Origin: Halobaculum saliterrae
Lineage (GTDB): Archaea > Halobacteriota > Halobacteria > Halobacteriales > Haloferacaceae
DNA length: 64,000 nt
NCBI RefSeq assembly: GCF_009831625.1
Contig: NZ_WUUS01000006.1
Span: 124,001-188,000, forward strand
Direction: 5' to 3'
The notes under the pieces: model-generated
What the model saw: only the letters and a program-made list of their open reading frames with translations
Databases searched by the model: none
What the model was told of the DNA's origin: nothing
Translations under genes and position numbers: made by a program
Shown: positions 1 to 64,000 of the stretch, one piece after another
Numbering within the stretch: the first letter of the stretch is position 1
Layout of the letters: each line of letters starts with the position of its first letter

Positions 1-129
1 GATCGCGCGCGCGTGGTCGCGGACGTTCTCGGCGGCGCGCCGGTAGGCGTTGGGCTTGTACTCGACTCCCTGCGCCTCCAGCAGGTCCGCGAACTCCTCC
101 AGCAGCCCGGCGACCTCGGCGTTTCGCAT
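1..129 (-). CDS. polX: DNA polymerase X, N-terminal fragment
   Basis: Only the first 43 codons lie in the window; the gene continues past the left edge. The peptide starts MRNAEVAGLLEEFADLLEAQ and goes on with VEYKPNAYRRAAENVR, which I recognise as the start of the helix-hairpin-helix 8-kDa domain of family X polymerases of haloarchaea. PolX enzymes fill short gaps in base excision repair, and archaeal and bacterial forms usually carry a C-terminal PHP exonuclease domain that cannot be seen here. The ATG at 129 is the only start that gives the full conserved N-terminus. Identity rests on this short stretch but the match is characteristic. Confidence 0.85.
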   Translation of the reverse strand, partial: MRNAEVAGLLEEFADLLEAQGVEYKPNAYRRAAENVRDHARAI

Positions 130-404
130 GTACGTGTGCATCCGGGTGGCCGGAACTTAGAACGAATGGCCGGAACCGCGCCCGCGACGGACGGGGTCGG
201 TCACCCTGCGAGTGCAGGGATCCGGCTTTTCGGTCCAGTCGGCATAGCGCCACCACGGACCGCCGTTCCCAGAACTCCGCACCGACCTGCTCAGTCGGCT
301 GACGAACCGCCCGACGCATCGAGCAGTAGGAACTGCATGGGGGACAGAACGATCGAGCGTACCGAGTTCCCGGACGGGTCACGGGGCGGGACCAGCAGGC
401 CACA

Positions 405-911
405 ATGAACCGACGAACTCTCATCCGGACGACCGGCATCGCCTCGGCAGGTATCGGCCTCGCGGGCTGTAGTGGCGCGCCGGACGCGGGCGCCGACACG
501 ACCGAACCAACCGACGACGTCGCCAGCGTCGCCCCCGACGTCTCCCTGACCGTCGTCCGCAACGCCTCCGAGAACCCGGAGCCCTACGAGGACCCCGCCG
601 GCACCGTGGTTCCGCAGGAGTCCGACGCGCTCGCCCTCGATGAGGTCATCTTCCAGCGGGCCGGCGAGCGGGGGATCGTGGTGTCCGGCAACCTGTCGAA
701 CACCGCCGACCGACCGTTCGTGCACGTGGCCGTCGAGGTGATCCTCTACGACGAGAACGAGACGGAGGACGGCCTCCTCGACTCGGCGACCCTGCGGACC
801 ACACACGGGCGGCTCGACGCCGGCAACTACTGGGCGTGGGCGACGACGTTCGGCGAACCCGAGTTCGAGGTCGACTACTACTCCGTCGAGGCGACCGCCA
901 GATACGACTGA
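405..911 (+). CDS. Tat-exported lipoprotein, FxLYD-like
   Basis: The product has 168 residues. It begins with a twin-arginine signal (RRTLIRTTG) and an L-A-G-C lipobox with Cys 22, so it should be exported folded and lipid-anchored outside the membrane. After an acidic Asp/Thr linker, the remaining 120 residues (VSGNLSNTADRPFVHVAVEV, then LYDENETEDGLLDSA) have the look of the FxLYD domain: a beta-sandwich with an 'unwinding then tightening' phrase about how the protein stands outside. The role of this family is unknown. The ATG sets the Tat motif right at the start, which supports it. It stands alone, divergent from polX and convergent with the DUF5788 gene. Confidence 0.8.
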   Translation: MNRRTLIRTTGIASAGIGLAGCSGAPDAGADTTEPTDDVASVAPDVSLTVVRNASENPEPYEDPAGTVVPQESDALALDEVIFQRAGERGIVVSGNLSNTADRPFVHVAVEVILYDENETEDGLLDSATLRTTHGRLDAGNYWAWATTFGEPEFEVDYYSVEATARYD

Positions 912-966
912 ACGGCCGACTCGGGCGATCGTTCGGGGCTCCTTCCCCGGAACACGACGCCGCCGG

Positions 967-1410
967 TCAGTAGCCGCCGCGCTTGCTTCCGCTGGCGTCG
1001 TCTTGCCCGAGCGCCTTCTTGAGGAAGCTCATCCAGCGCTTCCGGTCCATCGCCTCCTGCCGGCGCGCCTCGCCCTCCACGTCCGCGGCCCGGAGGGTGT
1101 CGAGGGCGTCGAGCGCGCGGTCGATCCCGATGATCGACGCCGCGACCTCCTCGCCCGTCTCGAAGTCGACGCGGTTCTCCTCGATCCGTTCGAGTCGCTC
1201 CAGCCGCTCGCGCCGGAGGTTCCGCTTCGCTCGCTCGACACGTTCGCGCTCGCCCTCCGGGATCGTGTCGCGGCGTTTGATCTCGAAGACGAACTCCTGC
1301 AGGTCGATCTCCTCGCCCTGGACCTCGATGCGGTCCGGGATGTCCGCCCCGATGGTCGCGCTCTCCTTGGTGACGCGTTCGAGGAGCTGTTTGCGCTGGT
1401 ACTCCTGCAC
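967..1410 (-). CDS. DUF5788 family protein
   Basis: A GTG start at 1410 gives 147 residues beginning VQEYQRKQLLERVTKES. The pattern IPDRIEVQGEEIDLQEFVFE, then a long Arg/Glu-rich helix (about residues 45-80) and IIGIDRALDALDTL, is that of the haloarchaeal DUF5788 family, a cytosolic helical protein of unknown function. The reading frame is open for another 107 codons upstream, but that stretch is Ser/Arg-rich, overlaps the divergent mutase promoter and is not conserved-looking, so I reject the longer form. It is divergent from the methylmalonyl-CoA mutase gene with about 150 bases between the two starts. Confidence 0.75.
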   Translation of the reverse strand: MQEYQRKQLLERVTKESATIGADIPDRIEVQGEEIDLQEFVFEIKRRDTIPEGERERVERAKRNLRRERLERLERIEENRVDFETGEEVAASIIGIDRALDALDTLRAADVEGEARRQEAMDRKRWMSFLKKALGQDDASGSKRGGY

Positions 1411-1564
1411 GGTCTGTCGTCGGGGATTGGGCCGCCGGGGTGTTTCGTGTTTCGCTCGGGGCGGATCGAGCCGTGTCGCTCGACCGCGAGGGATCGGGCC
1501 GCGCGGCCAGCAGGGATCCCCGCCACCCGAATCGTTAATGGTCCTTCCGGCAGTTGTTGCGTCC

Positions 1565-3268
<1,704 letters not shown>

Positions 3269-3373
3269 ACGGACGCGTCGGATCCCCGATGGGTGTCGCA
3301 CGGCGGCCCGCGGGCCCCGGTGAATCCCGGACTTCGGTGGACTTACTTCCATCGTCGGCGTGAAAACGGAACG

Positions 3374-3649
3374 ATGGACGGCGTTCTGTGGTACGTGCTC
3401 ACCGGAACCCGCGGCGGTGAGAACCGCGTCCGGATTCTCAAGACGGTCGACGATCGGCCGCGGAACGCCAACAGGCTCGCGGAGACGCTGGAGTTGGACT
3501 ACACGACGGTACGTCACCACCTCGACGTACTGTGTGACAACGACGTGCTGGAGAAGCAGGGCGGCGACTACGGCGCGGTGTACCTCCCGACGGACCGCGC
3601 TCGCCAGCACTGGGACACGGTCGAACGGATCATGGAGAAGGTAGAATGA
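3374..3649 (+). CDS. Winged-helix transcriptional regulator (ArsR-like)
   Basis: The product is a 91-residue DNA-binding protein. RVRILKTVDDRPRNANRLAE and then LDYTTVRHHLDVLCDNDVLE form a helix-turn-helix with a wing (GGDYGAVYLPT), the layout of small ArsR-type regulators of haloarchaea that open with MD..LWY.LTGTRGG. It starts at the ATG at 3374; an upstream in-frame extension from 3293 is Arg/Pro-rich and unlike the family. The next gene, 70 bases downstream, is a small membrane protein, and in haloarchaea the two are often neighbours, so the regulator probably works with it. No metal-binding cysteine cluster is present, so it is not an obvious metal sensor. Confidence 0.85.
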   Translation: MDGVLWYVLTGTRGGENRVRILKTVDDRPRNANRLAETLELDYTTVRHHLDVLCDNDVLEKQGGDYGAVYLPTDRARQHWDTVERIMEKVE

Positions 3650-3719
3650 CGCGACGGGGATTCGGGTCGACGGTTGGAAAGAGTATAAACGAACCAGCGC
3701 GCTACTGGAGGCTGAGTCG

Positions 3720-4022
3720 ATGAGTCTCTGGTTACAGGTGGTCTGGGTCGCCGCCGCGGTCAACATCGTCCTCCTCCTCGGGTTGAGCTACGTCTGGGGG
3801 CGAAACTACTCGCGGTTCCGCTCGAAGCACACCCTCGGGCTGGCGGCGTTCGGGGTCGTCCTCCTCGCGGAGAACGCCCTCGCGCTGTATCTCTTCTACT
3901 TCCACGCCGACCTCAGCGCCTGGATCGCCGCGCAGGCACCGATCGCCCACCTCGCGATGGGCGGCCTCCGCCTGCTCGAACTCGTCGCAATCGCGTTCCT
4001 CACGTGGGTCACCTGGGACTGA
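3720..4022 (+). CDS. Small membrane protein (DUF7521 type)
   Basis: The product has 100 residues and three predicted membrane helices: residues 5-27, 40-63 and 75-98. The loop WGRNYSRFRSKHTLGLAAFG with basic residues should face the cytoplasm. It resembles the haloarchaeal DUF7521 proteins that follow small winged-helix regulators; function is unknown. A TATA-like box (agtataaac) lies about 35 bases before the ATG, so it may be transcribed on its own in addition to the upstream regulator. The family name is from memory. Confidence 0.75.
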   Translation: MSLWLQVVWVAAAVNIVLLLGLSYVWGRNYSRFRSKHTLGLAAFGVVLLAENALALYLFYFHADLSAWIAAQAPIAHLAMGGLRLLELVAIAFLTWVTWD

Positions 4023-4153
4023 TCGGCACGGCTCCCTGCGCCAGTTCCGTCGGCCTCCGATCGCGATATTCCGACCCTTCATCGAGGTAGACGACCGCTT
4101 CTCGTCCGGCGAAAACCCCACGACGACGCGGCGAATTCGACGGAGTGAGGCAG

Positions 4154-4160
4154 TTTTATC
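4154..4160 (+). promoter_or_regulatory. TATA-like box of acs
   Basis: The stretch ttttatc lies about 29 bases before the GTG at 4183 and 35 before the ATG at 4189, the usual place for an archaeal TATA box when the transcript has little or no leader. No Shine-Dalgarno sequence precedes either start. Confidence 0.5.
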
Positions 4161-4188
4161 ACGGTCGATTGAGACGTATCGCGTGAGT

Positions 4189-6183
4189 ATGTCTGACGAA
4201 GACGTGGAACTGGAGGCCCGGCTCGAGGAACAGGAGGTGTTCGAGCCGTCCGACGCGTTCGTCGAGCAGGCGAACGTCTCGGACGCGGGCATCTACGAGG
4301 AGTTCGAGGAGGAGTGGCCGGAGTGTTGGGAGGGGGCCGCGGACCTTCTCGACTGGGAGGAGTCGTACGATCAGGTGCTCGACGACTCGAACCCGCCGTT
4401 CTACGAGTGGTTCACCGACGGCACCCTGAACGCCTCGACGAACTGCATCGACCGGCACCTCGACGAGCGCGGCGACGAGGCCGCCATCGAGTGGGTCGGC
4501 GAGCCCGTCGACGAGGACAACGTCACGCTCACCTACAGCGACCTCCACGAGAAGGTGAACGAGGCGGCCGCGGCGCTGCGGGACCTCGGCGTCGGCGAGG
4601 ACGACGTCGTGACGATGTACATGCCGATGATCCCGGAGCTGCCGATCGCGATGCTGGCGTGTGCGCGCATCGGCGCGCCCCACTCGGTCGTGTTCGCCGG
4701 CTTCTCGGCGGACGCGCTGGCGACCCGGATGAACTCGGCCGACTCCGAGTACCTCGTCACGTGTGACGGCTACTACCGCCGCGGCGACCCGCTCGACCAC
4801 CTCGACAAGGCCAACGAGGGCCTCGAGGGCGTCGAGCACGACACCGACACGGTCGTCGTCGACCGCCTCGGGCGGAACGGCGACGACTTCGGCCACGACC
4901 TCGCGGACGACCAGCACGACTGGGGCGAGCTCATGGCCGACCACGAGGGCGCCGAGGTGGAGCCGGTCGACCGCGACGCCGAGGACATGCTGTTCCTCAT
5001 GTACACCTCCGGCACCACCGGCAAGCCGAAGGGCGTGAAACACACCACCGGCGGCTACCTGTCGTGGACCGCGTGGACCTCGCAGGCGGTGCTCGACATC
5101 AAGCCCGAGGACACGTACTTCTGCTCGGCCGACATCGGCTGGATCACCGGCCACTCGTACATCGTCTACGGCCCGCTCGCGCTCGGCACGACGACGATGA
5201 TGTACGAGGGGACGCCGGACCACCCCGACCGCGACCGCCTGTGGGAGATCGTCGAGGACTACGGGGCGACGCAGCTGTACACGGCGCCCACCGCCATCCG
5301 CGCGTTCATGAAGTGGGGCGAGGAGTACCCTGATCAGCACGACCTCTCCAGTCTCCGACTGCTCGGGACGGTCGGCGAGCCGATCAACCCGCGCGCGTGG
5401 AAGTGGTACTACAAGCACATCGGGAACGAGGAGTGCCCGGTCGTCGACACGTGGTGGCAGACCGAGACCGGCGGCATGATGGTGACGACGCTGCCGGGCG
5501 TGAAGGACATGAAGCCCGGTTCCGCGGGGCCGCCGCTGCCCGGCCTCGACGTACAGATCGTCGACACGAACGGCGACGAGGTCGAGCCCGGTCGCGCGGG
5601 CTATCTCACCGTGAACAAGCCGTGGCCCGGGATGCTCCGGACCCTGTACAAGAACGACGAACGCTTCATCGAGGAGTACTGGGCCGAGTACTCCGACACC
5701 GACTCCTCGGACCCCGACGACTGGGTGTACTTCCCCGAGGACGGCGCCAAGATCGACGAGGACGGCTACATCACCGTGCTCGGCCGCGTCGACGACGTGC
5801 TCAACGTCTCGGGCCACCGGCTCGGCACGATGGAGATCGAGTCGGCGATCGTCGGCGTCGAGGGCGTCGCCGAGGCCGCCGTCGTCGGCGGCGACCACCC
5901 GGTGAAGGGCGAGGCCGTCTACGCGTACGTCATCGTCGAGGACGGCCAGGAGGAGTCCGACGAGTTCCGCGCGGAGATCGTCGAGGCCGTCGAGGACGCC
6001 ATCGGCCCGATCGCCCGCCCCGAGCAGGTGATCTTCACGCCGGAGCTCCCGAAGACGCGCTCCGGGAAGATCATGCGTCGCCTGCTGGAGGACATCGCCA
6101 ACGGCGAGGAGCTCGGCAACACCTCGACGCTGCGCAACCCCGAGATCGTCGAGGACATCCGGCAGGTCGTTCAGGGGGACTGA
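4189..6183 (+). CDS. acs: Acetate--CoA ligase (acetyl-CoA synthetase)
   Basis: The product has 664 residues, full length for Acs. It activates acetate with ATP to acetyl-AMP and then to acetyl-CoA. Motifs in order: the ATP-binding loop YTSGTTGKPKGV (about residue 272), the acetate-pocket motif VDTWWQTETGG (about 420) whose tryptophan limits the acyl chain to two carbons, the hinge region GRVDDVLNVSGHRLGT, and PKTRSGKIMRR near residue 621 whose lysine is the catalytic residue and the usual site of acetylation control. An in-frame GTG lies two codons upstream at 4183; the ATG at 4189 is preferred but both fit the TATA box. Together with the next gene and the mutase it makes an acyl-CoA neighbourhood. 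Confidence 0.95.
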   Translation: MSDEDVELEARLEEQEVFEPSDAFVEQANVSDAGIYEEFEEEWPECWEGAADLLDWEESYDQVLDDSNPPFYEWFTDGTLNASTNCIDRHLDERGDEAAIEWVGEPVDEDNVTLTYSDLHEKVNEAAAALRDLGVGEDDVVTMYMPMIPELPIAMLACARIGAPHSVVFAGFSADALATRMNSADSEYLVTCDGYYRRGDPLDHLDKANEGLEGVEHDTDTVVVDRLGRNGDDFGHDLADDQHDWGELMADHEGAEVEPVDRDAEDMLFLMYTSGTTGKPKGVKHTTGGYLSWTAWTSQAVLDIKPEDTYFCSADIGWITGHSYIVYGPLALGTTTMMYEGTPDHPDRDRLWEIVEDYGATQLYTAPTAIRAFMKWGEEYPDQHDLSSLRLLGTVGEPINPRAWKWYYKHIGNEECPVVDTWWQTETGGMMVTTLPGVKDMKPGSAGPPLPGLDVQIVDTNGDEVEPGRAGYLTVNKPWPGMLRTLYKNDERFIEEYWAEYSDTDSSDPDDWVYFPEDGAKIDEDGYITVLGRVDDVLNVSGHRLGTMEIESAIVGVEGVAEAAVVGGDHPVKGEAVYAYVIVEDGQEESDEFRAEIVEAVEDAIGPIARPEQVIFTPELPKTRSGKIMRRLLEDIANGEELGNTSTLRNPEIVEDIRQVVQGD

Positions 6184-6423
6184 CCCCTCGTACCGCACCG
6201 CCACGCCGGCTCGCCGTCGTACCGACGCGCAGTCGATCCGTGTCTTCTTTCGCCGTTCGTCCGCCAGCGACGTCGCCGCGGACCGCTCGTCACGGCGCCG
6301 ATGACGCTCGTAGCCTTCGGTTCCCCACCGTGTCTGCGATCGGTGGATCCGTGACCGAGCCCCATGGCAGGTGGTACCGTCCCCGCAACGATTATCACGA
6401 ACGTGCCTGAAATTCGCCTGTCC

Positions 6424-8034
6424 ATGGAGAAACCGCTGTTAGTGACCGACTTCCTCGACAGGGCACGCCGGAACTACGGCGATCACGAGGCGGTCCTCGG
6501 GGTCGACGGGGAGCGATTCACGTACGACGAGTTGGGCGAGCGCGCCGACGGGTTCGCGGCGGCGCTGCAGGCGCGCGGCATCGAGAAGGGCGACCGCGTG
6601 GCGGTGCTGGACCCGAACACGCACTACCACCTCGCGGCCGCCTACGGGAGCTTCCAGGCGGGCGCGGTCCACACGCCGTTGAACTATCGCCTCGTCGAGT
6701 CGGACTTCGAGTACATCCTGAACGACGCGGGCGTCGACGCCGTCTACGCCGACTACGCCTACGCGGACAAGATCGAGGGGATCCGCGACGAGGTGCCGAC
6801 GGAGACGTTCATCACGAACGACGCGGACGCCGTCGAGGGCGACTGGGAGGAGTTCGACGAGGTGATCGCGGAGTCGACGGCGTACGACCGTCCGGAGATG
6901 GCCGAGGACGAGATCATCACGATCAACTACACCTCCGGTACCACCGGCGACCCGAAGGGCGTGTGCCGGACCCACCGGACGGAGACGCTCCACGCGTACA
7001 TCATCACGATCCATCAGGAGATCGCCGACGACGACACGTACCTCTGGACGCTCCCCATGTTCCACGTGAACGGGTGGGGACACATCTACGCGGTCACCGG
7101 GATGGGCGCACGCCACGTGTGCACCCGGGGCGTCGACGCCGAGTACGTCTTCGACAAGCTCCGGACCGAGGACGTGACGTACTTCTGTGCGGCGCCAACC
7201 GTCGTCAAGATGCTCGGCGACCACCTCGATGAACACGGCGGCGAACCCGACGCCGGGCAGGACGTACGCGTCGCCACCGCGGGGGCTGCGCCGCCGGAGG
7301 CGACGATCCGCATGGCGGAAGACGAGTTCGGCTGGTACATCCAACACGTGTACGGCGCGACCGAGACGGGGCCCCTCATCACCACCAGCGACGCGCGGCG
7401 CTTCTTCGACGACGACTCCGAGGACCGGTTCGCGGTGAAGAAGACCCAGGGACTGGGCTACATCGGCACCGAGATCCGCGTCGTCGACGAGGACGGCAAC
7501 GACGTCGCCGAGGACGGCGAGACCATCGGCGAGGTCGTCGTCCGCGGCAACCAGGTGATGGACCGCTACTGGAACAAACCCGAGGTGACCGAGGAGGCGT
7601 TCACCGACCGCGTCGAGGGGTACTACCACATGGGGGACCTCGCGGTCGTCGACGAGAACGGGATGATCTCCATCCAGGACCGCAAGAAGGACATCATCAT
7701 CTCCGGCGGCGAGAACATCTCCTCGATCGAGGTCGAGGACACGCTGTTCAGCCACGACCGGGTCGACGACGTGGCGGTCATCCCCTCGCCGCACGACGAC
7801 TGGGGCGAGACGCCCAAGGCGTTCGTCGTCCCGGCCGGCGGCGACCCGAACGACCCCGGCGTCACCGCCGACGAGCTGATCCAGTACGCCCGCGACAACA
7901 TGGCCCACTACAAGGCGCCGACGCGGATCGAGTTCGTGAAGCAGCTCCCGAAGACCTCCACCGGGAAGGTCCAGAAGTACGAGCTCCGGCAGGACGAGTG
8001 GGAGGAGGAGGACCGAATGGTCGGGGAGGGATAG
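6424..8034 (+). CDS. Acyl-CoA synthetase, AMP-forming (medium/long chain type)
   Basis: The product has 536 residues and belongs to the ANL superfamily of adenylate-forming enzymes. It shows the phosphate-binding loop YTSGTTGDPKGV (about residue 168), the motif VYGATETGP (about 308) in place of the Acs WWQTE, DRKKDIIISGGENISS (the hinge, about 420) and PKTSTGKVQKYELR near the end with the catalytic lysine. The absence of the Acs tryptophan and the shorter length point to a longer or branched acyl substrate, as in the AlkK/FadD-like group. The substrate cannot be read from sequence. The ATG at 6424 (MEKPLLVTDFLDRARRNYGD) begins at the family's usual N-terminus; the 20-codon in-frame extension to 6364 crosses the promoter. 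It is not overlapping with acs, 240 bases away. Confidence 0.9.
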   Translation: MEKPLLVTDFLDRARRNYGDHEAVLGVDGERFTYDELGERADGFAAALQARGIEKGDRVAVLDPNTHYHLAAAYGSFQAGAVHTPLNYRLVESDFEYILNDAGVDAVYADYAYADKIEGIRDEVPTETFITNDADAVEGDWEEFDEVIAESTAYDRPEMAEDEIITINYTSGTTGDPKGVCRTHRTETLHAYIITIHQEIADDDTYLWTLPMFHVNGWGHIYAVTGMGARHVCTRGVDAEYVFDKLRTEDVTYFCAAPTVVKMLGDHLDEHGGEPDAGQDVRVATAGAAPPEATIRMAEDEFGWYIQHVYGATETGPLITTSDARRFFDDDSEDRFAVKKTQGLGYIGTEIRVVDEDGNDVAEDGETIGEVVVRGNQVMDRYWNKPEVTEEAFTDRVEGYYHMGDLAVVDENGMISIQDRKKDIIISGGENISSIEVEDTLFSHDRVDDVAVIPSPHDDWGETPKAFVVPAGGDPNDPGVTADELIQYARDNMAHYKAPTRIEFVKQLPKTSTGKVQKYELRQDEWEEEDRMVGEG

Positions 8035-8108
8035 GTCGCGCTCACGGCTTCGGCCGCATCGATTCCCGACCGACGGCCACCCGTTCCTCGGTTCCTCGAC
8101 GCCGACGC

Positions 8109-8252
8109 TCAGTAGCCGAGCGCCGACAGCGTCGTCCGAACCTCGTCGAGGTACCCCCCGCCGAAGTACCGGAGGTGCGTGAGCAGCGGGTACAGCCGAT
8201 AGGCCGGTTCGCGCTCCCGATACCCGTCGGCGACCCCGGTGTGCTCGCGGGT
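8109..8252 (-). pseudogene. Fructosamine kinase, C-terminal remnant
   Basis: The minus strand encodes GYREREPAYRLYPLLTHLRY followed by FGGGYLDEVRTTLSALGY and a stop. This is the typical end of fructosamine-3-kinase family proteins (the Y-x-L-Y-P-L-L-x-H-x-x-x-FGGxY pattern), which phosphorylate sugar adducts on proteins. Only about 48 codons remain of a gene that should have nearly 300; the kinase core with its catalytic loop is missing and the next gene upstream, the MinD-type ATPase, ends at 8294. No start codon or ribosome binding site serves the fragment. I read it as the leftover of a deletion. The exact upstream break lies somewhere between 8250 and 8293. Confidence 0.65.
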
Positions 8253-8293
8253 AGCCGTTCCGGTCCCAGGTCGCGACTCCGCGTCGTCGCCGG

Positions 8294-9136
8294 CTATCCG
8301 AACGGGTTCGTGAACCCGTCGTCCGCGCTCCCGTCGGAGCCGCCGTCGGCGAACGCGCCGTCGTCGTCGCCGTCGCCGAAGCGGAACCCGCCAGCGTTCG
8401 CCGTGACGGTCATCCCGAGCATGTCCGGTCGCTTGCGGAGCGCGGCCGCCACCTCGCGGTAGGCCGCGGCGGCGTCGCTGTGCGGGCGATAGGTGACGGC
8501 CGGCTGGCCCGCGTCCTGCGCCTCCGGGATGGACTCGTCGTGGGGCACGTGTCCGAGCAGCTCGGTGTCGAGGAAGCTCGCGATGCGGTCGGCCGGCGGG
8601 GAGCGTCCGGTGCCCGACTTCGTGAGGACGACGCCGCCGACGGGCGCGTCCGCGCGCTCGGCGACGGTGATCGTCTTGTCGGCGTCGCGGATGGAGGCCA
8701 CCCGCGGCGTCGACACGAGCACCGAGGCGTCCGCGCCCGACATGGGCACGACCGTCTCGCTGCTGACGCCGGCGGCCGTGTCGACGAGCACGGCGTCGTA
8801 GCGGGCCTTCAGCGCGTCCATCGCCGACGGGAAGCGATCGAGGTCGGAGTCGACGAAGCCGTCGAGGGTGACGCCGCTGGGGACGACGTCGAACCCGCCC
8901 GGCGCCGGGTAGGTGGCGTCCGTGACGCCCGCGCCGCCGGCGAGCACGTCGTGGAGGGTCCGCCCGCCGTTGACGCGGATGTCGAGGAAGTCGACGGCGT
9001 TCGCCATCGCGAGATCCGCCTCGACGACCGCGACGGCGCGACCGTCCTCCGCGAGCGCGGCCGCGAGGTTGAGGCTCGTCGTCGTCTTGCCGACGCCCCC
9101 CTTCGCGCCGACGACGGCGAGCACGCGTCCGTCCAT
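8294..9136 (-). CDS. MinD/ParA-type ATPase
   Basis: The product has 280 residues. The deviant Walker A loop AKGGVGKTTTS sits at residues 11-21, followed by VVEADLAMAN (switch I) and AVLVDTAAGVSSE (Walker B/switch II), so it is a P-loop ATPase that dimerises on ATP and positions partners on the membrane or nucleoid. Haloarchaea have several MinD homologues, some of which place archaella and pili at the poles; which one this is cannot be told. The C-terminal 40 residues are Gly/Asp-rich (FRFGDGDDDGAFADGGSDGS) and there is no clear amphipathic membrane-targeting helix. The ATG at 9136 is directly before the conserved first strand; the longer frame to 9343 is rejected. Confidence 0.85.
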   Translation of the reverse strand: MDGRVLAVVGAKGGVGKTTTSLNLAAALAEDGRAVAVVEADLAMANAVDFLDIRVNGGRTLHDVLAGGAGVTDATYPAPGGFDVVPSGVTLDGFVDSDLDRFPSAMDALKARYDAVLVDTAAGVSSETVVPMSGADASVLVSTPRVASIRDADKTITVAERADAPVGGVVLTKSGTGRSPPADRIASFLDTELLGHVPHDESIPEAQDAGQPAVTYRPHSDAAAAYREVAAALRKRPDMLGMTVTANAGGFRFGDGDDDGAFADGGSDGSADDGFTNPFG

Positions 9137-9281
9137 GTGCACCCGACGGCGCCGCCGCGACTTAACTGCGGCCCCCGAAGTATCGCACGTGAGACTGTCC
9201 GGCGGATCGCCCGCCGTCGCCCTTGCCGTCGATGCCTGCGGCCTCACCCGATACCGACCCGACCGTCCACTGCGTACGCCC

Positions 9282-10034
9282 TCACCATCCCGCGTCCCAC
9301 CGGCTGGCCTTCCGCTGGTTCCCGCACTCGCTGCACTGCACACGATCCATGGTGTCGACGTTCACTGCGAACCCGCCGCAGTTGCCGCAGACGTAGCCCA
9401 TCCGCTCGGTGCGCTCGCGGTCGGCGTACGTCGCGTAGAAGGGAGCGATCGACGCGCGGTCGGCCTCGTCGTAGGCGACGTACACCTGCTCGCCGTCGTC
9501 GGCGACGCGTGCCTCGGTGAGCACCTGCTCGCCGTCGCCGCTGGGGAAGCGGGCGAACACGCGCTCGAGGAACTCCTCGCCACCGATCTCGACGGTCCGT
9601 TCGCCGATCTCGGAGAACCCCTCGCCCTCGTAGAACTCACCCCCCGCCTCGTTGGCCGCGAGCACGCGCCCCTCGAGTCGCTCCGCGCCCAACTCCAGTA
9701 GCTCCGTCTCCGCCCGGCGAAGCAGGTCGTCTCCGATCCCCTTCCCGCGGTGGTCCGGGTGGACGTGGAGCCAGTCCAACTCTCCGACCGGCTCGCGGCG
9801 CTTGACGAGTTGACTCTGTGCGAACCCGACGACGCCGCCGTCCTCGACGGCGACAACGAACACCGCGCCCTCGTCGGTGAGCGAGTCGGCGAGCGCCTCG
9901 GCGTCGTACCACGACTCGACGGCGTCGTCGATGAGATCCGCCGAGAGCGCGTGGCCGTAGGAGGCCGACAGCGACGCGCGTGCGGTCTCGCGGATGTCGT
10001 CAACGTCCTCGGTCGTCGCGTCTCTGAGATCCAT
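9282..10034 (-). CDS. GNAT acetyltransferase with C-terminal zinc ribbon
   Basis: The product has 250 residues. Residues 1-160 form a GNAT fold: motif A is HVHPDHRGKGIGDDLLRRAE (about residues 90-109), which binds acetyl-CoA, and ANEAGGEFYEGEGF is motif B. The last 37 residues carry two C-x-x-C knuckles (C216/C219 and C234/C237), a zinc ribbon, just before the C-terminus. The substrate is unknown. The fusion of an acetyltransferase with a zinc ribbon is a haloarchaeal arrangement and the ribbon could bind nucleic acid or a protein. The ATG at 10034 (MDLRDATTED) matches the usual GNAT start; the next upstream in-frame codon is 24 bases away. Confidence 0.85.
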   Translation of the reverse strand: MDLRDATTEDVDDIRETARASLSASYGHALSADLIDDAVESWYDAEALADSLTDEGAVFVVAVEDGGVVGFAQSQLVKRREPVGELDWLHVHPDHRGKGIGDDLLRRAETELLELGAERLEGRVLAANEAGGEFYEGEGFSEIGERTVEIGGEEFLERVFARFPSGDGEQVLTEARVADDGEQVYVAYDEADRASIAPFYATYADRERTERMGYVCGNCGGFAVNVDTMDRVQCSECGNQRKASRWDAGW

Positions 10035-10215
10035 GTGGATAGGTAGCACGGGTGGCACTTAATCACGCGGGCGCTTACTCGCCCGTCGACCCGGTATGCT
10101 CGGCGTACCACCCGCGGGAGGCGGGGTCCCTCGCCGTCGCGAGCCGCGGCCCCCGTGATCGGTACGAACCGCCGCCTCCCGTGGTACTAACATGCACGAT
10201 GTGGATCCGTGGAGT

Positions 10216-10890
10216 ATGGCCGAAACGCTCTGTTTCGACATGTACGGGACGCTGTGTGACACGAGCAGCGTGACGAGCACGCTCGCGGCCGAACTCGACG
10301 CGCCCGAGACGCTCGTGGCCGAGATCGACGCGACCTGGCGGGCGAAGCAGCTCCAGTACTCCTATCAGTCGGCGCTGATGGAGGAGTACCAGCCGTTCTG
10401 GGAGGTGACGGGCGACGCGTTGGCGTACGCGCTCGACCAGTGGGGCGTCGACGCCGACGGGCCGACCCGCGAGCGGATCCTCGCGGCCTACGAGCACCTC
10501 GATCCGTACCCCGACGCGATCGAGACGCTGACCCGGCTCTCGGAGGCAGGCCACACGGTGACAGTGCTGTCGAACGGCAACCCGGAGATGCTGGAGACGC
10601 TCGCCGACAACGCGGGGCTCGCGCCGCACCTCCACGACGTGATCAGCGCCGACGAGGTGTCGACGTTCAAGCCGAACCCCGCGGTGTACGAGAACGCGGC
10701 CGCTCGGACCGACACGCCGATCGACCGCTGTCGGCTGGTTTCCGGCAACGCATGGGACGTCGCGGGCGCCGGGAGCGCGGGAATGCGGACCGCGTGGGTG
10801 AACCGGGCGAACGACCCGTTCGAGGAGATCGGCGTCGCGCCCTCACTTGAGGTGACCGGCCTCGCGGGCGTCGCCGACGAACTCGCCTGA
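10216..10890 (+). CDS. Haloacid dehalogenase, type II (HAD hydrolase)
   Basis: The product has 224 residues and is a HAD-superfamily hydrolase. Motif I is CFDMYGTLCD (nucleophile Asp 8 with tyrosine at +2, the L-2-haloacid dehalogenase variant), motif II is VLSNGNPEML (about residue 118), motif III is the lysine in STFKPNPAVY (about 152), and motif IV is SGNAWDVAGAGSAGM (about 175-189). The fit to the type II haloacid dehalogenase subfamily is good; the natural substrate may be a phosphorylated or halogenated small acid. The ATG at 10216 is preferred over 10192 because it puts the nucleophile at residue 8. Confidence 0.88.
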   Translation: MAETLCFDMYGTLCDTSSVTSTLAAELDAPETLVAEIDATWRAKQLQYSYQSALMEEYQPFWEVTGDALAYALDQWGVDADGPTRERILAAYEHLDPYPDAIETLTRLSEAGHTVTVLSNGNPEMLETLADNAGLAPHLHDVISADEVSTFKPNPAVYENAAARTDTPIDRCRLVSGNAWDVAGAGSAGMRTAWVNRANDPFEEIGVAPSLEVTGLAGVADELA

Positions 10891-10971
10891 TCGACGCGAT
10901 CGACCCCGGGCCTGTGCGCCGGGCGACCCCATCGTTTCTTCCCCGATCGACGGACTGAAACGCCCTACGAG

Positions 10972-10986
10972 TGATAACCATTATCA
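10972..10986. promoter_or_regulatory. Inverted repeat upstream of livK, operator-like
   Basis: The sequence tgataaccattatca is a 6-base perfect inverted repeat with a 3-base spacer. It lies 93 bases before the livK ATG and just upstream of an AT-rich stretch (ccatattaccaatattaac, 11003-11021) that would be the promoter. It could be the binding site of a dimeric helix-turn-helix regulator of the transporter. No regulator gene is adjacent. Confidence 0.45.
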
Positions 10987-11079
10987 TGGGGAATGTCCGT
11001 CCTCCATATTACCAATATTAACACGATTTAAGGGAATATGGGCGGAACGTTCATTAAGGTTGCTTCCGGCGATAGGGGC

Positions 11080-12426
11080 ATGGCACGGGATACCACCGCA
11101 CTCAGCAGACGTGACGTGCTCAAGGCGTCCGGGGCAGCCGGCGCCGCAGGATTGACAGGACTCGCCGGCTGTGCCGGCGGCGGCGGCGGGGACTCGGAGT
11201 ACCCGGCGATCGGAAACTACCCCGTCGAGGGCGACGAGGTCGTGTTCGGCTTCAACGTTCCGCAGTCCGGGTCGTACTCTCAGGAGGGGGCCGACGAGCT
11301 TCGGGGGTACAACCTCGCGAAGGACCACCTGAACAACGGCGGCGGCTGGGTCGACAACTGGGACGGGCTCTCCGGGGACGGCGTCCTCGGCAAGACCGTC
11401 GCGTCCGTGGAGGGTGACACCGCGACCGACCCCGACACGGCGCGCCAGTCCGCACAGCGGATGATCAACCGCGACAACGCGATCATGATCACCGGCGGGT
11501 CGTCCTCCGGCGTCGCGATCGCGGTGCAGGGGCTCTGTCAGGAGGAGAAGGTCCAGTTCCAGTGCTGCATCACCCACTCCAACGACACGACGGGGTCGGA
11601 GTGTGTGCGCTACTCCTTCCGGGAGATGTTCAACGCGTACATGACCGGCCAGGCGCTCGCGCCCGTCCTCGCCGAGGAGTACGGGGAGGACCTGAACTTC
11701 TACCAGCTGTACGCCGACTACTCGTGGGGACAGACTCAGCAGGCGTCGATGGAGCAGTTCTTCACCGAGGTCGGCGGCTGGAACCAGCTCGAGTCGGTGC
11801 CGACGCCGCTGGGCACCTCCGACTACTCGTCGTACCTCTCGGACGTGCCCCGCGACGAGACGGACGTGCTCGTGCTCAACCACTACGGGCTGGACGCGGC
11901 GAACTCGCTCCCGCAGGCGATCGAGGCGGGCCTCGACGAGGACATGGAGATCGTCGTCCCGCTGTACAACCGGCTGATGGCCGAGGCGGCCAGCGGATCC
12001 ATCGACGGGATCTTCGGGACGGCCGACTGGAACTGGCAGCTCGAGGACGACGCGACTCAGTCGTTCGTCGAGGTGTACCGCGAGGAGCACGACCGCGCGC
12101 CCAGCTACGGGGCCCGTATCGCGTACACGCAGACGCTCCAGTACGCCGCGGCCGTCGAGCGGGCGGAGACGTTCTACCCGCCGGAGGTCATCCGGGAACT
12201 CGAGGGTCACGACTACAGCGGCGCCGGGCTCGGTGACGAGACCATGCGCGGCTGCGACCACCAGGCCCAGCGTGACGTGCTCGTCATGCAGGGCGCGAGC
12301 GAGGAGGAGCAGACGGAGGACAAGCTGCTGAACATCGTCTCGACGACCTCGCGCGACGACATCGGGTACGCGTGCGACGCGGGCCCGGCCGCGGAGTGTG
12401 AGCTGGGCGAGTACGGCGACGAGTGA
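11080..12426 (+). CDS. livK: ABC transporter substrate-binding lipoprotein (LivK type)
   Basis: The product has 448 residues. A Tat signal (SRRDVLKAS, Arg 10-11) and lipobox L-A-G-C (Cys 31) are followed by a Gly linker, so the protein is anchored outside the membrane. The rest is a type I periplasmic binding fold of the Leu/Ile/Val and amide family: VVFGFNVPQSGSYSQEGADE, ITGGSSSGVAIAVQGLCQEE and YADYSWGQTQQASMEQFF. It opens a five-gene transport operon with permeases and ATPases directly downstream. The ligand could be branched-chain amino acids, urea or a short amide; I cannot choose. The ATG at 11080 places the Tat motif correctly, whereas the 14-codon longer frame does not. Confidence 0.9.
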   Translation: MARDTTALSRRDVLKASGAAGAAGLTGLAGCAGGGGGDSEYPAIGNYPVEGDEVVFGFNVPQSGSYSQEGADELRGYNLAKDHLNNGGGWVDNWDGLSGDGVLGKTVASVEGDTATDPDTARQSAQRMINRDNAIMITGGSSSGVAIAVQGLCQEEKVQFQCCITHSNDTTGSECVRYSFREMFNAYMTGQALAPVLAEEYGEDLNFYQLYADYSWGQTQQASMEQFFTEVGGWNQLESVPTPLGTSDYSSYLSDVPRDETDVLVLNHYGLDAANSLPQAIEAGLDEDMEIVVPLYNRLMAEAASGSIDGIFGTADWNWQLEDDATQSFVEVYREEHDRAPSYGARIAYTQTLQYAAAVERAETFYPPEVIRELEGHDYSGAGLGDETMRGCDHQAQRDVLVMQGASEEEQTEDKLLNIVSTTSRDDIGYACDAGPAAECELGEYGDE

Positions 12427-12550
12427 CCGACGGCTAGGTCCTCCCCGTCCCGTACCGGCACGTTCTTATTCGATCCGCGGAACCACGTCAACGAATGTCA
12501 ACACCGACAACTACTAGCAAGCGGACCACACCGCACCTACACGAACGATA

Positions 12551-13507
12551 ATGTTGCTCCTACAGTCCGAGATCGCATCGATACTCCTCAACGGCCTCCA
12601 ACAGGGCGCGATATACGCGCTGCTGGGTATCGGCCTCACCATCATCCTGGGGACGATGGAGTTCCTGAACCTCGCGCACGGGGCGCTCTATCTCGTCGGC
12701 GCGTACACGGGACTGATCGTGTTTCAGGAGACCGCCCTCTCGAACGGGCTGTTGTACAGTTCCGGAATCACGACGCTCGGCTTCGAGGGAGGGTTCCTCG
12801 CCGCGCTGATCGTCGTCCCGATCGTCGGGTTCGGAATCGGGCTCCTCATGGAGCGGTTCGTCGCCGAGCCGTTCTACGACCGCCCGGAGACCGACCAACT
12901 CCTCGTGACGTTCGGCCTCGCACTGATCGTCGAGGAGACGGTCAAGAACGTCATCGGGGGGAACACCTTCCAGTCGATCGCGCCCTCGACGATCCTCGGC
13001 GTGAACGTCTCCCAGCCGATCAGCCTGCCGCTCGTGGGCCTGTTCCCCTCGTGGCGACTGTTCATCATCGCCATCGCGTTCCTCGTCATCGGCCTGACGT
13101 ACCTCGCGATCGAGCGGACGGACTTCGGCTTGGTCGTCCAGGCGGGCACTCACGACTCGGAGATGGTCCGGATCCTCGGCATCCCGATCAACCGCTCCTA
13201 CAGCCTCGTGTTCGCCCTCGGCGCGGCGCTCGCGGCGTTCGCGGGCCTCATCGGCGCGTCGATCCAGACGGTCAGCCCCCAGATCGGCACCCAGCAGGCG
13301 CTGGTGCCCGCGTTCCTCACCATCGTCGTCGGCGGCGCCGGCTCCGTTCGCGGGGCCATCGCCGGCGGCCTGGTGCTGGGACTCATCATCTCGGCGATGA
13401 CGCAGACGTACAGCCAGTGGGCGCAGATCGTCCTCTACCTGTTCGTCGCGCTCATGCTCGTGTTCAAGCCCGAGGGCCTGTTCGGCTCCGCGGAGGTGGG
13501 CGAATGA
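12551..13507 (+). CDS. livH: Branched-chain amino acid ABC permease LivH
   Basis: The product has 318 residues with about eight membrane helices. LLNGLQQGAIYALLGIGLTI at the N-terminus and LNLAHGALYLVGAY are LivH signatures, and VVGGAGSVRGAIAGGLVLGL near residue 265 is the cytoplasmic coupling region that meets the ATPases. It forms half of the channel with LivM. It follows livK by 124 bases and its stop overlaps the start of livM (ATGA), so the two permeases are translationally coupled. Confidence 0.92.
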   Translation: MLLLQSEIASILLNGLQQGAIYALLGIGLTIILGTMEFLNLAHGALYLVGAYTGLIVFQETALSNGLLYSSGITTLGFEGGFLAALIVVPIVGFGIGLLMERFVAEPFYDRPETDQLLVTFGLALIVEETVKNVIGGNTFQSIAPSTILGVNVSQPISLPLVGLFPSWRLFIIAIAFLVIGLTYLAIERTDFGLVVQAGTHDSEMVRILGIPINRSYSLVFALGAALAAFAGLIGASIQTVSPQIGTQQALVPAFLTIVVGGAGSVRGAIAGGLVLGLIISAMTQTYSQWAQIVLYLFVALMLVFKPEGLFGSAEVGE

Positions 13508-14685
13508 GCGGCGACCGCTCGGGCGACGCGACCGATGCGATCCCCGACGGCGGCACCGTGACCGAGGAGACCGCCGGCGGCTCCGGCGGCTCCGCGCTGG
13601 CGGGACTGCGCGAGCGCGACGACTTCGTCGTCGTCGCGATGGCGGCGGCGCTGGTCGTGTTCCCGTTCCTGCTGATCGACATTCTCGGTGCGGTCGGGGA
13701 CGTGATCGGCATCTCGATCGGCGGCTACACCGGCCTGCCGTCGCTGGTGCTGATCTACGGCATCATCGTCATCGGCTTCAACCTCCTGCTCGGATACACC
13801 GGCCTGCTGTCGTTCGGACACGCCGCCTTCTTCGGCTCGGCGGCGTACTCGGCGGCGCTGTTCAGCCAGGTCGTCCCGAGCCCGATCCTCATGGTGATCG
13901 TCGGGACGATCGTGGCGACGCTGCTCGCGTGGCCGATCGGGTTCGTCTCGATCCGCCGGTCTGGCGTGTACTTCGCCGTCCTGACGCTGACGTTCGGACA
14001 GGCGCTGTACTTCTGGGCGCTCGGTCCCGGGTCGTGGCTCACCAACGGTGACAACGGGTTCTCGGGGATCGAGGCACACGGGCTGTTCCTCGGGGCGATC
14101 CCGCTGGACGCCCAGCTGATCCCGGTGTTCGACTCCTACACGGTGATGTACGCGTTCACGGCGGTCGTGATGCTCATCGCCGTCTGGGTCGGAAACCGGA
14201 TCATCAACTCGCCGTACGGCCTCATCTTCGAGGCGCTCGGCGAGAACGAGGAGCGCGTCGAGTTCGTCGGGCTCAACGTGTTCCGCTACAAGCTGATGGC
14301 GTTCATCATCTCCGCAGTCTTCGCGGGCGTGGGGGGAGCGATGTTCGTCATCCACGAACAGTACATCCACCCGACGACGGCGCTGTACTGGATCCAGTCG
14401 GGCGACTTCGTCATCATGACCGTCCTCGGCGGCACCGGAAGCCTCGTCGGACCGGTGCTCGGCGCGCTCGTGTTCGAGTACGTCGCGAACGTCATCTCCG
14501 GCGTCAGCCTGCCGATGATCGGGTCGATCGGGTCGCTGTGGCGGTTCGTGCTCGGCGCGGTGTTCGTGTTCATCGTGTGGGTGTTCCCCCGGGGCATCTA
14601 CGGGGCGTTCTCGGACCTGGGCTCGCGCCTCCTCGGCGAGGACCCCGAGGAGCCGGCCGTGGCCGACGGGGGTGAGCGCGAGTGA
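13504..14685 (+). CDS. livM: Branched-chain amino acid ABC permease LivM
   Basis: The product has 393 residues, with an acidic cytoplasmic N-terminus of about 45 residues (Gly/Ser/Thr/Asp-rich) and then some nine membrane helices. LLLGYTGLLSFGHAAFFGSA (about residue 97), IRRSGVYFAVLTLTFGQALY and VLGGTGSLVGPVLGALVFEY (the coupling loop) identify LivM. Its ATG overlaps the livH stop by 4 bases and its stop overlaps the livG GTG, so translation of the whole set is coupled. The longer open frame to 13051 lies inside livH and is a shadow. Confidence 0.92.
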   Translation: MSGDRSGDATDAIPDGGTVTEETAGGSGGSALAGLRERDDFVVVAMAAALVVFPFLLIDILGAVGDVIGISIGGYTGLPSLVLIYGIIVIGFNLLLGYTGLLSFGHAAFFGSAAYSAALFSQVVPSPILMVIVGTIVATLLAWPIGFVSIRRSGVYFAVLTLTFGQALYFWALGPGSWLTNGDNGFSGIEAHGLFLGAIPLDAQLIPVFDSYTVMYAFTAVVMLIAVWVGNRIINSPYGLIFEALGENEERVEFVGLNVFRYKLMAFIISAVFAGVGGAMFVIHEQYIHPTTALYWIQSGDFVIMTVLGGTGSLVGPVLGALVFEYVANVISGVSLPMIGSIGSLWRFVLGAVFVFIVWVFPRGIYGAFSDLGSRLLGEDPEEPAVADGGERE

Positions 14686-15440
14686 GTCTTCTGCGCACGG
14701 ACGGCCTGACGAAGCAGTTCGGCGGTCTCGTCGCGGTCGACGAGGTGAGCTTCGAGGTCGATTCCGGGGAGACCCGCGCGGTCATCGGTCCTAACGGGGC
14801 CGGCAAGTCGACGCTCATCAACTGCATCACGGGCGCGCTCGAACCGACGGCCGGCACCGTCGAGTTCGACGGAGAGGACATCACGGACCTCGAGCCGCAC
14901 GAGACGGTGCAGGCGGGCGTCTCGAAGTCGTTCCAGACGGCGTCGATCTTCCCCGAGATGACCGTCCGGGAGAACGTCGAGATCGCCGCGCTCGCGTCCG
15001 AGCACGGCTCGTTCAGCTTCGACTTCCTCAAGCGGCTGTCCGGGTTCGACGCGGTCCACGACACGACCGACCGGATGCTCGAGTCCGTCGAACTGCTCGG
15101 GGACGCCGACGTCGAGGCCGCGAGCCTCCCGTACGGCGACAAGCGCCGCCTGGAGATCGCGATCGCGTTGGCCTCCGAGCCGGATCTGTTGCTGATGGAC
15201 GAACCGACCGCCGGCATGTCGCCGGACGAGACCGCTGCGACCGTGGAGCTCGTGGAGGAGCTTCAGGACACCCTCGACCTCACCATCCTCATCGTCGAAC
15301 ACGACATGGAGATCATCTTCCAGATCGCCGACCGAATCCTCGTGTTGAATCGTGGGCAAGTCATCGCCGACGGCACTCCCGAAGAGGTGCAGGAAAGCGA
15401 GGAGGTTCAGGAGGCGTACCTCGGGGGGGTGGAGCTGTGA
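14682..15440 (+). CDS. livG: Branched-chain amino acid ABC ATPase LivG
   Basis: The product has 252 residues. Walker A is GPNGAGKST at about residue 37, the signature is LPYGDKRRLEIA (the LivG form of LSGGQ, about 149), and Walker B is LLLMDEPTAGMSPDE. It hydrolyses ATP to drive the LivHM channel as a heterodimer with LivF. It starts with GTG at 14682, overlapping the livM stop, and its stop overlaps the GTG of livF. Confidence 0.92.
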   Translation: MSLLRTDGLTKQFGGLVAVDEVSFEVDSGETRAVIGPNGAGKSTLINCITGALEPTAGTVEFDGEDITDLEPHETVQAGVSKSFQTASIFPEMTVRENVEIAALASEHGSFSFDFLKRLSGFDAVHDTTDRMLESVELLGDADVEAASLPYGDKRRLEIAIALASEPDLLLMDEPTAGMSPDETAATVELVEELQDTLDLTILIVEHDMEIIFQIADRILVLNRGQVIADGTPEEVQESEEVQEAYLGGVEL

Positions 15441-16309
15441 GCTCCGACGCATCCGACCCCGCCGCGGACACGAGCGAGGAAGCCGCGGAGGCCGCCGCGG
15501 ATGCCGCCGCCGCGGACGTCGCCGACGATCACGCCGCGCGGGCGACCGCCGCGGCCGCCGAGGGCGAACACCTCCTCTCCATCGAGGACGTCGACGCCTA
15601 CTACGGCCAGAGCCACATCCTCCGGGACCTCTCGTTGCACGTCGAGGAGGGGGAGGTGTGTGCGCTGCTCGGGCGCAACGGCGCGGGCAAGACGACGACG
15701 CTGCGGTCGGTCGCCGGCGCCCGCCCGCCGGACGTCCGCGAGGGCGCCGTCCGGTTCAAGGGCGACGAGATCACCGACCGGACGACGGAGGACATCTCCT
15801 CGCTCGGCATCTCGCTCGTTCCCGAGGAACGACGGGTGTTCCCGAACCTGACGGTCGAGGAGAACCTCCACCTGTCGGACGTGGCGCGCAACTGGTCGAA
15901 CACGTTCGGGCGTGACGTCTCGATGGACCATCCCGGCATGTCCACCGAGGAGGTGTTCGAGGTGTTCCCGCGGCTGGAGGAGCGTCAGTCGCAGAAGGCT
16001 GGAACGCTCTCGGGCGGCGAGCAGCAGATGCTCGCGATCGCGCGCGCGCTGAAGCAGGACACGGACCTGCTGATGCTCGACGAGCCCTACGAGGGGCTGG
16101 CGCCGCAGATCATCCAGACCGTCGAGGACGCCATCGAGCGCATCGCCGAGACGGGTACCACCATCCTGCTGGTCGAGCAGAACGCGGTCGCGGCGATGAG
16201 CATCGCCGACAGGGCGTACGTGATAGACCAGGGGAGCATCGTGTTCGCGGGCGACTCCGAGCAGCTTCGGGACGACGAGAAGACCCGCGAGCGGTACCTC
16301 GGTGTCTGA
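15437..16309 (+). CDS. livF: Branched-chain amino acid ABC ATPase LivF
   Basis: The product has 290 residues. The first 44 are an unusual Ala/Asp/Glu-rich tail (SSDASDPAADTSEEAAEAAA) with no counterpart in standard LivF, then comes the ATPase: Walker A GRNGAGKTTTLRS near residue 80, signature TLSGGEQQMLAIARAL near 190, Walker B LLMLDEPYEGLAP, and a switch His replaced by LLVEQNAVAAM as in other LivF proteins (LVEQN). GTG at 15437 overlaps the livG stop. An internal start at about codon 45 would give a normal-length LivF, but the overlap with livG supports the long one. Confidence 0.9.
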   Translation: MSSDASDPAADTSEEAAEAAADAAAADVADDHAARATAAAAEGEHLLSIEDVDAYYGQSHILRDLSLHVEEGEVCALLGRNGAGKTTTLRSVAGARPPDVREGAVRFKGDEITDRTTEDISSLGISLVPEERRVFPNLTVEENLHLSDVARNWSNTFGRDVSMDHPGMSTEEVFEVFPRLEERQSQKAGTLSGGEQQMLAIARALKQDTDLLMLDEPYEGLAPQIIQTVEDAIERIAETGTTILLVEQNAVAAMSIADRAYVIDQGSIVFAGDSEQLRDDEKTRERYLGV

Positions 16310-16311
16310 CA

Positions 16312-17031
16312 ATGGACGCGAACCCCAATCCCGGCCCGCCCGTCGACCAGCCCGACCCCGAGGCCATGCTCGATCGCCTCATCGAGGTCGGCGCGATCCG
16401 GGAGGACGACGACGGAACGCTCCGGCTCTCCTCGGCGCTTCACGACATCATCGACCTGTACGAGCAGAGCTACGGCGACCTGCCGGACCAGGAGTTCACT
16501 GAGGCCGTCGCCGACGCGTTCGGTCTCGAGTACTCGGAGGCGGTTCGCAGGATCGACGAGGAGGGCGTCACCCGCGAGGAGTTCGTCGCCTACCTCTCCG
16601 TGCGCGCGCACTTCGAGGACGAGGACGAACCGGTGCCGGACTCCCTCGAACGAGCGACGATGGCGTCACTCGTCGTCGATGTCGCGCCCGCGACGCCCGT
16701 TCCGCAGGGGATGCGCGAACTCGAGAACGACGAGGTCGAACCGTTCCTGGAGGTGAACGACCGGGCGGTCCTGTTCGTGTGGCGCCTCCGGTGTGACCCG
16801 TGCGAGTCGATGAAGGCCGAGCTCGAGGAGACGCTCGATCTGCTCCCGGACGACGTGGCCGTCGTCGGCGTCGACGGCGAGGCCGCGCCGACCGTTCGCG
16901 AGCGGTTCGACGTCGACGTGGCGCCCGCGGTCGTGTGCGTCGCCGACGGCCAGCAAGTCGGGATCGAGACCGGATACCAGTCGCCGTCAGCGGTCGCCGA
17001 GCTCGTGGCCGACGCGTTCGGCGACGACTGA
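16312..17031 (+). CDS. Thioredoxin-domain protein of the liv operon
   Basis: The product has 239 residues. The C-terminal half (about 135-239) is a thioredoxin fold: AVLFVWRLRCDPCESMKAEL with the redox pair C161-D-P-C164 at the head of the helix, then VAVVGVDGEAAPTVRERFDV and the cis-proline strand VDVAPAVVCVADGQQVG. The N-terminal 120 residues are acidic and helical with no family I recognise. It begins 2 bases after the livF stop, so it must be co-transcribed with the transporter. Why a transporter operon should end in a thioredoxin is not known; it could keep the cysteine-containing transporter parts reduced or be a separate function. It has no signal peptide and should be cytoplasmic. Confidence 0.8.
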   Translation: MDANPNPGPPVDQPDPEAMLDRLIEVGAIREDDDGTLRLSSALHDIIDLYEQSYGDLPDQEFTEAVADAFGLEYSEAVRRIDEEGVTREEFVAYLSVRAHFEDEDEPVPDSLERATMASLVVDVAPATPVPQGMRELENDEVEPFLEVNDRAVLFVWRLRCDPCESMKAELEETLDLLPDDVAVVGVDGEAAPTVRERFDVDVAPAVVCVADGQQVGIETGYQSPSAVAELVADAFGDD

Positions 17032-17122
17032 CCCGGTCGGTCGTCGCTTCCGAGGGGTTTCGTCCCGCGTACCGGTCGTATCTTGTGCCTTACAAAGAGC
17101 TCTCGATGTGACGTACGTGATC

Positions 17123-17830
17123 ATGCCACAGATCAGCGACGCGATCACGTACCCGACCGAACACGACGACTGGGTGAAGACCTTCCTCATCGGCGGAGTC
17201 CTCTCGGCCTTCGGGTTCCTGTTACTCCCCCTGCTTCCGGTGTACGGCTACGTCGTTCGCGTCGTCCGGCACTCGCTGGAGGGCGACCCGCGCCCGCCGA
17301 CGTTCGGCGACTGGGAGGAGCTCGTCGTCGACGGCGCGAAGGCGGTCCTCGTCGGCGTGGTGTACATGCTGATACCCGGGATCGTCGGTGGGGTGGCCGT
17401 CGGCGGCTCGCTCGTCGCCGTCGCGACGGGCACGAGAGGCGGCACAGCCACCGGGCTCGCTGGGCTCGTCGTCGGCGGACTGCTCACGGTCGCTCTCTCG
17501 CTCGTCCTCGGCTACGTGGCCGTGGCGGCGGTCGTCGCCTTCGCCGACGAGCGGCGGATCGGCGCGGCGTTCGACCCCGACGTCCTCAAGCCGGTCGTCC
17601 TCAGCGGGGCGTACGCGACCGCGTGGGTGTTCTCGGTCGCCGTCCTCGTCGGGGCGAGCGTGTTGGTCGGCGTGTTGAACGGTATCCCGATCCTCGGCGC
17701 GGTCATCGGCGCGTTCGCCTTCTTCTACGCGCAGGTCGTGGCCGCGCGCCTGTGGGCCGGCGGCTACGTCGACGCTCGCACCGAGGCCGACGGAACGACC
17801 CGCCCGGACGTCGGCGGACCGGTCGCCTGA
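17123..17830 (+). CDS. DUF4013 membrane protein
   Basis: The product has 235 residues with about six membrane helices. The start PQISDAITYPTEHDDWVKTF followed by a helix pair, and VYGYVVRVVRHSLEGDPRPP with FGDWEELVVDGAKA, are characteristic of the DUF4013 family common in haloarchaea, whose function is unknown. An in-frame GTG at 17108 would add five residues; the TATA-like cttacaaag around 17087-17095 is about 30 bases before the ATG and favours the shorter form. It is transcribed apart from the liv operon. Confidence 0.85.
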   Translation: MPQISDAITYPTEHDDWVKTFLIGGVLSAFGFLLLPLLPVYGYVVRVVRHSLEGDPRPPTFGDWEELVVDGAKAVLVGVVYMLIPGIVGGVAVGGSLVAVATGTRGGTATGLAGLVVGGLLTVALSLVLGYVAVAAVVAFADERRIGAAFDPDVLKPVVLSGAYATAWVFSVAVLVGASVLVGVLNGIPILGAVIGAFAFFYAQVVAARLWAGGYVDARTEADGTTRPDVGGPVA

Positions 17831-17864
17831 GGCGGCAGGTCGGTCGCGCGACGCGGACGACGGG

Positions 17865-18755
17865 TCACTCCGGCATCCGCCCGTCGCGTGGGTCCCGATC
17901 GTCCGGACAGTCGCGGCCATCGCCATCGTCGAGGCTGTCGGCGCCGCCCCCGACGGATCGGTCGCGTCGCGCCTCGATCCGCTCGGCGGCGACGACGCTC
18001 ACCGCCGCCAGCGCGACCCCGGCGACCACGTCGGTCGCCCAGTGGATGCCGAGGTACATCGTCGAGACGACGATCGACGCGGCGAGCGCAGCCGCGACCG
18101 GCCTCCACCGGGACAGCGAGTCTCCGCGCCACGTCAGGATCGCGACCGTCGCCGCAAGCGACGTGTGTAACGACGGGAAGACGTTGGTGTTCTCGTTCAC
18201 CTGGCTGGTGAGCAGCTGCGACCGCGGCCAGCTCTCGAACAGCAGCGAGTCGACCAGCTCGGGCATGAGGTTGCGGGGACCGTACGCGACGAAGAGGACG
18301 TAACAGACGAGACCGATCCCGTAGTTGAACCCGTACGCGATCAGCAGCGTCCGCAGTTCGCCGGGGTGCTCCCGCAGCGCGTACGCGATCGCCGGGAACG
18401 TGAGGAGGTACACGTACCCGAACACGTAGACGAACCCGAAGTACGCCGTCGCGGCGGGCGTCGCGTACGACTGGACGGCGGCCACGAACGTCCCCTCGAT
18501 CGCGTAGATCGCGCCGGTGACGTTGACGCCGACCACCCACGACAGCTCGACGCCGATCCGTCGGACGACGCCGTTGGCGGCCAACACCGCCGCCAGCGCG
18601 ACCAGCGGCGTGCCCGCGGCGCGAACGGTCGATCGCACGGCCCGGGCCGCCGTCGAGGGTCGGAGTCGATCGGGTCCGACGAACACGAGCACCGACGCGA
18701 GGTGAAGCACCCCGACGACGACGGCGACCTCGAGCACGACGTCGAGCAGGCTCAT
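17865..18755 (-). CDS. PAP2-family membrane phosphatase
   Basis: The product has 296 residues with about six to seven membrane helices. The PAP2 motifs are NTNVFPSLHTSLAATVAILT (near residue 195, S-x-x-H general acid) and TMYLGIHWATDVVAGVA (near 237, H-x-x-x-D nucleophile). The family removes phosphate from lipid pyrophosphates or forms inositol-phosphate lipids (Aur1/Ipt1-like branch); the PSLHTS form points to that branch. The C-terminal 45 residues are a hydrophilic, Asp/Arg-rich tail (GDGRDCPDDRDPRDGR). Its start lies 3 bases after the stop of the binding protein on the same strand, so the two genes probably share an mRNA. Lipid-carrier recycling is one possible role. Confidence 0.8.
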   Translation of the reverse strand: MSLLDVVLEVAVVVGVLHLASVLVFVGPDRLRPSTAARAVRSTVRAAGTPLVALAAVLAANGVVRRIGVELSWVVGVNVTGAIYAIEGTFVAAVQSYATPAATAYFGFVYVFGYVYLLTFPAIAYALREHPGELRTLLIAYGFNYGIGLVCYVLFVAYGPRNLMPELVDSLLFESWPRSQLLTSQVNENTNVFPSLHTSLAATVAILTWRGDSLSRWRPVAAALAASIVVSTMYLGIHWATDVVAGVALAAVSVVAAERIEARRDRSVGGGADSLDDGDGRDCPDDRDPRDGRMPE

Positions 18756-18758
18756 CGG

Positions 18759-20699
18759 TCAGTCCGTCCGAACGAGCCGTCCCTCGTCGTAGCTGTACCC
18801 CGCCGTCTTGAACGCCTCCATCGCGTGCTCGGCGTCGACCTCGCCGTCGCGACCCAGGAACGGCGTCACCGGGTCGGCGCCGTCCCACCGGAGCTCGTCG
18901 GGGACCCACTCGGTGTTCGCCAGCGGGGTCACCGCCGGCCGCGCGTAGCCGTCGAACACGTCGTCGAGGAGGGCCGTGCGGTCGATCAGGCGCGCGAGCG
19001 TGTGGCGGAACTGCGGGTTGGACAGCGGCGCCGACAGCGCGTTGTAGCCGACGACGTACGGCGGCGTGCGACCGTCGACGATCAGGTCGGTCCCGTCGGA
19101 CCGCCCGATCCGCGGAACCGTGTCGGCGCCGACGGCGGTGCCGGTCACGTCGGCGTCGCCGTCGGTGACGACGCCGACGGCGCTCACGCCGGAGCCGACG
19201 ACGCGCACGGAGAGCCGGTCGAACGCCGGCGGACCGTCGACGCCCTCGGGGAGCGTCGCCCGATCGGCGTCGACCAGGAAGTGGTCGTCGAACCGTTCGA
19301 GCGTGAGCGACTCCCTCGGGGAGTTCCGGACGAACCGGAGCGGTCCGCTCCCGACCGGCGGGATGTTGTTCGTCACCAGCGCGTCCGTCACCGACCCGAT
19401 CTCGATCCCCGCCAACGAGGCGGGGGTGGTCCGGTCGCTCCAGACGTGCTCCGGGAGGACGGGAACCGTGAGCGCGCGCACGGCGATGTCGGGGGGACAC
19501 TCCACGAACCGGATCTCGATCCGCCGGTCGTCGACCGCCCGCACCTCGTCAACGAGGCTGATCCGGCCCTGGAACCGCGGCGACGGCACCTCCTCGTCGT
19601 CCGGGATCCCCTCCCCGTCGTCGGCGTCGGCGTCGGACCCGCCGTCGCCGTCGGAGTCCTCGTCGCCGCCGGCCCCGCCGTCGCTGCCGTCGCCGTCGAC
19701 GGGTCCGATCGACGTGTCCGCGAGCAGGTCGTAGGTGAACGCCACGTCGTCGGCCGTGAGCGGTTCCCCGTCGTGCCACGTGGCGCCCGATCGCAGCTCC
19801 ACGCGAGCGACCGGCGGCTCGTCGCCGTCGAACGACCACGACGCCGCCAGCCACGGCTCGGTCGTTCCGTCGTCGGCGACGTATCCGAGGGAGTCGTACA
19901 GGAGCCCGGTCAGCACGCCGCTGCGGCGGAACTCGACGGCGAGCGGGTTCAGGTTCGACGTCCCGCGCCGGTCCGTCACGGCCAGCCGAAGCGTCGACGC
20001 CGACGAGTCGTCCACCTCCGAGTCGGACTCCGTGGCGGTCGTTCGCGGACTCCCCTCGCCTCCCCTGCCGGTCGTCCGTTCCAGCGAGAGGTAGCCGGTC
20101 GGGGACCGGAGGTCCGCCGATCGCCAGCCGTCGAACCTGTCGGCGCGAGCCGCGCGGATGTCGTCGGGGAACGCGACGACGGTGAACGGCTGCGTCCGCG
20201 CGATCACGTACTGGAGCCGTTCGAGCGCGTCCTCGCGTTCCCGTCCGGTCGTCCGGCGCTGCGTCTCGAGGTGGTCGTTGGCGTCGAGGTCGCTGTAGCC
20301 GAACGGGTTCTGCCAGCCGGGTGTCTCGACGAACCGGGAGTGCAACAGCGAGTAGAGGCTGTCCGGCTGTTCGAACCGCGCCGGCGTCTGCGCGACGAAC
20401 AGGTCGAACTCACGGTTCAACAGCACCTGTCTGAACAGCTCCTGCTCGGACACCGGAGAGACCTGCGCGTCGATCCCGGCGGTTCGAAGCCACTCGGCGA
20501 TCCGTCGCCCCACGCGGAGGGCGTACGGGTCCTCGTCGGCCGGTGCGGCCTTGATCGTGAGCGTCACCTGACTCCGCGACTCCCACCCCGACATCGTGCG
20601 GATCCGGCCGACGCATCCGCTCGCGGCGACGGCCGCGCCGCTTGCGATCGTCGCGAGCGCACGCCGGCGCGGCGGTCCGGACGACGGACGGTGACCCAT
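18759..20699 (-). CDS. Oligopeptide-type ABC substrate-binding lipoprotein (orphan)
   Basis: The product has 646 residues. A Tat signal (RRRALATIASG) ends in the lipobox A-S-G-C. It looks like two partial copies of the SBP_bac_5 domain: residues 40-215 resemble the C-terminal lobe (GYSDLDANDHLETQRRTTGR) and 240-640 a fuller one, with the family marker LRSGATWHDGEPLTADDVAF around 305-325. Between about 345 and 385 lies a very acidic Gly/Asp/Ser stretch (GSDGGAGGDEDSDGDGGSDA) that splits the domain and must be a surface loop. No permease or ATPase is encoded nearby, so it is an orphan. It could deliver to a distant transporter or serve another surface role. ATG at 20699 is 134 bases from the divergent arylsulfotransferase start. 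Confidence 0.85.
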   Translation of the reverse strand: MGHRPSSGPPRRRALATIASGAAVAASGCVGRIRTMSGWESRSQVTLTIKAAPADEDPYALRVGRRIAEWLRTAGIDAQVSPVSEQELFRQVLLNREFDLFVAQTPARFEQPDSLYSLLHSRFVETPGWQNPFGYSDLDANDHLETQRRTTGREREDALERLQYVIARTQPFTVVAFPDDIRAARADRFDGWRSADLRSPTGYLSLERTTGRGGEGSPRTTATESDSEVDDSSASTLRLAVTDRRGTSNLNPLAVEFRRSGVLTGLLYDSLGYVADDGTTEPWLAASWSFDGDEPPVARVELRSGATWHDGEPLTADDVAFTYDLLADTSIGPVDGDGSDGGAGGDEDSDGDGGSDADADDGEGIPDDEEVPSPRFQGRISLVDEVRAVDDRRIEIRFVECPPDIAVRALTVPVLPEHVWSDRTTPASLAGIEIGSVTDALVTNNIPPVGSGPLRFVRNSPRESLTLERFDDHFLVDADRATLPEGVDGPPAFDRLSVRVVGSGVSAVGVVTDGDADVTGTAVGADTVPRIGRSDGTDLIVDGRTPPYVVGYNALSAPLSNPQFRHTLARLIDRTALLDDVFDGYARPAVTPLANTEWVPDELRWDGADPVTPFLGRDGEVDAEHAMEAFKTAGYSYDEGRLVRTD

Positions 20700-20833
20700 C
20701 TCCTGTCCAATTGGATCCTTGGTCGATTAGGCCTTGTTACCGTTTCCGGTCAAAGGCAACGAGCGGTTTCGGCCCCCGATCGGCTACCCGTGCCACGGTG
20801 AGTATTTTGTGCGAGCGAGTCGAAGCGACGGAC

Positions 20834-22231
20834 GTGTCCCCGGAACCGCCGACGCCGTCGGTCCGCGTCCTCCTCGCCGCGCTCGTCGTCGTCGCGGCCG
20901 GGACGCTCGTCGTCGGCTACGTCGAGGCCGAGCGTGCGAGCGAGGACGTCACCGGCGACCCGGCCGTCGAGCGGGCGCTGCGTACCGGCGACGACTCCGC
21001 GGTCGTCGGCCCCCGCGACGGCGTCACCGTCGTCGCGACCGACTCGAACGCCTTCGTCGCCGACGAGAACGACGGACCGCGCGCGCAGGCCGAACTGATC
21101 GCGTTCGCGCCCGACGGCACGATCCGGTACCACCAGAACGACCACACCCGCTACTGGGACGTCGACCCCGTCGAGGGAACCGACGTCACCGTCGAGTTCG
21201 TGTACGCGGACCACCTCGACGCCGACGAGTGTGCCGGGAGCGTCTGCACCCGCAACGGCGTCGAGCGCGTCAACCTCACGACCGGGGAGTCGACGGACGT
21301 GTTCAGCCGGATCACGCCCGGGAAACACTCCACCCGCTGGCACGACGCCGACCGGATCGACGACGAGCGCCTGCTCGTGGCCGACATCCATCGCGACCGC
21401 GCGTTCATCGTGAACACGACGACCGGGCTGACCGAGTGGGAGTGGGACGCCCAGTCCGACTTCGACCCGACCGGGAGCGGCGGTCCGTTCCCGGAGGACT
21501 GGACGCACATCAACGACGTGGAGTACGTCGAGATCGACGGGCGCGAGACGGTCATGGTGAGCGTCCGCAACCACGATCAGGTCGTGTTCGTCGACGTACA
21601 GCGGGGGCTGCGCGAGGACTGGACGCTCGGGAGCGACGGCGACCACGACACGCTGTACGAGCAGCACAACCCCGACTACATCCCGCCCGAGCGCGGCGGA
21701 CCCGCGCTGCTCGTCGCCGACTCCGAGAACGGTCGCGTCGTCGAATACCGGCGCGAGGACGGCGCGTGGGAGCGTTCGTGGACGTGGAGCGACGAGCGCG
21801 TGCAGTGGCCCCGTGACGCCGACCGCCTCCCGAACGGCCACACGCTCATCACCGACTCCAACGGCGACCGCGTCGTCGAGGTCGACACCGACGGGGAGGT
21901 CGTCTGGTCGGCCGACCTCGGTTTCCCGTACGAGTCCGAACGCCTCGGCACCGGCGACGAGAGCGCCGGCGGCGAGTCCGCGGCGTCGCTGGGGCTGGAG
22001 TCACGGACGTTCGACCCCGAGACCGGATCCGCGCTCGACCGGGTCGCGGCCGCGGCGCCGCCGACACTCGTCAACGCGATCGCGTACGTCCGTCCGCGCT
22101 GGGTCGGGCTCGCCGAGGGCGCGGCGATCCTCGCGCTGCTCGTGTCGATTCCCGCGCTCGCGTGGAGCGAATACCGCCGCCTCGGCGTCTCTGCGTCGCT
22201 TCGGTGGCCCCTCACGTTCGAGCGCAAATGA
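20834..22231 (+). CDS. Arylsulfotransferase-like (ASST) membrane-anchored beta-propeller
   Basis: The product has 465 residues: an N-terminal membrane anchor (VRVLLAALVVVAAGTLVVGY), a beta-propeller of repeats ending in D-x-G-x-x-x-W strands (VVATDSNAFVADEND, WTHINDVEYVEIDGRETVMV, WPRDADRLPNGHTLITDSNG, VVEVDTDGEVVWSADLGFPY), and a C-terminal anchor (about 420-445). The fold matches the arylsulfotransferase family, which moves sulfate between phenols, but the catalytic histidine cannot be assigned and many such proteins are probably not sulfotransferases. The GTG at 20834 is chosen because a TATA-like tattttg lies about 30 bases before. It overlaps the next gene by 4 bases (ATGA). Propeller faces the outside. 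Confidence 0.75.
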   Translation: MSPEPPTPSVRVLLAALVVVAAGTLVVGYVEAERASEDVTGDPAVERALRTGDDSAVVGPRDGVTVVATDSNAFVADENDGPRAQAELIAFAPDGTIRYHQNDHTRYWDVDPVEGTDVTVEFVYADHLDADECAGSVCTRNGVERVNLTTGESTDVFSRITPGKHSTRWHDADRIDDERLLVADIHRDRAFIVNTTTGLTEWEWDAQSDFDPTGSGGPFPEDWTHINDVEYVEIDGRETVMVSVRNHDQVVFVDVQRGLREDWTLGSDGDHDTLYEQHNPDYIPPERGGPALLVADSENGRVVEYRREDGAWERSWTWSDERVQWPRDADRLPNGHTLITDSNGDRVVEVDTDGEVVWSADLGFPYESERLGTGDESAGGESAASLGLESRTFDPETGSALDRVAAAAPPTLVNAIAYVRPRWVGLAEGAAILALLVSIPALAWSEYRRLGVSASLRWPLTFERK

Positions 22232-23847
22232 CGGGACGGATCGTCGCGATCGCCGCACACGGCGGGTTCGACGCGCTTCCGCTCGACGCCCGCGACCGTC
22301 CGTGGCTCGCGCTGGCGCTGTTGCCCGCGTGCGTCGCCGTCGCGGTCTACCTCGCGACGAACCCGTACCCGGCGTACGGAGCCGGCCTGTACGCGCAGAT
22401 CGCCGCCGAGATCGCCGCGAACGGCTACCGGCCGCCGGCGACGATCCCCGGCTACACCGCCGAGGGCGTCCCGTTCGCGTACCCGCCGCTGCAGTTCTAC
22501 GCGTTCGCGCTCCTGTTGGATCTGGGCGTCGACCCCGTCACCGTCGCCCGATTCCTCCCGAGCGTCGCGGTCGTCGCCGTCGCCGTCCCCGTGTACCTCC
22601 TCGGACGCGACGTCACGGGGTCGCGGCCGGCGGGCGCCGCGGCGGCGACACTCGTCGCCGTGAACCCGCAGATCCTGGAGTGGCACGTCTCCGCCGGCGG
22701 CGTCGTGCGCGCGTTCGCCTTCCTGTACGCGCTCGCATCGATCTACGCGGGGTACCGGGCGTACACGACGGGCTCGCGCCGAGCGCTCGTCGCCGGGGCG
22801 GTCCTGTTCGGACTGACCGCGTTGTCGCATCCAACCTACACGCTGTTCGTCGTCGCGAGCTACGTCGTCCTGTGGGTCACGCTCGACCCGTCGCCCGTGG
22901 GGTTCGTCCGCGGGCTGGCCGTCGGGCTTGGCGGGACGGCGATCGCGGCGCCGTGGCTGGCGTGGGCGGTCGCCACCCACGGCCCCACGGTGTTCGCCGC
23001 CGCCGCGGGCACCCACGGGGGCGTCGGCGGCGGCGCGGCGCTGCTGGCCGGGGAGCTATCCCCGTTCACGTTGGTCCCGCTCGCCGCGGCCGCGTACCTC
23101 CTCGCCCGCGGCGACCGGCTGCTTCCGACGTGGATCGTCGTCGCGGAGCTGCTGTTCAAACAGCCGCGGTTCGCCTACGCCGCCGGCGCCGTCGCGCTCG
23201 CGGCGGTCGCCGTCGACCTCGCGGGTCGCCTCCCGGAGCGGTCGCTCGGGGACTCGCTCCCGTCATCTCCGTGGCCGTCGGGTCTCGTGTCCGGGCGGGA
23301 GGGGCCGTCCGGTCGCACGGGGGCTCGCGCCGCGCTCGCGGCGGCGCTGCTCGTCGCCACCGCGGCCGTCGGCGGGGCCGCGCTCGCGGCGGAGATGACG
23401 GCCGCGAGCGACCCGTCGACCCCGGAGTTCCTCGACGGCGACGACCGCGAGGCGATGGCGTGGATCGCGAGCGAGACGCCGCCCGACGCGACGTTCGTCG
23501 CCGTCGGCGACGCCGCCGAGTGGCTCCCCGCGTTGACCGATCGCACGCTGCTCGTCGGGCCGTGGGGGGTGGAGTGGCGCGACGCAGGGGAGTACGAGCG
23601 CCACCTGTCGGCGTTCGAGACGCTATCGACGTGTCGAAGCGCCGGCTGCGTCGAGTCGAGCGCGGCGAGCGTCGGCGCGGTCCCGACGCACGTGTACCTC
23701 CCGAAGGGGCAGTACACCGTCCGCGGGGAGTCGACGGTCACCTTCGGCACGCTCGACCGGTCGTTCGCGGCCGCCGACGGCTGGACGCGCGTCCACGAGA
23801 ACGACGGCGTCGTGGTCTATCGCTCGACGAGGACGACGGCGGACTGA
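22228..23847 (+). CDS. GT39/ArnT-like multispan membrane glycosyltransferase
   Basis: The product has 539 residues with about ten membrane helices and a soluble C-terminal part of 150 residues. Features of the GT-C fold: a first outer loop ending in YPAYGAGLYAQIAAEIAANG (acidic residues are few here), FAYPPLQFYAFALLLDLGVD, and the cytoplasmic/hydrophobic pattern HPTYTLFVVASYVV. The C-terminal region DDREAMAWIASETPPDATFV is the usual outer domain of PMT/ArnT-like haloarchaeal proteins. No D-D catalytic motif can be named with confidence. Its start overlaps the stop of the ASST gene, so the pair is translated together and probably works on the same surface molecule. Confidence 0.7.
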   Translation: MTGRIVAIAAHGGFDALPLDARDRPWLALALLPACVAVAVYLATNPYPAYGAGLYAQIAAEIAANGYRPPATIPGYTAEGVPFAYPPLQFYAFALLLDLGVDPVTVARFLPSVAVVAVAVPVYLLGRDVTGSRPAGAAAATLVAVNPQILEWHVSAGGVVRAFAFLYALASIYAGYRAYTTGSRRALVAGAVLFGLTALSHPTYTLFVVASYVVLWVTLDPSPVGFVRGLAVGLGGTAIAAPWLAWAVATHGPTVFAAAAGTHGGVGGGAALLAGELSPFTLVPLAAAAYLLARGDRLLPTWIVVAELLFKQPRFAYAAGAVALAAVAVDLAGRLPERSLGDSLPSSPWPSGLVSGREGPSGRTGARAALAAALLVATAAVGGAALAAEMTAASDPSTPEFLDGDDREAMAWIASETPPDATFVAVGDAAEWLPALTDRTLLVGPWGVEWRDAGEYERHLSAFETLSTCRSAGCVESSAASVGAVPTHVYLPKGQYTVRGESTVTFGTLDRSFAAADGWTRVHENDGVVVYRSTRTTAD

Positions 23848-23966
23848 CCGCGCCGACGGTCGCCGCCCGCGGCGATCGGCGCGGGTGAACAGCTCCCTGA
23901 CGCGGACCGACTCCGTCGTCCCGTCCCGTCCTGTCCCGGATGCGGACTGTCGTCCGGCTCGGCCGG

Positions 23967-25106
23967 TCACGCGTAGCCCGCGAGCGGCGCCGCGAGCGCG
24001 GCCGCCCACGCGATCGCGCCCGCCGCGGCTGTACGGCGGTCTCCGCGGGCGATCCCGAGCGCGAACAGCCCGAGCGCACAACACAGCGCGAGTCGGTGTA
24101 CCCCCAGCCGGATCGGCACCTCCCTGACCCCGACGCCGACGAGGTCGAGCACGACGCCCGTCCCGAGCCCGCCACCCACGAGCAGCGCCGTCCGCTCGGG
24201 CGGCCGACCCGACGCGAGCCACGTCACGAGCGCCGGGGGCCCGAAGGCGAGCACCGGGTACAGCCCGGCGGCGAAGACCCGCGGATCGGCGGCGGGGACG
24301 GCGCTCTCGACGGTCAGCCCGAGCGACCGGACGCCGAGCAACACGCCCGCGAGCGCGATCGGGAGGGCGACGTCGGCGGGCGACCACCCCTCGCCGAGCC
24401 ACTCGCGGCTGTGGCTCACCGCGACCGCGCCGACGAGCGCGACGGGGGCGGCGAACTCGATGGTCGTCGTCCAGCCGTCGCTCCCGCCGCCGGGGAGGCC
24501 GTGGTACTCTCGGGCGACGTTCGCGACGAACGGCTCGTCGCGCAGATCGCGCTCGATGAACTGCGCCCCGGGGCGGATCCCGGTCACGGTGTGCCGAAGT
24601 CGAAACCAGTCCCAGTACTCGGCGTGTGCTTGGATCGCGCTCCAGTTCCCCGACGGGGCCGGGTACACCCGGACGTGGACGCGGCGCCCGAGGTACGCGC
24701 CGGTGCCCAACTGGTAGTTCGCGTCGACCCACGTCCCCGTGGCGTTTCGGTCCGGCGCGACGTACGTGTACCGGGCGGCGCCGCGCGCCGGTCGCCACGG
24801 CGACGACTCCGCCGCGAGCGCGTCGTCGCCCTCGACCGCCGTCCAGTTCCCCTCGGACCGGTCCGTGAGCGCGGTTCTCAGCGTTCCGGGATCCGCCCGG
24901 ACGACGACGTTGATCGCGAGGGTCCGCCCCTCGATGGACCGGGTCCGACTGGTGTAGGGCCAGAGGAGGTTCCCGGTCCCCTGCGGCGCGTACATGTGCT
25001 CGGCCGTCGGGTCCCGTCCCGTCCCGGGCGTCGACGGGTCGACCGCGACGCTGGCCAGGAGGGCGAGCACGACGACGCCCACGAGCGCGATCAGCCTGAC
25101 CCGCAT
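23967..25106 (-). CDS. Membrane protein with LssY_C-like outer domain
   Basis: The product has 379 residues: a signal-anchor (LIALVGVVVLALLASVAVD), a hydrophilic domain of about 200 residues outside, and five or six membrane helices at the C-terminus. The outer part has HVRVYPAPSGNWSAIQAHAE and YWDWFRLRHTVTGIRPGAQF, which resemble the LssY C-terminal domain family; this is from memory and weak. The ATG at 25106 is preferred over an in-frame GTG one codon before. A TATA-like cgtatagtc lies about 30 bases upstream. It is convergent with the GT39-like gene and so probably not in the same operon. Confidence 0.6.
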   Translation of the reverse strand: MRVRLIALVGVVVLALLASVAVDPSTPGTGRDPTAEHMYAPQGTGNLLWPYTSRTRSIEGRTLAINVVVRADPGTLRTALTDRSEGNWTAVEGDDALAAESSPWRPARGAARYTYVAPDRNATGTWVDANYQLGTGAYLGRRVHVRVYPAPSGNWSAIQAHAEYWDWFRLRHTVTGIRPGAQFIERDLRDEPFVANVAREYHGLPGGGSDGWTTTIEFAAPVALVGAVAVSHSREWLGEGWSPADVALPIALAGVLLGVRSLGLTVESAVPAADPRVFAAGLYPVLAFGPPALVTWLASGRPPERTALLVGGGLGTGVVLDLVGVGVREVPIRLGVHRLALCCALGLFALGIARGDRRTAAAGAIAWAAALAAPLAGYA

Positions 25107-25212
25107 CACACTGACGGTCGCTACCGGGCCCGAGACTATACGTGTAGGGGAGAGGTCGCCGGCGTCCGGTCGTGAACCGGTCCCGGGTGCCGGGGCGTTC
25201 CGTGTCGGTCCG

Positions 25213-25614
25213 TTACTCGTCGTCGACGACGCCGGTGACCATCACCGGGCGGCCGCCGTTGAGGATGACCGTCTGGGTCACCGAACCGAACAGCGCCTTG
25301 CCCGCCGGCGAGCGCTTGCGTCCGCCGACGACGATCAGGTCGGCGTCCGCCTCCTCGCTCACCTCGATGATCGCGTCCGCCGGGTCGCCGCTGGACTCGG
25401 TCACGTCGACGGTGATGCCCGCGTCCTCGAGGACCTTCTGCGCCTCACGAACCGACGCGACCTGGGTCGCGGAGGCGCCGCTGGGGTTGTCCTGGAAGAC
25501 GTGGACGATCGTGACCTCGGTGTCGCTCCCGTCACCCGGCAGTTTCGCGATCTCCTTCGCGGCGGCGCGCGCGTGCTCCTCCTCCTCGTCGACGCCGAGT
25601 ACCACGTGATACAT
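25213..25614 (-). CDS. Universal stress protein (UspA family)
   Basis: The product has 133 residues and the Rossmann-like Usp fold. It has MYHVVLGVDEEEEHARAAAK at the start and the nucleotide-binding motif VVGGRKRSPAGKALFGSVTQ (G-2x-G-9x-G-S/T), so it should bind ATP or AMP. Role in stress or in sensing of energy state, in the cytoplasm. The ATG at 25614 gives the canonical start; a longer frame adds four residues. Downstream of it (25209 to 25109) is a divergent gap to the LssY_C-like gene. Confidence 0.85.
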   Translation of the reverse strand: MYHVVLGVDEEEEHARAAAKEIAKLPGDGSDTEVTIVHVFQDNPSGASATQVASVREAQKVLEDAGITVDVTESSGDPADAIIEVSEEADADLIVVGGRKRSPAGKALFGSVTQTVILNGGRPVMVTGVVDDE

Positions 25615-25713
25615 ACATCGCACCACTCCCGGGCGGGGATTAGTCCTTTCGCCGTCGGCGACGTTCCGGGTCGTGACTTCCGGTCCCCGTCCTCACAGCT
25701 CGGGTGCGACGCC

Positions 25714-26022
25714 TCACTCGTCGATCGCGTCCGGGTCGTCGATCCGGCGGGAGACGTACACCACGAGCGCGAGCGGGATCCCGAGCACCGTCGCGAGCGT
25801 GACGGCGCCGTACACGCCGAACCCGAGCGCCGTCGGCGGCAGGGGGATCACCCCGTACAGCGCGGGCGCGCTGAGGCCGTCGACGAACGTGGCGACGAGC
25901 ACGCCGGCGCCGCCGCCGACGGCCGTGAGGATCAGATACAGCGCGATCACGACCCGTCGACCGCCGAACCGCCTGCCTCCGTCCCGGTCGCTCCGGTCCG
26001 CGTCGTCCCGGGAGGCGGTCAC
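25714..26022 (-). CDS. Cox-cluster membrane protein (DUF7520 type)
   Basis: The product has 102 residues with two membrane helices (about 25-47 and 60-88). The stretch GVIPLPPTALGFGVYGAVTL and LGIPLALVVYVSRRIDDP are shared, as I recall, by a family always found next to haloarchaeal cytochrome oxidase. It starts with GTG at 26022 that overlaps the stop of the small gene upstream (GTGA), so it is translated with it. The role is unknown; assembly or stabilisation of the oxidase is likely from context only. Confidence 0.75.
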   Translation of the reverse strand: MTASRDDADRSDRDGGRRFGGRRVVIALYLILTAVGGGAGVLVATFVDGLSAPALYGVIPLPPTALGFGVYGAVTLATVLGIPLALVVYVSRRIDDPDAIDE

Positions 26023-26105
26023 TGCAACACGAGGATCAGGCCGGTCGCGAACATGAGCAGGGCGATGCCGCCGAGCACGAGTCCGAGGAGGTCCTTGTCG
26101 CTCAT
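26019..26105 (-). CDS. 28-residue single-helix protein of the cox cluster
   Basis: The reading frame MSDKDLLGLVLGGIALLMFA-TGLILVLQ is a short cytoplasmic head (D/K) and one membrane helix. Its TGA stop overlaps the GTG of the next gene (GTGA), the arrangement of coupled genes. It starts 114 bases after the stop of coxA. Single-helix subunits are common partners of heme-copper oxidases, so it may be an accessory subunit; this is inference from place and shape. It is too short to be found by usual gene callers. Confidence 0.6.
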   Translation of the reverse strand: MSDKDLLGLVLGGIALLMFATGLILVLQ

Positions 26106-26219
26106 ACTCCCGTTCGGGGCCGCGCGACCAAAAGCCCCGTCGTCACGGACGCGCCGCTGGTCGCGATGGAACCCGGTCGAAAACCTGCGAGAACTCGACG
26201 AAACTCGGGGACAGCCGCG

Positions 26220-27998
26220 TTACTCCGCCGTGTCGTCCTCGATCTCCTGCCCGCCGTCGGCCGTCACGTCCTCGCCGCCGTCGGTGGCCGCCAGCGAGGT
26301 CTCGCGCTTGGCCTCGAACCAGTCCCACTCGGCGGTGTTGAGGTCCGTCTCGTCGAGGCGCCACGGGTCGCCCGACTGGACGCGCGGTCCCTCAATCCAG
26401 GAGACGGCGACGTTGTAGATCCAGATGATGCCGCCGACGAGCAGGAGGAACGCCCCCAGCGACGCGATCTGGTGGAGCGTCGCGAACTGCGGGAGGTAGG
26501 TGGCGTACCGGCGCGGCATGCCGCCGTAGCCGAGCAGCACCATCGCGAAGAACGTGACGTTGGTGCCGATCATCCACAGCCAGAAGTGCGCCTTCGCGAG
26601 CCGGCGCTGGTACCAGCGGCCGGTGACGAGCGGGAACCAGTAGTAGATACCCGCCATCCCCGCGAAGGTGATGGCGCCCATCACGATGTAGTGGAAGTGC
26701 CCGACGACGTAGTAGGTGTCGTGGAGCACGAGGTCGACGGGGATCGACGCGAGGAACACGCCGGTCACGCCGCCGATGATGAAGTTGCTCACGAAGCCGA
26801 TACAGAACAGCATCGGCGTCGTGAGGCGGAGCTTCCCGTTCCACATCGTCGTGATCCAGTTGAACGTCTTCACCGCGGACGGTATCGCGATGGCCAACGA
26901 GACGGCCATGAACGAGGCGCGAAGCCGCGGGTCGATCCCCGTCGCGAACATGTGGTGTGCCCACACGCCGAACGAGAGCACGCCGATCGCGAGCGTGGAG
27001 TAGACGACGAACTTGAACCCGAACAGCTTCCGGCCGGAGAAGCGCGGGAGCACGTAGCTCACGATCCCCATCGGCGGGAGCACGAGGATGTACACCTCGG
27101 GATGGCCGAAGAACCAGAACAGGTGCTGCCACAGGATCGGACCGCCGCCCTCGACGGCGAAGAACGTCGTCGCGAAGTTGCGGTCGAGCAGGAGCATCAC
27201 CAGCGCGCTGCCCAGCAGCGGGAACGCGAAGAGGATGAGCCCCGACTGCGTCAGGATCGTCCACGAGAAGATGTCGAGGTTGGCCCAGGTGACCTCCTCG
27301 GCGCGCTCGGTGAAGATGGTCGCGATGAAGTTGATCGCCCCCATCGTCGCCGAGACGCCGGTGAGGTGCAGGCCGAGCAGCATCAGGTCGACCCCGACGT
27401 TCATCTGATTGCCGTTGCCGACGCCCGCCGACAGCGGCGTGTACATCGTCCAGGCGGTCTGGGCGGGGATGACGTCCGGCAGCGGGAAGAAGCCGGCCCA
27501 GATGAGGAGCGCACCCGGCGGCAGCAGCCAGAACGCGATGGCGTTGATGCGCGGGAACGCCATGTCGTCGGCGCCGATGACCAGCGGGATGAGATAGTTC
27601 GAGAACGCCGCGATGATCGGCGTTCCGAACAGGAACAGCATGGTGATGCCGTGGCTGGTGAGCAGCGAGTTGTAGAACGTCGCCGAACCCAGCACCGCCG
27701 TCTCCGGGGTGGTGAGCTCCGCGCGCATCAGCATCACCATCAGCCCGCCGACGACGAACGCGACCGTCGCGTACGCGCCGTACAGCAGTCCGATGTCCTT
27801 GTGGTCGACCGTCGTGAACCAGCGGATGAGCCCTGCGGGCTTCTCCGAGTGCCCGTAGCCGGACTCACCGACTGCGCCGCCGCCGGCACCCAGGGGCGTG
27901 TACGACCGCCAGTCCTCGACCCGAGCGAGGAAGGCGGCCACACCCAGGAGGAACGCCCCCATGAGCACCGTCAGCAGTAGTTGGCCGGTAATCTCCAT
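26220..27998 (-). CDS. coxA: Heme-copper oxidase subunit I (cytochrome c oxidase, aa3-type A family)
   Basis: The product has 592 residues with 12 core membrane helices. The low-spin heme His lies in YNSLLTSHGITMLFLFG, the CuB/Tyr motif is WFFGHPEVYILVLPPMG, the CuB His pair is VWAHHMFATG, and the heme His pair is YYVVGHFHYIVMG. The K-channel lysine is in SLAIAIPSAVKTFNW. This is the A family, which reduces O2 to water and pumps protons. An N-terminal extra helix (TGQLLLTVLMGAFLLGVAAF) and an acidic C-terminal tail are added. The ATG at 27998 is preferred over a GTG two codons before. Subunit II and III genes are not present here. The genes around it on the minus strand are small haloarchaeal partners. 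Confidence 0.93.
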   Translation of the reverse strand: MEITGQLLLTVLMGAFLLGVAAFLARVEDWRSYTPLGAGGGAVGESGYGHSEKPAGLIRWFTTVDHKDIGLLYGAYATVAFVVGGLMVMLMRAELTTPETAVLGSATFYNSLLTSHGITMLFLFGTPIIAAFSNYLIPLVIGADDMAFPRINAIAFWLLPPGALLIWAGFFPLPDVIPAQTAWTMYTPLSAGVGNGNQMNVGVDLMLLGLHLTGVSATMGAINFIATIFTERAEEVTWANLDIFSWTILTQSGLILFAFPLLGSALVMLLLDRNFATTFFAVEGGGPILWQHLFWFFGHPEVYILVLPPMGIVSYVLPRFSGRKLFGFKFVVYSTLAIGVLSFGVWAHHMFATGIDPRLRASFMAVSLAIAIPSAVKTFNWITTMWNGKLRLTTPMLFCIGFVSNFIIGGVTGVFLASIPVDLVLHDTYYVVGHFHYIVMGAITFAGMAGIYYWFPLVTGRWYQRRLAKAHFWLWMIGTNVTFFAMVLLGYGGMPRRYATYLPQFATLHQIASLGAFLLLVGGIIWIYNVAVSWIEGPRVQSGDPWRLDETDLNTAEWDWFEAKRETSLAATDGGEDVTADGGQEIEDDTAE

Positions 27999-28090
27999 GG
28001 ACACGCATCAGCGTCGAATACACAAGAAAGATTCGGGTCGCCCCCGGCCGCAGCCCCTCGGTTCCGGGGCCGTTCGGAGGTCAGATTCGA

Positions 28091-28588
28091 CTACTTCTCG
28101 TCGGCGTCGACTTCCCCGTCCTCATCGGCGTCGCTCTCGTCGCTCTCGTCGCTCTCGTCGTCAGCGTCAACGTCGCTCTCGTCGTCGTTGTCGTCGTTGT
28201 CGTCGGCGTCCGGGTCGACTTCACTCTCGTCCTCGTCGGCGTCACCGCCGTAGGGGTCCTCGACGTCGGTCTCCCCGGCCGCCTCCGCCTCGATCGCCTC
28301 CTCGACCTCGTGTTTCTCCGGGGAGCCCTCTATCGTCGCCTGCCCCTGGAAGAACACCTTCGAGCGCTTCTCGTCGCCCGCGATGGCCTTCCCGGAGACG
28401 TACGTCAGGATGGCCAGCGCGACCAACGGGAACGCCAACAGCCCCATCTGGAGCACGCGGCCGTAGAAGTCCAGTCCGCCGAACGGGTCGATGAGGACGA
28501 ACGCCGCGACGAAGAACAGGATGATGCCCAGCGGGATGACGTTGACCGTCAGATCCAGCAGGGTGTCCCTGTCGAAGATCTCTGCCAT
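28091..28588 (-). CDS. DUF6684 membrane protein with acidic tail
   Basis: The product has 165 residues. RDTLLDLTVNVIPLGIILFF and LTYVSGKAIAGDE with two membrane helices (about 12-35 and 47-68) match DUF6684, a cox-associated family. The last 60 residues are almost only Asp, Glu and Ser (DVDADDESDESDESDADEDG) and come from a short DNA repeat; such tails are typical of haloarchaeal surface adaptation to salt but vary between strains. It precedes coxA by 93 bases on the same strand and is probably its operon partner. Confidence 0.8.
   Translation of the reverse strand: MAEIFDRDTLLDLTVNVIPLGIILFFVAAFVLIDPFGGLDFYGRVLQMGLLAFPLVALAILTYVSGKAIAGDEKRSKVFFQGQATIEGSPEKHEVEEAIEAEAAGETDVEDPYGGDADEDESEVDPDADDNDDNDDESDVDADDESDESDESDADEDGEVDADEK
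28131..28206. repeat. Tandem repeat of tcgctctcg-like units inside DUF6684
   Basis: From 28131 three direct copies of the nine-base unit tcgctctcg are followed by imperfect versions (gtcgtcgttgtcgtcgttg). On the coding strand this reads as repeats of Asp-Glu-Ser. The register preserves the frame, so length changes by slippage would shorten or lengthen the acidic tail without frameshift. Confidence 0.75.
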
Positions 28589-28732
28589 GCGCGGAACGTA
28601 CACCGTCGCGACCTAATACCTTGCCCATTTCCGCGCTCGCGGGGGCCCGATCGTCCCGTTCCGTCGGACCGTTCCCCGGTCACGCCGCCGGATCGCTCGC
28701 GGACACGCACGCGTTCACGGACCCACACGCGC

Positions 28733-29110
28733 TCACAGACCCGGCTCGGCGTCACGCGCGAACAGATCGCCGCCGACACCGGCGACCAGCAGCAACACGC
28801 CGGTGCCGATCAGCGAGTACGCCCGGATCAGCAGGTCGGACGCGGTCGCCGTGTCCGCGTACCACAGCGCCAGCCCTCCGGCGATGACGAACACCGACAC
28901 CCCGGCGAGTCCGCGCCACGCAGAGGAGACGTACTCGTTCTCGCGGAGGATCCCGGCGATCGACCCGCAGAACAGGAGCAGGCCGCCCACGGCCAGCGGG
29001 ACCAGGCCGAACAGGATCCCGATCTCGGCGATCGGGATCCCCAGCGCGACGAACAGCGGCCACGGGCTGACCATCCGGTACTCCTCGCTCACTCCCGGAT
29101 TCTCGTCCAT
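28733..29110 (-). CDS. Cox-cluster membrane protein (DUF7541 type)
   Basis: The product has 125 residues and about four membrane helices (residues 14-33, 37-54, 65-85, 93-115). The head MDENPGVSEEYRMVSPWPLF followed by VALGIPIAEIGILFGL is, as I recall, conserved in the haloarchaeal family called 'cox cluster protein'. It is the start of the minus-strand run toward coxA, 144 bases before DUF6684. Function unknown. Confidence 0.72.
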   Translation of the reverse strand: MDENPGVSEEYRMVSPWPLFVALGIPIAEIGILFGLVPLAVGGLLLFCGSIAGILRENEYVSSAWRGLAGVSVFVIAGGLALWYADTATASDLLIRAYSLIGTGVLLLVAGVGGDLFARDAEPGL

Positions 29111-29166
29111 ACGCTACCGACGGGCCTGCGGGTCCAAAGCCTGTCGGTCGCCCGCGACGGCCCCGC

Positions 29167-29367
29167 TCAGGGGATGGTGACGCCGTGGCGGGCGAGGAAC
29201 TCCGACACGGCCTTGATCTCGACGGGACTGCCGATGATCCGGCACTGGTCGTCCGTCGTGAACACCGAGACGGTGAACTCCGACTCGATCGTCGATCTGA
29301 TCCCGTCCAGCTCCCGCTTCGGGAGAACGATCTGCGTGCTGTCTCGGAGGCTGGAGGGGTCCGGCAT
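29167..29367 (-). CDS. VNG_1110C-family small protein
   Basis: The product has 66 residues: MPDPSSLRDSTQIVLPKREL, then FTVSVFTTDDQCRIIGSPVE and IKAVSEFLARHGVTIP. I recognise the haloarchaeal family named after VNG_1110C, with the RIIGSPVEIK core; its function is not known. A longer frame begins at 29403 (12 more residues, Arg-rich). I prefer the ATG at 29367 because conservation begins there, but both starts are possible. It ends 57 bases before the DUF7541 start. Confidence 0.7.
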   Translation of the reverse strand: MPDPSSLRDSTQIVLPKRELDGIRSTIESEFTVSVFTTDDQCRIIGSPVEIKAVSEFLARHGVTIP

Positions 29368-29605
29368 GCCGTCCTCGAAGCGGTGTCGCGCCCGCCGCGA
29401 CATAGTGGTATCGAAGTCCGTGTCGCGGGCGGGACGGGCTCACGTGGTGGGATCTCCCTCCCCCGTTCGCTCGCCTGCACCGCCCGTTAGGCCGTTCGGC
29501 CGGCGACCGTCCGCGAACGGCGATATCCGGTCGCCGCGCGTCCGTGGAGGGGTGCTGTCCCTGGAAGGGAAGCGTTTAGGCTCGCGGACGGCCCATCTGC
29601 TAGCG

Positions 29606-30715
29606 ATGGGACTGGAGGACGAGATCGAGGAACTCCGCGAGGAGATCGCCGAAACCCCGTACAACAAGTCCACCGAGGCCCACATCGGGCGGCTGAAGTC
29701 GAAGCTCGCCCAGAAGAAGGAGAAGCTGGAGAACCAGTCCTCCTCCGGCGGCGGCCACGGGTACGCCGTCGAGAAGACCGGCGACGCGACGGTCGCGCTC
29801 GTCGGCTTCCCCTCCGTCGGCAAGTCCACGCTGATCAACGCGCTCACCAACGCCGACAGCGAGATCGGCGAGTACGAGTTCACCACGCTGAACGTGAACC
29901 CCGGGATGCTGAAGTACCGCGGCGCGAACATTCAGATCCTCGACGTGCCGGGGCTGATCGAGGGAGCCGCCGGCGGTCGCGGCGGCGGCAAGGAGGTGCT
30001 GTCGGTCGTCCGCACCGCCGACCTCGTCGTGTTCATGCTCTCGGTGTTCGAGATCGACCAGTACGAGCGCCTCCGCCACGAGCTGTACGAGAACAAGGTC
30101 CGCCTCGACACCGAGCCGCCGAACATCTCCGTCCGGAAGACGCACAAGGACGGCATCCAGGTGACGATGCGTGACACCGTCTCGCTGGACGAGGGGACGG
30201 TGAAGGACGTCCTCCGCGCGCACGGGTTCGTCAACGCCGACGTGACGATCCCGCACGACCTCACGATCGACGAGCTCATCGACGGCGTGATGGACAACCG
30301 CGAGTACCTCCCCTCCATCGTCGCGGTGAACAAGGCCGACCTCATCGACGAGGACTACCTCCCGACGGTCAACGAGGACCTCCGCGAGCACGGCATCGAC
30401 CCCGACGACGCGATCTTCATCTCCGCGGAGGAGGAGCGAGGCCTCGACGTGCTGCGGGAGCGGATCTTCGACGCGCTCGGCCTCATCCGGATCTACATGG
30501 ACAAGCCGGGCCGCGGCGTCGACCGGGAGGAGCCGCTCGTGCTCCGCGAGGGCGACACCGTCGGCGACGCCTGCGAGAAGCTCGGCGGGAGCTTCGACGA
30601 GCGGTTCAAGTTCGCGCGCGTCTCCGGCGACTCCGCCAAACACGACGACCAGCAGGTCGGGCAGGGCCACGAGCTCGCCGACGAGGACGTGCTCCGGATC
30701 GTCGCCCGCAAGTAG
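29606..30715 (+). CDS. DRG-family GTP-binding protein with TGS domain
   Basis: The product has 369 residues. A basic helical N-terminus of about 55 residues (LKSKLAQKKEKLENQ) is followed by the Obg/DRG GTPase: G1 GFPSVGKST (about 68), G3 DVPGLIEGAA (about 112), G4 VNKADL (about 242). The C-terminal 80 residues are the TGS domain (IRIYMDKPGRGVDREEPLVL, GDACEKLGG). DRG GTPases bind ribosomes and assist translation; all archaea and eukaryotes have one. A TATA-like gtttagg lies about 30 bases before the ATG at 29606, so the transcript is probably leaderless; the frame open upstream to 28310 is a shadow. Confidence 0.95.
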   Translation: MGLEDEIEELREEIAETPYNKSTEAHIGRLKSKLAQKKEKLENQSSSGGGHGYAVEKTGDATVALVGFPSVGKSTLINALTNADSEIGEYEFTTLNVNPGMLKYRGANIQILDVPGLIEGAAGGRGGGKEVLSVVRTADLVVFMLSVFEIDQYERLRHELYENKVRLDTEPPNISVRKTHKDGIQVTMRDTVSLDEGTVKDVLRAHGFVNADVTIPHDLTIDELIDGVMDNREYLPSIVAVNKADLIDEDYLPTVNEDLREHGIDPDDAIFISAEEERGLDVLRERIFDALGLIRIYMDKPGRGVDREEPLVLREGDTVGDACEKLGGSFDERFKFARVSGDSAKHDDQQVGQGHELADEDVLRIVARK

Positions 30716-30716
30716 C

Positions 30717-31166
30717 GTGACCGACACGGTCCTCCGGCCACCGCGACCGACTCCGTGGCGCGTCCTCGCGGCAGTTCTCGCCTGTGGGCTCGTCCCGTGG
30801 TCGGTCCAGACGTTCGCCGACGGCGGCGTCCCCTTCCTCCGGTTCGCGTGGGGCGGGCTCTCGTTCGCGCCGGTCCTGTACGCCCGAACGCTCCCCGAGT
30901 ACCTCGCGCTGTCGGGGTCGCCGCTGCTGGTTCCGTGGATCGTCGCCGCGGCGTGTTGGGTCCTCGCGGTCGCGTCGGCGTCGTTGGCATTCGTCGGCCG
31001 CGAGGACCCACGCGTCACCGCCGGACTGCTCGTGCTCGCGGGCGCGGTGAACGCCTCCGTCGCCGTCCGCTTCGGCCTCCAGCCGGTGCGGACGGGCTAC
31101 CCCGTCGGGACGCTCGCGCTGTGGGCGGTCGCGGCGTGGCGCTACCGGGCGTCGGCGCGGGAGTAG
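30717..31166 (+). CDS. TIGR04206-family membrane protein
   Basis: The product has 149 residues with four membrane helices. The phrase GLVPWSVQTFADGGVPFLRF with WGGL and LPEYLALSGSPLLVPWIVAA agrees with the haloarchaeal TIGR04206 family (VPW near the start, a second helix pair with AW). Function unknown. It starts with GTG one base after the stop of the DRG gene, so the two are co-transcribed. In other haloarchaea I cannot recall if that pairing is kept. Confidence 0.72.
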   Translation: MTDTVLRPPRPTPWRVLAAVLACGLVPWSVQTFADGGVPFLRFAWGGLSFAPVLYARTLPEYLALSGSPLLVPWIVAAACWVLAVASASLAFVGREDPRVTAGLLVLAGAVNASVAVRFGLQPVRTGYPVGTLALWAVAAWRYRASARE

Positions 31167-31199
31167 GGACCGGTCGGCCCCCGCCGCGGCTCGCGGGGC

Positions 31200-32117
31200 T
31201 CACGAGCGATCCACCTCGAACACCGCGACGTGGGTGAGCAGCCGGTCCGTCCCCGCGAGCGCTCGCCGTGCCCGATCGTCGAGGTCGGACACGTCCGCCT
31301 CGACCGGGTCGAGGGTCGAGGCCCAGTCCGCGAGCAGGTCGTCGACCACCGTGCGGGCCGCCGAGGGGAGCGGGTCGAGGTGGAGCGTCGGCGCGTCGCT
31401 CGACGCCCCCTCGGTCGGCGTCACACTCGCGACGTACCACACTTCCTCCGAGAAGAACGCGGCGTCCGTCTGCCGGCGCTCGTACCCCCGATACACCGTC
31501 CCCTCGCGCCGGACGTAGCCGTCGACGAACTCCGTGCGAGCCCACGTTCCCAGCGGCGTCTGCGGCTCGACGGTCGCGCGACCGCCCCGGATGGCTTCGA
31601 CCGCGAGCGATCGGCGGTCGTTCGGGAGGGCATCGACGTCGACGACATCCACGTCCCTCGGCGGGTCATCGACGGCGGTCGCGCCGAGGAGCCAGTCGTA
31701 CAGGAGGCCGCCGTCGACCGCGAGCTCGTACGCGCCGTCGTCGACCCCGTCGCCCGCGAGCGTGACAGTGCGCTCTCCCGGGAGGAGCGGAGGCCGCCCG
31801 GTCAGCAGGATCGAATCGGTCGCCCGAACCCGGTCGCCCGTTGTCGCGCCGCGTTCGAGGAGCGATGCGAGCGGGCCGGAATGAACCCGGACGGGCCCGT
31901 CAGCCGGGAACCCGTCGGCGACGGCGAGCCGGAGGGTGTCGGCGGCGCGAGCGTTGTCGCCGTCCGGTTCGCCACTCGGATCGGTCTCAGTCGCCCCCGT
32001 CGCCGACGGATCTCCGTCCGGTGACTCGGTCGGCGCGTCCCCGAGACAGCCAGTCGCGGCGGTCGATCCGAGGCCGCCGAGGGCGACGAGGAGGGATCTT
32101 CGTCGTGGGGACATCAT
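31200..32117 (-). CDS. Tat-exported lipoprotein of unknown function
   Basis: The product has 305 residues. The Tat signal (PRRRSLLVALGG) and lipobox A-T-G-C (Cys 24) are followed by a Ser/Thr/Pro/Asp linker of 35 residues. The body contains ADTLRLAVADGFPADGPVRV, TGRPPLLPGERTVTLAGDGV, and LLYDWLLGATAVDDPPRDVD, with HLDPLPSAARTVVDDLLADW toward the end. I do not recognise a domain. No cysteine apart from the lipobox. An in-frame second ATG exists at 32114. It is divergent from the 360-residue gene, with about 156 bases between them. Confidence 0.7.
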   Translation of the reverse strand: MMSPRRRSLLVALGGLGSTAATGCLGDAPTESPDGDPSATGATETDPSGEPDGDNARAADTLRLAVADGFPADGPVRVHSGPLASLLERGATTGDRVRATDSILLTGRPPLLPGERTVTLAGDGVDDGAYELAVDGGLLYDWLLGATAVDDPPRDVDVVDVDALPNDRRSLAVEAIRGGRATVEPQTPLGTWARTEFVDGYVRREGTVYRGYERRQTDAAFFSEEVWYVASVTPTEGASSDAPTLHLDPLPSAARTVVDDLLADWASTLDPVEADVSDLDDRARRALAGTDRLLTHVAVFEVDRS

Positions 32118-32273
32118 GTCGGGCGTGTCTCGGGTCCGCCGGAATGTGTTTTGTGGAGAACACGACGGAACGGCTCACGGTCCCGACGCGTCGTCTGCCC
32201 CGACCCTGTGAGAATCAGTCGTGACATTCGGCGCCGAAGCGTTATCCCTGCCCGCCCGGCTCCCTCAGATCGA

Positions 32274-33356
32274 ATGGAGTCCGACGCGCTCGTGTGTTTC
32301 CAGCAGACTCGCCGAGGAACCGGCGAGCGGTGGTACAAGGTGTACCGCGTCGGCGTCGACTCCCCCGACGACTTCGTCGACCGCATGGGGGAGTACGTCC
32401 GCCGGACGCACTTCGACGGTCCGGTCACGGCGCCCCACTGGTTCGACACGGCCGACGGGCCCGAGGAGAAGTGCCGCCTCGCGGAGCTGGGCGAGACGCT
32501 CGTCCCGTTCACGACGCCGGACGTGTTCGTTGTCACCCACAAGGGGGTCCGACCGCTGCTGGTCGTGCCGATGGCGATCGAGATCGTGCCCGTCCTCGCG
32601 GGCGGGCTCCGAACCCGGGAGTACGCCGCGAGCGACTGCGACACCGACGGCTCGGATCCGACGCTGGCCCCGGAGTCGGATGCGACGCCGAAACGCGTCC
32701 TCGACGCCGACGCGTTCGAGCCGCCGTTGTCCGGTGAGGCGGCCGCCGGCGGTCGGATCGAGTGGTTCCACCTGTTCGCGCTGCAGGCCGCCTATCGGCT
32801 GGCAGTCGGTCCCCGGTCGGGCGTTGTCGACACGGATGGCGAGCACCCGACGATGCGCGTCCGCGACGGCGACGGCGTGCTGTGTCTGGATCTGCTCGAC
32901 ACCGGCGCGCTCAAGCGCATCGACCGGGACCTGCTGTTCCTCGACTACGCGCCCCCCGAGGACGCCGAGCGCTCCCTGGAGGAATCGCTCACGGTCGCGC
33001 TGCGGGACACCGCCCGGCTCCGGTGGCGATACGCCAGTCACCTCTGGCACGCGCGCCACGGCGAGACGGACGAGTGGTTCGCCGCGATCGCGCGCAACGA
33101 GACCGAACCGGAGTACGCGGACGAGGTGGCGGCCACGCGCGGGGAGTTCCTCGAGGCGCTGGCCGACGAATACGGCGCGTCGCTGACGCCGTTCTCGACC
33201 GGCGTCGCGGGCGCGGCGCTCCGATACGAGACGGGCACGCGTGCGGACACCTTCTCGCTCACCGAGACGCCGTCGTTCACCCACGACTCGGCCGCCGACA
33301 TCATGAGCCGGGTGGAACCGGGATACGTCCCGGAGAAACGCAAAAAGCGGTTCTGA
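32274..33356 (+). CDS. Haloarchaeal hypothetical protein, 360 residues
   Basis: The product is cytoplasmic and acidic without signal peptide or helices. MESDALVCFQQTRRGTGERW, then VDSPDDFVDRMGEYVRRTHF, MRVRDGDGVLCLDLLDTGAL, and FLEALADEYGASLTPFSTG are not from a family I know; the end is basic (GYVPEKRKKRF). A TATA-like gttatcc lies 34 bases before the ATG at 32274, suggesting its own leaderless promoter. Upstream in-frame codons to 32151 lie in the promoter and are not counted. No neighbour suggests a role. Confidence 0.7.
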   Translation: MESDALVCFQQTRRGTGERWYKVYRVGVDSPDDFVDRMGEYVRRTHFDGPVTAPHWFDTADGPEEKCRLAELGETLVPFTTPDVFVVTHKGVRPLLVVPMAIEIVPVLAGGLRTREYAASDCDTDGSDPTLAPESDATPKRVLDADAFEPPLSGEAAAGGRIEWFHLFALQAAYRLAVGPRSGVVDTDGEHPTMRVRDGDGVLCLDLLDTGALKRIDRDLLFLDYAPPEDAERSLEESLTVALRDTARLRWRYASHLWHARHGETDEWFAAIARNETEPEYADEVAATRGEFLEALADEYGASLTPFSTGVAGAALRYETGTRADTFSLTETPSFTHDSAADIMSRVEPGYVPEKRKKRF

Positions 33357-33457
33357 GCAGGCGACCCGGGCCCTTGGTCGCGTGAGGACCCGTCGTGTGA
33401 GACTCGGTCCCTTCCCCCTCCGGTATCCTTTTCGAGCGCGCGGCCGGTATGTCGGGT

Positions 33458-34210
33458 ATGGCGTACACGCTGGACCACGTGATGATGCGGATCGAGGACG
33501 AGGAGGAGTCCCTCGACTGGTACACCGAACACCTCGACTACGAGATCAAGGGGGAGATGGAGGGCGGCGACTTCACGAACTACTACCTCGGGCCGGAGGA
33601 CGTGCACGAGGACGGCGCCCTGCTGGAGCTCACCTACAACCACGGCGACCACACCTACGAGATGGGCGACGCGTGGGGGCATATCGCCGTCCGCGTCGAG
33701 GACGTCGAGGAGGCGTACTACGAGCTGATGGACGAGGGAGTCGAGGACTACCGCCCGCCCGAGGAGAACCCGGGCTACGCGTTCGTGAAGGACCCCGACG
33801 GCCACGAGATCGAGATCGTCGAGCGCGACCACGGCGCGCGCTGGTCGATCGACCACACGATGATCCGCGTCGAGGACGCCACCGAGGCGCTCGGCTACTG
33901 GACGCGCACGTTCGAGTACGAACACACCGGTCGCTGGGAGGCCGACACGTTCGCGAACTACTTCATGAAGCCCGAGGACGCCGCCGAGGAGGCGATGGCG
34001 ATCGAGCTCACCTACAACTACGACGGCCGGAGCTACACGATGGGTGACGCGTGGGGTCACGTGTGCGTGCGCGCGGACGACTTGGTAGACGACTGGGAGA
34101 CCCTGATGACGCGCGAGACCGAGGACTACCGCGACCCCGAGTCGTGCGACTACACCTACGGGTTCACGAAGGACCCCGACGGCCACGAGATCGAACTGCT
34201 GGAGCGGTAG
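33458..34210 (+). CDS. Tandem VOC-family protein (glyoxalase/dioxygenase fold)
   Basis: The product has 250 residues made of two copies of the vicinal oxygen chelate domain: residues 1-125 (YTLDHVMMRIEDEEESLDWY) and 127-250 (WSIDHTMIRVEDATEALGYW). Each copy has a metal-binding pattern of lactoylglutathione lyase: H near the start, ELTYN(H/Y) glutamate, the H in WGH and the final E in KDPDGHEIE. The two halves could form one active site with both metal ligands. A glyoxalase-like reaction is likely but haloarchaea lack glutathione, so the thiol cofactor differs. ATG 33458 is preferred to an in-frame ATG at 33449 by distance to the TATA-like tatccttt. Confidence 0.85.
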   Translation: MAYTLDHVMMRIEDEEESLDWYTEHLDYEIKGEMEGGDFTNYYLGPEDVHEDGALLELTYNHGDHTYEMGDAWGHIAVRVEDVEEAYYELMDEGVEDYRPPEENPGYAFVKDPDGHEIEIVERDHGARWSIDHTMIRVEDATEALGYWTRTFEYEHTGRWEADTFANYFMKPEDAAEEAMAIELTYNYDGRSYTMGDAWGHVCVRADDLVDDWETLMTRETEDYRDPESCDYTYGFTKDPDGHEIELLER

Positions 34211-34291
34211 GACGCGGCCATCGACCGCCACGGTTCGGCGCCTGCGCCCACCTCCGAACCAATTAAGTCAAACTACTGACCTTCGTATGAC

Positions 34292-35464
34292 GTGAACGAG
34301 AAGCGGTTCGTCGTCGCGCTGTTCGGGCTCGCGGTCGCGGTCGTCATCGGGACGCTCGCGTACCGGTTCATCGCAGCGTTCACCGTCTCGGTGTTCCTCT
34401 ACTACTCGACGCGACGGTATCACCAGTTTCTGGCGCGATTTCGGCTTCCGCCACGGGTACGGGCTGGGGTCGTGCTCGCGTCGCTGGCGATCCCGCTGGT
34501 CCTGCTCATCAGCTACGCGGGCGTCCTGCTCGTCGTCGAGGCGCGACAGTTCGTCACCGACACCGCGCTGGTGAGCGCGGCGGCGTCGAACATCGCGTGG
34601 TTCGCCGCGATCGAGCGCATCCCCGAGTTCACGGTCCAGGGGATCTACGAGGCGTACCAGTCCGGCGACCTCGAACCGTTCGTCGAGTTCGCGACCGAGA
34701 ACGCCTCGTTCCTCACGACGGTCGTCTCGGAGTTCGTGCTCAACCTGTTCGTCGTCACCATCGTCACCTACTACCTCCTCGTCGACGGCGACCGCATCAG
34801 CGACTGGCTGCTCCGGTTCGACGACGACGCCATCGTTCGCGAGTACCTCGAGGCCGTCGACCGCGAGCTGGAGGCGGTGCTGTTCGGGAACCTCCTGAAC
34901 GTGGTCGCCATCTCGCTCATCGCGATCGCGACGTTCAGCGGGTACAACGCGCTCGTCCCCGCGGGCGTCCGCGTGCCGTACCCCGCGCTGGCGGGCGCGC
35001 TCACCGGGATCGCGAGCTTGGTTCCGATCGTCGGGATGAAGATCGTGTACCTCCCGGTGACCGCGGCGATGGCGATCCCGCCGCTGCTCGACGGCGCGTT
35101 CGCGGAGCTCGGATACGTCCTCGCGTTCCTCCTCGTCGCGGTCGTCGTCGTCGACACGGTCCCGGATCTGGTGCTTCGGCCGCTGTTGAGCGGCGACGAG
35201 ACCCACGTCGGCCTGCTGATGCTCGCGTACACCCTCGGGCCGGTCGTGCTCGGCTTCTACGGGCTGTTCTTCGCGCCGATCGTGCTCGTGATCGGGCTCA
35301 CGTTCGCGAACACCGCCCTGCCGCGGCTCCTCGGCGTCGACGACGCGCAGACGACGCTGGTCGGCTCCGACGACGACGGCGACGACCTCGGCCCCGACCC
35401 CGACGCGGACGGCGGGGTCGACGGCCTCGACGCGGGCTCGACGGGCGCGGACCCCACGCAGTGA
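34292..35464 (+). CDS. AI-2E family transporter (PerM/TqsA type)
   Basis: The product has 390 residues with about eight membrane helices. Family marks are FLYYSTRRYHQFLARFRLPP (cytoplasmic loop), SGYNALVPAGVRVPYPALAG and TGIASLVPIVGMKIVYLPVT. The C-terminus ends with an acidic tail of about 50 residues (DDDGDDLGPDPDADGG). Members export small molecules or act as Na+/H+ antiporters; the substrate is unknown. A TATA-like aattaagtc is centred about 27 bases before the GTG start at 34292, so the GTG begins a leaderless mRNA. No ATG is available at that position. Confidence 0.88.
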   Translation: MNEKRFVVALFGLAVAVVIGTLAYRFIAAFTVSVFLYYSTRRYHQFLARFRLPPRVRAGVVLASLAIPLVLLISYAGVLLVVEARQFVTDTALVSAAASNIAWFAAIERIPEFTVQGIYEAYQSGDLEPFVEFATENASFLTTVVSEFVLNLFVVTIVTYYLLVDGDRISDWLLRFDDDAIVREYLEAVDRELEAVLFGNLLNVVAISLIAIATFSGYNALVPAGVRVPYPALAGALTGIASLVPIVGMKIVYLPVTAAMAIPPLLDGAFAELGYVLAFLLVAVVVVDTVPDLVLRPLLSGDETHVGLLMLAYTLGPVVLGFYGLFFAPIVLVIGLTFANTALPRLLGVDDAQTTLVGSDDDGDDLGPDPDADGGVDGLDAGSTGADPTQ

Positions 35465-35528
35465 GCCGGCGCCGACCCCATCGCCGGAGAACAAGACACT
35501 TGTCGCGTTCCCGTCGACACACGACCCG

Positions 35529-36227
35529 ATGGTCTCCTCCGACCTCTCCCGCAGACGAGTCCTCCTCGCGGGCGCCGGCGCGCTGACGGCGCTCGCGGGC
35601 TGTAACGGCAGCGCGGACGGCGGCGACCGATCGACCTCGACGGAGCCGGCGCGGGGCCCGTCCGACCCCGGCTCGGTGCCGCCCCACCGGCGCCTCCGGG
35701 CCGCCACCGACGACCCGCTGGTGTGGCTCCCGGACGAGACGCGGACCGACGCCGACGGCGAGCCCCGCCGTCGCCGGCCGCGGTTCCTCACCTCCCGCGA
35801 GGAGGTCGAGCGGCTCCACTTCGCTGACGCCGACGGCGCCGACGCCGCCCGGTCGTTCCTCGAGGAGACGGCCTTCGACGCGGCGACCGTGTTCGTCCAG
35901 CGGCTCCCGGTGGGGGAGTGCTACAAGCTCCAGCTGTGTGGCGTCTCGTGGTCACAGACGGAGATCGACACGGAGTTCGGCCGGGTGCTCCGCGACGCGA
36001 GCGTCGCCTGCGAGGCGGAGGCGCGCGACTCGACGGCGTGGCTGATCCGCATCCCCGAGGCGCTCGACACCGACCGGATCACCGGGTACGGCTCGGGTGT
36101 CGGCGGCGGCTCGTGTGCCGAACGGGGGCGCCCACCAGAGCCCGAGCCGGATCCGCCGATCACCGCCGACGCGGTGCCCGCGAACGCGACGACCGAGCCC
36201 GCGAGCACGGAGGGCGACGATGCGTGA
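35529..36227 (+). CDS. Tat-exported lipoprotein, first of a pair
   Basis: The product has 232 residues. Tat signal SRRRVLLAGAGAL and lipobox L-A-G-C at Cys 24, then a charged linker. The body includes FLEETAFDAATVFVQRLPVG, ECYKLQLCGVSWSQTEIDTE, VACEAEARDSTAWLIRIPEA and SGVGGGSCAERG, so four further cysteines occur that may form two disulfides outside. No known domain. Its TGA overlaps the start of the next gene by 8 bases. The pair may act as one envelope complex. Confidence 0.7.
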   Translation: MVSSDLSRRRVLLAGAGALTALAGCNGSADGGDRSTSTEPARGPSDPGSVPPHRRLRAATDDPLVWLPDETRTDADGEPRRRRPRFLTSREEVERLHFADADGADAARSFLEETAFDAATVFVQRLPVGECYKLQLCGVSWSQTEIDTEFGRVLRDASVACEAEARDSTAWLIRIPEALDTDRITGYGSGVGGGSCAERGRPPEPEPDPPITADAVPANATTEPASTEGDDA

Positions 36228-37542
36228 GCGCTCCGGGCGGACGCGGCGGGCGGTCCTGGCCGGCGCCGGCGCCGCGTTAGCGGGGTCGCTCGCGGGCTGC
36301 GGGGCGCTTCCCGGCGGCGACGACGAGTCGACGGTCTCCGGCGACGAGCTGGCGTCGGTCCTCGCCGAGTCGCCGCCCGCCGTCCCCGAGCGGCTCCCCG
36401 TCGCGATCGAGGCGTCGGCGGCGACCTCCCGGGCCGATGAGATCGACGCCTCGCTGGCGGCCGTGCCGGCCCCGCTCGACGCCACACAGGTGCCCAACGG
36501 CGCGATCCGCGAGCGCCTCGACCGGGCTCACGAGCGGGCGAACGAGGCGCTCGCGCGGGCGTCGGAGGCGTCGACGCCGTGGAGCCGCATGGGCCAGCTC
36601 CGGCGTGCCGGCAGCGAGGCCGCGTTCGTCGGCGGCGGCTGGGAGGCGGTCGACGCCGGCCGTGACCTCGGCGACGTGCGCGACGACGGCGCGGCGCTGC
36701 GCGCGGACCTGCGGGCGTTCCGCAGCGAATGGCACTACCGCGGGCGCGACGCGGTCGAGGCGGTCGTCGTCAACGACGCGATCGCGGGGCTGGTGCGCTC
36801 GTGTATCGCGGCGCTCAACGAGGTCCTGTCGGCACAGCCCGACGGGAACGCGACGGCGCTGGCGGTCGCGGAGGCCGACGAGGAACTGGCGACCGCACGC
36901 GGCGCGGTACAGGACGCCGCGCACGTCTTCGAGCGGCTGAACGCCGCCGACGGGGTCGCGTCCCGACGGGAGGCGCTCTCGGCGGCCGCGGACGCGCTGG
37001 TCTCGTCGGTCGCCGAGCGGCGGGACGCCGTGGGGATCGGACGGGGCGAGGAGCCCTCGGAACTCGACCGCGACGCGCTCCCGGCCGAGCGGGCGCTCCG
37101 GGACCTCCGGGAGGACCTGCGTCGCGACGAGCGTCCCGCCGAGGCGCGCGACGCCGGGGAGTTCCCGCGGGCGATCGTCGCGGCGCACGCGGCGCTGGCG
37201 CGGCTCGGCGCCGTCGAGCGGCTCCGCTCGCGGGTCGACGCCGGCGAGGTGATCGACGTCGCGTCCGCCGCCGACGTTCGCGCGATCCGGACGCGGGCGG
37301 TCGAGTCGGTGCGCTCGGCGCACGCGGACGGGCCGCACCCGCGGCTCGATCGCCTCCGACTACACCGGCTGGCGGCGACGCTGAGGTATCTCGACGACGA
37401 GCTGGCGCGGGTGGATGGAGGCAACGAGGTGTCGCTCGGGCGGTTCCGCTGGGAGCTGTCCGACTACGCGCGGGTCGCGGCGACCGCGCGGGCGGTCGGC
37501 GACGCCAGCGCCGCGGTGGCGCGGGCGCTGACCCGGGCCTGA
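36220..37542 (+). CDS. Tat-exported lipoprotein, second of a pair, helical
   Basis: The product has 440 residues. A Tat signal (RTRRAVLAGAGAALAGS) ends in L-A-G-C (about residue 27). The rest is long, Ala/Arg/Glu-rich and almost purely alpha-helical (ERLDRAHERANEALARASEA, LRADLRAFRSEWHYRGRDAV, RTRAVESVRSAHADG), without cysteines. Composition suggests a bundle of long helices or coiled coils outside the cell. No family is recognised. Its start lies inside the end of the previous lipoprotein gene, so the two are coupled. Confidence 0.7.
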   Translation: MRERSGRTRRAVLAGAGAALAGSLAGCGALPGGDDESTVSGDELASVLAESPPAVPERLPVAIEASAATSRADEIDASLAAVPAPLDATQVPNGAIRERLDRAHERANEALARASEASTPWSRMGQLRRAGSEAAFVGGGWEAVDAGRDLGDVRDDGAALRADLRAFRSEWHYRGRDAVEAVVVNDAIAGLVRSCIAALNEVLSAQPDGNATALAVAEADEELATARGAVQDAAHVFERLNAADGVASRREALSAAADALVSSVAERRDAVGIGRGEEPSELDRDALPAERALRDLREDLRRDERPAEARDAGEFPRAIVAAHAALARLGAVERLRSRVDAGEVIDVASAADVRAIRTRAVESVRSAHADGPHPRLDRLRLHRLAATLRYLDDELARVDGGNEVSLGRFRWELSDYARVAATARAVGDASAAVARALTRA

Positions 37543-37643
37543 GAACGGGACCGGCTTCGCCACTCTGACGCCAGCTCGCCGTCTTTAATGACCGCATCGA
37601 GCGCGCCGATATCGGCACGCCGGCGAACGGAGATCAGTACGCC

Positions 37644-37650
37644 ATTATAT
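37644..37650 (+). promoter_or_regulatory. TATA box of uppP
   Basis: The stretch attatat is centred 27 bases before the GTG start at 37674, the ideal distance for a leaderless archaeal transcript. There is no Shine-Dalgarno sequence before the GTG, which supports GTG as the true first codon. Confidence 0.65.
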
Positions 37651-37673
37651 CCGGGCACCCGTCTCACGCGACA

Positions 37674-38486
37674 GTGGACCGTTCGCTCGTCGTCGCGCTC
37701 GTCGTCGGTGTGCTCCAGGGGGTCTTCGAGTGGCTGCCGATCTCCAGCGAGGGCAACATCACGATCGCGCTGTCGGCGCTGGGTCGCTCGCCGGACACGG
37801 CAGTCGCGTTCGCGCTGTTCCTCCATTTCGGAACGGCGCTGTCCGCGACCGTCTACTACCGCGGGGAGCTGGCGTCGATCGCCGCGCGGGTTCCGCGGTG
37901 GCGCCCGGACGCGGCGTTCGAGGGCGACCAGGCGGTCGTCTCCTTTCTCGCCGTCGGGACGCTGGTCTCCGGCGTCGTCGGCATCGCCGCGTACGCGACC
38001 CTCGAGGAGGTCGTCTCGGCGCTCACCGGCGGCGCGGTCGTCGTCGGCATCGGCGTGCTCCTCGTACTCACGGGGGTCTTCCAGCGGATATCCTCGGGAT
38101 TGGACGTGGACCCGCGGCGCGAGCCTGACGCGGGCGACGCCGTCCTCGTGGGCGTCGCGCAGGGGCTCGCGATCCTCCCCGGGATCTCCCGGTCGGGAAT
38201 GACGACCGGGACCCTCCTTCTGCGGGGCCACGACGCGCCCGACGCGTTCCGGTACTCGTTCGTGCTCTCGATCCCGGCGGCGGTCGGCGGCGGACTGCTC
38301 GCGTATCTCGACACGGGTCTGGGTGCGGTGACGCCCCTCGCCGCGCTGGTGTCGCTCGCGGCCGCCTGCATCGTCGGGTACGCCACGATCGACGCGCTCG
38401 TTCGCGTCGTCGAACGGGTGTCCTTCTGGGCCGTGTGTCTCGGGCTGGGAGCCCTCGCCGTCGCCGGTGGAGTACTGGTCCTGTGA
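37674..38486 (+). CDS. uppP: Undecaprenyl-diphosphatase family protein (UppP/BacA)
   Basis: The product has 270 residues with about eight membrane helices. Both signature motifs of the BacA family are present: QGVFEWLPISSEGN (residues 15-28, E/S-rich catalytic) and LPGISRSGMTTG (near 169). It removes phosphate from polyprenyl diphosphate; in archaea the natural substrate is dolichyl diphosphate released in glycosylation. So it would recycle the lipid carrier. It lies just upstream of the archaellin and the STT3-like gene. It is a monocistronic leaderless gene by its promoter. The family name is known; the dolichol role is inferred. Confidence 0.9.
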   Translation: MDRSLVVALVVGVLQGVFEWLPISSEGNITIALSALGRSPDTAVAFALFLHFGTALSATVYYRGELASIAARVPRWRPDAAFEGDQAVVSFLAVGTLVSGVVGIAAYATLEEVVSALTGGAVVVGIGVLLVLTGVFQRISSGLDVDPRREPDAGDAVLVGVAQGLAILPGISRSGMTTGTLLLRGHDAPDAFRYSFVLSIPAAVGGGLLAYLDTGLGAVTPLAALVSLAAACIVGYATIDALVRVVERVSFWAVCLGLGALAVAGGVLVL

Positions 38487-38600
38487 GCGTTCTGTCGTCG
38501 GACCTGTGTTGTTATCGAGTTCGGTAATTGGGTGGTTACTGGTAAGTACCCCTTCGAGATATTGTGAGGTAGCTCCGGACAGGGAGCGGACGACTACACA

Positions 38601-39206
38601 ATGTTCGAGTTCATCACGGACGAGGAAGAACGCGGTCAGGTGGGTATCGGGACGCTCATCGTGTTCATCGCGATGGTGCTGGTGGCGGCGATCGCCGCCG
38701 GCGTCCTCATCAACACCGCGGGATTCCTTCAGAGCAAGTCGCAGGAAACGGGACAACAGAGCAGTAAGCAGGTCAGCGACCGCGTCCAAGAGGTCGCAAC
38801 TGTCGGTAACGTCACGGATAGTGGTACTATCGACATCGTGAACGTGACGGTGACGCAGGCGCCCGGCGCCGGCGAGATCGACATCCAGAACGCGACCGTC
38901 ACCTGGATCGGGCCGAGCGGAACCTACCAACTCACCTCGACCACGCAGAACTATTCAAGTACTGATATCCAAAACGCCTCGAATGTGTTCTCTTATTCCG
39001 TCGTGAAGGACTCTGACGGCAGTGAGAACGTCCTCAACGACGCGGACGACCGACTGAACCTCGTGTTCGACACGAGCACTTTCACTAACGAGCTCAACGA
39101 AGGCGAAGAGGTCACGGTGAAGGTCAACACGATGGCGGGTGCGACCACGAGCATCCGGTTCACCGTCCCCGAGTCGCTTGGGAACAAGGAAGCCGTCGAA
39201 CTGTAA
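38601..39206 (+). CDS. Archaellin (type IV pilin-like filament protein)
   Basis: The product has 201 residues. A class III signal peptide ends in E-E-R-G and is cut before Q13 by PibD, leaving the hydrophobic assembly helix [43 protein letters not shown] is the start of haloarchaeal archaellins. Five N-glycosylation sequons (NVT twice, NAT, NYS, NAS) lie in the outer domain. The gene stands alone: no arlCDEFGHIJ neighbours in the window, so it is a second-locus archaellin or an archaellin-like pilin. It is followed by a T-run terminator. No Shine-Dalgarno is clear. Confidence 0.88.
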
Positions 39207-39225
39207 CGTCGACGTTCCGTTTTTT
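39205..39225 (+). terminator. Palindrome plus T-run after archaellin
   Basis: The perfect 12-base palindrome aacgtcgacgtt is followed by ccg and then six T. It starts over the archaellin stop codon. T-runs end transcription in archaea, and this is the only T6 in the stretch. Confidence 0.6.
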
Positions 39226-39282
39226 CGGCTCTAGATCCTGACCGCGCAGCAACCGCTGACGGGTCACGCGTCGTCTCCGAAA

Positions 39283-39302
39283 AGCGGTCCGTGAGGACCG
39301 CT
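39283..39302. promoter_or_regulatory. Perfect hairpin 4 bases before an ATG
   Basis: agcggtcc - gtga - ggaccgct is an 8-base perfect stem with a 4-base loop. It ends 3 bases before the ATG at 39306 that opens the archaellin-like remnant, so it could cover a translation start or be the end of a lost gene. Function unknown. Confidence 0.5.
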
Positions 39303-39305
39303 CCA

Positions 39306-39350
39306 ATGTTCGAGTTCGCTGAGTCCGGACAGGGCTCAGCGTTTCGCTAA
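39306..39350 (+). pseudogene. Archaellin-like N-terminal remnant (14 codons)
   Basis: The ORF MFEFAESGQGSAFR ends at TAA. The first four residues and the 14 bases around the ATG (caatgttcgagttc) are identical to the archaellin start at 38599-38612. The archaellin gene is 100 bases upstream on the same strand. This could be the first codons of a second, deleted archaellin gene; tandem archaellin genes are common. The residues after MFEF do not match the assembly helix, so it would be a fragment only. A chance likeness over 14 bases cannot be excluded. Confidence 0.4.
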
Positions 39351-39417
39351 TAGTTCGCTCGTCGGTCTAAATGTATCGACGAGTTTCCGACTGAGACTGG
39401 CTCGCCGGAGGCTACAC

Positions 39418-39843
39418 TCAGTTGGGACGATCCGTGAGGGAAGTCGGACGAACCCGGACGTACCGCACGCGTCGTTCGATCAGGAACCAGACCGCTACCA
39501 CCGCGCTCCCGAGCGTGTTCGCGAGGAGGTCGCCCCAACCGAAGTATCGGTTCGGGAGCGTCCCTTAGAGCAGTTCGATCCCGACACCGAGTGCGCCACC
39601 GACGACGAGAGCCGCTCGAACGACTGGACGGTCGGGATATCGGACGGTGGCGTACGCCAGCGCGAGCGCGAGCCCCCCGTAGGCGGCGAAGTGCAGGTGC
39701 TTGTCCCAGAACGGCGTCTGCGCCTGTGTCGGCGCCGACGGCGGCGCCGTGACCAGCGAGAAGTACACGATGCAGCCCAACACGCCCGCGACGCCGAGGT
39801 ACCTGACCCACCGCGGGAGCAGCGGAAACCTGACCCGGCTCAT
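39418..39843 (-). pseudogene. VanZ-family membrane protein with in-frame stop
   Basis: The frame begins at ATG 39843 with SRVRFPLLPRWVRYLGVAGV and reads WDKHLHFAAYGGLALALAYA, then GIELL, stop (TAA at 39567-39565), and continues GTLPNRYFGWGDLLANTLGS and AVVAVWFLIERRVRYVRVRP to the next stop at 39418. The conserved VanZ pattern E-L-x-Q-x-x-x-P-x-R-x-x-x-x-x-D-x-x-x-N-x-x-G spans the stop, and the stop replaces the glutamine (CAA to TAA would do it). So a single base change has broken a 141-codon gene, or it is read through. Start overlaps the stop of the STT3-like gene (ATGA), making it a coupled partner. VanZ proteins are of uncertain envelope role. Confidence 0.8.
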
Positions 39844-42134
39844 GTCGACGCGTTCACCCTCACTGTCGAGCCGGTTCGGACCGCGGACTCGTTGACCGTG
39901 ACGTTTCCGTTCCCAACACTGTACGTGCCGGGGTGGGCGACGCGGACCGTGTACGCACCGTTCGCGTTTGCCGTCGTCTGTCTGGTGTAGGCGAACCTCG
40001 CGCCCTCGACCTCGACGGTCGTCTCTACCGTCACAGTCGCGTTCGGCGTCGCGGTCCCGCGAAGCACAGCGCCCGGGACGAGCGTGAACACCTTATACGT
40101 CTCGTCGTCGCTCACGTACTGCAGTCGGTACCGCGCAACGCCTGCCGTCCCGTTCGCTCGCGAGCCGTGCTCACGATAGAGACGCGTCCCAAGTTGTGAC
40201 TCGTTGCCGACGGTATCGGGCGTGACGACGACGTATCCCGCGCGGTCCCCGAGTCGGTCGTACCACCCGGCCGGATCCGTCGAGGCGACGAACGAGGCGT
40301 AGTTCGTGCGTGCGTACCCGTACGACCGGGACTCCCCGTTCACGAAGTAGTTGTAATGGCGGTTGTCCGGCCAGAAGCTGAACACGTAGCTTTGCGGGTA
40401 CTCGAGGTCGTGTTCGGCGGCGTGGTCGCTCATCCACGACGCCGTCTCGTACTGTTCCTGGCTGTGGACGAGCTGTGCGTTCTTGAGCGGAACCTGTGCG
40501 GCGCCGAACGCGCCGAGGAGGACGAACAACGCCGCGACTGCGAAGACCGTCTGTCGGTCGGGCGTCCCGATATCCCGAACGGGATCGCCCCCGAAGGGCG
40601 TCGGCGGTCGCGCGACGTCGACGCGCTCCGCCAGATGGACGAACGCGAGGCCGCCGAAGACCGCGAGGAAGGGCCCGAGTTGCCCGACGAAGCGGACCTG
40701 CACCACCGCGAGCGCGAGGAAGTACCACGTGTAGACGACCGGCACGAGCCACCGGTCGTCCTCACGTAGGTGGTACGTCGCCCACAGGAGATACGGGACG
40801 CCAATGAACAGCAGCAAGCCGACAAGTAAGAGCCATCCGCCCGACTCCCCGAACAGCCCGGTCGTCTCGGCGATCGCGTCGGTGCGGACGAGGCGAGTAT
40901 CAAAACTTCGCGTCACTCGCGCCCACTGCTCCGGCGCGAGCCTGCTGAACGCGAACGCGCCCGCGATCGCGCCGACGAGTGTGACCCCGGCCACCCCCGC
41001 CGCCGGCAGTTCGACGCGACGGGCGAGCGTGCCGGCCAGCACCACGCCGAGTCCACCGATCGTCAACAGGACCGGGGAGACGGCGACGAGCGTCGTGTGC
41101 CACCCGAACGACGAGTGTGCGACCCACACGACCCCTGCCGCGAGCGCGCTCGCGGCGACGAGCGGGCCGCCGCTGCGCAGCGGGTCGCGGTCCGTGTACA
41201 CCGCGGCGATCGCGTCCGCGGCCACCAAGATTCCGAGCGGCACGACGAGGAGCGGGCCGGCGTCCCACGCGAGCGTCTGTCCGGCGACGCCGACCGCGAC
41301 CGCGGCCGTCGCCGCGAGCGTCCGGACCGAGGCGAGCGGTTGCGCGTCGATCGCATCGCGGACGACGACCGTCGCGCCGAGCGCGGTGAGCAGCAGCCAG
41401 ACGTAGTCGAACGCGTGGTGGTCGGCGAACCCCAGACTCGTCCGGAGGCCGTGGCCCGCGACGGTGCCCATGAACACGACCGCGGCGATCCCCACCCGGC
41501 GGTCGTCGGTCACCTCCACGGTGAGGCGATAGACGAGCACGCCGGTTACGAGAGCCGACACCACGGGGTACCACGCGAACACCTGTCCGGTGACGCCCGT
41601 GGATCCCCCGAGCAGCGAGGAAACGAACCACAGCGTCGCGACGAGCAGCGGTTCGCCCTTCGCGATCCCGCCCGGCACCGTCGTGAGCGTCGTCTCGGGG
41701 TCGGTGAGCATCCGTTCGACCCAGTAGCGGTAGAAGTAGGGGTCGTTCGCCGTGAGGACGACCTCCTCCTGGAAGACGGCCGGGAACGTCGTGATCCGGA
41801 GCGCGAAAACGACCGCCAACGCTCCGGCCAGCGCCGCGAGGACGCGCGGGTTCGGGAGGGACGGCAGCGAGACGTCGAGATCGCGGACCGGTTCGACGGT
41901 CTGCTCGGAGACCTCCCCGGCGAGTGCGCGGCGTGTCGCCGCGTGGTCGGCGACGACGTAGCCGTCGTCGGTCTTTGTGACGATACCGCGCGAGACGAGT
42001 TCGCCTAAGGCGCCGGAGTCGACGTCCACGTCGTCGAACGTCCAGGGCCCCTCCGGCTCAAGGACGGCGTCGATCGCGGGCTCGAGATCGGGCCGCTCGT
42101 CGAGGAGGTCGCTGACGTCGCGAGCGGTCACCAT
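39840..42134 (-). CDS. STT3/AglB-like oligosaccharyltransferase homologue with extra N-terminal domain
   Basis: The product has 764 residues. Residues 1-75 look like a winged-helix or a similar small domain (GALGELVSRGIVTKTDDGYV), then about 12-13 membrane helices and an outer C-terminal domain. The GT-C/STT3 marks are NDPYFYRYWVE in the first outer loop (D131) and GFADHHAFDY (D238-H-H), as in AglB. At about residue 588, where AglB has WWDYG, the sequence is VFSFWPDNRHYNYFVNGES and the motif is absent. The protein therefore could be a divergent transferase or an inactive homologue. Start ATG at 42134 is 28 bases after a TATA-like cttcattaccc. It overlaps VanZ by 4 bases. Confidence 0.75.
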   Translation of the reverse strand: MVTARDVSDLLDERPDLEPAIDAVLEPEGPWTFDDVDVDSGALGELVSRGIVTKTDDGYVVADHAATRRALAGEVSEQTVEPVRDLDVSLPSLPNPRVLAALAGALAVVFALRITTFPAVFQEEVVLTANDPYFYRYWVERMLTDPETTLTTVPGGIAKGEPLLVATLWFVSSLLGGSTGVTGQVFAWYPVVSALVTGVLVYRLTVEVTDDRRVGIAAVVFMGTVAGHGLRTSLGFADHHAFDYVWLLLTALGATVVVRDAIDAQPLASVRTLAATAAVAVGVAGQTLAWDAGPLLVVPLGILVAADAIAAVYTDRDPLRSGGPLVAASALAAGVVWVAHSSFGWHTTLVAVSPVLLTIGGLGVVLAGTLARRVELPAAGVAGVTLVGAIAGAFAFSRLAPEQWARVTRSFDTRLVRTDAIAETTGLFGESGGWLLLVGLLLFIGVPYLLWATYHLREDDRWLVPVVYTWYFLALAVVQVRFVGQLGPFLAVFGGLAFVHLAERVDVARPPTPFGGDPVRDIGTPDRQTVFAVAALFVLLGAFGAAQVPLKNAQLVHSQEQYETASWMSDHAAEHDLEYPQSYVFSFWPDNRHYNYFVNGESRSYGYARTNYASFVASTDPAGWYDRLGDRAGYVVVTPDTVGNESQLGTRLYREHGSRANGTAGVARYRLQYVSDDETYKVFTLVPGAVLRGTATPNATVTVETTVEVEGARFAYTRQTTANANGAYTVRVAHPGTYSVGNGNVTVNESAVRTGSTVRVNAST

Positions 42135-42396
42135 AGCGCCAGTCTGTGTCACTCGGGTAATGAAGCCGTCGTCTCGAAGGGCACGGCACGCACGGTGTGG
42201 CCGTGTGCGGTACGGCGTCGACCCGACCGGTCGCTACGAACGGCTCCCCCTCGGCGAACCGATCAGACCGATCGATCCGACTGACCACACGAATAGACAA
42301 TAGCTATATAACGATATCTTTCGAACGAAGACTATAGCCTTCGAGAAATTCGACGAGTCCGGATCGGGCCGCGGCCGGCCGGCGGGAACCGACCCG

Positions 42397-42737
42397 ATGA
42401 TCTCGATCCGGAAGTCGGGGAGCATCGGCGTGAATCGAGCGGCACCCGAGGAGTTCTTCGGCGACAACGAGGGCGCCGTCCTGTACTTCGACGAGGACGC
42501 CAACCGGATCGGGATCGAGCCCGTCGCGGACGCGGACGCGGACGACGCGGCCTACACCGTCTCGGTGACCGACTCCGGCGGGACGATCGCGCCGAAGGCG
42601 TTCCTCGAAACGTACGACCTCGTCCGGACGTCACGACGCAGTACGACCCCGCGTGGGCCGACGACGACGAGCAGTCGCTGATCGCCGTGGACCTCGACGA
42701 GCCGAGCGGGACCTACGGGTCGCCCGACGAGGAATAG
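42397..42737 (+). pseudogene. Frameshifted haloarchaeal hypothetical (114 codons)
   Basis: The frame from ATG 42397 gives MISIRKSGSIGVNRAAPEEF, FGDNEGAVLYFDEDANRIGI and FLETYDLV, then turns to nonsense. In the -1 frame the reading VTTQYDPAWADDDEQSLIAV and DLDEPSGTYGSPDEE follows directly to the TAG at 42735. The join is near 42624-42630 where one C seems lost (cgtccgg for cgtcccgg). Both parts are acidic as in haloarchaea. The N-terminal part is reminiscent of AbrB-like small proteins but is not identified. Programmed shifting cannot be excluded but there is no slippery run. Confidence 0.7.
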
Positions 42738-42805
42738 ACCGGCGTCCGGTCGTCGCTCGCGCCTCTGGCGACTTCGGCGTCCGGCTTTAGTGGCCATGCT
42801 TCCAT

Positions 42806-43294
42806 GTGGCTGCCGTGCCCTCCCTGCCGCGCCCGTCCGTGACGCGCCGCGATCGGCTCGTCGATCGTCGGCTGACGCCGACGGTCGTTCTCGCGGCGGT
42901 GTCGTTCGTGCCGGCGACCCGGCTCACGTCGCCGGGTGCGCTCGTCCCCGGTGTCCTGCTCGTGTGGTGTCTGTCCGGTGGCGCCGTCATCACCGGGGTC
43001 GTGCTCGCTCGTGGGGCGTCTCGGATACGCGAGCACCGGGGAACGCTCACGGTCCGTGCCGTGGCCGATCAGGTACCCACAACCGGGGTGGTGCTCCGCG
43101 GCGGTGAGACTGTCGTCGTTCTCTGTAACACGGTCGTCCTCGTCTGGCTGGCGACGGGCGTGGTCCGGGCCGTCGCGGGCGTCGGGACGCTGATCGTCGC
43201 GGTCGGGGTCGTGTTCGGGGCGGTCGGCGGAACGATCGTCTCGGTTGCCGTTATCCTCCGTGTCGTCGTCGAGTCGGTTGCCCTCAACGAGTGA
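42806..43294 (+). CDS. Membrane protein, four helices, unknown
   Basis: The product has 162 residues, with helices about 27-47, 53-75, 100-120 and 125-150. Between helices 2 and 3 there is a hydrophilic loop ASRIREHRGTLTVRAVADQV. Start GTG at 42806; another GTG in frame lies three codons on. TATA-like gctttag lies about 25 bases before. No family or neighbour points to a function. Confidence 0.55.
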   Translation: MAAVPSLPRPSVTRRDRLVDRRLTPTVVLAAVSFVPATRLTSPGALVPGVLLVWCLSGGAVITGVVLARGASRIREHRGTLTVRAVADQVPTTGVVLRGGETVVVLCNTVVLVWLATGVVRAVAGVGTLIVAVGVVFGAVGGTIVSVAVILRVVVESVALNE

Positions 43295-43443
43295 ACGTGG
43301 GTATCGGTTCGCCCCTCACGATCGCATGACATCCATTCCTCGCTGAATCGACATTCTTCACCGTCTATTGTACTGTGGCACGTCTCGCAGCTTGTACACA
43401 CGGCAGAAACCAGTTGGGTGGCCGATCACAGTCGGTTGCGGTA

Positions 43444-43971
43444 TTACCGGTCGGCTTCGCTATCGCGCGACTTGTCCGGTGGCTCCTGTCCGCTCTCGTC
43501 TTCGTGATCGGTGTTCTCGGATGGTTCCTCGTTCCCCGATCCGCGGCTGGATCGATCAGCGTGTCTGTCGGGCGGCTCCGGGGGTTCGAGTACCCGAACG
43601 AGGAGCTGCCCGGCACGGGTGTCTGCCGCTCGTTCGCCGAGCGCGACGAGTCGGTCGAGGGCCTGTTTGAGCGTGGACCCGCGCCAGTAGGGGAGCGTCC
43701 GCTCGATCGCCCAGTCGAGGAGTGCGATGATCGGTCCGACCGTCCACGTCTCCCGCAGGTCGATGACGATCACCTCCGGCTCGGGCTCCTTCGTGAGCCA
43801 GCGGTAGAAGAACGAGTGCCGCGTGAACTCGCCGACCCGCCGGGCGAACGCCGTGAGCGACGACGACCGCGCTGCGTTGCCGAGGTCGGCGACCGCGCTC
43901 CCGACGGCGGATCGTTCGACGATCCCCCGAACGCGCGTTCGTAACCTGGACGTCGTGTCCTCCTGTGACAT
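43444..43971 (-). CDS. Acidic hypothetical partner of DUF4330 gene
   Basis: The product has 175 residues. A basic start RLRTRVRGIVERSAVGSAVA is followed by FARRVGEFTRHSFFYRWLTK and EPEPEVIVIDLRETWTVGPI, LLDWAIERTLPYW, then a Pro/Glu/Ser/Asp-rich tail. No membrane helix is certain, though IVIDLRETWTVGPIIALLDW is amphipathic. It begins 67 bases after the DUF4330 stop on the same strand and probably shares its mRNA. In haloarchaea these two often occur side by side, as I recall; function is unknown. Confidence 0.65.
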   Translation of the reverse strand: MSQEDTTSRLRTRVRGIVERSAVGSAVADLGNAARSSSLTAFARRVGEFTRHSFFYRWLTKEPEPEVIVIDLRETWTVGPIIALLDWAIERTLPYWRGSTLKQALDRLVALGERAADTRAGQLLVRVLEPPEPPDRHADRSSRGSGNEEPSENTDHEDESGQEPPDKSRDSEADR

Positions 43972-44038
43972 CAGTCGGGCCCCTCGCGGTCGGCTGCGGG
44001 TTCGCCCCGTCGGCGGGTCGCGCCCGGCCGTCGGCTCG

Positions 44039-45436
44039 TCATCGGATCGAGACGATCGTCGCCCGCACGGTGATCGTTCCGAGGTCGAGCACGACCGTCG
44101 ACCCCTGCTGGATCGTGCGACCCTTGAACCGGATCCCGGACGTGGTCTCGCGCACCTGCAGCGTGGCCGTGATCGTCACGTCGCGCAGCGTCGGGTGGTC
44201 GTACACGCCGAGGTCTCCCCGCTCACCCTCGAGGATGATCGTGGACGGCTCGACGCTCACGCGGTCGACGCGGGCGATCGTTTCGCCGTCGGAGCGTTCG
44301 CGCATCCCCCCATCGATCGCCTGTGCCATCGGCTCGCGGACCTCGCGCATGCTGAGCGTGACCGTCCGGTTGGCGAGCGCCCCGCGCTGGGTCGTCGCGC
44401 CGACGCGTTCGATCTCGCCGGTGACGCTGTAGGCGTCGGTCGCGAACGTCAGTCGGGAGCCCCGCCGGAGTTCGGTCGAGCCGAACTGGGGATCGTCGCC
44501 GGTCGAGACAGTCGACACTGAGAGCCCGAGGAACACCCGGGTCCTGTCCGGGTTGCTCGTGCTGTACTTGGCGACGTGTTCGACCGTCGCGATGTCCTGC
44601 GTTCCCACGGTCGTGGTGTCGCCTTCGGTGATGTCGTCGGCGACTTCCGTCGGCACGGTCTGGCTGATGAGGATCTCCGACTGTCCGCTTTCGAGTCCAT
44701 CTCCGACCGAAAGCACCTGCCCGTCGACGGTGTACTGGGCCCCCGGCAGCGAGACGGTCTGCCCACGCCGGAGTTGGCTCCCGCCGAACCGGAGGGCGCC
44801 GTTCTGCCGATGGGCGCTGAGATTCGCGGTGAGATAGATGAGCCGCTGGCTCGCGTCCTCGGTGGGATACGCGCGAACTGTCTCGATCGTGGCAACTGTA
44901 CGTCCCGCGAGTCGGATCTCGTCGCCCGCAGCGAGATCACGGGCGTCCTGCGTCGGCATCATGTCCCGAATGACAACCGGCGTGGTCGGTGTGTCCAGTG
45001 TGTCGCCGTTCCCGACTGCACGGATCTGCCCTTCGACCTGGTATAGTTGGGTCGCGATTTGTAGTGTCCGCCCCAAGCGTGGCGGGGCGCCGTCATAGCT
45101 GAAGCCGCCAGATTGCACACCCTGAATCTGTACCCGAAGAACTGCTCTCGTTTGGTCTCCTTGAGGCGTAAGGTGTACGTCTGTGATCGTGATCTGCTGG
45201 TTGCTTGCCGGGCTGTAGGTGTCACCTTCGTTGATCTCGTCGACCACGTACTGCGGGACAGTCCCGAGATCGAGGGTGGCGTTTCTGGTCGCGGTGTCCG
45301 GGCCCTGCGGTTCGGGATCGGGCTGTAGGACGAACGCCGCACCCGCGGCGACGACGGCGAGCACGAGGAGCACTGCGAGGGCGTCGACGACGTTGACGGC
45401 GCCGAAGAGGTTGCCCTCGTCGTCAATGAGATTCAC
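44039..45436 (-). CDS. DUF4330 repeat protein, membrane-anchored
   Basis: The product has 465 residues. NLIDDEGNLFGAVNVVDALA followed by a helix VLLVLAVVAAGAAFVL is the DUF4330 N-terminus and anchors the protein. The rest is made of four beta-rich copies of one domain of about 100 residues; each shows VxxxExxxxGD, then V..V.......R..L.L and L..G....L...T..Y...G.I...G (for instance VGDGLESGQSE and ERVGATTQRG). Outer-facing. Function unknown. It is followed by the 43444-43971 gene. Confidence 0.82.
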   Translation of the reverse strand: MNLIDDEGNLFGAVNVVDALAVLLVLAVVAAGAAFVLQPDPEPQGPDTATRNATLDLGTVPQYVVDEINEGDTYSPASNQQITITDVHLTPQGDQTRAVLRVQIQGVQSGGFSYDGAPPRLGRTLQIATQLYQVEGQIRAVGNGDTLDTPTTPVVIRDMMPTQDARDLAAGDEIRLAGRTVATIETVRAYPTEDASQRLIYLTANLSAHRQNGALRFGGSQLRRGQTVSLPGAQYTVDGQVLSVGDGLESGQSEILISQTVPTEVADDITEGDTTTVGTQDIATVEHVAKYSTSNPDRTRVFLGLSVSTVSTGDDPQFGSTELRRGSRLTFATDAYSVTGEIERVGATTQRGALANRTVTLSMREVREPMAQAIDGGMRERSDGETIARVDRVSVEPSTIILEGERGDLGVYDHPTLRDVTITATLQVRETTSGIRFKGRTIQQGSTVVLDLGTITVRATIVSIR

Positions 45437-45636
45437 TGGAGATCACCCGCTGGTCGCATTACTCACTCCCTATCGCATCTGGATCAAAACGCTTCCGGAT
45501 CCCTCCGCATCCGTTCGGCGAGCGGCCCTCTCTCAGCGATGCGGCGAATGGGATGACTGCCTGTAGACCGCAGTTGTACGTCGCTGTAAACGCCGACAAC
45601 CGAATCGGGCGTGTCACCCTGAATAACCTCCGAGGC

Positions 45637-45879
45637 TCAACGGGCGTTGAGGCGAACTAGCTTTTGTCCCCTACTGAGGCGGTGTTCGCCTTGACGCGTC
45701 CCGACCGAGCGTTCGTCTGCAACTACTCTCTTGGGAATCACGACGCTTCCGGTGTGTTGTGGACACATCCGCGACTGTGATAGTCGTCCGCAGTTGAGCG
45801 GTAGCAGCCCGTCGATAGTTGGCGACCCCGGAATCACTCCCCGGTGCAAATAGACGTCATTACACTCGAAATAGGGGCC
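45637..45879 (-). pseudogene. Possible C-terminal tail of a TnpB-type transposon protein
   Basis: The minus-strand frame reads YFECNDVYLHRGVIPGSPTI, CGRLSQSRMCPQHTGSVVIP, KRVVADERSVGTRQGEHRLS and RGQKLVRLNAR then stop. It recalls the loose C-terminal tails of haloarchaeal IS1341/IS605 TnpB proteins, with an Arg-rich end, but this is a memory match and the nuclease core is not there. A stop lies directly upstream in frame, so only a tail of about 80 codons remains. It marks the left edge of the decayed region. Confidence 0.35.
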
Positions 45880-46311
45880 GTCCTGAAGTCATCCAATTGT
45901 CGCCTTCCCTAGGATATAATCCTATACTAGCTACTAAGAAGCTTTGTCGTGTATATTTGGCTCATAAGGGAACACATCGGCCAGAGTCACTCGGTATTTT
46001 CCTTCCAATCTCCGCTGTCTGTGTGGACAGCAACCTGCTAACGGTCTCTGCGGGGGATCGGTTGACTACTTTGTCCGCAGCGACCAAGCCAAGTGCAGTA
46101 GAGCGCTGAACACACCGATATACGCGCAATCGCGGAGCAACGCAGCGTTTCGATAGCCCAACAGGTACCGCTGGAACCACATGAATCGCCTATATCGACC
46201 GATACCAACTGTTTGAGAGACTCTGTGGCGGTTGGGTTGTGACCGGTAAGGAGCCACCGCTGCATCGGCATTCAAAACCAAGGCCCCTGCTATCTGGCGA
46301 TTTCGACGCAG
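45880..46311. other. Gap without a supported gene
   Basis: Several short frames exist on both strands, none with a recognisable product, and codon use does not look like haloarchaeal coding DNA. The stretch has lower G+C than the left side. I see no tRNA, attachment site or terminal repeat in it. Confidence 0.5.
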
Positions 46312-46617
46312 TCATCCGATATCAGACCACCAACGGGAGTCACGACGACCACGGCTATGATCGAGTATCCGGCAGCTCAATCTGATATACTCTCGAATAC
46401 CGACAGCACAGGCGATCTCCATCTCCAACGACAGATCCAAATACTGGCTGTAGCGGGCTTCACACGGCTGCTTGGGAATCGGCCATTCCTCACTACGAGT
46501 AGTTCTGCTAGCGCCGGTGACAACAGTACCCGTATCGACGTCGATTTCGACATGCTGCCGGCCTGTACCGGGAATATAAGCGGCGCAGCGACGGCGTTGA
46601 TCCGCCGATTCGACAGC
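46312..46617 (-). pseudogene. Open frame of 102 codons without start, coding-like
   Basis: Between a TAA at 46618-46620 and a TGA at 46312-46314 the minus strand reads AAYIPGTGRQHVEIDVDTGT, TVVTGASRTTRSEEWPIPKQ and LDLSLEMEIACAVGIREYIR. The acidic composition and dinucleotide use look like coding sequence, but there is no start codon near its head and I do not recognise the product. I take it as a fragment of a lost gene. Confidence 0.3.
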
Positions 46618-46713
46618 TTACCGTGGCGAGACAGCCGAATTCGGCACGAATAGGATTGAATCGGTCGAGTCACTACCTGAACGCCCGACAACCACCGTTT
46701 CTCGTGAAGCAGA

Positions 46714-47093
46714 TCACCCGTCGGCATGACGTAGATCGAGATCCCGCAGCAGCGTTCCGGCCGTTCGTAACTCGGTGAACCCCGGCTCGTCGATGAGCCA
46801 CTGACTCGGCGGCGGGTTCTCGTCATACGTTTTTGCCACGCGAGGCTCGCCGTCCGCGAGGCGGTTGAGCGCCGTCAACACCTCATGACCCACGGCGCCG
46901 GTTTTCACCACCCAGATGGCGGCTTCCGGCTCTGGCGCCGCAAGCGCGTCGTAATCCTCGGGGACAGCCCGATACCGGTCGTTGTTGGCCCGTTCGGCCT
47001 CCAGCGTCACGACGATCTTGCCCTCGGTATCCAGCCCGACCGCGTCGTACCGGCTGTCCCGGTGGATCTGCGACGAGCGCAACGTCGCCTACT
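46714..47093 (-). pseudogene. Truncated mobile-element protein, C-terminal domain
   Basis: The frame reads LRSSQIHRDSRYDAVGLDTE, GKIVVTLEAERANNDRYRAV, PEDYDALAAPEPEAAIWVVK and ALNRLADGEPRVAKTYDENP to the stop at 46714. This C-terminal domain occurs at the end of long haloarchaeal plasmid and integrative-element proteins, as I recall; no nuclease motif can be proved. In frame just upstream is a TAG (47096-47094), so the N-terminal part is gone. Note a possible start at 47082 within the conserved stretch is not a real start. Confidence 0.5.
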
Positions 47094-47104
47094 CGTCACT
47101 GGAG

Positions 47105-47341
47105 GTGTATAGAGACGGCTCACACAACCCTGTCAAGGCGCTCAACGGAGTTCAGTCGGGCCACATCTGCGGCCGATGTAACAAGCGCGTTCAGACTAGC
47201 GATCTTGTACGAGCGTATCCCACCTACTACAACCGAGACGGGTGGACGCTCCGACGACTGTGGGTCAATGACTGCGTGGGGTCTGCTATCAAAGAAAGCA
47301 TTGATGAATCTGATGAGGTAATCTTCAAAGCTGTATTTTGA
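47105..47341 (+). CDS. Small zinc-knuckle protein, possibly truncated
   Basis: The product from GTG 47105 would have 78 residues: SGHICGRCNKRVQTSDLVRA, TYYNRDGWTLRRLWVNDCVG and AIKESIDESDEVIFKAVF. The C-x-x-C with a later Cys and the pattern 'C..C......D.VRAY.TYY.RDGW..RR.W' belong to a type common on haloarchaeal plasmids and elements. A final cysteine of the usual CxxC pair (here DCV then G) is not present, so the zinc site may be broken. It abuts the truncated frame on the other strand. The longer open frame from 46982 is antisense to that fragment and is not credible. Confidence 0.45.
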   Translation: MYRDGSHNPVKALNGVQSGHICGRCNKRVQTSDLVRAYPTYYNRDGWTLRRLWVNDCVGSAIKESIDESDEVIFKAVF

Positions 47342-47449
47342 GATCAACAGCTTGTTTCAATCAAAGTAAAAATCCACACGGCCTATTTAACATCGTAGCC
47401 TCCTCTTCCCAACCAGTAACTACTTTTGATACTATTCATATAACCCAAT

Positions 47450-47710
47450 ATGCCAAGTGATAGTCGCCCAAGTTCGGAAGAAAGAGTAGCATTAGCTTCT
47501 AAAGATTCACGCCCCGATAATCATATTGTTCTAACACGGCCGACAGGAGCGGCAAACGGAGGATATGCATATCACGAACCAAATGATGATCAGGAGCCGC
47601 TTTGTAATGCTGGTGGTCCAGATGCAACATTTGAGAAACTGACAATTAAAGAAGCACAAAATAAGAACAAATCACCGTGTGAGATGTGTGAAAGAATAGA
47701 TAGAATATAA
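47450..47710 (+). CDS. Small haloarchaeal protein with CxxC end
   Basis: The product has 86 residues and is hydrophilic: NHIVLTRPTGAANGGYAYHE, EPLCNAGGPDATFEKLTIKE and NKSPCEMCERIDRI. Three cysteines, two in C-E-M-C near the end, suggest a metal site. The type occurs in haloarchaeal accessory regions; function is not known. G+C is low (about 42 percent by eye) unlike the neighbours to the left, fitting transferred DNA. TATA-like ttttgatac lies about 27 bases before the ATG. Confidence 0.6.
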   Translation: MPSDSRPSSEERVALASKDSRPDNHIVLTRPTGAANGGYAYHEPNDDQEPLCNAGGPDATFEKLTIKEAQNKNKSPCEMCERIDRI

Positions 47711-47745
47711 TATCTTTGACTTATTTTCATATCCGTGATGGATCG

Positions 47746-48342
47746 GTCGTATATTCTGACGTGGCCGAGCAGGACGGCTAGGTGGGGCGGCCACACTAGC
47801 CTGCTGATGGAGCTGCTCATCTCGCTGGTGTACAACGGGCGAAAGAAACCGATAAAGAGGTCGTGTTTGCCATCGACGAGGCGCGATACTTGATGTAGGA
47901 CGCGGCGACGCTGTCGTGCTTGGAGACGATCTTCCGGCATCACCACCATCACGACCTCTTTATCCCGCTGGTCACGCAGACGCTCGACGAGTTCTTCGAG
48001 CACGACACCGCCGAGATGATCCTTGATCAGTATGCGAGCAAACAGTTCCACAAGCTCGACGGGATGGACCCCGAATGGGCCGATGAGTTCGGCCTGAACT
48101 ATCTTCAGATGCGGTACGTCCAGTCGGCAACCGTGGGTGACGAGGATACGGGCCACCTCCAGGCACTGTTCGGTGTCGACCGAGAGTGGGGCGGCCTGGA
48201 GGTCCGGGCGCTGCCGCGCGAGCATGCTGTCATCGGACATGACCCTGAACCACCGGGCGGACTGTTGGTTGACGACTTCGTGGAGGCCGTCTCGGACCGA
48301 TCGATATTCAGGTGGGAATGGCCTCGGCTGTGCCGAACGTAA
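47746..48342 (+). pseudogene. VirB4/TraC-like conjugation ATPase, decayed C-terminal part
   Basis: Pieces in two frames read VVYSDVAEQDG, then LLMELLISLVYN, then AKETDKEVVFAIDEARYLM, stop (TAG at 47896-47898), then DAATLSCLETIFRHHHHHDL, FIPLVTQTLDEFFEHDTAEM and ILDQYASKQFHKLDGMDPEW. These are the Walker B (VVFAIDEA), T-Q-T and C-terminal parts of haloarchaeal VirB4/TraC/HerA-like ATPases that power DNA transfer by type IV secretion. Two frameshifts (near 47782 and 47840) and the stop show the gene is dead, and the N-terminal two thirds including Walker A are missing. The open frame 47920-48342 alone is not a gene. Confidence 0.75.
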
Positions 48343-48747
48343 CACTGGTTCGCAATCAATGGGTGTGCTGACGACCTGAGGACTGGGATAGCAAACATGT
48401 GAGAAGTGTGATCGCTCTTGATACGGTAGACAATGTATCTGCGCCGCACTCGAAACCATGATCGCCCTTTGATGAGGCTTGCACGTCTGAAGCCAATAAG
48501 CGGGGGCTGTCTTGAACTCTTATTTATAAATGCCCGGAACTTGGAATCATAGATTCTTTGATCCTGAAGTACGAATAACAACAGAACAATCAATAATGGG
48601 TCAAACTCAGCGGGTGCAGAGACAGCTGAACAGAGCAGATTAGGAAGTCAAGACAGTACCATTGTTCTTCACGAAACCGTTTGATGGAACTCACCGTGAC
48701 TCTTGGTATAATCGTAGACTTGAACCCCCACAATCTGAAACAACCCG
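48343..48747. other. AT-rich gap, no gene
   Basis: No frame on either strand looks like a gene, and the stretch is clearly richer in A+T than DNA to the left. It carries no recognisable tRNA, repeat pair or IS end. It separates the mobile-element remnant from the glycan locus. Confidence 0.5.
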
Positions 48748-48775
48748 TTTAATTAACTACGGTCTGTGTAGACCG
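48748..48775 (+). promoter_or_regulatory. TATA box and inverted repeat before GT39-like gene
   Basis: tttaattaa (48748-48756) is a good TATA box about 30 bases before the ATG. It is followed at 48760-48775 by cggtctgtgtagaccg, a perfect 6-base inverted repeat around gtgt. The repeat lies between TATA box and start codon, where a bound protein would block transcription, so it is an operator candidate. Confidence 0.55.
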
Positions 48776-48783
48776 CATAACCA

Positions 48784-50304
48784 ATGAGTGACGACAACAG
48801 ACTCTTCGATTCACGACTTTCTCTCGTCAAATATCTCCCTGTATTGGGAGTGCTCCTGCTTCTGACGGAGCCAATTCCAGCGGGCTACATTCCAGACCGT
48901 GAGCTCGCACACTATTTCCAATCAGTCGCATTCCTACGTAATGGAGTTGAATCATATACATACATAACATTACGCGAAAGTGACGCTGCGCTCCACCTTT
49001 ACTCGCTCCTCTCTGCGCCATTCGTGGCAATCGGATACGAAGCCGGTGGTCGACTGGTTAGTGTAATCGCCGCAGTTGCTGCAACGATCATCCTTGGGAA
49101 AACTGCACGCGACCTCTTTGGGCCAGTCGCTGGGATCGTCGGTCCACTATTATTGTGGGCTAACCCATTCTTCTTCCGATTTTCGTGGACCGTGATGCCT
49201 GAAGCACTAAGTATGGCTCTTACCGCCGTAGCCGTCTATGCCACAATCCAGTATACGGACACAGATAAACAGAAGTGGCTCGGAATCGCTGTACTCGCAT
49301 TGGTTGCCGGTGTGAGCAATCATCTATGGGAAGCAGCGATCGTACTTCCCATTGTTGTCATTCTTGGTTACCACCGGGAATACCGATGGAGCAGTGTATT
49401 TGTGATTGTAACCACTGTATCTGTGGTCGCTGTTTACTTATTGACCGAACTTCAGCCCAACCCGGCATCACCCTCTCACTATGCGGTCGTTGAGACAGGA
49501 TTCAGTATATTCTTTACCACTGGTTTCTGGTTACGGTTTCTCACACGGCCATTTTCACCATTCTATCTTGGGCATAGTTCTTTGTTTTATCCAGGATTAG
49601 TCCTTGGTGCATACTTTTTCTACCGACTTGTGACAAATCGTAGTATAGGAAAATTGATAGGTAAGGAGTACGCGGACATCGTCGTTTTGTCATGGCTGGC
49701 GGCGGGTGCGGCGATTCCGTTCGGACTTCCTGGTGGACTCAACCATCAGTATTATCTCTGGGGGTTGGTCCTCCCCGTAACACTCGCACTCAGTGGGATT
49801 CTTGAGCTTGTGTATCAGAACGCGAGAATGTATAATTATCAACAGACTGCGCAACGTGCTGTACACCTACTTCTGGCGGTTCTTGTAATGACGGCACTGC
49901 TGAACGCCGCAGTCTTTGAGGCCGGGATTGGCATTAACGGGTCTGCGTCTACCGCTGCACCCGTATTTGATCTTCGCGGTGAAGCAGATCAACGGTTCGC
50001 TAGTGACCCAATCACTGGGAAGGAAGCTGTCGAGACTGGATACGCTCTACGCAATTACCAGATCCAGAGAGTAAACGAAATTGTTTTTGTAAATAGTGGT
50101 ACTGAATTGTCATATATAACAATATACCGAGTGATCACATACAGTAACTTGGAGGTCCGTGGTGTATGGAAGCCATCACTTGATCGGAATGCTACTACTG
50201 GACCGCGATATATTACTGGATCACCAGAGGGCCTACAGTGTACTGTGATTATTATGGGGCAATCTGACGGCTCACTTGATATCAAAAGATGCAATCATAG
50301 GTAG
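48784..50304 (+). CDS. GT39/ArnT-like membrane glycosyltransferase
   Basis: The product has 506 residues, with about 11 membrane helices and a soluble C-terminal domain of 110 residues. The start YIPDRELAHYFQSVAFLRNG carries acidic residues in the first outer loop as in dolichyl-phosphate-sugar users (D-x-E type), and HLYSLLSAPFVAIGYEAGGR, LLLWANPFFFRFSWTVMPEA follow. It would move a sugar from a lipid carrier to an outer acceptor. G+C is much lower than in regions 1-5. It opens the locus on the plus strand. Identity is by fold pattern. Confidence 0.7.
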   Translation: MSDDNRLFDSRLSLVKYLPVLGVLLLLTEPIPAGYIPDRELAHYFQSVAFLRNGVESYTYITLRESDAALHLYSLLSAPFVAIGYEAGGRLVSVIAAVAATIILGKTARDLFGPVAGIVGPLLLWANPFFFRFSWTVMPEALSMALTAVAVYATIQYTDTDKQKWLGIAVLALVAGVSNHLWEAAIVLPIVVILGYHREYRWSSVFVIVTTVSVVAVYLLTELQPNPASPSHYAVVETGFSIFFTTGFWLRFLTRPFSPFYLGHSSLFYPGLVLGAYFFYRLVTNRSIGKLIGKEYADIVVLSWLAAGAAIPFGLPGGLNHQYYLWGLVLPVTLALSGILELVYQNARMYNYQQTAQRAVHLLLAVLVMTALLNAAVFEAGIGINGSASTAAPVFDLRGEADQRFASDPITGKEAVETGYALRNYQIQRVNEIVFVNSGTELSYITIYRVITYSNLEVRGVWKPSLDRNATTGPRYITGSPEGLQCTVIIMGQSDGSLDIKRCNHR

Positions 50305-50308
50305 AACA

Positions 50309-50341
50309 CAACAATTAAAAAAATAAAATATTCTATTGTTG
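50309..50341. terminator. AT-rich stem between convergent genes
   Basis: caacaat (50309-50315) pairs with attgttg (50335-50341) across a 19-base AT loop that contains A-runs and, on the other strand, T-runs. It sits between two convergent genes, so it may end both. Confidence 0.45.
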
Positions 50342-50431
50342 GCATATTATTTGATTTTTCTCAATCCAATAAACACTATCATATAATGTATGCTAGTTTG
50401 TCTTTCACCTAAGAAGAAGTGGATATCTGCC

Positions 50432-51655
50432 TCAGCGGCCTGAGGTGGTTCGGTTACTTTGCGCTTCATACGGACAAACTGCAAAGCCAAAAATCAACGC
50501 GGTGAGAACAGAATTGAAACTGATACCAAATAGTGAGAAACCAGCAAATGTCTGCATGATTGCGACCACAACAGCGACGATCCCTAGTGTAACGACCTCT
50601 GGGGGAACGGCCTTCCGAATCGAATCGGAAATTGCGACGATTGTGAAATATACATAGGCTGTTCCGCCGATAGCACCCGTGGTGAGGTACATACGGAGAT
50701 AAGAGTTGTGTGGGGTGTGCCCATGCCACTCTTCGCCTACGAACGGACGAATGAACCCTGCCCTACTCCCCGGACCGAAGCCAAAGATAGGCCGCGTAGA
50801 AAGGGCCTCAATCGTCCCCCTCCAGAGGGGAGTTCTCCCTCTCAGACCAAGAGATGAGATCACTTGGGGAAAAGGAAGGATGTCGGTGACCAGCCCGGTA
50901 AATATCCCTAACCCAATAACGCCGAGTACCGCCGTTAATCGGCTGAATTGAACACTATGGGTGCGCCAGATAACCAACAACGATGTTCCTGCTGTAACGG
51001 CTAAAAGTGCCGCTCTGCTCCCGCTGAGGAATACACCTAAGGAATTTATTGTGAAGAGTAATAACATGAAAATATTTTTACGTCGGTATAGCTCTGCCAT
51101 CGAGCAGATCGTCCCAACCGAGGTGAGTAACCCCATGACGTTCGGATTGTTCGTTACACTCTGGACTGGGTGGAGAGTTCCATTTGGTAAGAATTGTGGT
51201 TCAAATGGAAGTTTCCATGGCCAAGCTTTGATAGTAACACCAAGAGCGGAGTAATCACCGAAGATCGCCGTTGGAAGACCGATCGCAACAATGACTGCAC
51301 TAAACCCTGATGCTACACGTATGAACTCTCCTCGTGAAAAATAATTTGGCAAAACGTACAAACTGATTATAGCGAAGACTACGAAGGTCACAGAACGAAG
51401 TGTAACTATGAGAATATTCTGCCCATCAATTGCTGAAATAAAAATATGCATAATATAAACTGCAATGATAACTAGAATAGGATAAGACGGTCTTCTATGA
51501 CTCATCAGTTTAGTATCAGTTGTTATGAACACCCATCCAAGGATCAGTATGTAAATGAGCACTGTGAGTATGTATGCGTGCCTCTGTTGAATGAGATACG
51601 AGCGCGTCAACAGTGATACAAACATCAATATTGCTAGAAGAGCAGTACGTCTCAT
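50432..51655 (-). CDS. O-antigen ligase/polymerase family protein (Wzy_C)
   Basis: The product has 407 residues with about 11 membrane helices. The Wzy_C region is visible: SLGVFLSGSRAALLAVTAGT, GRTPLWRGTIEALSTRPIFG, and in the big outer loop GEEWHGHTPHNSYLRMYLTT with the H-x-x-H-N catalytic-type pattern. Such proteins join or ligate lipid-linked sugar units on the outer face. ATG at 51655 is preferred to an in-frame GTG at 51667, as the TATA-like atttttac is about 28 bases before it. It is divergent from the flippase gene. Confidence 0.82.
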   Translation of the reverse strand: MRRTALLAILMFVSLLTRSYLIQQRHAYILTVLIYILILGWVFITTDTKLMSHRRPSYPILVIIAVYIMHIFISAIDGQNILIVTLRSVTFVVFAIISLYVLPNYFSRGEFIRVASGFSAVIVAIGLPTAIFGDYSALGVTIKAWPWKLPFEPQFLPNGTLHPVQSVTNNPNVMGLLTSVGTICSMAELYRRKNIFMLLLFTINSLGVFLSGSRAALLAVTAGTSLLVIWRTHSVQFSRLTAVLGVIGLGIFTGLVTDILPFPQVISSLGLRGRTPLWRGTIEALSTRPIFGFGPGSRAGFIRPFVGEEWHGHTPHNSYLRMYLTTGAIGGTAYVYFTIVAISDSIRKAVPPEVVTLGIVAVVVAIMQTFAGFSLFGISFNSVLTALIFGFAVCPYEAQSNRTTSGR

Positions 51656-51752
51656 TACGAATCGCACCGCTCGCTACAAGTAAAAATAATCCGACTTGAA
51701 ATGAGACTCCACCATATGAGCTGGAACGCCGAGCTTTGGGTTACGAAAGACA

Positions 51753-51758
51753 TTTATC
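51753..51758 (+). promoter_or_regulatory. TATA-like box of the flippase gene
   Basis: tttatc is centred 28 bases before the flippase ATG at 51783, so transcription should begin at or next to the start codon. Confidence 0.5.
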
Positions 51759-51782
51759 CCAATCAACTCCGCTTGCTATCGA

Positions 51783-53234
51783 ATGGTTGAATCTCGCCAG
51801 ATGTTTCTCCACGATGTGTTCTACTCTTTTCTGCCGTTTGCGGTTAGCAAACTCCGCGGTGTCCTCGTTATTCCGATTCTGACGAAACTCTTCGGCCCCT
51901 CGACCTACGGTGTATGGATCCAGTATAGTATATCGCTGATTCTCATCACGAAACTGGCGAGCCTTGGATTAGAGAACGCGATGAACCGATATCTTCCCGG
52001 TGCTGACGACACACGACTTCGAGAAGACTACTATGCTGTTCTAGTAGTGACTCTAGCGACAGCCGTGGCAATTGGGCTATTCACTATTATATTTCGACAA
52101 ACGACAGCGGAATTTCTCTTCCCGACCGAGAGCGGTAGCACGATTCTCTTGTTACTCGCAACCGCATCGGTAGCTAATATCTACTTTGTCCAGACTTTAC
52201 AGATGCTACGATCGCAACGACGTATCAAGAGCATGAACCTCTGGCGATCCGCCCGAATCTTGGGTGAAGTCGGCTGTCTACTCGTTGGCGGCTTCTTCCT
52301 TAATTCAATTGTTGGTGTATTTCTCGGTATTCTTGCTCTCTATCTATTGTTCTCGTTACTGCTTTCGGTCCAAGCCGTTTCAATAGTCGGCGTCTCAATT
52401 CCGAGATTCGCTAATATCAGGTCATATTTGAATTTTAGCCTACCGCTTCTACTTTCGACCGTAGCGTATTGGGTTGTGAATACTTCTGACCGTTACGTAA
52501 TAACGTATTTTTTGGGACTTGATTCTGTTGGAATATATTCGGTTATGTACGCAATAGCGGCGGTAATCGGAACAGTCTCACATCCCATTATTAATGTCCT
52601 ATTTCCGGACCTCTCGGAGCTAAAGAAGGAGGGAGAAACGGAAGAATCTCAATCTCGACTCGGCATTATCGTTCGCTACTTTCTATTGTTCGCTACCCCG
52701 TCGATTGTTGGAATCATCATACTCAGGATACCAACTATCCGACTCATTAGCACGTCGACCATCGCTCGTGACGCCAATCTCATGGCGATCCTTGCTCCAG
52801 GAATGGCACTGTATGGAACATTTAATATATTTATCCAAGTATTGAAAGTTGAGGAAAGAACGCTACTTGTCGGTCTTCTCTGGGGAGGTGTTGCAATTTC
52901 AAACATCTGCTTGAATATCATCTTAGTACCAGTCTATGGCATCACCGGTGCCGCAATAGCAACGTTCACAGCCTTCGTAATTGGATTGACTTCTGCTGGG
53001 TGGTATCTCAGAGAAGATCTTGTACAGATTCGATTTGAATTTGTTCGGGTAGTTGCCTCCGCAGGTGTGATGGGTGTGTTTGTATTGATCATGAGATGGC
53101 AGTTATCTCCATTAGGGTTCCCATCGTTGTTTGCAACTGTTCTGGTCGGTATCGGTATATATACCATCTCTTCTTACCGTCTTCGGACCATTACTGGGCA
53201 CGAACTAAAATATCTCCAACAAAAACTGAGCTAA
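51783..53234 (+). CDS. Polysaccharide flippase (Wzx/RfbX-like, MOP superfamily)
   Basis: The product has 483 residues and 12-14 membrane helices. The N-terminal phrase VSKLRGVLVIPILTKLFGPS followed by TYGVWIQYSISLILITKLAS, and NFSLPLLLSTVAYWVVNTSD with RYVITYFLGLDSVGIYSVMY, are typical of the MOP flippase family. It moves lipid-linked oligosaccharides across the membrane. It fits with the polymerase, the glycosyltransferases and the sugar transferase nearby. Low G+C. Confidence 0.88.
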   Translation: MVESRQMFLHDVFYSFLPFAVSKLRGVLVIPILTKLFGPSTYGVWIQYSISLILITKLASLGLENAMNRYLPGADDTRLREDYYAVLVVTLATAVAIGLFTIIFRQTTAEFLFPTESGSTILLLLATASVANIYFVQTLQMLRSQRRIKSMNLWRSARILGEVGCLLVGGFFLNSIVGVFLGILALYLLFSLLLSVQAVSIVGVSIPRFANIRSYLNFSLPLLLSTVAYWVVNTSDRYVITYFLGLDSVGIYSVMYAIAAVIGTVSHPIINVLFPDLSELKKEGETEESQSRLGIIVRYFLLFATPSIVGIIILRIPTIRLISTSTIARDANLMAILAPGMALYGTFNIFIQVLKVEERTLLVGLLWGGVAISNICLNIILVPVYGITGAAIATFTAFVIGLTSAGWYLREDLVQIRFEFVRVVASAGVMGVFVLIMRWQLSPLGFPSLFATVLVGIGIYTISSYRLRTITGHELKYLQQKLS

Positions 53235-53288
53235 GGACCGCCTCAAGGCGGATGTATTTTATGTTAGTGCCTCTCCGTGTTACGCATA

Positions 53289-54443
53289 ATGGAGGCAGAC
53301 CAACACACGGTTTTCATTTTCTCGACACATGATATCTCCACCGTGCAGGGGACGACAGAAGCATACTACGTCTCACGATCGTTCGGGGAGCTATTCGATA
53401 CGCATGTGATCGGACCGTCCTCGACGAGAATTGTGGGTACGACATCGCACTCCTACTCGGCCTCCGGTATCCTTGGAGTCCTCTGGATGAACATTATCCT
53501 TCTCCCACGCTGGGTTTGGCTAGCGTGTAGAACGCGTCCAGACATCGTCTATGCTTATCGGAACGTCATACTTCCTCCAATCTTCCTGAAGATCTTGTTC
53601 GGTTCTCGAGTTGTCTGTGATCTTCAGGTACACCCAGTTGAACAGCCAAAAGAATTTAATAAAAACACCATAACAAACAAAATATTTTTAACATCGTCAT
53701 GGTTGGGACACAAGTTATTACTCGGTTTTTCTGATATTACAATCACGCTTAGCGAACCTCTCTGTCAGAGTATTGCTGAGAGCTTCGGCATATCAGAAGA
53801 TGAAATATATATCGTTCCGCTCGGCGTCGATCCCGATGTGTTTGTGCCACAAACCAAAGAAAATAAGGACAACTTTACCATTGTCTATGTAGGATCGATC
53901 AAAGCTCATCGAGGTATTGAATTTGTATTCAAGGGGTTGAACCAACTCTCGAAACAAACTCAGGAACGAATCAACGTTGAACTGTTTGGTCCCGTTGTCG
54001 AAGATTATGCAGCTGAAATCGAAGAACTAGCTAACGTCGGGGCATATTCCGTAACGTGGCACGGTCTGATCCCACACGAAGACGTACCCTATAAGGTAGG
54101 CAATTGTGATTGTGCAGTTTCCCCGCTCCCGCCACACGAGGGATTCAATGTCAGTTCACCCGCAAAGATATACGAGTACCTCGCACTTGGACTACCGATT
54201 ATCGCCACAAGAATAACACCGCACCAACGGATTCTGGAACATGAACATGACGCTCTTTTCGTGGAACCAGACGATACACAGGAGATGTCAGAGGCTATTG
54301 AGCGGCTTATATCAAATGAGCGGCTTCGTTCTGAACTCGGAATGAATGCGAGAGAGAAAGGTATCGAAAACAGCTGGGAGCGTCGAATCCAATCCATTTT
54401 AGAAGTGGTCAGTGACGGGACGAAGGTCGATATTCCCAATTGA
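53289..54443 (+). CDS. Glycosyltransferase family 4 (GT-B)
   Basis: The product has 384 residues. The C-terminal half shows FTIVYVGSIKAHRGIEFVFK and PLPPHEGFNVSSPAKIYEYL followed by ALGLPIIATR, the E-x7-E phrase of retaining GT4 enzymes (the first glutamate is in HEGFN). The N-terminal half has TRPDIVYAYRNVILPPIFLK. It uses a nucleotide sugar at the inner membrane face. The ATG at 53289 is preferred to a GTG at 53277. It follows the flippase by 54 bases. Confidence 0.85.
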   Translation: MEADQHTVFIFSTHDISTVQGTTEAYYVSRSFGELFDTHVIGPSSTRIVGTTSHSYSASGILGVLWMNIILLPRWVWLACRTRPDIVYAYRNVILPPIFLKILFGSRVVCDLQVHPVEQPKEFNKNTITNKIFLTSSWLGHKLLLGFSDITITLSEPLCQSIAESFGISEDEIYIVPLGVDPDVFVPQTKENKDNFTIVYVGSIKAHRGIEFVFKGLNQLSKQTQERINVELFGPVVEDYAAEIEELANVGAYSVTWHGLIPHEDVPYKVGNCDCAVSPLPPHEGFNVSSPAKIYEYLALGLPIIATRITPHQRILEHEHDALFVEPDDTQEMSEAIERLISNERLRSELGMNAREKGIENSWERRIQSILEVVSDGTKVDIPN

Positions 54444-54526
54444 CTCTGACATCGGTTGAACATTCGTCTGTCCCGTCGGATCGGAGAATCTATGTAACCT
54501 TGTAATAGAGTTTCTGGAGTCACGAT

Positions 54527-55720
54527 ATGCTCTCAACACTCACAGAACGGGGGCAAGTCGATAATGTTTTGATCTTCGTCTCGGATAGTCACCGATTCGA
54601 TTCGGTACCGAAGACAGTAACCCAACATGGAGTTACCTTCGAAGGTGTATCTGCCAGCACCTTCACCGCATCTGGGTTGCCATCGATTCTGACCGGCCAA
54701 CTCCCGAGCACTCACAAGATATGGCACTTCGACGATCAACTTGAACGAATGCCGCCGCTACTAAAGAACGCCCGAAACGTAGGATTCAATGCGGAAACAA
54801 TTTGGACCGATCTTCCCCCCCGCCAGAAACCACCACTAAAGATCCACCATGTAGATGAGAGAACGAAATTGGATGAGTTAGATTCCCCTTTTGTCCACAT
54901 TGTTCACGATAAGGGGGGTCACTCCCCATATAATGAAGACTTCGAGAACTCGCAAGGTTCTGAAGCATACTTCGAGAACGTAGGTTCACACAGATCAGCA
55001 CGAAATGATTATGTAGATGCGGTAGAAAGCTCTGCCGACCGATTTGCTGATATCGTAGCCCAACTTGAAGATCGGTCGATACTTGAGGAGACTCTCCTTA
55101 TTTTTTGCAGTGATCATGGAGAATTTATTGGCGAGAAAAACCTCGGTCAGATCTATGGCCACGGCCATCCGATGGCACCACCGTTAGTACAGGTCCCTAT
55201 CGTCTTTTGCGGTGCCGGTCTCAAGAGCGGCGTAGTTGCTGATGAGCCTATCTCAACAGCAGATATCGCTCCGACCGCAATGCGGTCGTTGGGATGGTCG
55301 CCTCGTCAAGATATTTTTGGTCAGAGTATTTGGCGGAAAACCCCGTCGAGATCGCAACCGTTGCTTTCCGAAGTCTGGAAAAAGGGAAAGCACCGGGGAA
55401 GATCTTATAATAAGTACGCGGCCACTGGCGCATGGTCAACAGGTGAATCCGGTGTCGTATTCCATCGATATTCAGCACTCGCTCGTGCATCGTACGGACT
55501 TGCAACACATCTGTACACGGCTTCCCATGCGTCTCTAACTCGCTCCCATGCGAACCACGTTACTATTAAAAGAATTCTAGGCTCTCACAGCCCGGGCGTT
55601 GTCAAATACGGTTCTAATTTGGAGGTTTCCCGGGAATCAGTAACGAACGAGTTTGAAGCGGCGGATAGGACTCAATACGATATCGACGAAGAACAGCTCA
55701 AGAAATTGGGCTATCAATAG
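54527..55720 (+). CDS. Sulfatase-like alkaline phosphatase superfamily protein
   Basis: The product has 397 residues. VDNVLIFVSDSHRFDSVPKT brings the first metal aspartates, STFTASGLPSILTGQLPSTH stands at the nucleophile, and LIFCSDHGEFIGEKNLGQIY the second metal site (D-H-G-E). The sulfatase signature C-x-P-x-R is replaced by S-G-L-P-S-I, so it lacks the residue modified to formylglycine and the conserved arginine. It is more likely a phosphatase or phosphodiester-type enzyme acting on glycan than a true sulfatase. No signal peptide, so it works in the cytoplasm unless anchored by a partner. Confidence 0.75.
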   Translation: MLSTLTERGQVDNVLIFVSDSHRFDSVPKTVTQHGVTFEGVSASTFTASGLPSILTGQLPSTHKIWHFDDQLERMPPLLKNARNVGFNAETIWTDLPPRQKPPLKIHHVDERTKLDELDSPFVHIVHDKGGHSPYNEDFENSQGSEAYFENVGSHRSARNDYVDAVESSADRFADIVAQLEDRSILEETLLIFCSDHGEFIGEKNLGQIYGHGHPMAPPLVQVPIVFCGAGLKSGVVADEPISTADIAPTAMRSLGWSPRQDIFGQSIWRKTPSRSQPLLSEVWKKGKHRGRSYNKYAATGAWSTGESGVVFHRYSALARASYGLATHLYTASHASLTRSHANHVTIKRILGSHSPGVVKYGSNLEVSRESVTNEFEAADRTQYDIDEEQLKKLGYQ

Positions 55721-56855
55721 ACGATTGATCAAAACAGTGCTTCTTGTACAGCTCTTGGACCTGTCGAGCTGAGTGTTCACATCTGAACCTTTCGACGCTC
55801 TTTCGACAGCGATCCGTCATCGCTACTCTCAGTTCATCGTCTTCAAGCAACTCCGAAATGGCATTCTTAAGCTCCTCAACGTCTCCTGGGTCGTACAGTA
55901 GTCCTGTCTCGCCGTCAGCCACTTGTTCGGGGATTCCTGCAATACGCGTTGAAACAACTGGTGTACCCGATGCCAAAGCCTCTGAAATAACTCGAGGCGT
56001 CCCTTCTCGATATGATGGGAGAACGAAGACATCGGACGCCGCTAGGAGATTTGGAACATCAGATCGATAGCCGAGGAGTCGAACGGCATCGGACAACTCA
56101 CTTTCTTCGACTCGGGTTGTAAATTCCTCTGCGATCGGCCCGTCGCCGGCTATTATGAGTTCGACACTTATTTCTTGTCTTAAAGACTTGAAGGCATCTA
56201 ACAGGTCGTAGAGTCCCTTACCCTCCGCGAGACGACCCACAAACAAGAGTCGATGATCAGCGTTGCTCTCCGGTAATATGGCTGGTTGTGAGTCGGCGAA
56301 CGCATCAATATCGACACCGTGATATATAAGTTCGTACTGCTCAGGTTCCCCAATCCCCCGATCGATAAATTCCTCTCGTATCCGTTTTGATTTGACAATT
56401 AACAGATCTGTAGTTCGTGCACTCACTCGCTCAGCAGCCAGCACGAATGCGTTCAAGAGGGGGTGGTGGTCCTCCGAAATGGGGTCTCCGTGAATTTCGT
56501 GGACGACAAACGGCGTGCGTGCTAAAAATGCTGCCCATCGTCCTACGATCCCTGCCTCGGTGCTGTGGGTATGGAGAACGTCAATGTCGTTGCGATGGAG
56601 GTACCATGCGATAGTTAACACTGCAATGAGCGCAGCTATTGGGTTATAGTGTCGTAACCTGTGAAAAACAACCGTCTTGACGCCCTTTGATTCTGCGTCT
56701 GCGAGTCGATCCTGATCGTGTGCTTCTCCAGTACCTAGGTGTAATTCATACTCCTCATCAGCCTCATGGAGCGCTTTGATAGCGTTATCAGTCGTCGTTT
56801 CAGCACCTCCGTTCAAATAACGCGTAATGAGGTGCATTACGGCTACCTCACTCAT
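55698..56855 (-). CDS. Glycosyltransferase family 4 (GT-B)
   Basis: The product has 385 residues. VAVMHLITRYLNGGAETTTD is the nucleotide-sugar N-domain loop (N-G-G-A-E), IDVLHTHSTEAGIVGRWAAF, then LLFVGRLAEGKGLYDLLDAF and LPSYREGTPRVISEALASGT (E-x7-E) at the C-domain. Starts at ATG 56855, overlapping the stop of the deacetylase gene (ATGA), and its 3' end overlaps the convergent plus-strand sulfatase-like gene by 23 bases. Product is cytoplasmic, on the inner membrane face. Confidence 0.88.
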   Translation of the reverse strand: MSEVAVMHLITRYLNGGAETTTDNAIKALHEADEEYELHLGTGEAHDQDRLADAESKGVKTVVFHRLRHYNPIAALIAVLTIAWYLHRNDIDVLHTHSTEAGIVGRWAAFLARTPFVVHEIHGDPISEDHHPLLNAFVLAAERVSARTTDLLIVKSKRIREEFIDRGIGEPEQYELIYHGVDIDAFADSQPAILPESNADHRLLFVGRLAEGKGLYDLLDAFKSLRQEISVELIIAGDGPIAEEFTTRVEESELSDAVRLLGYRSDVPNLLAASDVFVLPSYREGTPRVISEALASGTPVVSTRIAGIPEQVADGETGLLYDPGDVEELKNAISELLEDDELRVAMTDRCRKSVERFRCEHSARQVQELYKKHCFDQSSIDSPIS

Positions 56856-57814
56856 CTGTTGTCTCCCCTCTGCCAGCGTCCCTCCCGATATGCTGTTGCG
56901 ACATCCGACATCGACATCACTTCCAGTTCGCCCTCGTCACGGAGTTCTGCTGCCGTACCAAGGATCGCATCGAGTTCAGCGAGTAGCATGTCCCGATCAC
57001 TGGCCAGGTTACATGGATGAAACCACAAGTGGAATATTTCGCCGGTCTCAGCAGCTCGGCGCAGTCCCTTCTTAGCTCGCGTTCGCTGTGAGTGACATGG
57101 AGTGTACTGCCAGCCGTTGTGATATGGTCTGAACACCTGTGATCCCGGAATTTTGACCAGTCCACGGCGTTTGCTTGGCGTGACCGTCGGGGGTGTCAAC
57201 TGCGTTAATTCCTCAAGGAAGCGTATTCCCGGTTTTACAACTTTGGGAACATTCTCATGCTCGAACCATCGTTGATCGAGTCCGCGGTACACCTCAAATC
57301 CACGGTCAGCGAGTAATTTTTGATGGCCAATCTCGTTACGTGGATAAATGAAACTGTCCGGATCGATACCCTCTGCAGCTGCGATATCCAGTGCTGTATC
57401 TATCTCTGCCGCGGCCACGTCATCGAAACAGCCGTTCGCACCGAGTATCATGTGGGTATACCCATGGAGGCCTATATCATGATCCACCGTTGCGTTTCGA
57501 ATCGTTTCCAGTATCTCAGGAGCGTACCAGAGGTCCCGACTCACTTTGCTCCGACAGGGTAACGCCGACATCCAATCAATCCACTCGAAGGCTGGCTCTG
57601 GTTCCTCGTGGCTGCCTTCACAGTCTCTGAGGAGGTGGGCGACGAGCGCCCACGTCGCTGAGATTTCGTGCCGATCAAACAGTCTTACAAGATCCTCGAT
57701 TACTGCTGGAGTATTTTCGAAAGCTGAGCGTTCTGTCTCGACATCGATCATATCGAACCTCCCCCACGCCAGTTCCGTATCGAGCGAAACAATGAATACT
57801 CCGGGCTTGCTCAT
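56852..57814 (-). CDS. Polysaccharide deacetylase (NodB-like)
   Basis: The product has 320 residues. VFIVSLDTELAWGRFDM has the catalytic D of the first NodB motif and DHDIGLHGYTHMILGA the second motif with two His; YPRNEIGHQKLL is the third. It probably removes N-acetyl groups from the glycan. No signal sequence, so it acts on a nucleotide- or lipid-linked precursor inside. It overlaps both the GT4 gene downstream and the AP-superfamily gene upstream by 4 bases, so the three are a tightly coupled operon. Confidence 0.85.
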   Translation of the reverse strand: MSKPGVFIVSLDTELAWGRFDMIDVETERSAFENTPAVIEDLVRLFDRHEISATWALVAHLLRDCEGSHEEPEPAFEWIDWMSALPCRSKVSRDLWYAPEILETIRNATVDHDIGLHGYTHMILGANGCFDDVAAAEIDTALDIAAAEGIDPDSFIYPRNEIGHQKLLADRGFEVYRGLDQRWFEHENVPKVVKPGIRFLEELTQLTPPTVTPSKRRGLVKIPGSQVFRPYHNGWQYTPCHSQRTRAKKGLRRAAETGEIFHLWFHPCNLASDRDMLLAELDAILGTAAELRDEGELEVMSMSDVATAYREGRWQRGDNR

Positions 57815-59361
57815 TTGTATCCCAAGTCTTCGAGCCGATCAGATACGGATCCCGTTCTATCGACTGCCCTCTGATCTATCTCGTCGCTGGCCGTGACTCG
57901 GTTCGGTTCGCGATCTGCCGCATCTGAACCGGCCGCGAATAACTCACTTCGAACCGTCCCGTCAAAGAAGGTGGGAATATCCTCGCCATGTAGATGGAGA
58001 ATTGTCGGAGCGATGTCTAGAATGTGCATCTCCGACGAGAATGAGTCCGTGACGAAATCGTCTCCGTACGCCATGAAAAAACCAGTTTCCTTGTTCTCTC
58101 CTCGCCACGTATCGGGGTCATCGAAAACAGAATCAGCCCCGATGCTCCCATCAATATGGACATTGGGTGCTTGCCGAAGAATTATATCGGGACCTTCGTC
58201 AAGGTATGGGCCATTATACACGGAAGCAGCTGGGAGTGCCTCGCTCACGACAGTGGTTCCTTGGTCATCGACTAGTCCATCAAGTGCTTCAATAAGTTCA
58301 CTACGGATTCGTTCGTGTTCAGTCGGATCATCGGAGAGAACATACAGAGGGCCCTGCCCACTAGCCACGGCTGTTGATTGATCCCAATCGATGACCGACT
58401 CTTTGCCACTCTTTTTAATCCGTCCGTCCTCTGACGGAAGCATATCTTGGACCCGGTCTGGAATAAATTGACGTAGCCACCACTCAATTCCGAGTTTTCC
58501 GAGGAACGGACGAATACGTTCTCTGGTGATTCCCAACCGCGACAACCAATCTGTACTGCTATCGGTAGTGATCAAGTATCCCTGTTGTTTAAGCCAAGTG
58601 TTAATGTGAAATTCAATCTTAGTTTCGTTTGAACCATGATCGGACATCACGAGTAATCGATTGAGTTCATCTGCCTCTAATAACTCGCCGACGCGGTCGT
58701 CGATCCGTTGCCAAGCTTTCTCAACGACGGGATCGTCCCAATAAAAATGTTGGAGCATGTTCAGGTAGAATACTGTCAGATGTATATACTCATACTCACC
58801 GGTGGCTAATTCATCGAGGAGTACATCGAACCGCTGATCTATCAATCGGTATATTTCGTCAACACACGGGCTATCGGGATTATCTTTTGAAAGTAAGGAT
58901 ATCTGTTCCGGGTGGACTTGATAATCGTATTCATCTCTCAGTTTACTCTCTAATGACGCAGGACTAGTAAAACCGGTTTGCTCTGCTCCTGGACCGCCGG
59001 AAATGTGGATTCCATTAACATCCGGTGGCGGATAACTTGTAGGAAGGTTAATTACTGCGACATCATGATTAAGCCGTCGCCAAAACGGTTCACCATCAAA
59101 ATTCTCAATTCTGCTTGTATTACGTATATTATGCTTCTCTCTATCTATCGTTTCCCACCAGAAAACTCCGAGTTTCCCCGGATTTTGCCCGGTGGCGTAA
59201 CATTGCCAATTCGGACACGTTACCGGCGGTACACAGCTCTGCATATCTCCAGCGGTTCCTTTTCTCTGTATATACTCAATATTCGGGAGCTTATTGTTTT
59301 GTAACCAAGGCTCAATGAGTTCGAAGCTCCCACCATCCAATCCAAGAGTAACTGTTGTCAT
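57811..59361 (-). CDS. Alkaline phosphatase superfamily phosphodiesterase
   Basis: The product has 516 residues. The start TTVTLGLDGGSFELIEPWLQ gives metal Asp, CVPPVTCPNWQCYATGQNPG the threonine nucleophile (P-P-V-T-x-P-x-W, as in nucleotide pyrophosphatases/phosphodiesterases), and LLVMSDHGSNETKIEFHINT the second metal site. The family cleaves phosphodiesters of nucleotides or phospholipids; in archaeal glycan loci it is common but of unknown substrate. It starts the minus-strand operon 57811-55698, 104 bases after the stop of the sugar transferase. Confidence 0.82.
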   Translation of the reverse strand: MTTVTLGLDGGSFELIEPWLQNNKLPNIEYIQRKGTAGDMQSCVPPVTCPNWQCYATGQNPGKLGVFWWETIDREKHNIRNTSRIENFDGEPFWRRLNHDVAVINLPTSYPPPDVNGIHISGGPGAEQTGFTSPASLESKLRDEYDYQVHPEQISLLSKDNPDSPCVDEIYRLIDQRFDVLLDELATGEYEYIHLTVFYLNMLQHFYWDDPVVEKAWQRIDDRVGELLEADELNRLLVMSDHGSNETKIEFHINTWLKQQGYLITTDSSTDWLSRLGITRERIRPFLGKLGIEWWLRQFIPDRVQDMLPSEDGRIKKSGKESVIDWDQSTAVASGQGPLYVLSDDPTEHERIRSELIEALDGLVDDQGTTVVSEALPAASVYNGPYLDEGPDIILRQAPNVHIDGSIGADSVFDDPDTWRGENKETGFFMAYGDDFVTDSFSSEMHILDIAPTILHLHGEDIPTFFDGTVRSELFAAGSDAADREPNRVTASDEIDQRAVDRTGSVSDRLEDLGYK

Positions 59362-59465
59362 TGACTGGAGTTTCGCATCGACATAATTATGATTTGCGTC
59401 CTGGCGATAATGGGGCCTGACGGTCAGAATCCCAGCGGACGGCTTAGAATGAGTAGATAATGGTC

Positions 59466-60869
59466 TTATATCACTTCATCCAATACAATCCACACCTGTC
59501 TTGTAACAAGCTTGAAATCATATCCCAACGACTGGTCGCGAACATACTCTAAGTCATATCGCAACTTCTGATCCGGCTCAACACCTGTAACTCCACTCAC
59601 CTGCGCCGGCCCAGTCAGCCCTGGTTTTACGAACCACCGCTTCTGCCAGTCCACCACACCAGTCTGTATGTCAGAGTCTAACTCCGGTCTTTCTGGACGC
59701 GGTCCGACCACGCTCATATCACCCCACAGCACAGACCAGAGTTGCGGGATCTCATCAAGATGCGTCTGCCGCAACACGCGACCCACGTCCGTCACACGCG
59801 GGTCCACGCCGCCGTCGTCCTCAGCACTGAGCGTCACACCCGTCTCAGCCTCGGCGTTCTCGACCATCGACCGGAATTTGTACACGTCGAACGTCTCACC
59901 GAACACGGCTGTCCGCTCCTGACGATACAACACCGTTCCCCCGTCGTCCAGCTTGATCGCCACACAGATCCCCAAGATCACCGGCGACACCGCGACCAAC
60001 CCCGCCACCGAGAACGCCACATCGAACGCCCGCTTCGCCATGTAGTCCTGCACGTCCCATGGCTCGATCACCACGTCCACCAGCGTCCCCATCTCATCAT
60101 CACCAGTCAATACCGTGTCAGCGTGGTCGCGATGCACCTTCGCGTCGACGCCGTGCTCGTAACACGCGTCCAGCGCCCCGAAGAACTCCGCCCGGTCGGC
60201 CTGAGCGAACGCAAGCACCACGGTGTCCACGTCTTGCTCCACTAGCACGTCCTCAATGCGAGACAGTCCACCGAGCCTACTCACCCCGCCGAGCGACACC
60301 CCCCCGTCGGCGACTACAGGGTCCCCCACTGTCTCATGGGCACGTAGCGTGGTCGTCGGGCAGAGGTAACCCAGCGGCGCTCGGTCCAACTCACTGATCA
60401 CGTCCTCAATCACCCCGGGGTCGTCGCCGACGACAAGCACCCGCTCGGACTCACTGTTGGGACGGCGCCCCACCCACACGAACCATAGCGGGAGCGCGAC
60501 AAAGAGGATCGGTGTCACGAGCAGCACCGTCATCCGCGGGACTGCGTAGGTGTAGTCGAAGTAGCCGACAGTTGCGACCGCGAGGATGGCGACGAACAGG
60601 CGCTTGTGCACGAGCGCGACCGTGTTGAGGATCCGACGCGGCCGCGGGCGGTAAAGCGGGAAGAACGCGCCCGTAATCACCGCAACTGTCACCAATAACT
60701 CGATGGTAAACTCCGGCGCAGCCGGGGGATCCGTCGGCAGCTGCCCCAGCACGGGAGCCATCGACGCGAGCGACTGGACGGTGGCGTTGTTGACCACGCC
60801 GACCGCGAACGCCGACAGGAGAACCACTCCCGCGACGCTGCCCAGTCGATACCGCCAGCCTCGGTCCAT
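59466..60869 (-). CDS. Phosphoglycosyl transferase, WbaP-like (bacterial-type sugar transferase)
   Basis: The product has 467 residues. Four to five membrane helices at the N-terminus and a nucleotide-binding-like domain (RVLVVGDDPGVIEDVISELD) precede the PGT core: KRAFDVAFSVAGLVAVSPVI, RTAVFGETFDVYKFRSMVEN, TGVTLSAEDDGGVDPRVTDV, DEIPQLWSVLWGDMSVVGPR and KPGLTGPAQVSG. It moves a sugar phosphate from a UDP sugar to the lipid carrier, the first step of glycan assembly. G+C is back to high, so it may belong to the older chromosome flank. Alone on its strand at 59466. Confidence 0.9.
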   Translation of the reverse strand: MDRGWRYRLGSVAGVVLLSAFAVGVVNNATVQSLASMAPVLGQLPTDPPAAPEFTIELLVTVAVITGAFFPLYRPRPRRILNTVALVHKRLFVAILAVATVGYFDYTYAVPRMTVLLVTPILFVALPLWFVWVGRRPNSESERVLVVGDDPGVIEDVISELDRAPLGYLCPTTTLRAHETVGDPVVADGGVSLGGVSRLGGLSRIEDVLVEQDVDTVVLAFAQADRAEFFGALDACYEHGVDAKVHRDHADTVLTGDDEMGTLVDVVIEPWDVQDYMAKRAFDVAFSVAGLVAVSPVILGICVAIKLDDGGTVLYRQERTAVFGETFDVYKFRSMVENAEAETGVTLSAEDDGGVDPRVTDVGRVLRQTHLDEIPQLWSVLWGDMSVVGPRPERPELDSDIQTGVVDWQKRWFVKPGLTGPAQVSGVTGVEPDQKLRYDLEYVRDQSLGYDFKLVTRQVWIVLDEVI

Positions 60870-60896
60870 TACCGAACAGTTGTCAGGGGAATCGGG

Positions 60897-61082
60897 TTAA
60901 GTCTCACGTAACTCGGCCGGATTGAGTGGGCTCGGAAGATCGGGGTTACACTCTATGGAGGACACGTTCGGACCACCGACGACCTGGCGGCATGCGTCGG
61001 GCCACCCCGGATTACTGATCCCGATCATCCGATCCTCCGAGGTGGTCGTGATACGATATGCGAACCTCGAATCCTGTGGCAC
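60897..61082 (-). CDS. Short ORF, 61 codons, uncertain
   Basis: RFAYRITTTSEDRMIGISNP and DACRQVVGGPNVSSIECNPD are hydrophilic with two Cys. No family, start codon is weak and there are no neighbours in the operon sense. The gap 60870-61194 holds nothing else of note. It is listed only because its composition is coding-like. Confidence 0.3.
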   Translation of the reverse strand: MPQDSRFAYRITTTSEDRMIGISNPGWPDACRQVVGGPNVSSIECNPDLPSPLNPAELRET

Positions 61083-61194
61083 TCAGTAACTGACACTCTC
61101 ACGATGTACTCGTCTCCGTTGATGATTCCCGCGTATATCGACTGGACGGGACCCAAGTGCAAGCCGCTTGATCACGCCACGCTTTCGATTCAGC

Positions 61195-61551
61195 TCACGC
61201 GACGCCGACGAGCAGTCGGGGATTGTACGCCGTGGTGAACGCGCCGACGACCGCGAGCAACGCCGGCGGCGTGTAGAAGACGAGCCGGTCCCCGGCCCGT
61301 GCCCCCCAGAGACTGACGGCGAGACATGCCCCGAACACGACCGCCTTCAGCGCGATCAGTCCCACGAGACCGAACGACTCGACTGCGACAGCCATCTCGA
61401 GATTTCCCTCGTCGATCGCTGGAATGTAGCCGATCAACGCCAGCGTGGTGACGATATCGCCCACGCCGTACAGCCCGGTCGCGATCACCCACAACCAGCT
61501 GAACTCGCGGTCCTCGAACGGCGTGTCCGCGAGCGAGAGGGTGGCCCGCAT
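61195..61551 (-). CDS. Haloarchaeal membrane protein, three to four helices
   Basis: The product has 118 residues. FEDREFSWLWVIATGLYGVG followed by DIVTTLALIGYIPAIDEGNL with helices about 18-38, 53-78 and 88-108. This pattern is found in small haloarchaeal proteins of unknown function. The ATG at 61551 is chosen over a GTG one codon before. It is 53 bases upstream of the stalk-like fragment's stop on the same strand. Confidence 0.65.
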   Translation of the reverse strand: MRATLSLADTPFEDREFSWLWVIATGLYGVGDIVTTLALIGYIPAIDEGNLEMAVAVESFGLVGLIALKAVVFGACLAVSLWGARAGDRLVFYTPPALLAVVGAFTTAYNPRLLVGVA

Positions 61552-61604
61552 CACGAGCGTGTAGGGCCGACGCCGTGGATAGCTCTACCCATCCGGTCAA
61601 GTCA

Positions 61605-62333
61605 CTACGTCGCCCCCGCGTTCGATCCGCCCGACTCCTCGCTGTTTCCGGGCTCGTTCGTCACGACGATCTCAACCGGCACGTCGGCCGCCACCGTCTC
61701 GGTATCCTGGTCGCCGGCGTACAGCGTGACCGTCACCGTCACCGTTCGGTCGTATGTCCTGGTCCGGCCGTCGGCTGCGACCGAGAGATCGTCGGCCTCG
61801 CCCGCCGTCAGGAACTGGAGTCGCGTGTCGACAAGCGCGTTCGCCAGCGTCAACTCCGTCCGATTCGCGACCGTGGTAGTGACGCTGCGGACCTGCACTG
61901 TCGTGTCGTCGGTTCCGAAGCCGACGGTCACCTCGGCGTGCGTTGCCCGCGGCCGTGACCACTCGGCGGTCCCGGAGACGGTCCCGGCGACCACGTCGAC
62001 GTCTCCGCGGTCGGTGCTGATCGGGGAGTCGACCGACGCATCGACACCGAGAGTGAGCGTGATCGACCCGGGTCCGTCCCCGGACTGGCCGCCGTCCGCG
62101 GACGCGGGCGGACCACCCTCACCAGCGTCGTTCGCCGACTCTCCTCCGGTGGTGTCGCTCGGCGGCTCGTCACCCGACTCGCTGTCTTCGGCTGTGGGCT
62201 CGCTGTGTCCGGTCGGCGTCTCTACCGGCGTTGCTGTCGGTGTCTCCGGCGGCGTCTCAGTCGGCGTGTCGGTATCGGGCTCGTCGTCTGACTCATCGGT
62301 CGTCCCGGAGTCCGAGTCCGGCGAATCGTTCTA
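61605..62333 (-). pseudogene. Secreted stalk protein without start, interrupted by TAG
   Basis: From TAG at 62333-62331 the minus strand is open for 242 codons to the stop at 61605 but has no start codon until a GTG at 61994. The upstream half is a Thr/Ser/Pro/Asp stretch (TDTPTETPPETPTATPVETP) and the other half a beta-rich domain (VTVGFGTDDTTVQVRSVTTT, RTYDRTVTVTVTLYAGDQDT). In the same frame before the TAG the sequence continues DTPVGGTPETDGSHIEADDS, also linker-like, up to the neighbour gene's end. So a longer surface protein lost its head and signal peptide, and a codon (CAG to TAG) is broken. Confidence 0.6.
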
Positions 62334-62394
62334 ACTGCTGTCGTCGGCCTCTATGTGACTGCCGTCCGTCTCGGGCGTCCCGCCGACGGGGGTG

Positions 62395-62922
62395 TCAGTG
62401 CAGCGTCCCCTCACGATGCACGGCATCGTACGCGAACAGCGCGTACCCGACCTCCGCGGGGGTATACCCAGTCTCGGTGGCGATCTCCCGGATCGGATCG
62501 ATCATCGCCACGTAGTCGGCGGCGTCGAACGATTCCTTGCGTCCCTCCAGATAGTCGAACCGCTCCAGCGTCGCCCACACCCTCGTGTCGACGACCGCGT
62601 GCCGCTCCGGATCCAGCGCCGTAAGCACACACGACGTCGTCGGGGCTTGAAACCCGCTGAGTCCCGTCATCAGCCGGACCTTCGAGAAGTCGCCGTCGAC
62701 GGTACGGACGTTACGCGTCACCTCGCGACAGCGTTCCTCCAGGTTGGATTCGACATGGTACGCGCTGCGCGTCGACGACAGGTACGCGATCTCGTAGAGC
62801 TGATCTCGGGTGAGATAGCCTTGGTTCCGATACTGTTCGCCGAACGTCTCTAACTCACCCGGCAGGAGTCCCTGTGTCTCGTCGTAGCGGTCGAGATGCT
62901 CGGCGATCGTCTCCCTGCGCAT
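62395..62922 (-). CDS. Hypothetical protein, HhH-glycosylase-like pattern
   Basis: The product has 175 residues. MRRETIAEHLDRYDETQGLL, LTRDQLYEIAYLSSTRSAYH, KVRLMTGLSGFQAPTTSCVL and TALDPERHAVVDTRVWATLE resemble the C-terminal helical part of helix-hairpin-helix DNA glycosylases (the 'L-x-P-x-x-x-x-V-x-D-x-R-V' phrase). I am not sure of it. No catalytic Lys/Asp pair is seen. Start ATG at 62922; the 26-codon longer frame to 63000 is not conserved-looking. Ends 60 bases before the stalk fragment. Confidence 0.55.
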   Translation of the reverse strand: MRRETIAEHLDRYDETQGLLPGELETFGEQYRNQGYLTRDQLYEIAYLSSTRSAYHVESNLEERCREVTRNVRTVDGDFSKVRLMTGLSGFQAPTTSCVLTALDPERHAVVDTRVWATLERFDYLEGRKESFDAADYVAMIDPIREIATETGYTPAEVGYALFAYDAVHREGTLH

Positions 62923-63065
62923 AGAAGGTAGCCGAACCTGCTTGGAGTAAGTGACTGCGATCGGATCTGGATGAATCCTCCTCTGACGAGTTGAGAACAA
63001 ACATCACGATACGTCGTCTCAGCAATCTCGTTGACCGCGGTGTGTATCTCAAGAAGAACGGAAGC

Positions 63066-63236
63066 TCAGATGGCCACGGTGATCTCGAGCCGCCGTGGCT
63101 CACTCCGTGATGTCGCATCGAGCAACTCTGCGTCGAACCGATCGAAGACACGATGAATCTCGCCGGGACCACGATCGCGACGCGGCGTCGTCTCGACAGT
63201 CCGCCCGGCACGACTGCCTTCGCCTGGCGCGATCAT
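63066..63236 (-). CDS. Possible microprotein, 56 residues
   Basis: MIAPGEGSRAGRTVETTPRR, GEIHRVFDRFDAELLDATSR and EPRRLEITVAI, Arg- and Asp/Glu-rich, with no known family. The ATG is in a 540-base stretch otherwise without a gene. Low confidence; it may be a chance frame. Confidence 0.25.
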   Translation of the reverse strand: MIAPGEGSRAGRTVETTPRRDRGPGEIHRVFDRFDAELLDATSRSEPRRLEITVAI

Positions 63237-63317
63237 GTACTACTCCGATGACGCACTCGCACGTGGTAAGTGTGCTCGCGCGATTGTGTGCTCGGACACG
63301 ATGTCGCGCGAGACAAC

Positions 63318-63386
63318 TCACTGTCTCACCTCGATACGCTTGAAGCAGTTTACGCAGAGGCGAATCTCATCCCGTCCCCGGACCAT
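63318..63386 (-). CDS. Possible microprotein, 22 residues with CxxC
   Basis: MVRGRDEIRLCVNCFKRIEV-RQ has one C-x-x-C and is basic. Small CxxC proteins are abundant in haloarchaea, but most have two pairs, so as a single pair this would need to dimerise or be a fragment. Weak. Confidence 0.25.
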   Translation of the reverse strand: MVRGRDEIRLCVNCFKRIEVRQ

Positions 63387-63511
63387 CACACTGGGTGGGT
63401 AACGACGAACTCAATTCGGGACTAACCGACGCTGTTGATCCGTACCCGTTTTCCACACGTATCGAGGTTCTCCCGTCCGATACTCCGATAACAAGATTCA
63501 AGTGAACTCTT

Positions 63512-63534
63512 GGTTACTCACAAGCTGAGTAACC
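63512..63534. promoter_or_regulatory. Perfect 9-base inverted repeat before the epimerase gene
   Basis: ggttactca - caagc - tgagtaacc ends one base before the ATG at 63536. As DNA it could be an operator at the transcription start; as RNA it would fold into a stable hairpin directly at the start codon. No TATA box is inside it; AT-rich caagattcaagtg lies upstream at 63492-63504. Confidence 0.6.
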
Positions 63535-63535
63535 G

Positions 63536-64000
63536 ATGACGATCCTCGTCACGGGCGCCGACGGCTACCTCGGTTGGCCCACGTCGCTACGTATCGCCTC
63601 CCGAACGGACGACCGCGTCGTGCTCGTCGACAACTTCGGCCGGCGCGAATGGGTCTCGGAGGTCGGCTCCGTCTCCGCGACGCCAGTCGCGGACATCGAG
63701 ACGCGCCTCGAAGCGGCGGAGGAAGTGCACGGACTCACAAATCTCTCGTTCGTCGAGGGCGACCTCACCGACCGCTCGTTCGTCGACGAACTCCTCCAGG
63801 TCCACGAGCCAGAGACAATCGTCCATACCGCTGCCCAACCCTCCGCCCCCTACTCGCAGATCAACGGCGAGCGCGCCAACTTCACACAACACAACAACAT
63901 GCAGTCCACGCGCAACCTCGCGTGGGGCTTCCACGAGAACGACCTCGCCGACACCCACCTCATCGAGACGACCACCACGGGCGTGTACGGCGCCCCTGAG
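63536..64000 (+). CDS. NAD-dependent epimerase, SQD1-like, N-terminal part
   Basis: 155 codons are seen before the window ends. MTILVTGADGYLGWPTSLRI is the Rossmann NAD loop (G-x-x-G-x-x-G), VVLVDNFGRREWVSEVGSVS the start of the second strand, VEGDLTD the adenine pocket, and HTAAQPSAPYSQ and THLIETTTTGVYG the active-site entry. NFGRR and QPSAPYS are characteristic of the SQD1/UDP-sulfoquinovose synthase group within the SDR-extended family, and related genes occur in haloarchaeal N-glycan loci. The full gene should have about 390 codons; the YxxxK site lies past the edge. Sulfoquinovose as product is an inference. Confidence 0.82.
   Translation, partial: MTILVTGADGYLGWPTSLRIASRTDDRVVLVDNFGRREWVSEVGSVSATPVADIETRLEAAEEVHGLTNLSFVEGDLTDRSFVDELLQVHEPETIVHTAAQPSAPYSQINGERANFTQHNNMQSTRNLAWGFHENDLADTHLIETTTTGVYGAPE

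Follow-up and report, generated by a model that had tools for sequence, protein, structure and literature searches.

The window, the whole 64,000-nucleotide stretch of the Halobaculum saliterrae genome that was analysed, carries on its reverse strand a gene for a protein of the STT3/AglB fold that lacks the WWDYG motif of oligosaccharyltransferases (OSTs). The gene and its recognisable parts are listed here, with residues numbered throughout on the 770-aa form.

39840..42152, reverse strand: STT3/AglB-fold protein without WWDYG; 770 aa from the GTG at 42152, 764 aa from the ATG at 42134
41922..42125, reverse strand: N-terminal winged-helix-like domain (residues 10-77), common to the N-terminus of archaeal EMC3/TMCO1 (PF01956)
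41736..41747, reverse strand: NDPY (residues 136-139), first acidic metal/acceptor site; N136, D137 and Y139 invariant; D47 in A. fulgidus AglB
41415..41423, reverse strand: DHH (residues 244-246), second metal site; D161/H163 in A. fulgidus AglB
40866..40868, reverse strand: E429 of A-I-A-E, external-loop-5 Glu; E360 of AglB and E319 of PglB; invariant in the main family alignment
40692..40694, reverse strand: R487 of Q-x-R-F, putative lipid-phosphate Arg; invariant
40350..40373, reverse strand: W594-N601 (WPDNRHYN), conserved replacement of WWDYG; W594 and N601 invariant, R598 98%

Around it lie a polyprenyl-diphosphate phosphatase gene, an archaellin gene and, further off, a low-GC glycan locus (48784..59361).

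37674..38486, forward strand: BacA/UppP polyprenyl-diphosphate phosphatase (PF02673, 2e-49), genomic partner of the family
38601..39206, forward strand: archaellin (PF01917, 6e-39), between BacA and the OST gene
39424..39843, reverse strand: VanZ-like gene, overlapping the OST stop codon
44039-45436, reverse strand: DUF4330 protein, upstream of the OST gene; relatives near the family gene in 6/33 loci
48784-50304, no strand assigned: PMT_2 GT-C, low-GC glycan locus
50432..51667, reverse strand: Wzy-like polymerase/O-antigen ligase family protein (PF04932)
51783..53234, forward strand: Wzx-type flippase (PF01943)
53277-54443 and 55698-56855, no strand assigned: GT4 genes, low-GC glycan locus
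54527-55720, no strand assigned: sulfatase, low-GC glycan locus
56852-57814, no strand assigned: deacetylase-like, low-GC glycan locus
57811-59361, no strand assigned: phosphodiesterase, low-GC glycan locus
59466..60869, reverse strand: phosphoglycosyltransferase (PGT; Bac_transf, PF02397), homologues of which adjoin the family gene in other genomes

The BacA/UppP gene is 1.4 kb from the OST gene. The archaellin is a possible acceptor, and a second Halobaculum genome has a 78% identical archaellin at the same place. The VanZ-like gene has an in-frame TAA near 39565 beyond which the frame continues, so that either the gene is broken or there is a sequencing error; in two further Halobaculum genomes a relative, 77-79% identical, directly adjoins the family gene. 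Positions 46000-60000 form an island of low GC (45-54% vs about 68%) that was probably acquired and that holds a full Wzx/Wzy/PGT-type glycan locus. The genes at 48784..59361 would belong to the same pathway, although the Wzy, Wzx and PGT genes, 8-18 kb from the OST gene, may serve another polymer.

The original prediction held that both metal/acceptor motifs were kept, that WWDYG was missing and that an extra N-terminal domain was present, and all of this was borne out. NDPYFYRYW begins at residue 136 and GFADHHAFDY spans 241-250, there is not one WW pair in the entire protein (residues 589-606 read YVFSFWPDNRHYNYFVNG), and residues 10-77 fold separately in the order H-H-H-E-E-H with a pLDDT of about 90. 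Neither the architecture nor the motif is due to chance, as both recur in the family members that were read. Pfam matches were found for STT3 (residues 126-256) and AglB_L1 (694-743), and the TIGR04154 profile matched the protein at E 4.8e-36 with 124.5 bits, below its curated cut-off of 450. A canonical AglB with WWDYG, scoring 889.6 bits against the same profile, is encoded on another contig of the H. saliterrae genome and the protein described here is therefore a second enzyme.

An AF2 model based on 34 sequences (mean pLDDT 90.7, pTM 0.82) has the predicted GT-C membrane fold of STT3, AglB and PglB and places the protein in the STT3/OST superfamily (GT66). The top solved match was A. fulgidus AglB 3WAJ (VIA), with a Z of 35.9 over 592 residues, while 7E9S covers 632 residues; STT3A (Z 31) and PglB (Z 25.5) came next (VIA). 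A. fulgidus AglB-L (PDB 3WAJ, 7E9S, 5GMY) is thus the best structural match and its D47, D161, H163 and E360 have equivalents in the family, but it has no counterpart to family residues 1-95 and its WWDYG sequon pocket is replaced.

In the model a disordered linker (82-96) connects the N-terminal domain to TM1. No Pfam entry matched residues 10-77 and a Foldseek search with the domain alone returned nothing significant (best E 0.27, with several winged-helix regulators among the weak rows), so the winged-helix-like fold class rests on secondary structure and the kinship on a profile match to EMC3. Against the genome the domain profile found one other protein, of the EMC3/TMCO1 type (PF01956, 1.6e-45) and adjoining adenylate kinase, which hhalign aligned to the domain with a probability of 96.7 and an E of 3.5e-10. 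A Haloglomus EMC3-type protein likewise has an N-terminal domain related to that of the OST family. The winged-helix-like domain that had been predicted is real and has a relative at the N-terminus of the archaeal EMC3/TMCO1 insertase, the remainder of which differs in being an Oxa1-superfamily membrane protein and no glycosyltransferase. This domain of haloarchaeal EMC3/TMCO1-type insertases (L084:1480-2397; L055:2252-3214), the same as that of the OST family, is unnamed in Pfam. EMC3/TMCO1/Oxa1-type proteins act at the translocon, and it is reasonable to infer from this that the domain docks the enzyme there, as the sequence relationship suggests.

Conservation was examined across 34 aligned members, in which N136, D137, Y139, D244, H245, H246, E429, Q485, R487, F488, W594 and N601 were invariant and R237 and R598 nearly so. 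The site of AglB is made up of D47, D161, H163, R154 and E360, and its WWD reads the hydroxyl of the Ser or Thr at +2 (PMC7226087). In the place of WWDYG the family has the motif YVxSxWGxNRxYNYxVNGE, and alignment with AglB puts W594 on the second Trp of WWDYG. WWDYG itself was not found in any family member whose region was read, whereas nearly all AglB rows of the same scan have it. Judged by alignment, the catalytic positions are all kept and the putative sequon reader alone is replaced. The proposal that the Asp of WPDN (D592 in the original prediction) could replace WWD fails because this Asp is variable in the family, the conserved residues being W594, R598 and N601; as the counterpart of the WWD Asp it was ruled out. 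A subclade of nine rows (L086-L088, L090-L094 and L096; support 100), mainly from kinship families f7 and f4, replaces DHH with EHR(L/P)(H/Y) or a similar sequence; its second metal site is therefore different and it may work differently.

The family proved to be widespread. By protein search, relatives turned up in 73 of the 167 genomes of the same taxonomic family, and named relatives belong to Halobaculum, Halomarina, Halorientalis, Salinibaculum, Halolamina, Halosimplex, Haloglomus, Natronomonas, Haloarcula, Halorubrum and Halobium. At E<=1e-20 the core profile matched 249 of the 392 genomes of the order, of which 206 were strong family matches and the remainder weak, mostly cross-matches to AglB. 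Profile scores were bimodal: rows above about 190 bits were without WWDYG, and those below 165 were AglB, WWDYG being present in the scanned stretch of nearly all of them. It is also clear from the tree that the family does not group with AglB (TIGR04154, archaeo_STT3), since 69 family rows and 23 AglB rows fell on opposite sides of one branch with an SH-aLRT of 100; some branches within the family are long. Public annotation gives its members as 'STT3 domain-containing protein', 'hypothetical protein' or 'LamG-like', and a literature search, with most subscription journals outside its scope, found no description of a WWD-less AglB paralogue. This large and uniform haloarchaeal family is apparently undescribed. 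A C-terminal LamG/ConA-like lectin domain (PF13385), possibly binding glycan or the S-layer, was seen in L024, L054, L057, L059 and L060. In Salinibaculum sp. KK48 the chromosome bears one family copy and a 52.6-kb plasmid another (L045, L046); with five further records, six members are plasmid-borne, none of them from Halobacterium, and the gene therefore moves between replicons.

Compared with haloarchaeal AglB (TIGR04154, GT66), the family shares the STT3 fold, the acidic first site, the second metal motif, the external-loop-5 Glu, the Arg of Q-x-R-F and a C-terminal beta domain of the AglB_L1 type. It differs in having DHH where AglB mostly has DHN, in the absence of WWDYG, in a shorter C-terminal part, in the extra N-terminal domain and in its linkage to BacA and PGT. 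AglB is the sole Stt3 homologue in Hfx. volcanii (PMC3871713). None of 12 sampled genomes of a Haloferax-like genus (S-layer ERGDLDAD in two) held the family, and for that reason the missing OST of the Hfx. volcanii low-salt pathway (Asn-498) was ruled out as its identity.

The association with BacA bears on the donor. Across the 392 genomes 174 had both the family and BacA, 32 the family only, 49 BacA only and 137 neither (Fisher 1e-32), and within genera mixed for the family the association held (Mantel-Haenszel OR about 30, p 2.7e-18). In one genus BacA was present in 15/15 genomes with the family vs 2/17 without, and in another in 15/15 vs 0/4. The two genes are also linked: of the 94 genomes in which both were placed, 59 have them no more than 50 kb apart and 21 no more than 5 kb apart; within 60 kb BacA was found near the family gene in 10 of 21 genomes vs 2 of 21 for AglB. 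A homologue of the PGT (PF02397) occurred in 16 of 33 neighbourhoods, in eight of them about 70-160 bp from the family gene. No BacA match was found in 32 family genomes, including Halobacterium G227. Since PGTs make polyprenyl-PP sugars and polyprenyl-PP is recycled by BacA, a dolichol-PP-linked glycan is the probable donor. This is unlike AglB of Hfx. volcanii and Hbt. salinarum, the donor of which is dolichol-P (PMC3871713; PMC11980604).

The leading candidate acceptor is the S-layer N-terminus. S-layer proteins were found with TIGR04207, the top-scoring genes were read and mature N-termini were assigned by signal-peptide pattern. Mature S-layers starting A-N occurred in 26 of the 64 family-holding genomes and in 3 of the 51 that lack it (Fisher 1e-5; within genus p 0.018), and Asn at position 1 or 2 in 39/64 vs 4/51 (1.8e-9; within genus p 0.005). 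A caveat that must be applied is that the within-genus association is modest, with few mixed genera and related genomes; the S-layers of 38 of the 64 family genomes do not start A-N. The residue at +2 from Asn-2 (28 sites) was D in 11, S in 6, A in 3, V, E and N in 2 each and G and P in 1 each, giving Ser/Thr in 6/28. The S-layer of H. saliterrae starts ANSV and its gene (G000:C6:206282) is outside the window, 40 kb from the OST gene; in 8 of 54 genomes no more than 25 kb separated a family gene from a listed S-layer gene.

The puzzle of Asn-2 and Ser-4 in Halobacterium reportedly dates from 1998. Asn-2 of its S-layer bears a repeating-unit glycan attached via GalNAc, which is built on dolichol-PP and blocked by bacitracin, and Ser-4 could be replaced by Val, Leu or Asn with the glycan kept, a result for which there was 'no suitable explanation' and for which one OST gene alone was known (PMC2952790). 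The question was still listed as open in 2019 (PMC6591318). The predicted dolichol-PP donor, the predicted Asn-2 position and the predicted independence of Ser-4 would fit the family to a hypothetical second OST of Halobacterium salinarum that attaches this glycan. In Halobacterium genome G227 a family member and the S-layer gene are 3.3 kb apart, the former having GlmS, a PGT and two sugar nucleotidyltransferases as neighbours. After the signal the S-layer of G227 reads ANAD, Asn-2 being kept and Ser-4 absent. The putative assignment of G227 to H. salinarum rests on one protein, bacteriorhodopsin, which is 100% identical to that of H. salinarum; identity with NRC-1 or R1 is not claimed because the S-layer N-terminus is only 38% like the laboratory-strain sequence. 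The family may be the unfound enzyme behind the Asn-2 glycan. In Halobacterium G254 a decayed family copy (L124, G254:C1:214031) lies 1.2 kb from an S-layer gene (G254:C1:215397), and the genome also has an intact copy about 52 kb off.

The best explanation, for which the chances are judged to be even, is that of an active, translocon-docked second OST that moves a dolichol-PP glycan onto an Asn near the S-layer N-terminus without Ser/Thr at +2. It draws on the predicted fold, conservation, clade, linkage, co-occurrence and the statistics of S-layer N-termini. The glycan would be made on dolichol-PP by the phosphoglycosyltransferase, flipped by Wzx and possibly polymerised by Wzy, and the OST would then transfer it to surface proteins, chiefly the S-layer glycoprotein, on an Asn at the mature N-terminus or close to it. 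Ser/Thr at +2 would not be read, because SxWGxNRxYN replaces WWDYG, and the dolichol-PP released would be recycled by the phosphatase encoded nearby. The cytoplasmic N-terminal domain probably docks the enzyme so that it meets the N-terminus of its substrate on emergence. The original suggestion of a new variant with another acceptor has gained support from the separate clade, the conserved replacement motif and a genomic context unlike that of AglB, with the S-layer as the presumed acceptor. The full proposal, of a sequon-independent OST family that N-glycosylates the S-layer N-terminal Asn with dolichol-PP polymers from a translocon tether and that explains the Halobacterium Asn-2 glycan, is advanced more tentatively, at somewhat under an even chance.

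Several other readings were weighed. An active OST might use dolichol-PP glycans at ordinary N-X-S/T sites, with +2 read by W594, R598 and N601 or by a partner protein and the Asn-2 link coincidental. The catalytic core and the BacA/PGT association are independent of the acceptor, W594 keeps the place of the second Trp and Ser stands at +2 in 6 of the 28 Asn-2 sites; however, with WWDYG gone from every member read and Ser/Thr missing from most Asn-2 sites in family genomes, this is unlikely. Slightly less probable again is transfer to a non-protein acceptor (a glycolipid, an exopolysaccharide or the S-layer glycan itself) in the manner of an O-antigen ligase with an STT3 fold. The nearby Wzy-, Wzx- and PGT-type genes and the lectin domain of several members, which could bind sugar, would suit such an enzyme, but the equivalent of the invariant E429 in OSTs holds the acceptor carboxamide, the S-layer linkage and Asn enrichment point to protein, and ligation or polymerisation could fall to the separate Wzy_C protein that is also encoded.

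The original prediction also allowed for an inactive homologue, and a catalytically dead STT3 protein with a scaffold or regulatory role might account for the missing WWDYG and for the altered second metal site of the EHR subclade. A dead paralogue would drift, whereas in the main clade D137, D244, H246, E429 and R487 do not vary over many genera; this invariance of metal, acceptor-amide and putative phosphate residues argues against it, and on this conservation an inactive pseudo-enzyme was rejected. That the family so closely co-occurs with a polyprenyl-PP phosphatase implies that the donor is being turned over, and this argues the same way, leaving a dead homologue very improbable. An ordinary divergent AglB paralogue of no distinct function is, if anything, a shade more improbable: the TIGR04154 E-value and the STT3 and AglB_L1 domains are what it would lead one to expect, but its TIGR04154 score is far short of the cut-off and its clade is separate (support 100), with an N-terminal domain, a motif and a gene neighbourhood of its own.

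The family is a conserved and overlooked second OST family, the members of which are most likely active, dolichol-PP-dependent and sequon-relaxed. To our knowledge the WWD motif and the N-X-S/T rule have been treated as universal for STT3-type enzymes. If the proposal is true, a family present in about half of the sampled haloarchaeal genomes has kept its catalytic site, dropped WWD and would break the N-X-S/T rule. It would supply a named candidate gene both for the Ser-4-independent Asn-2 glycan and for an enzyme using a dolichol-PP carrier, and a sequon-relaxed OST would also serve glycoengineering.
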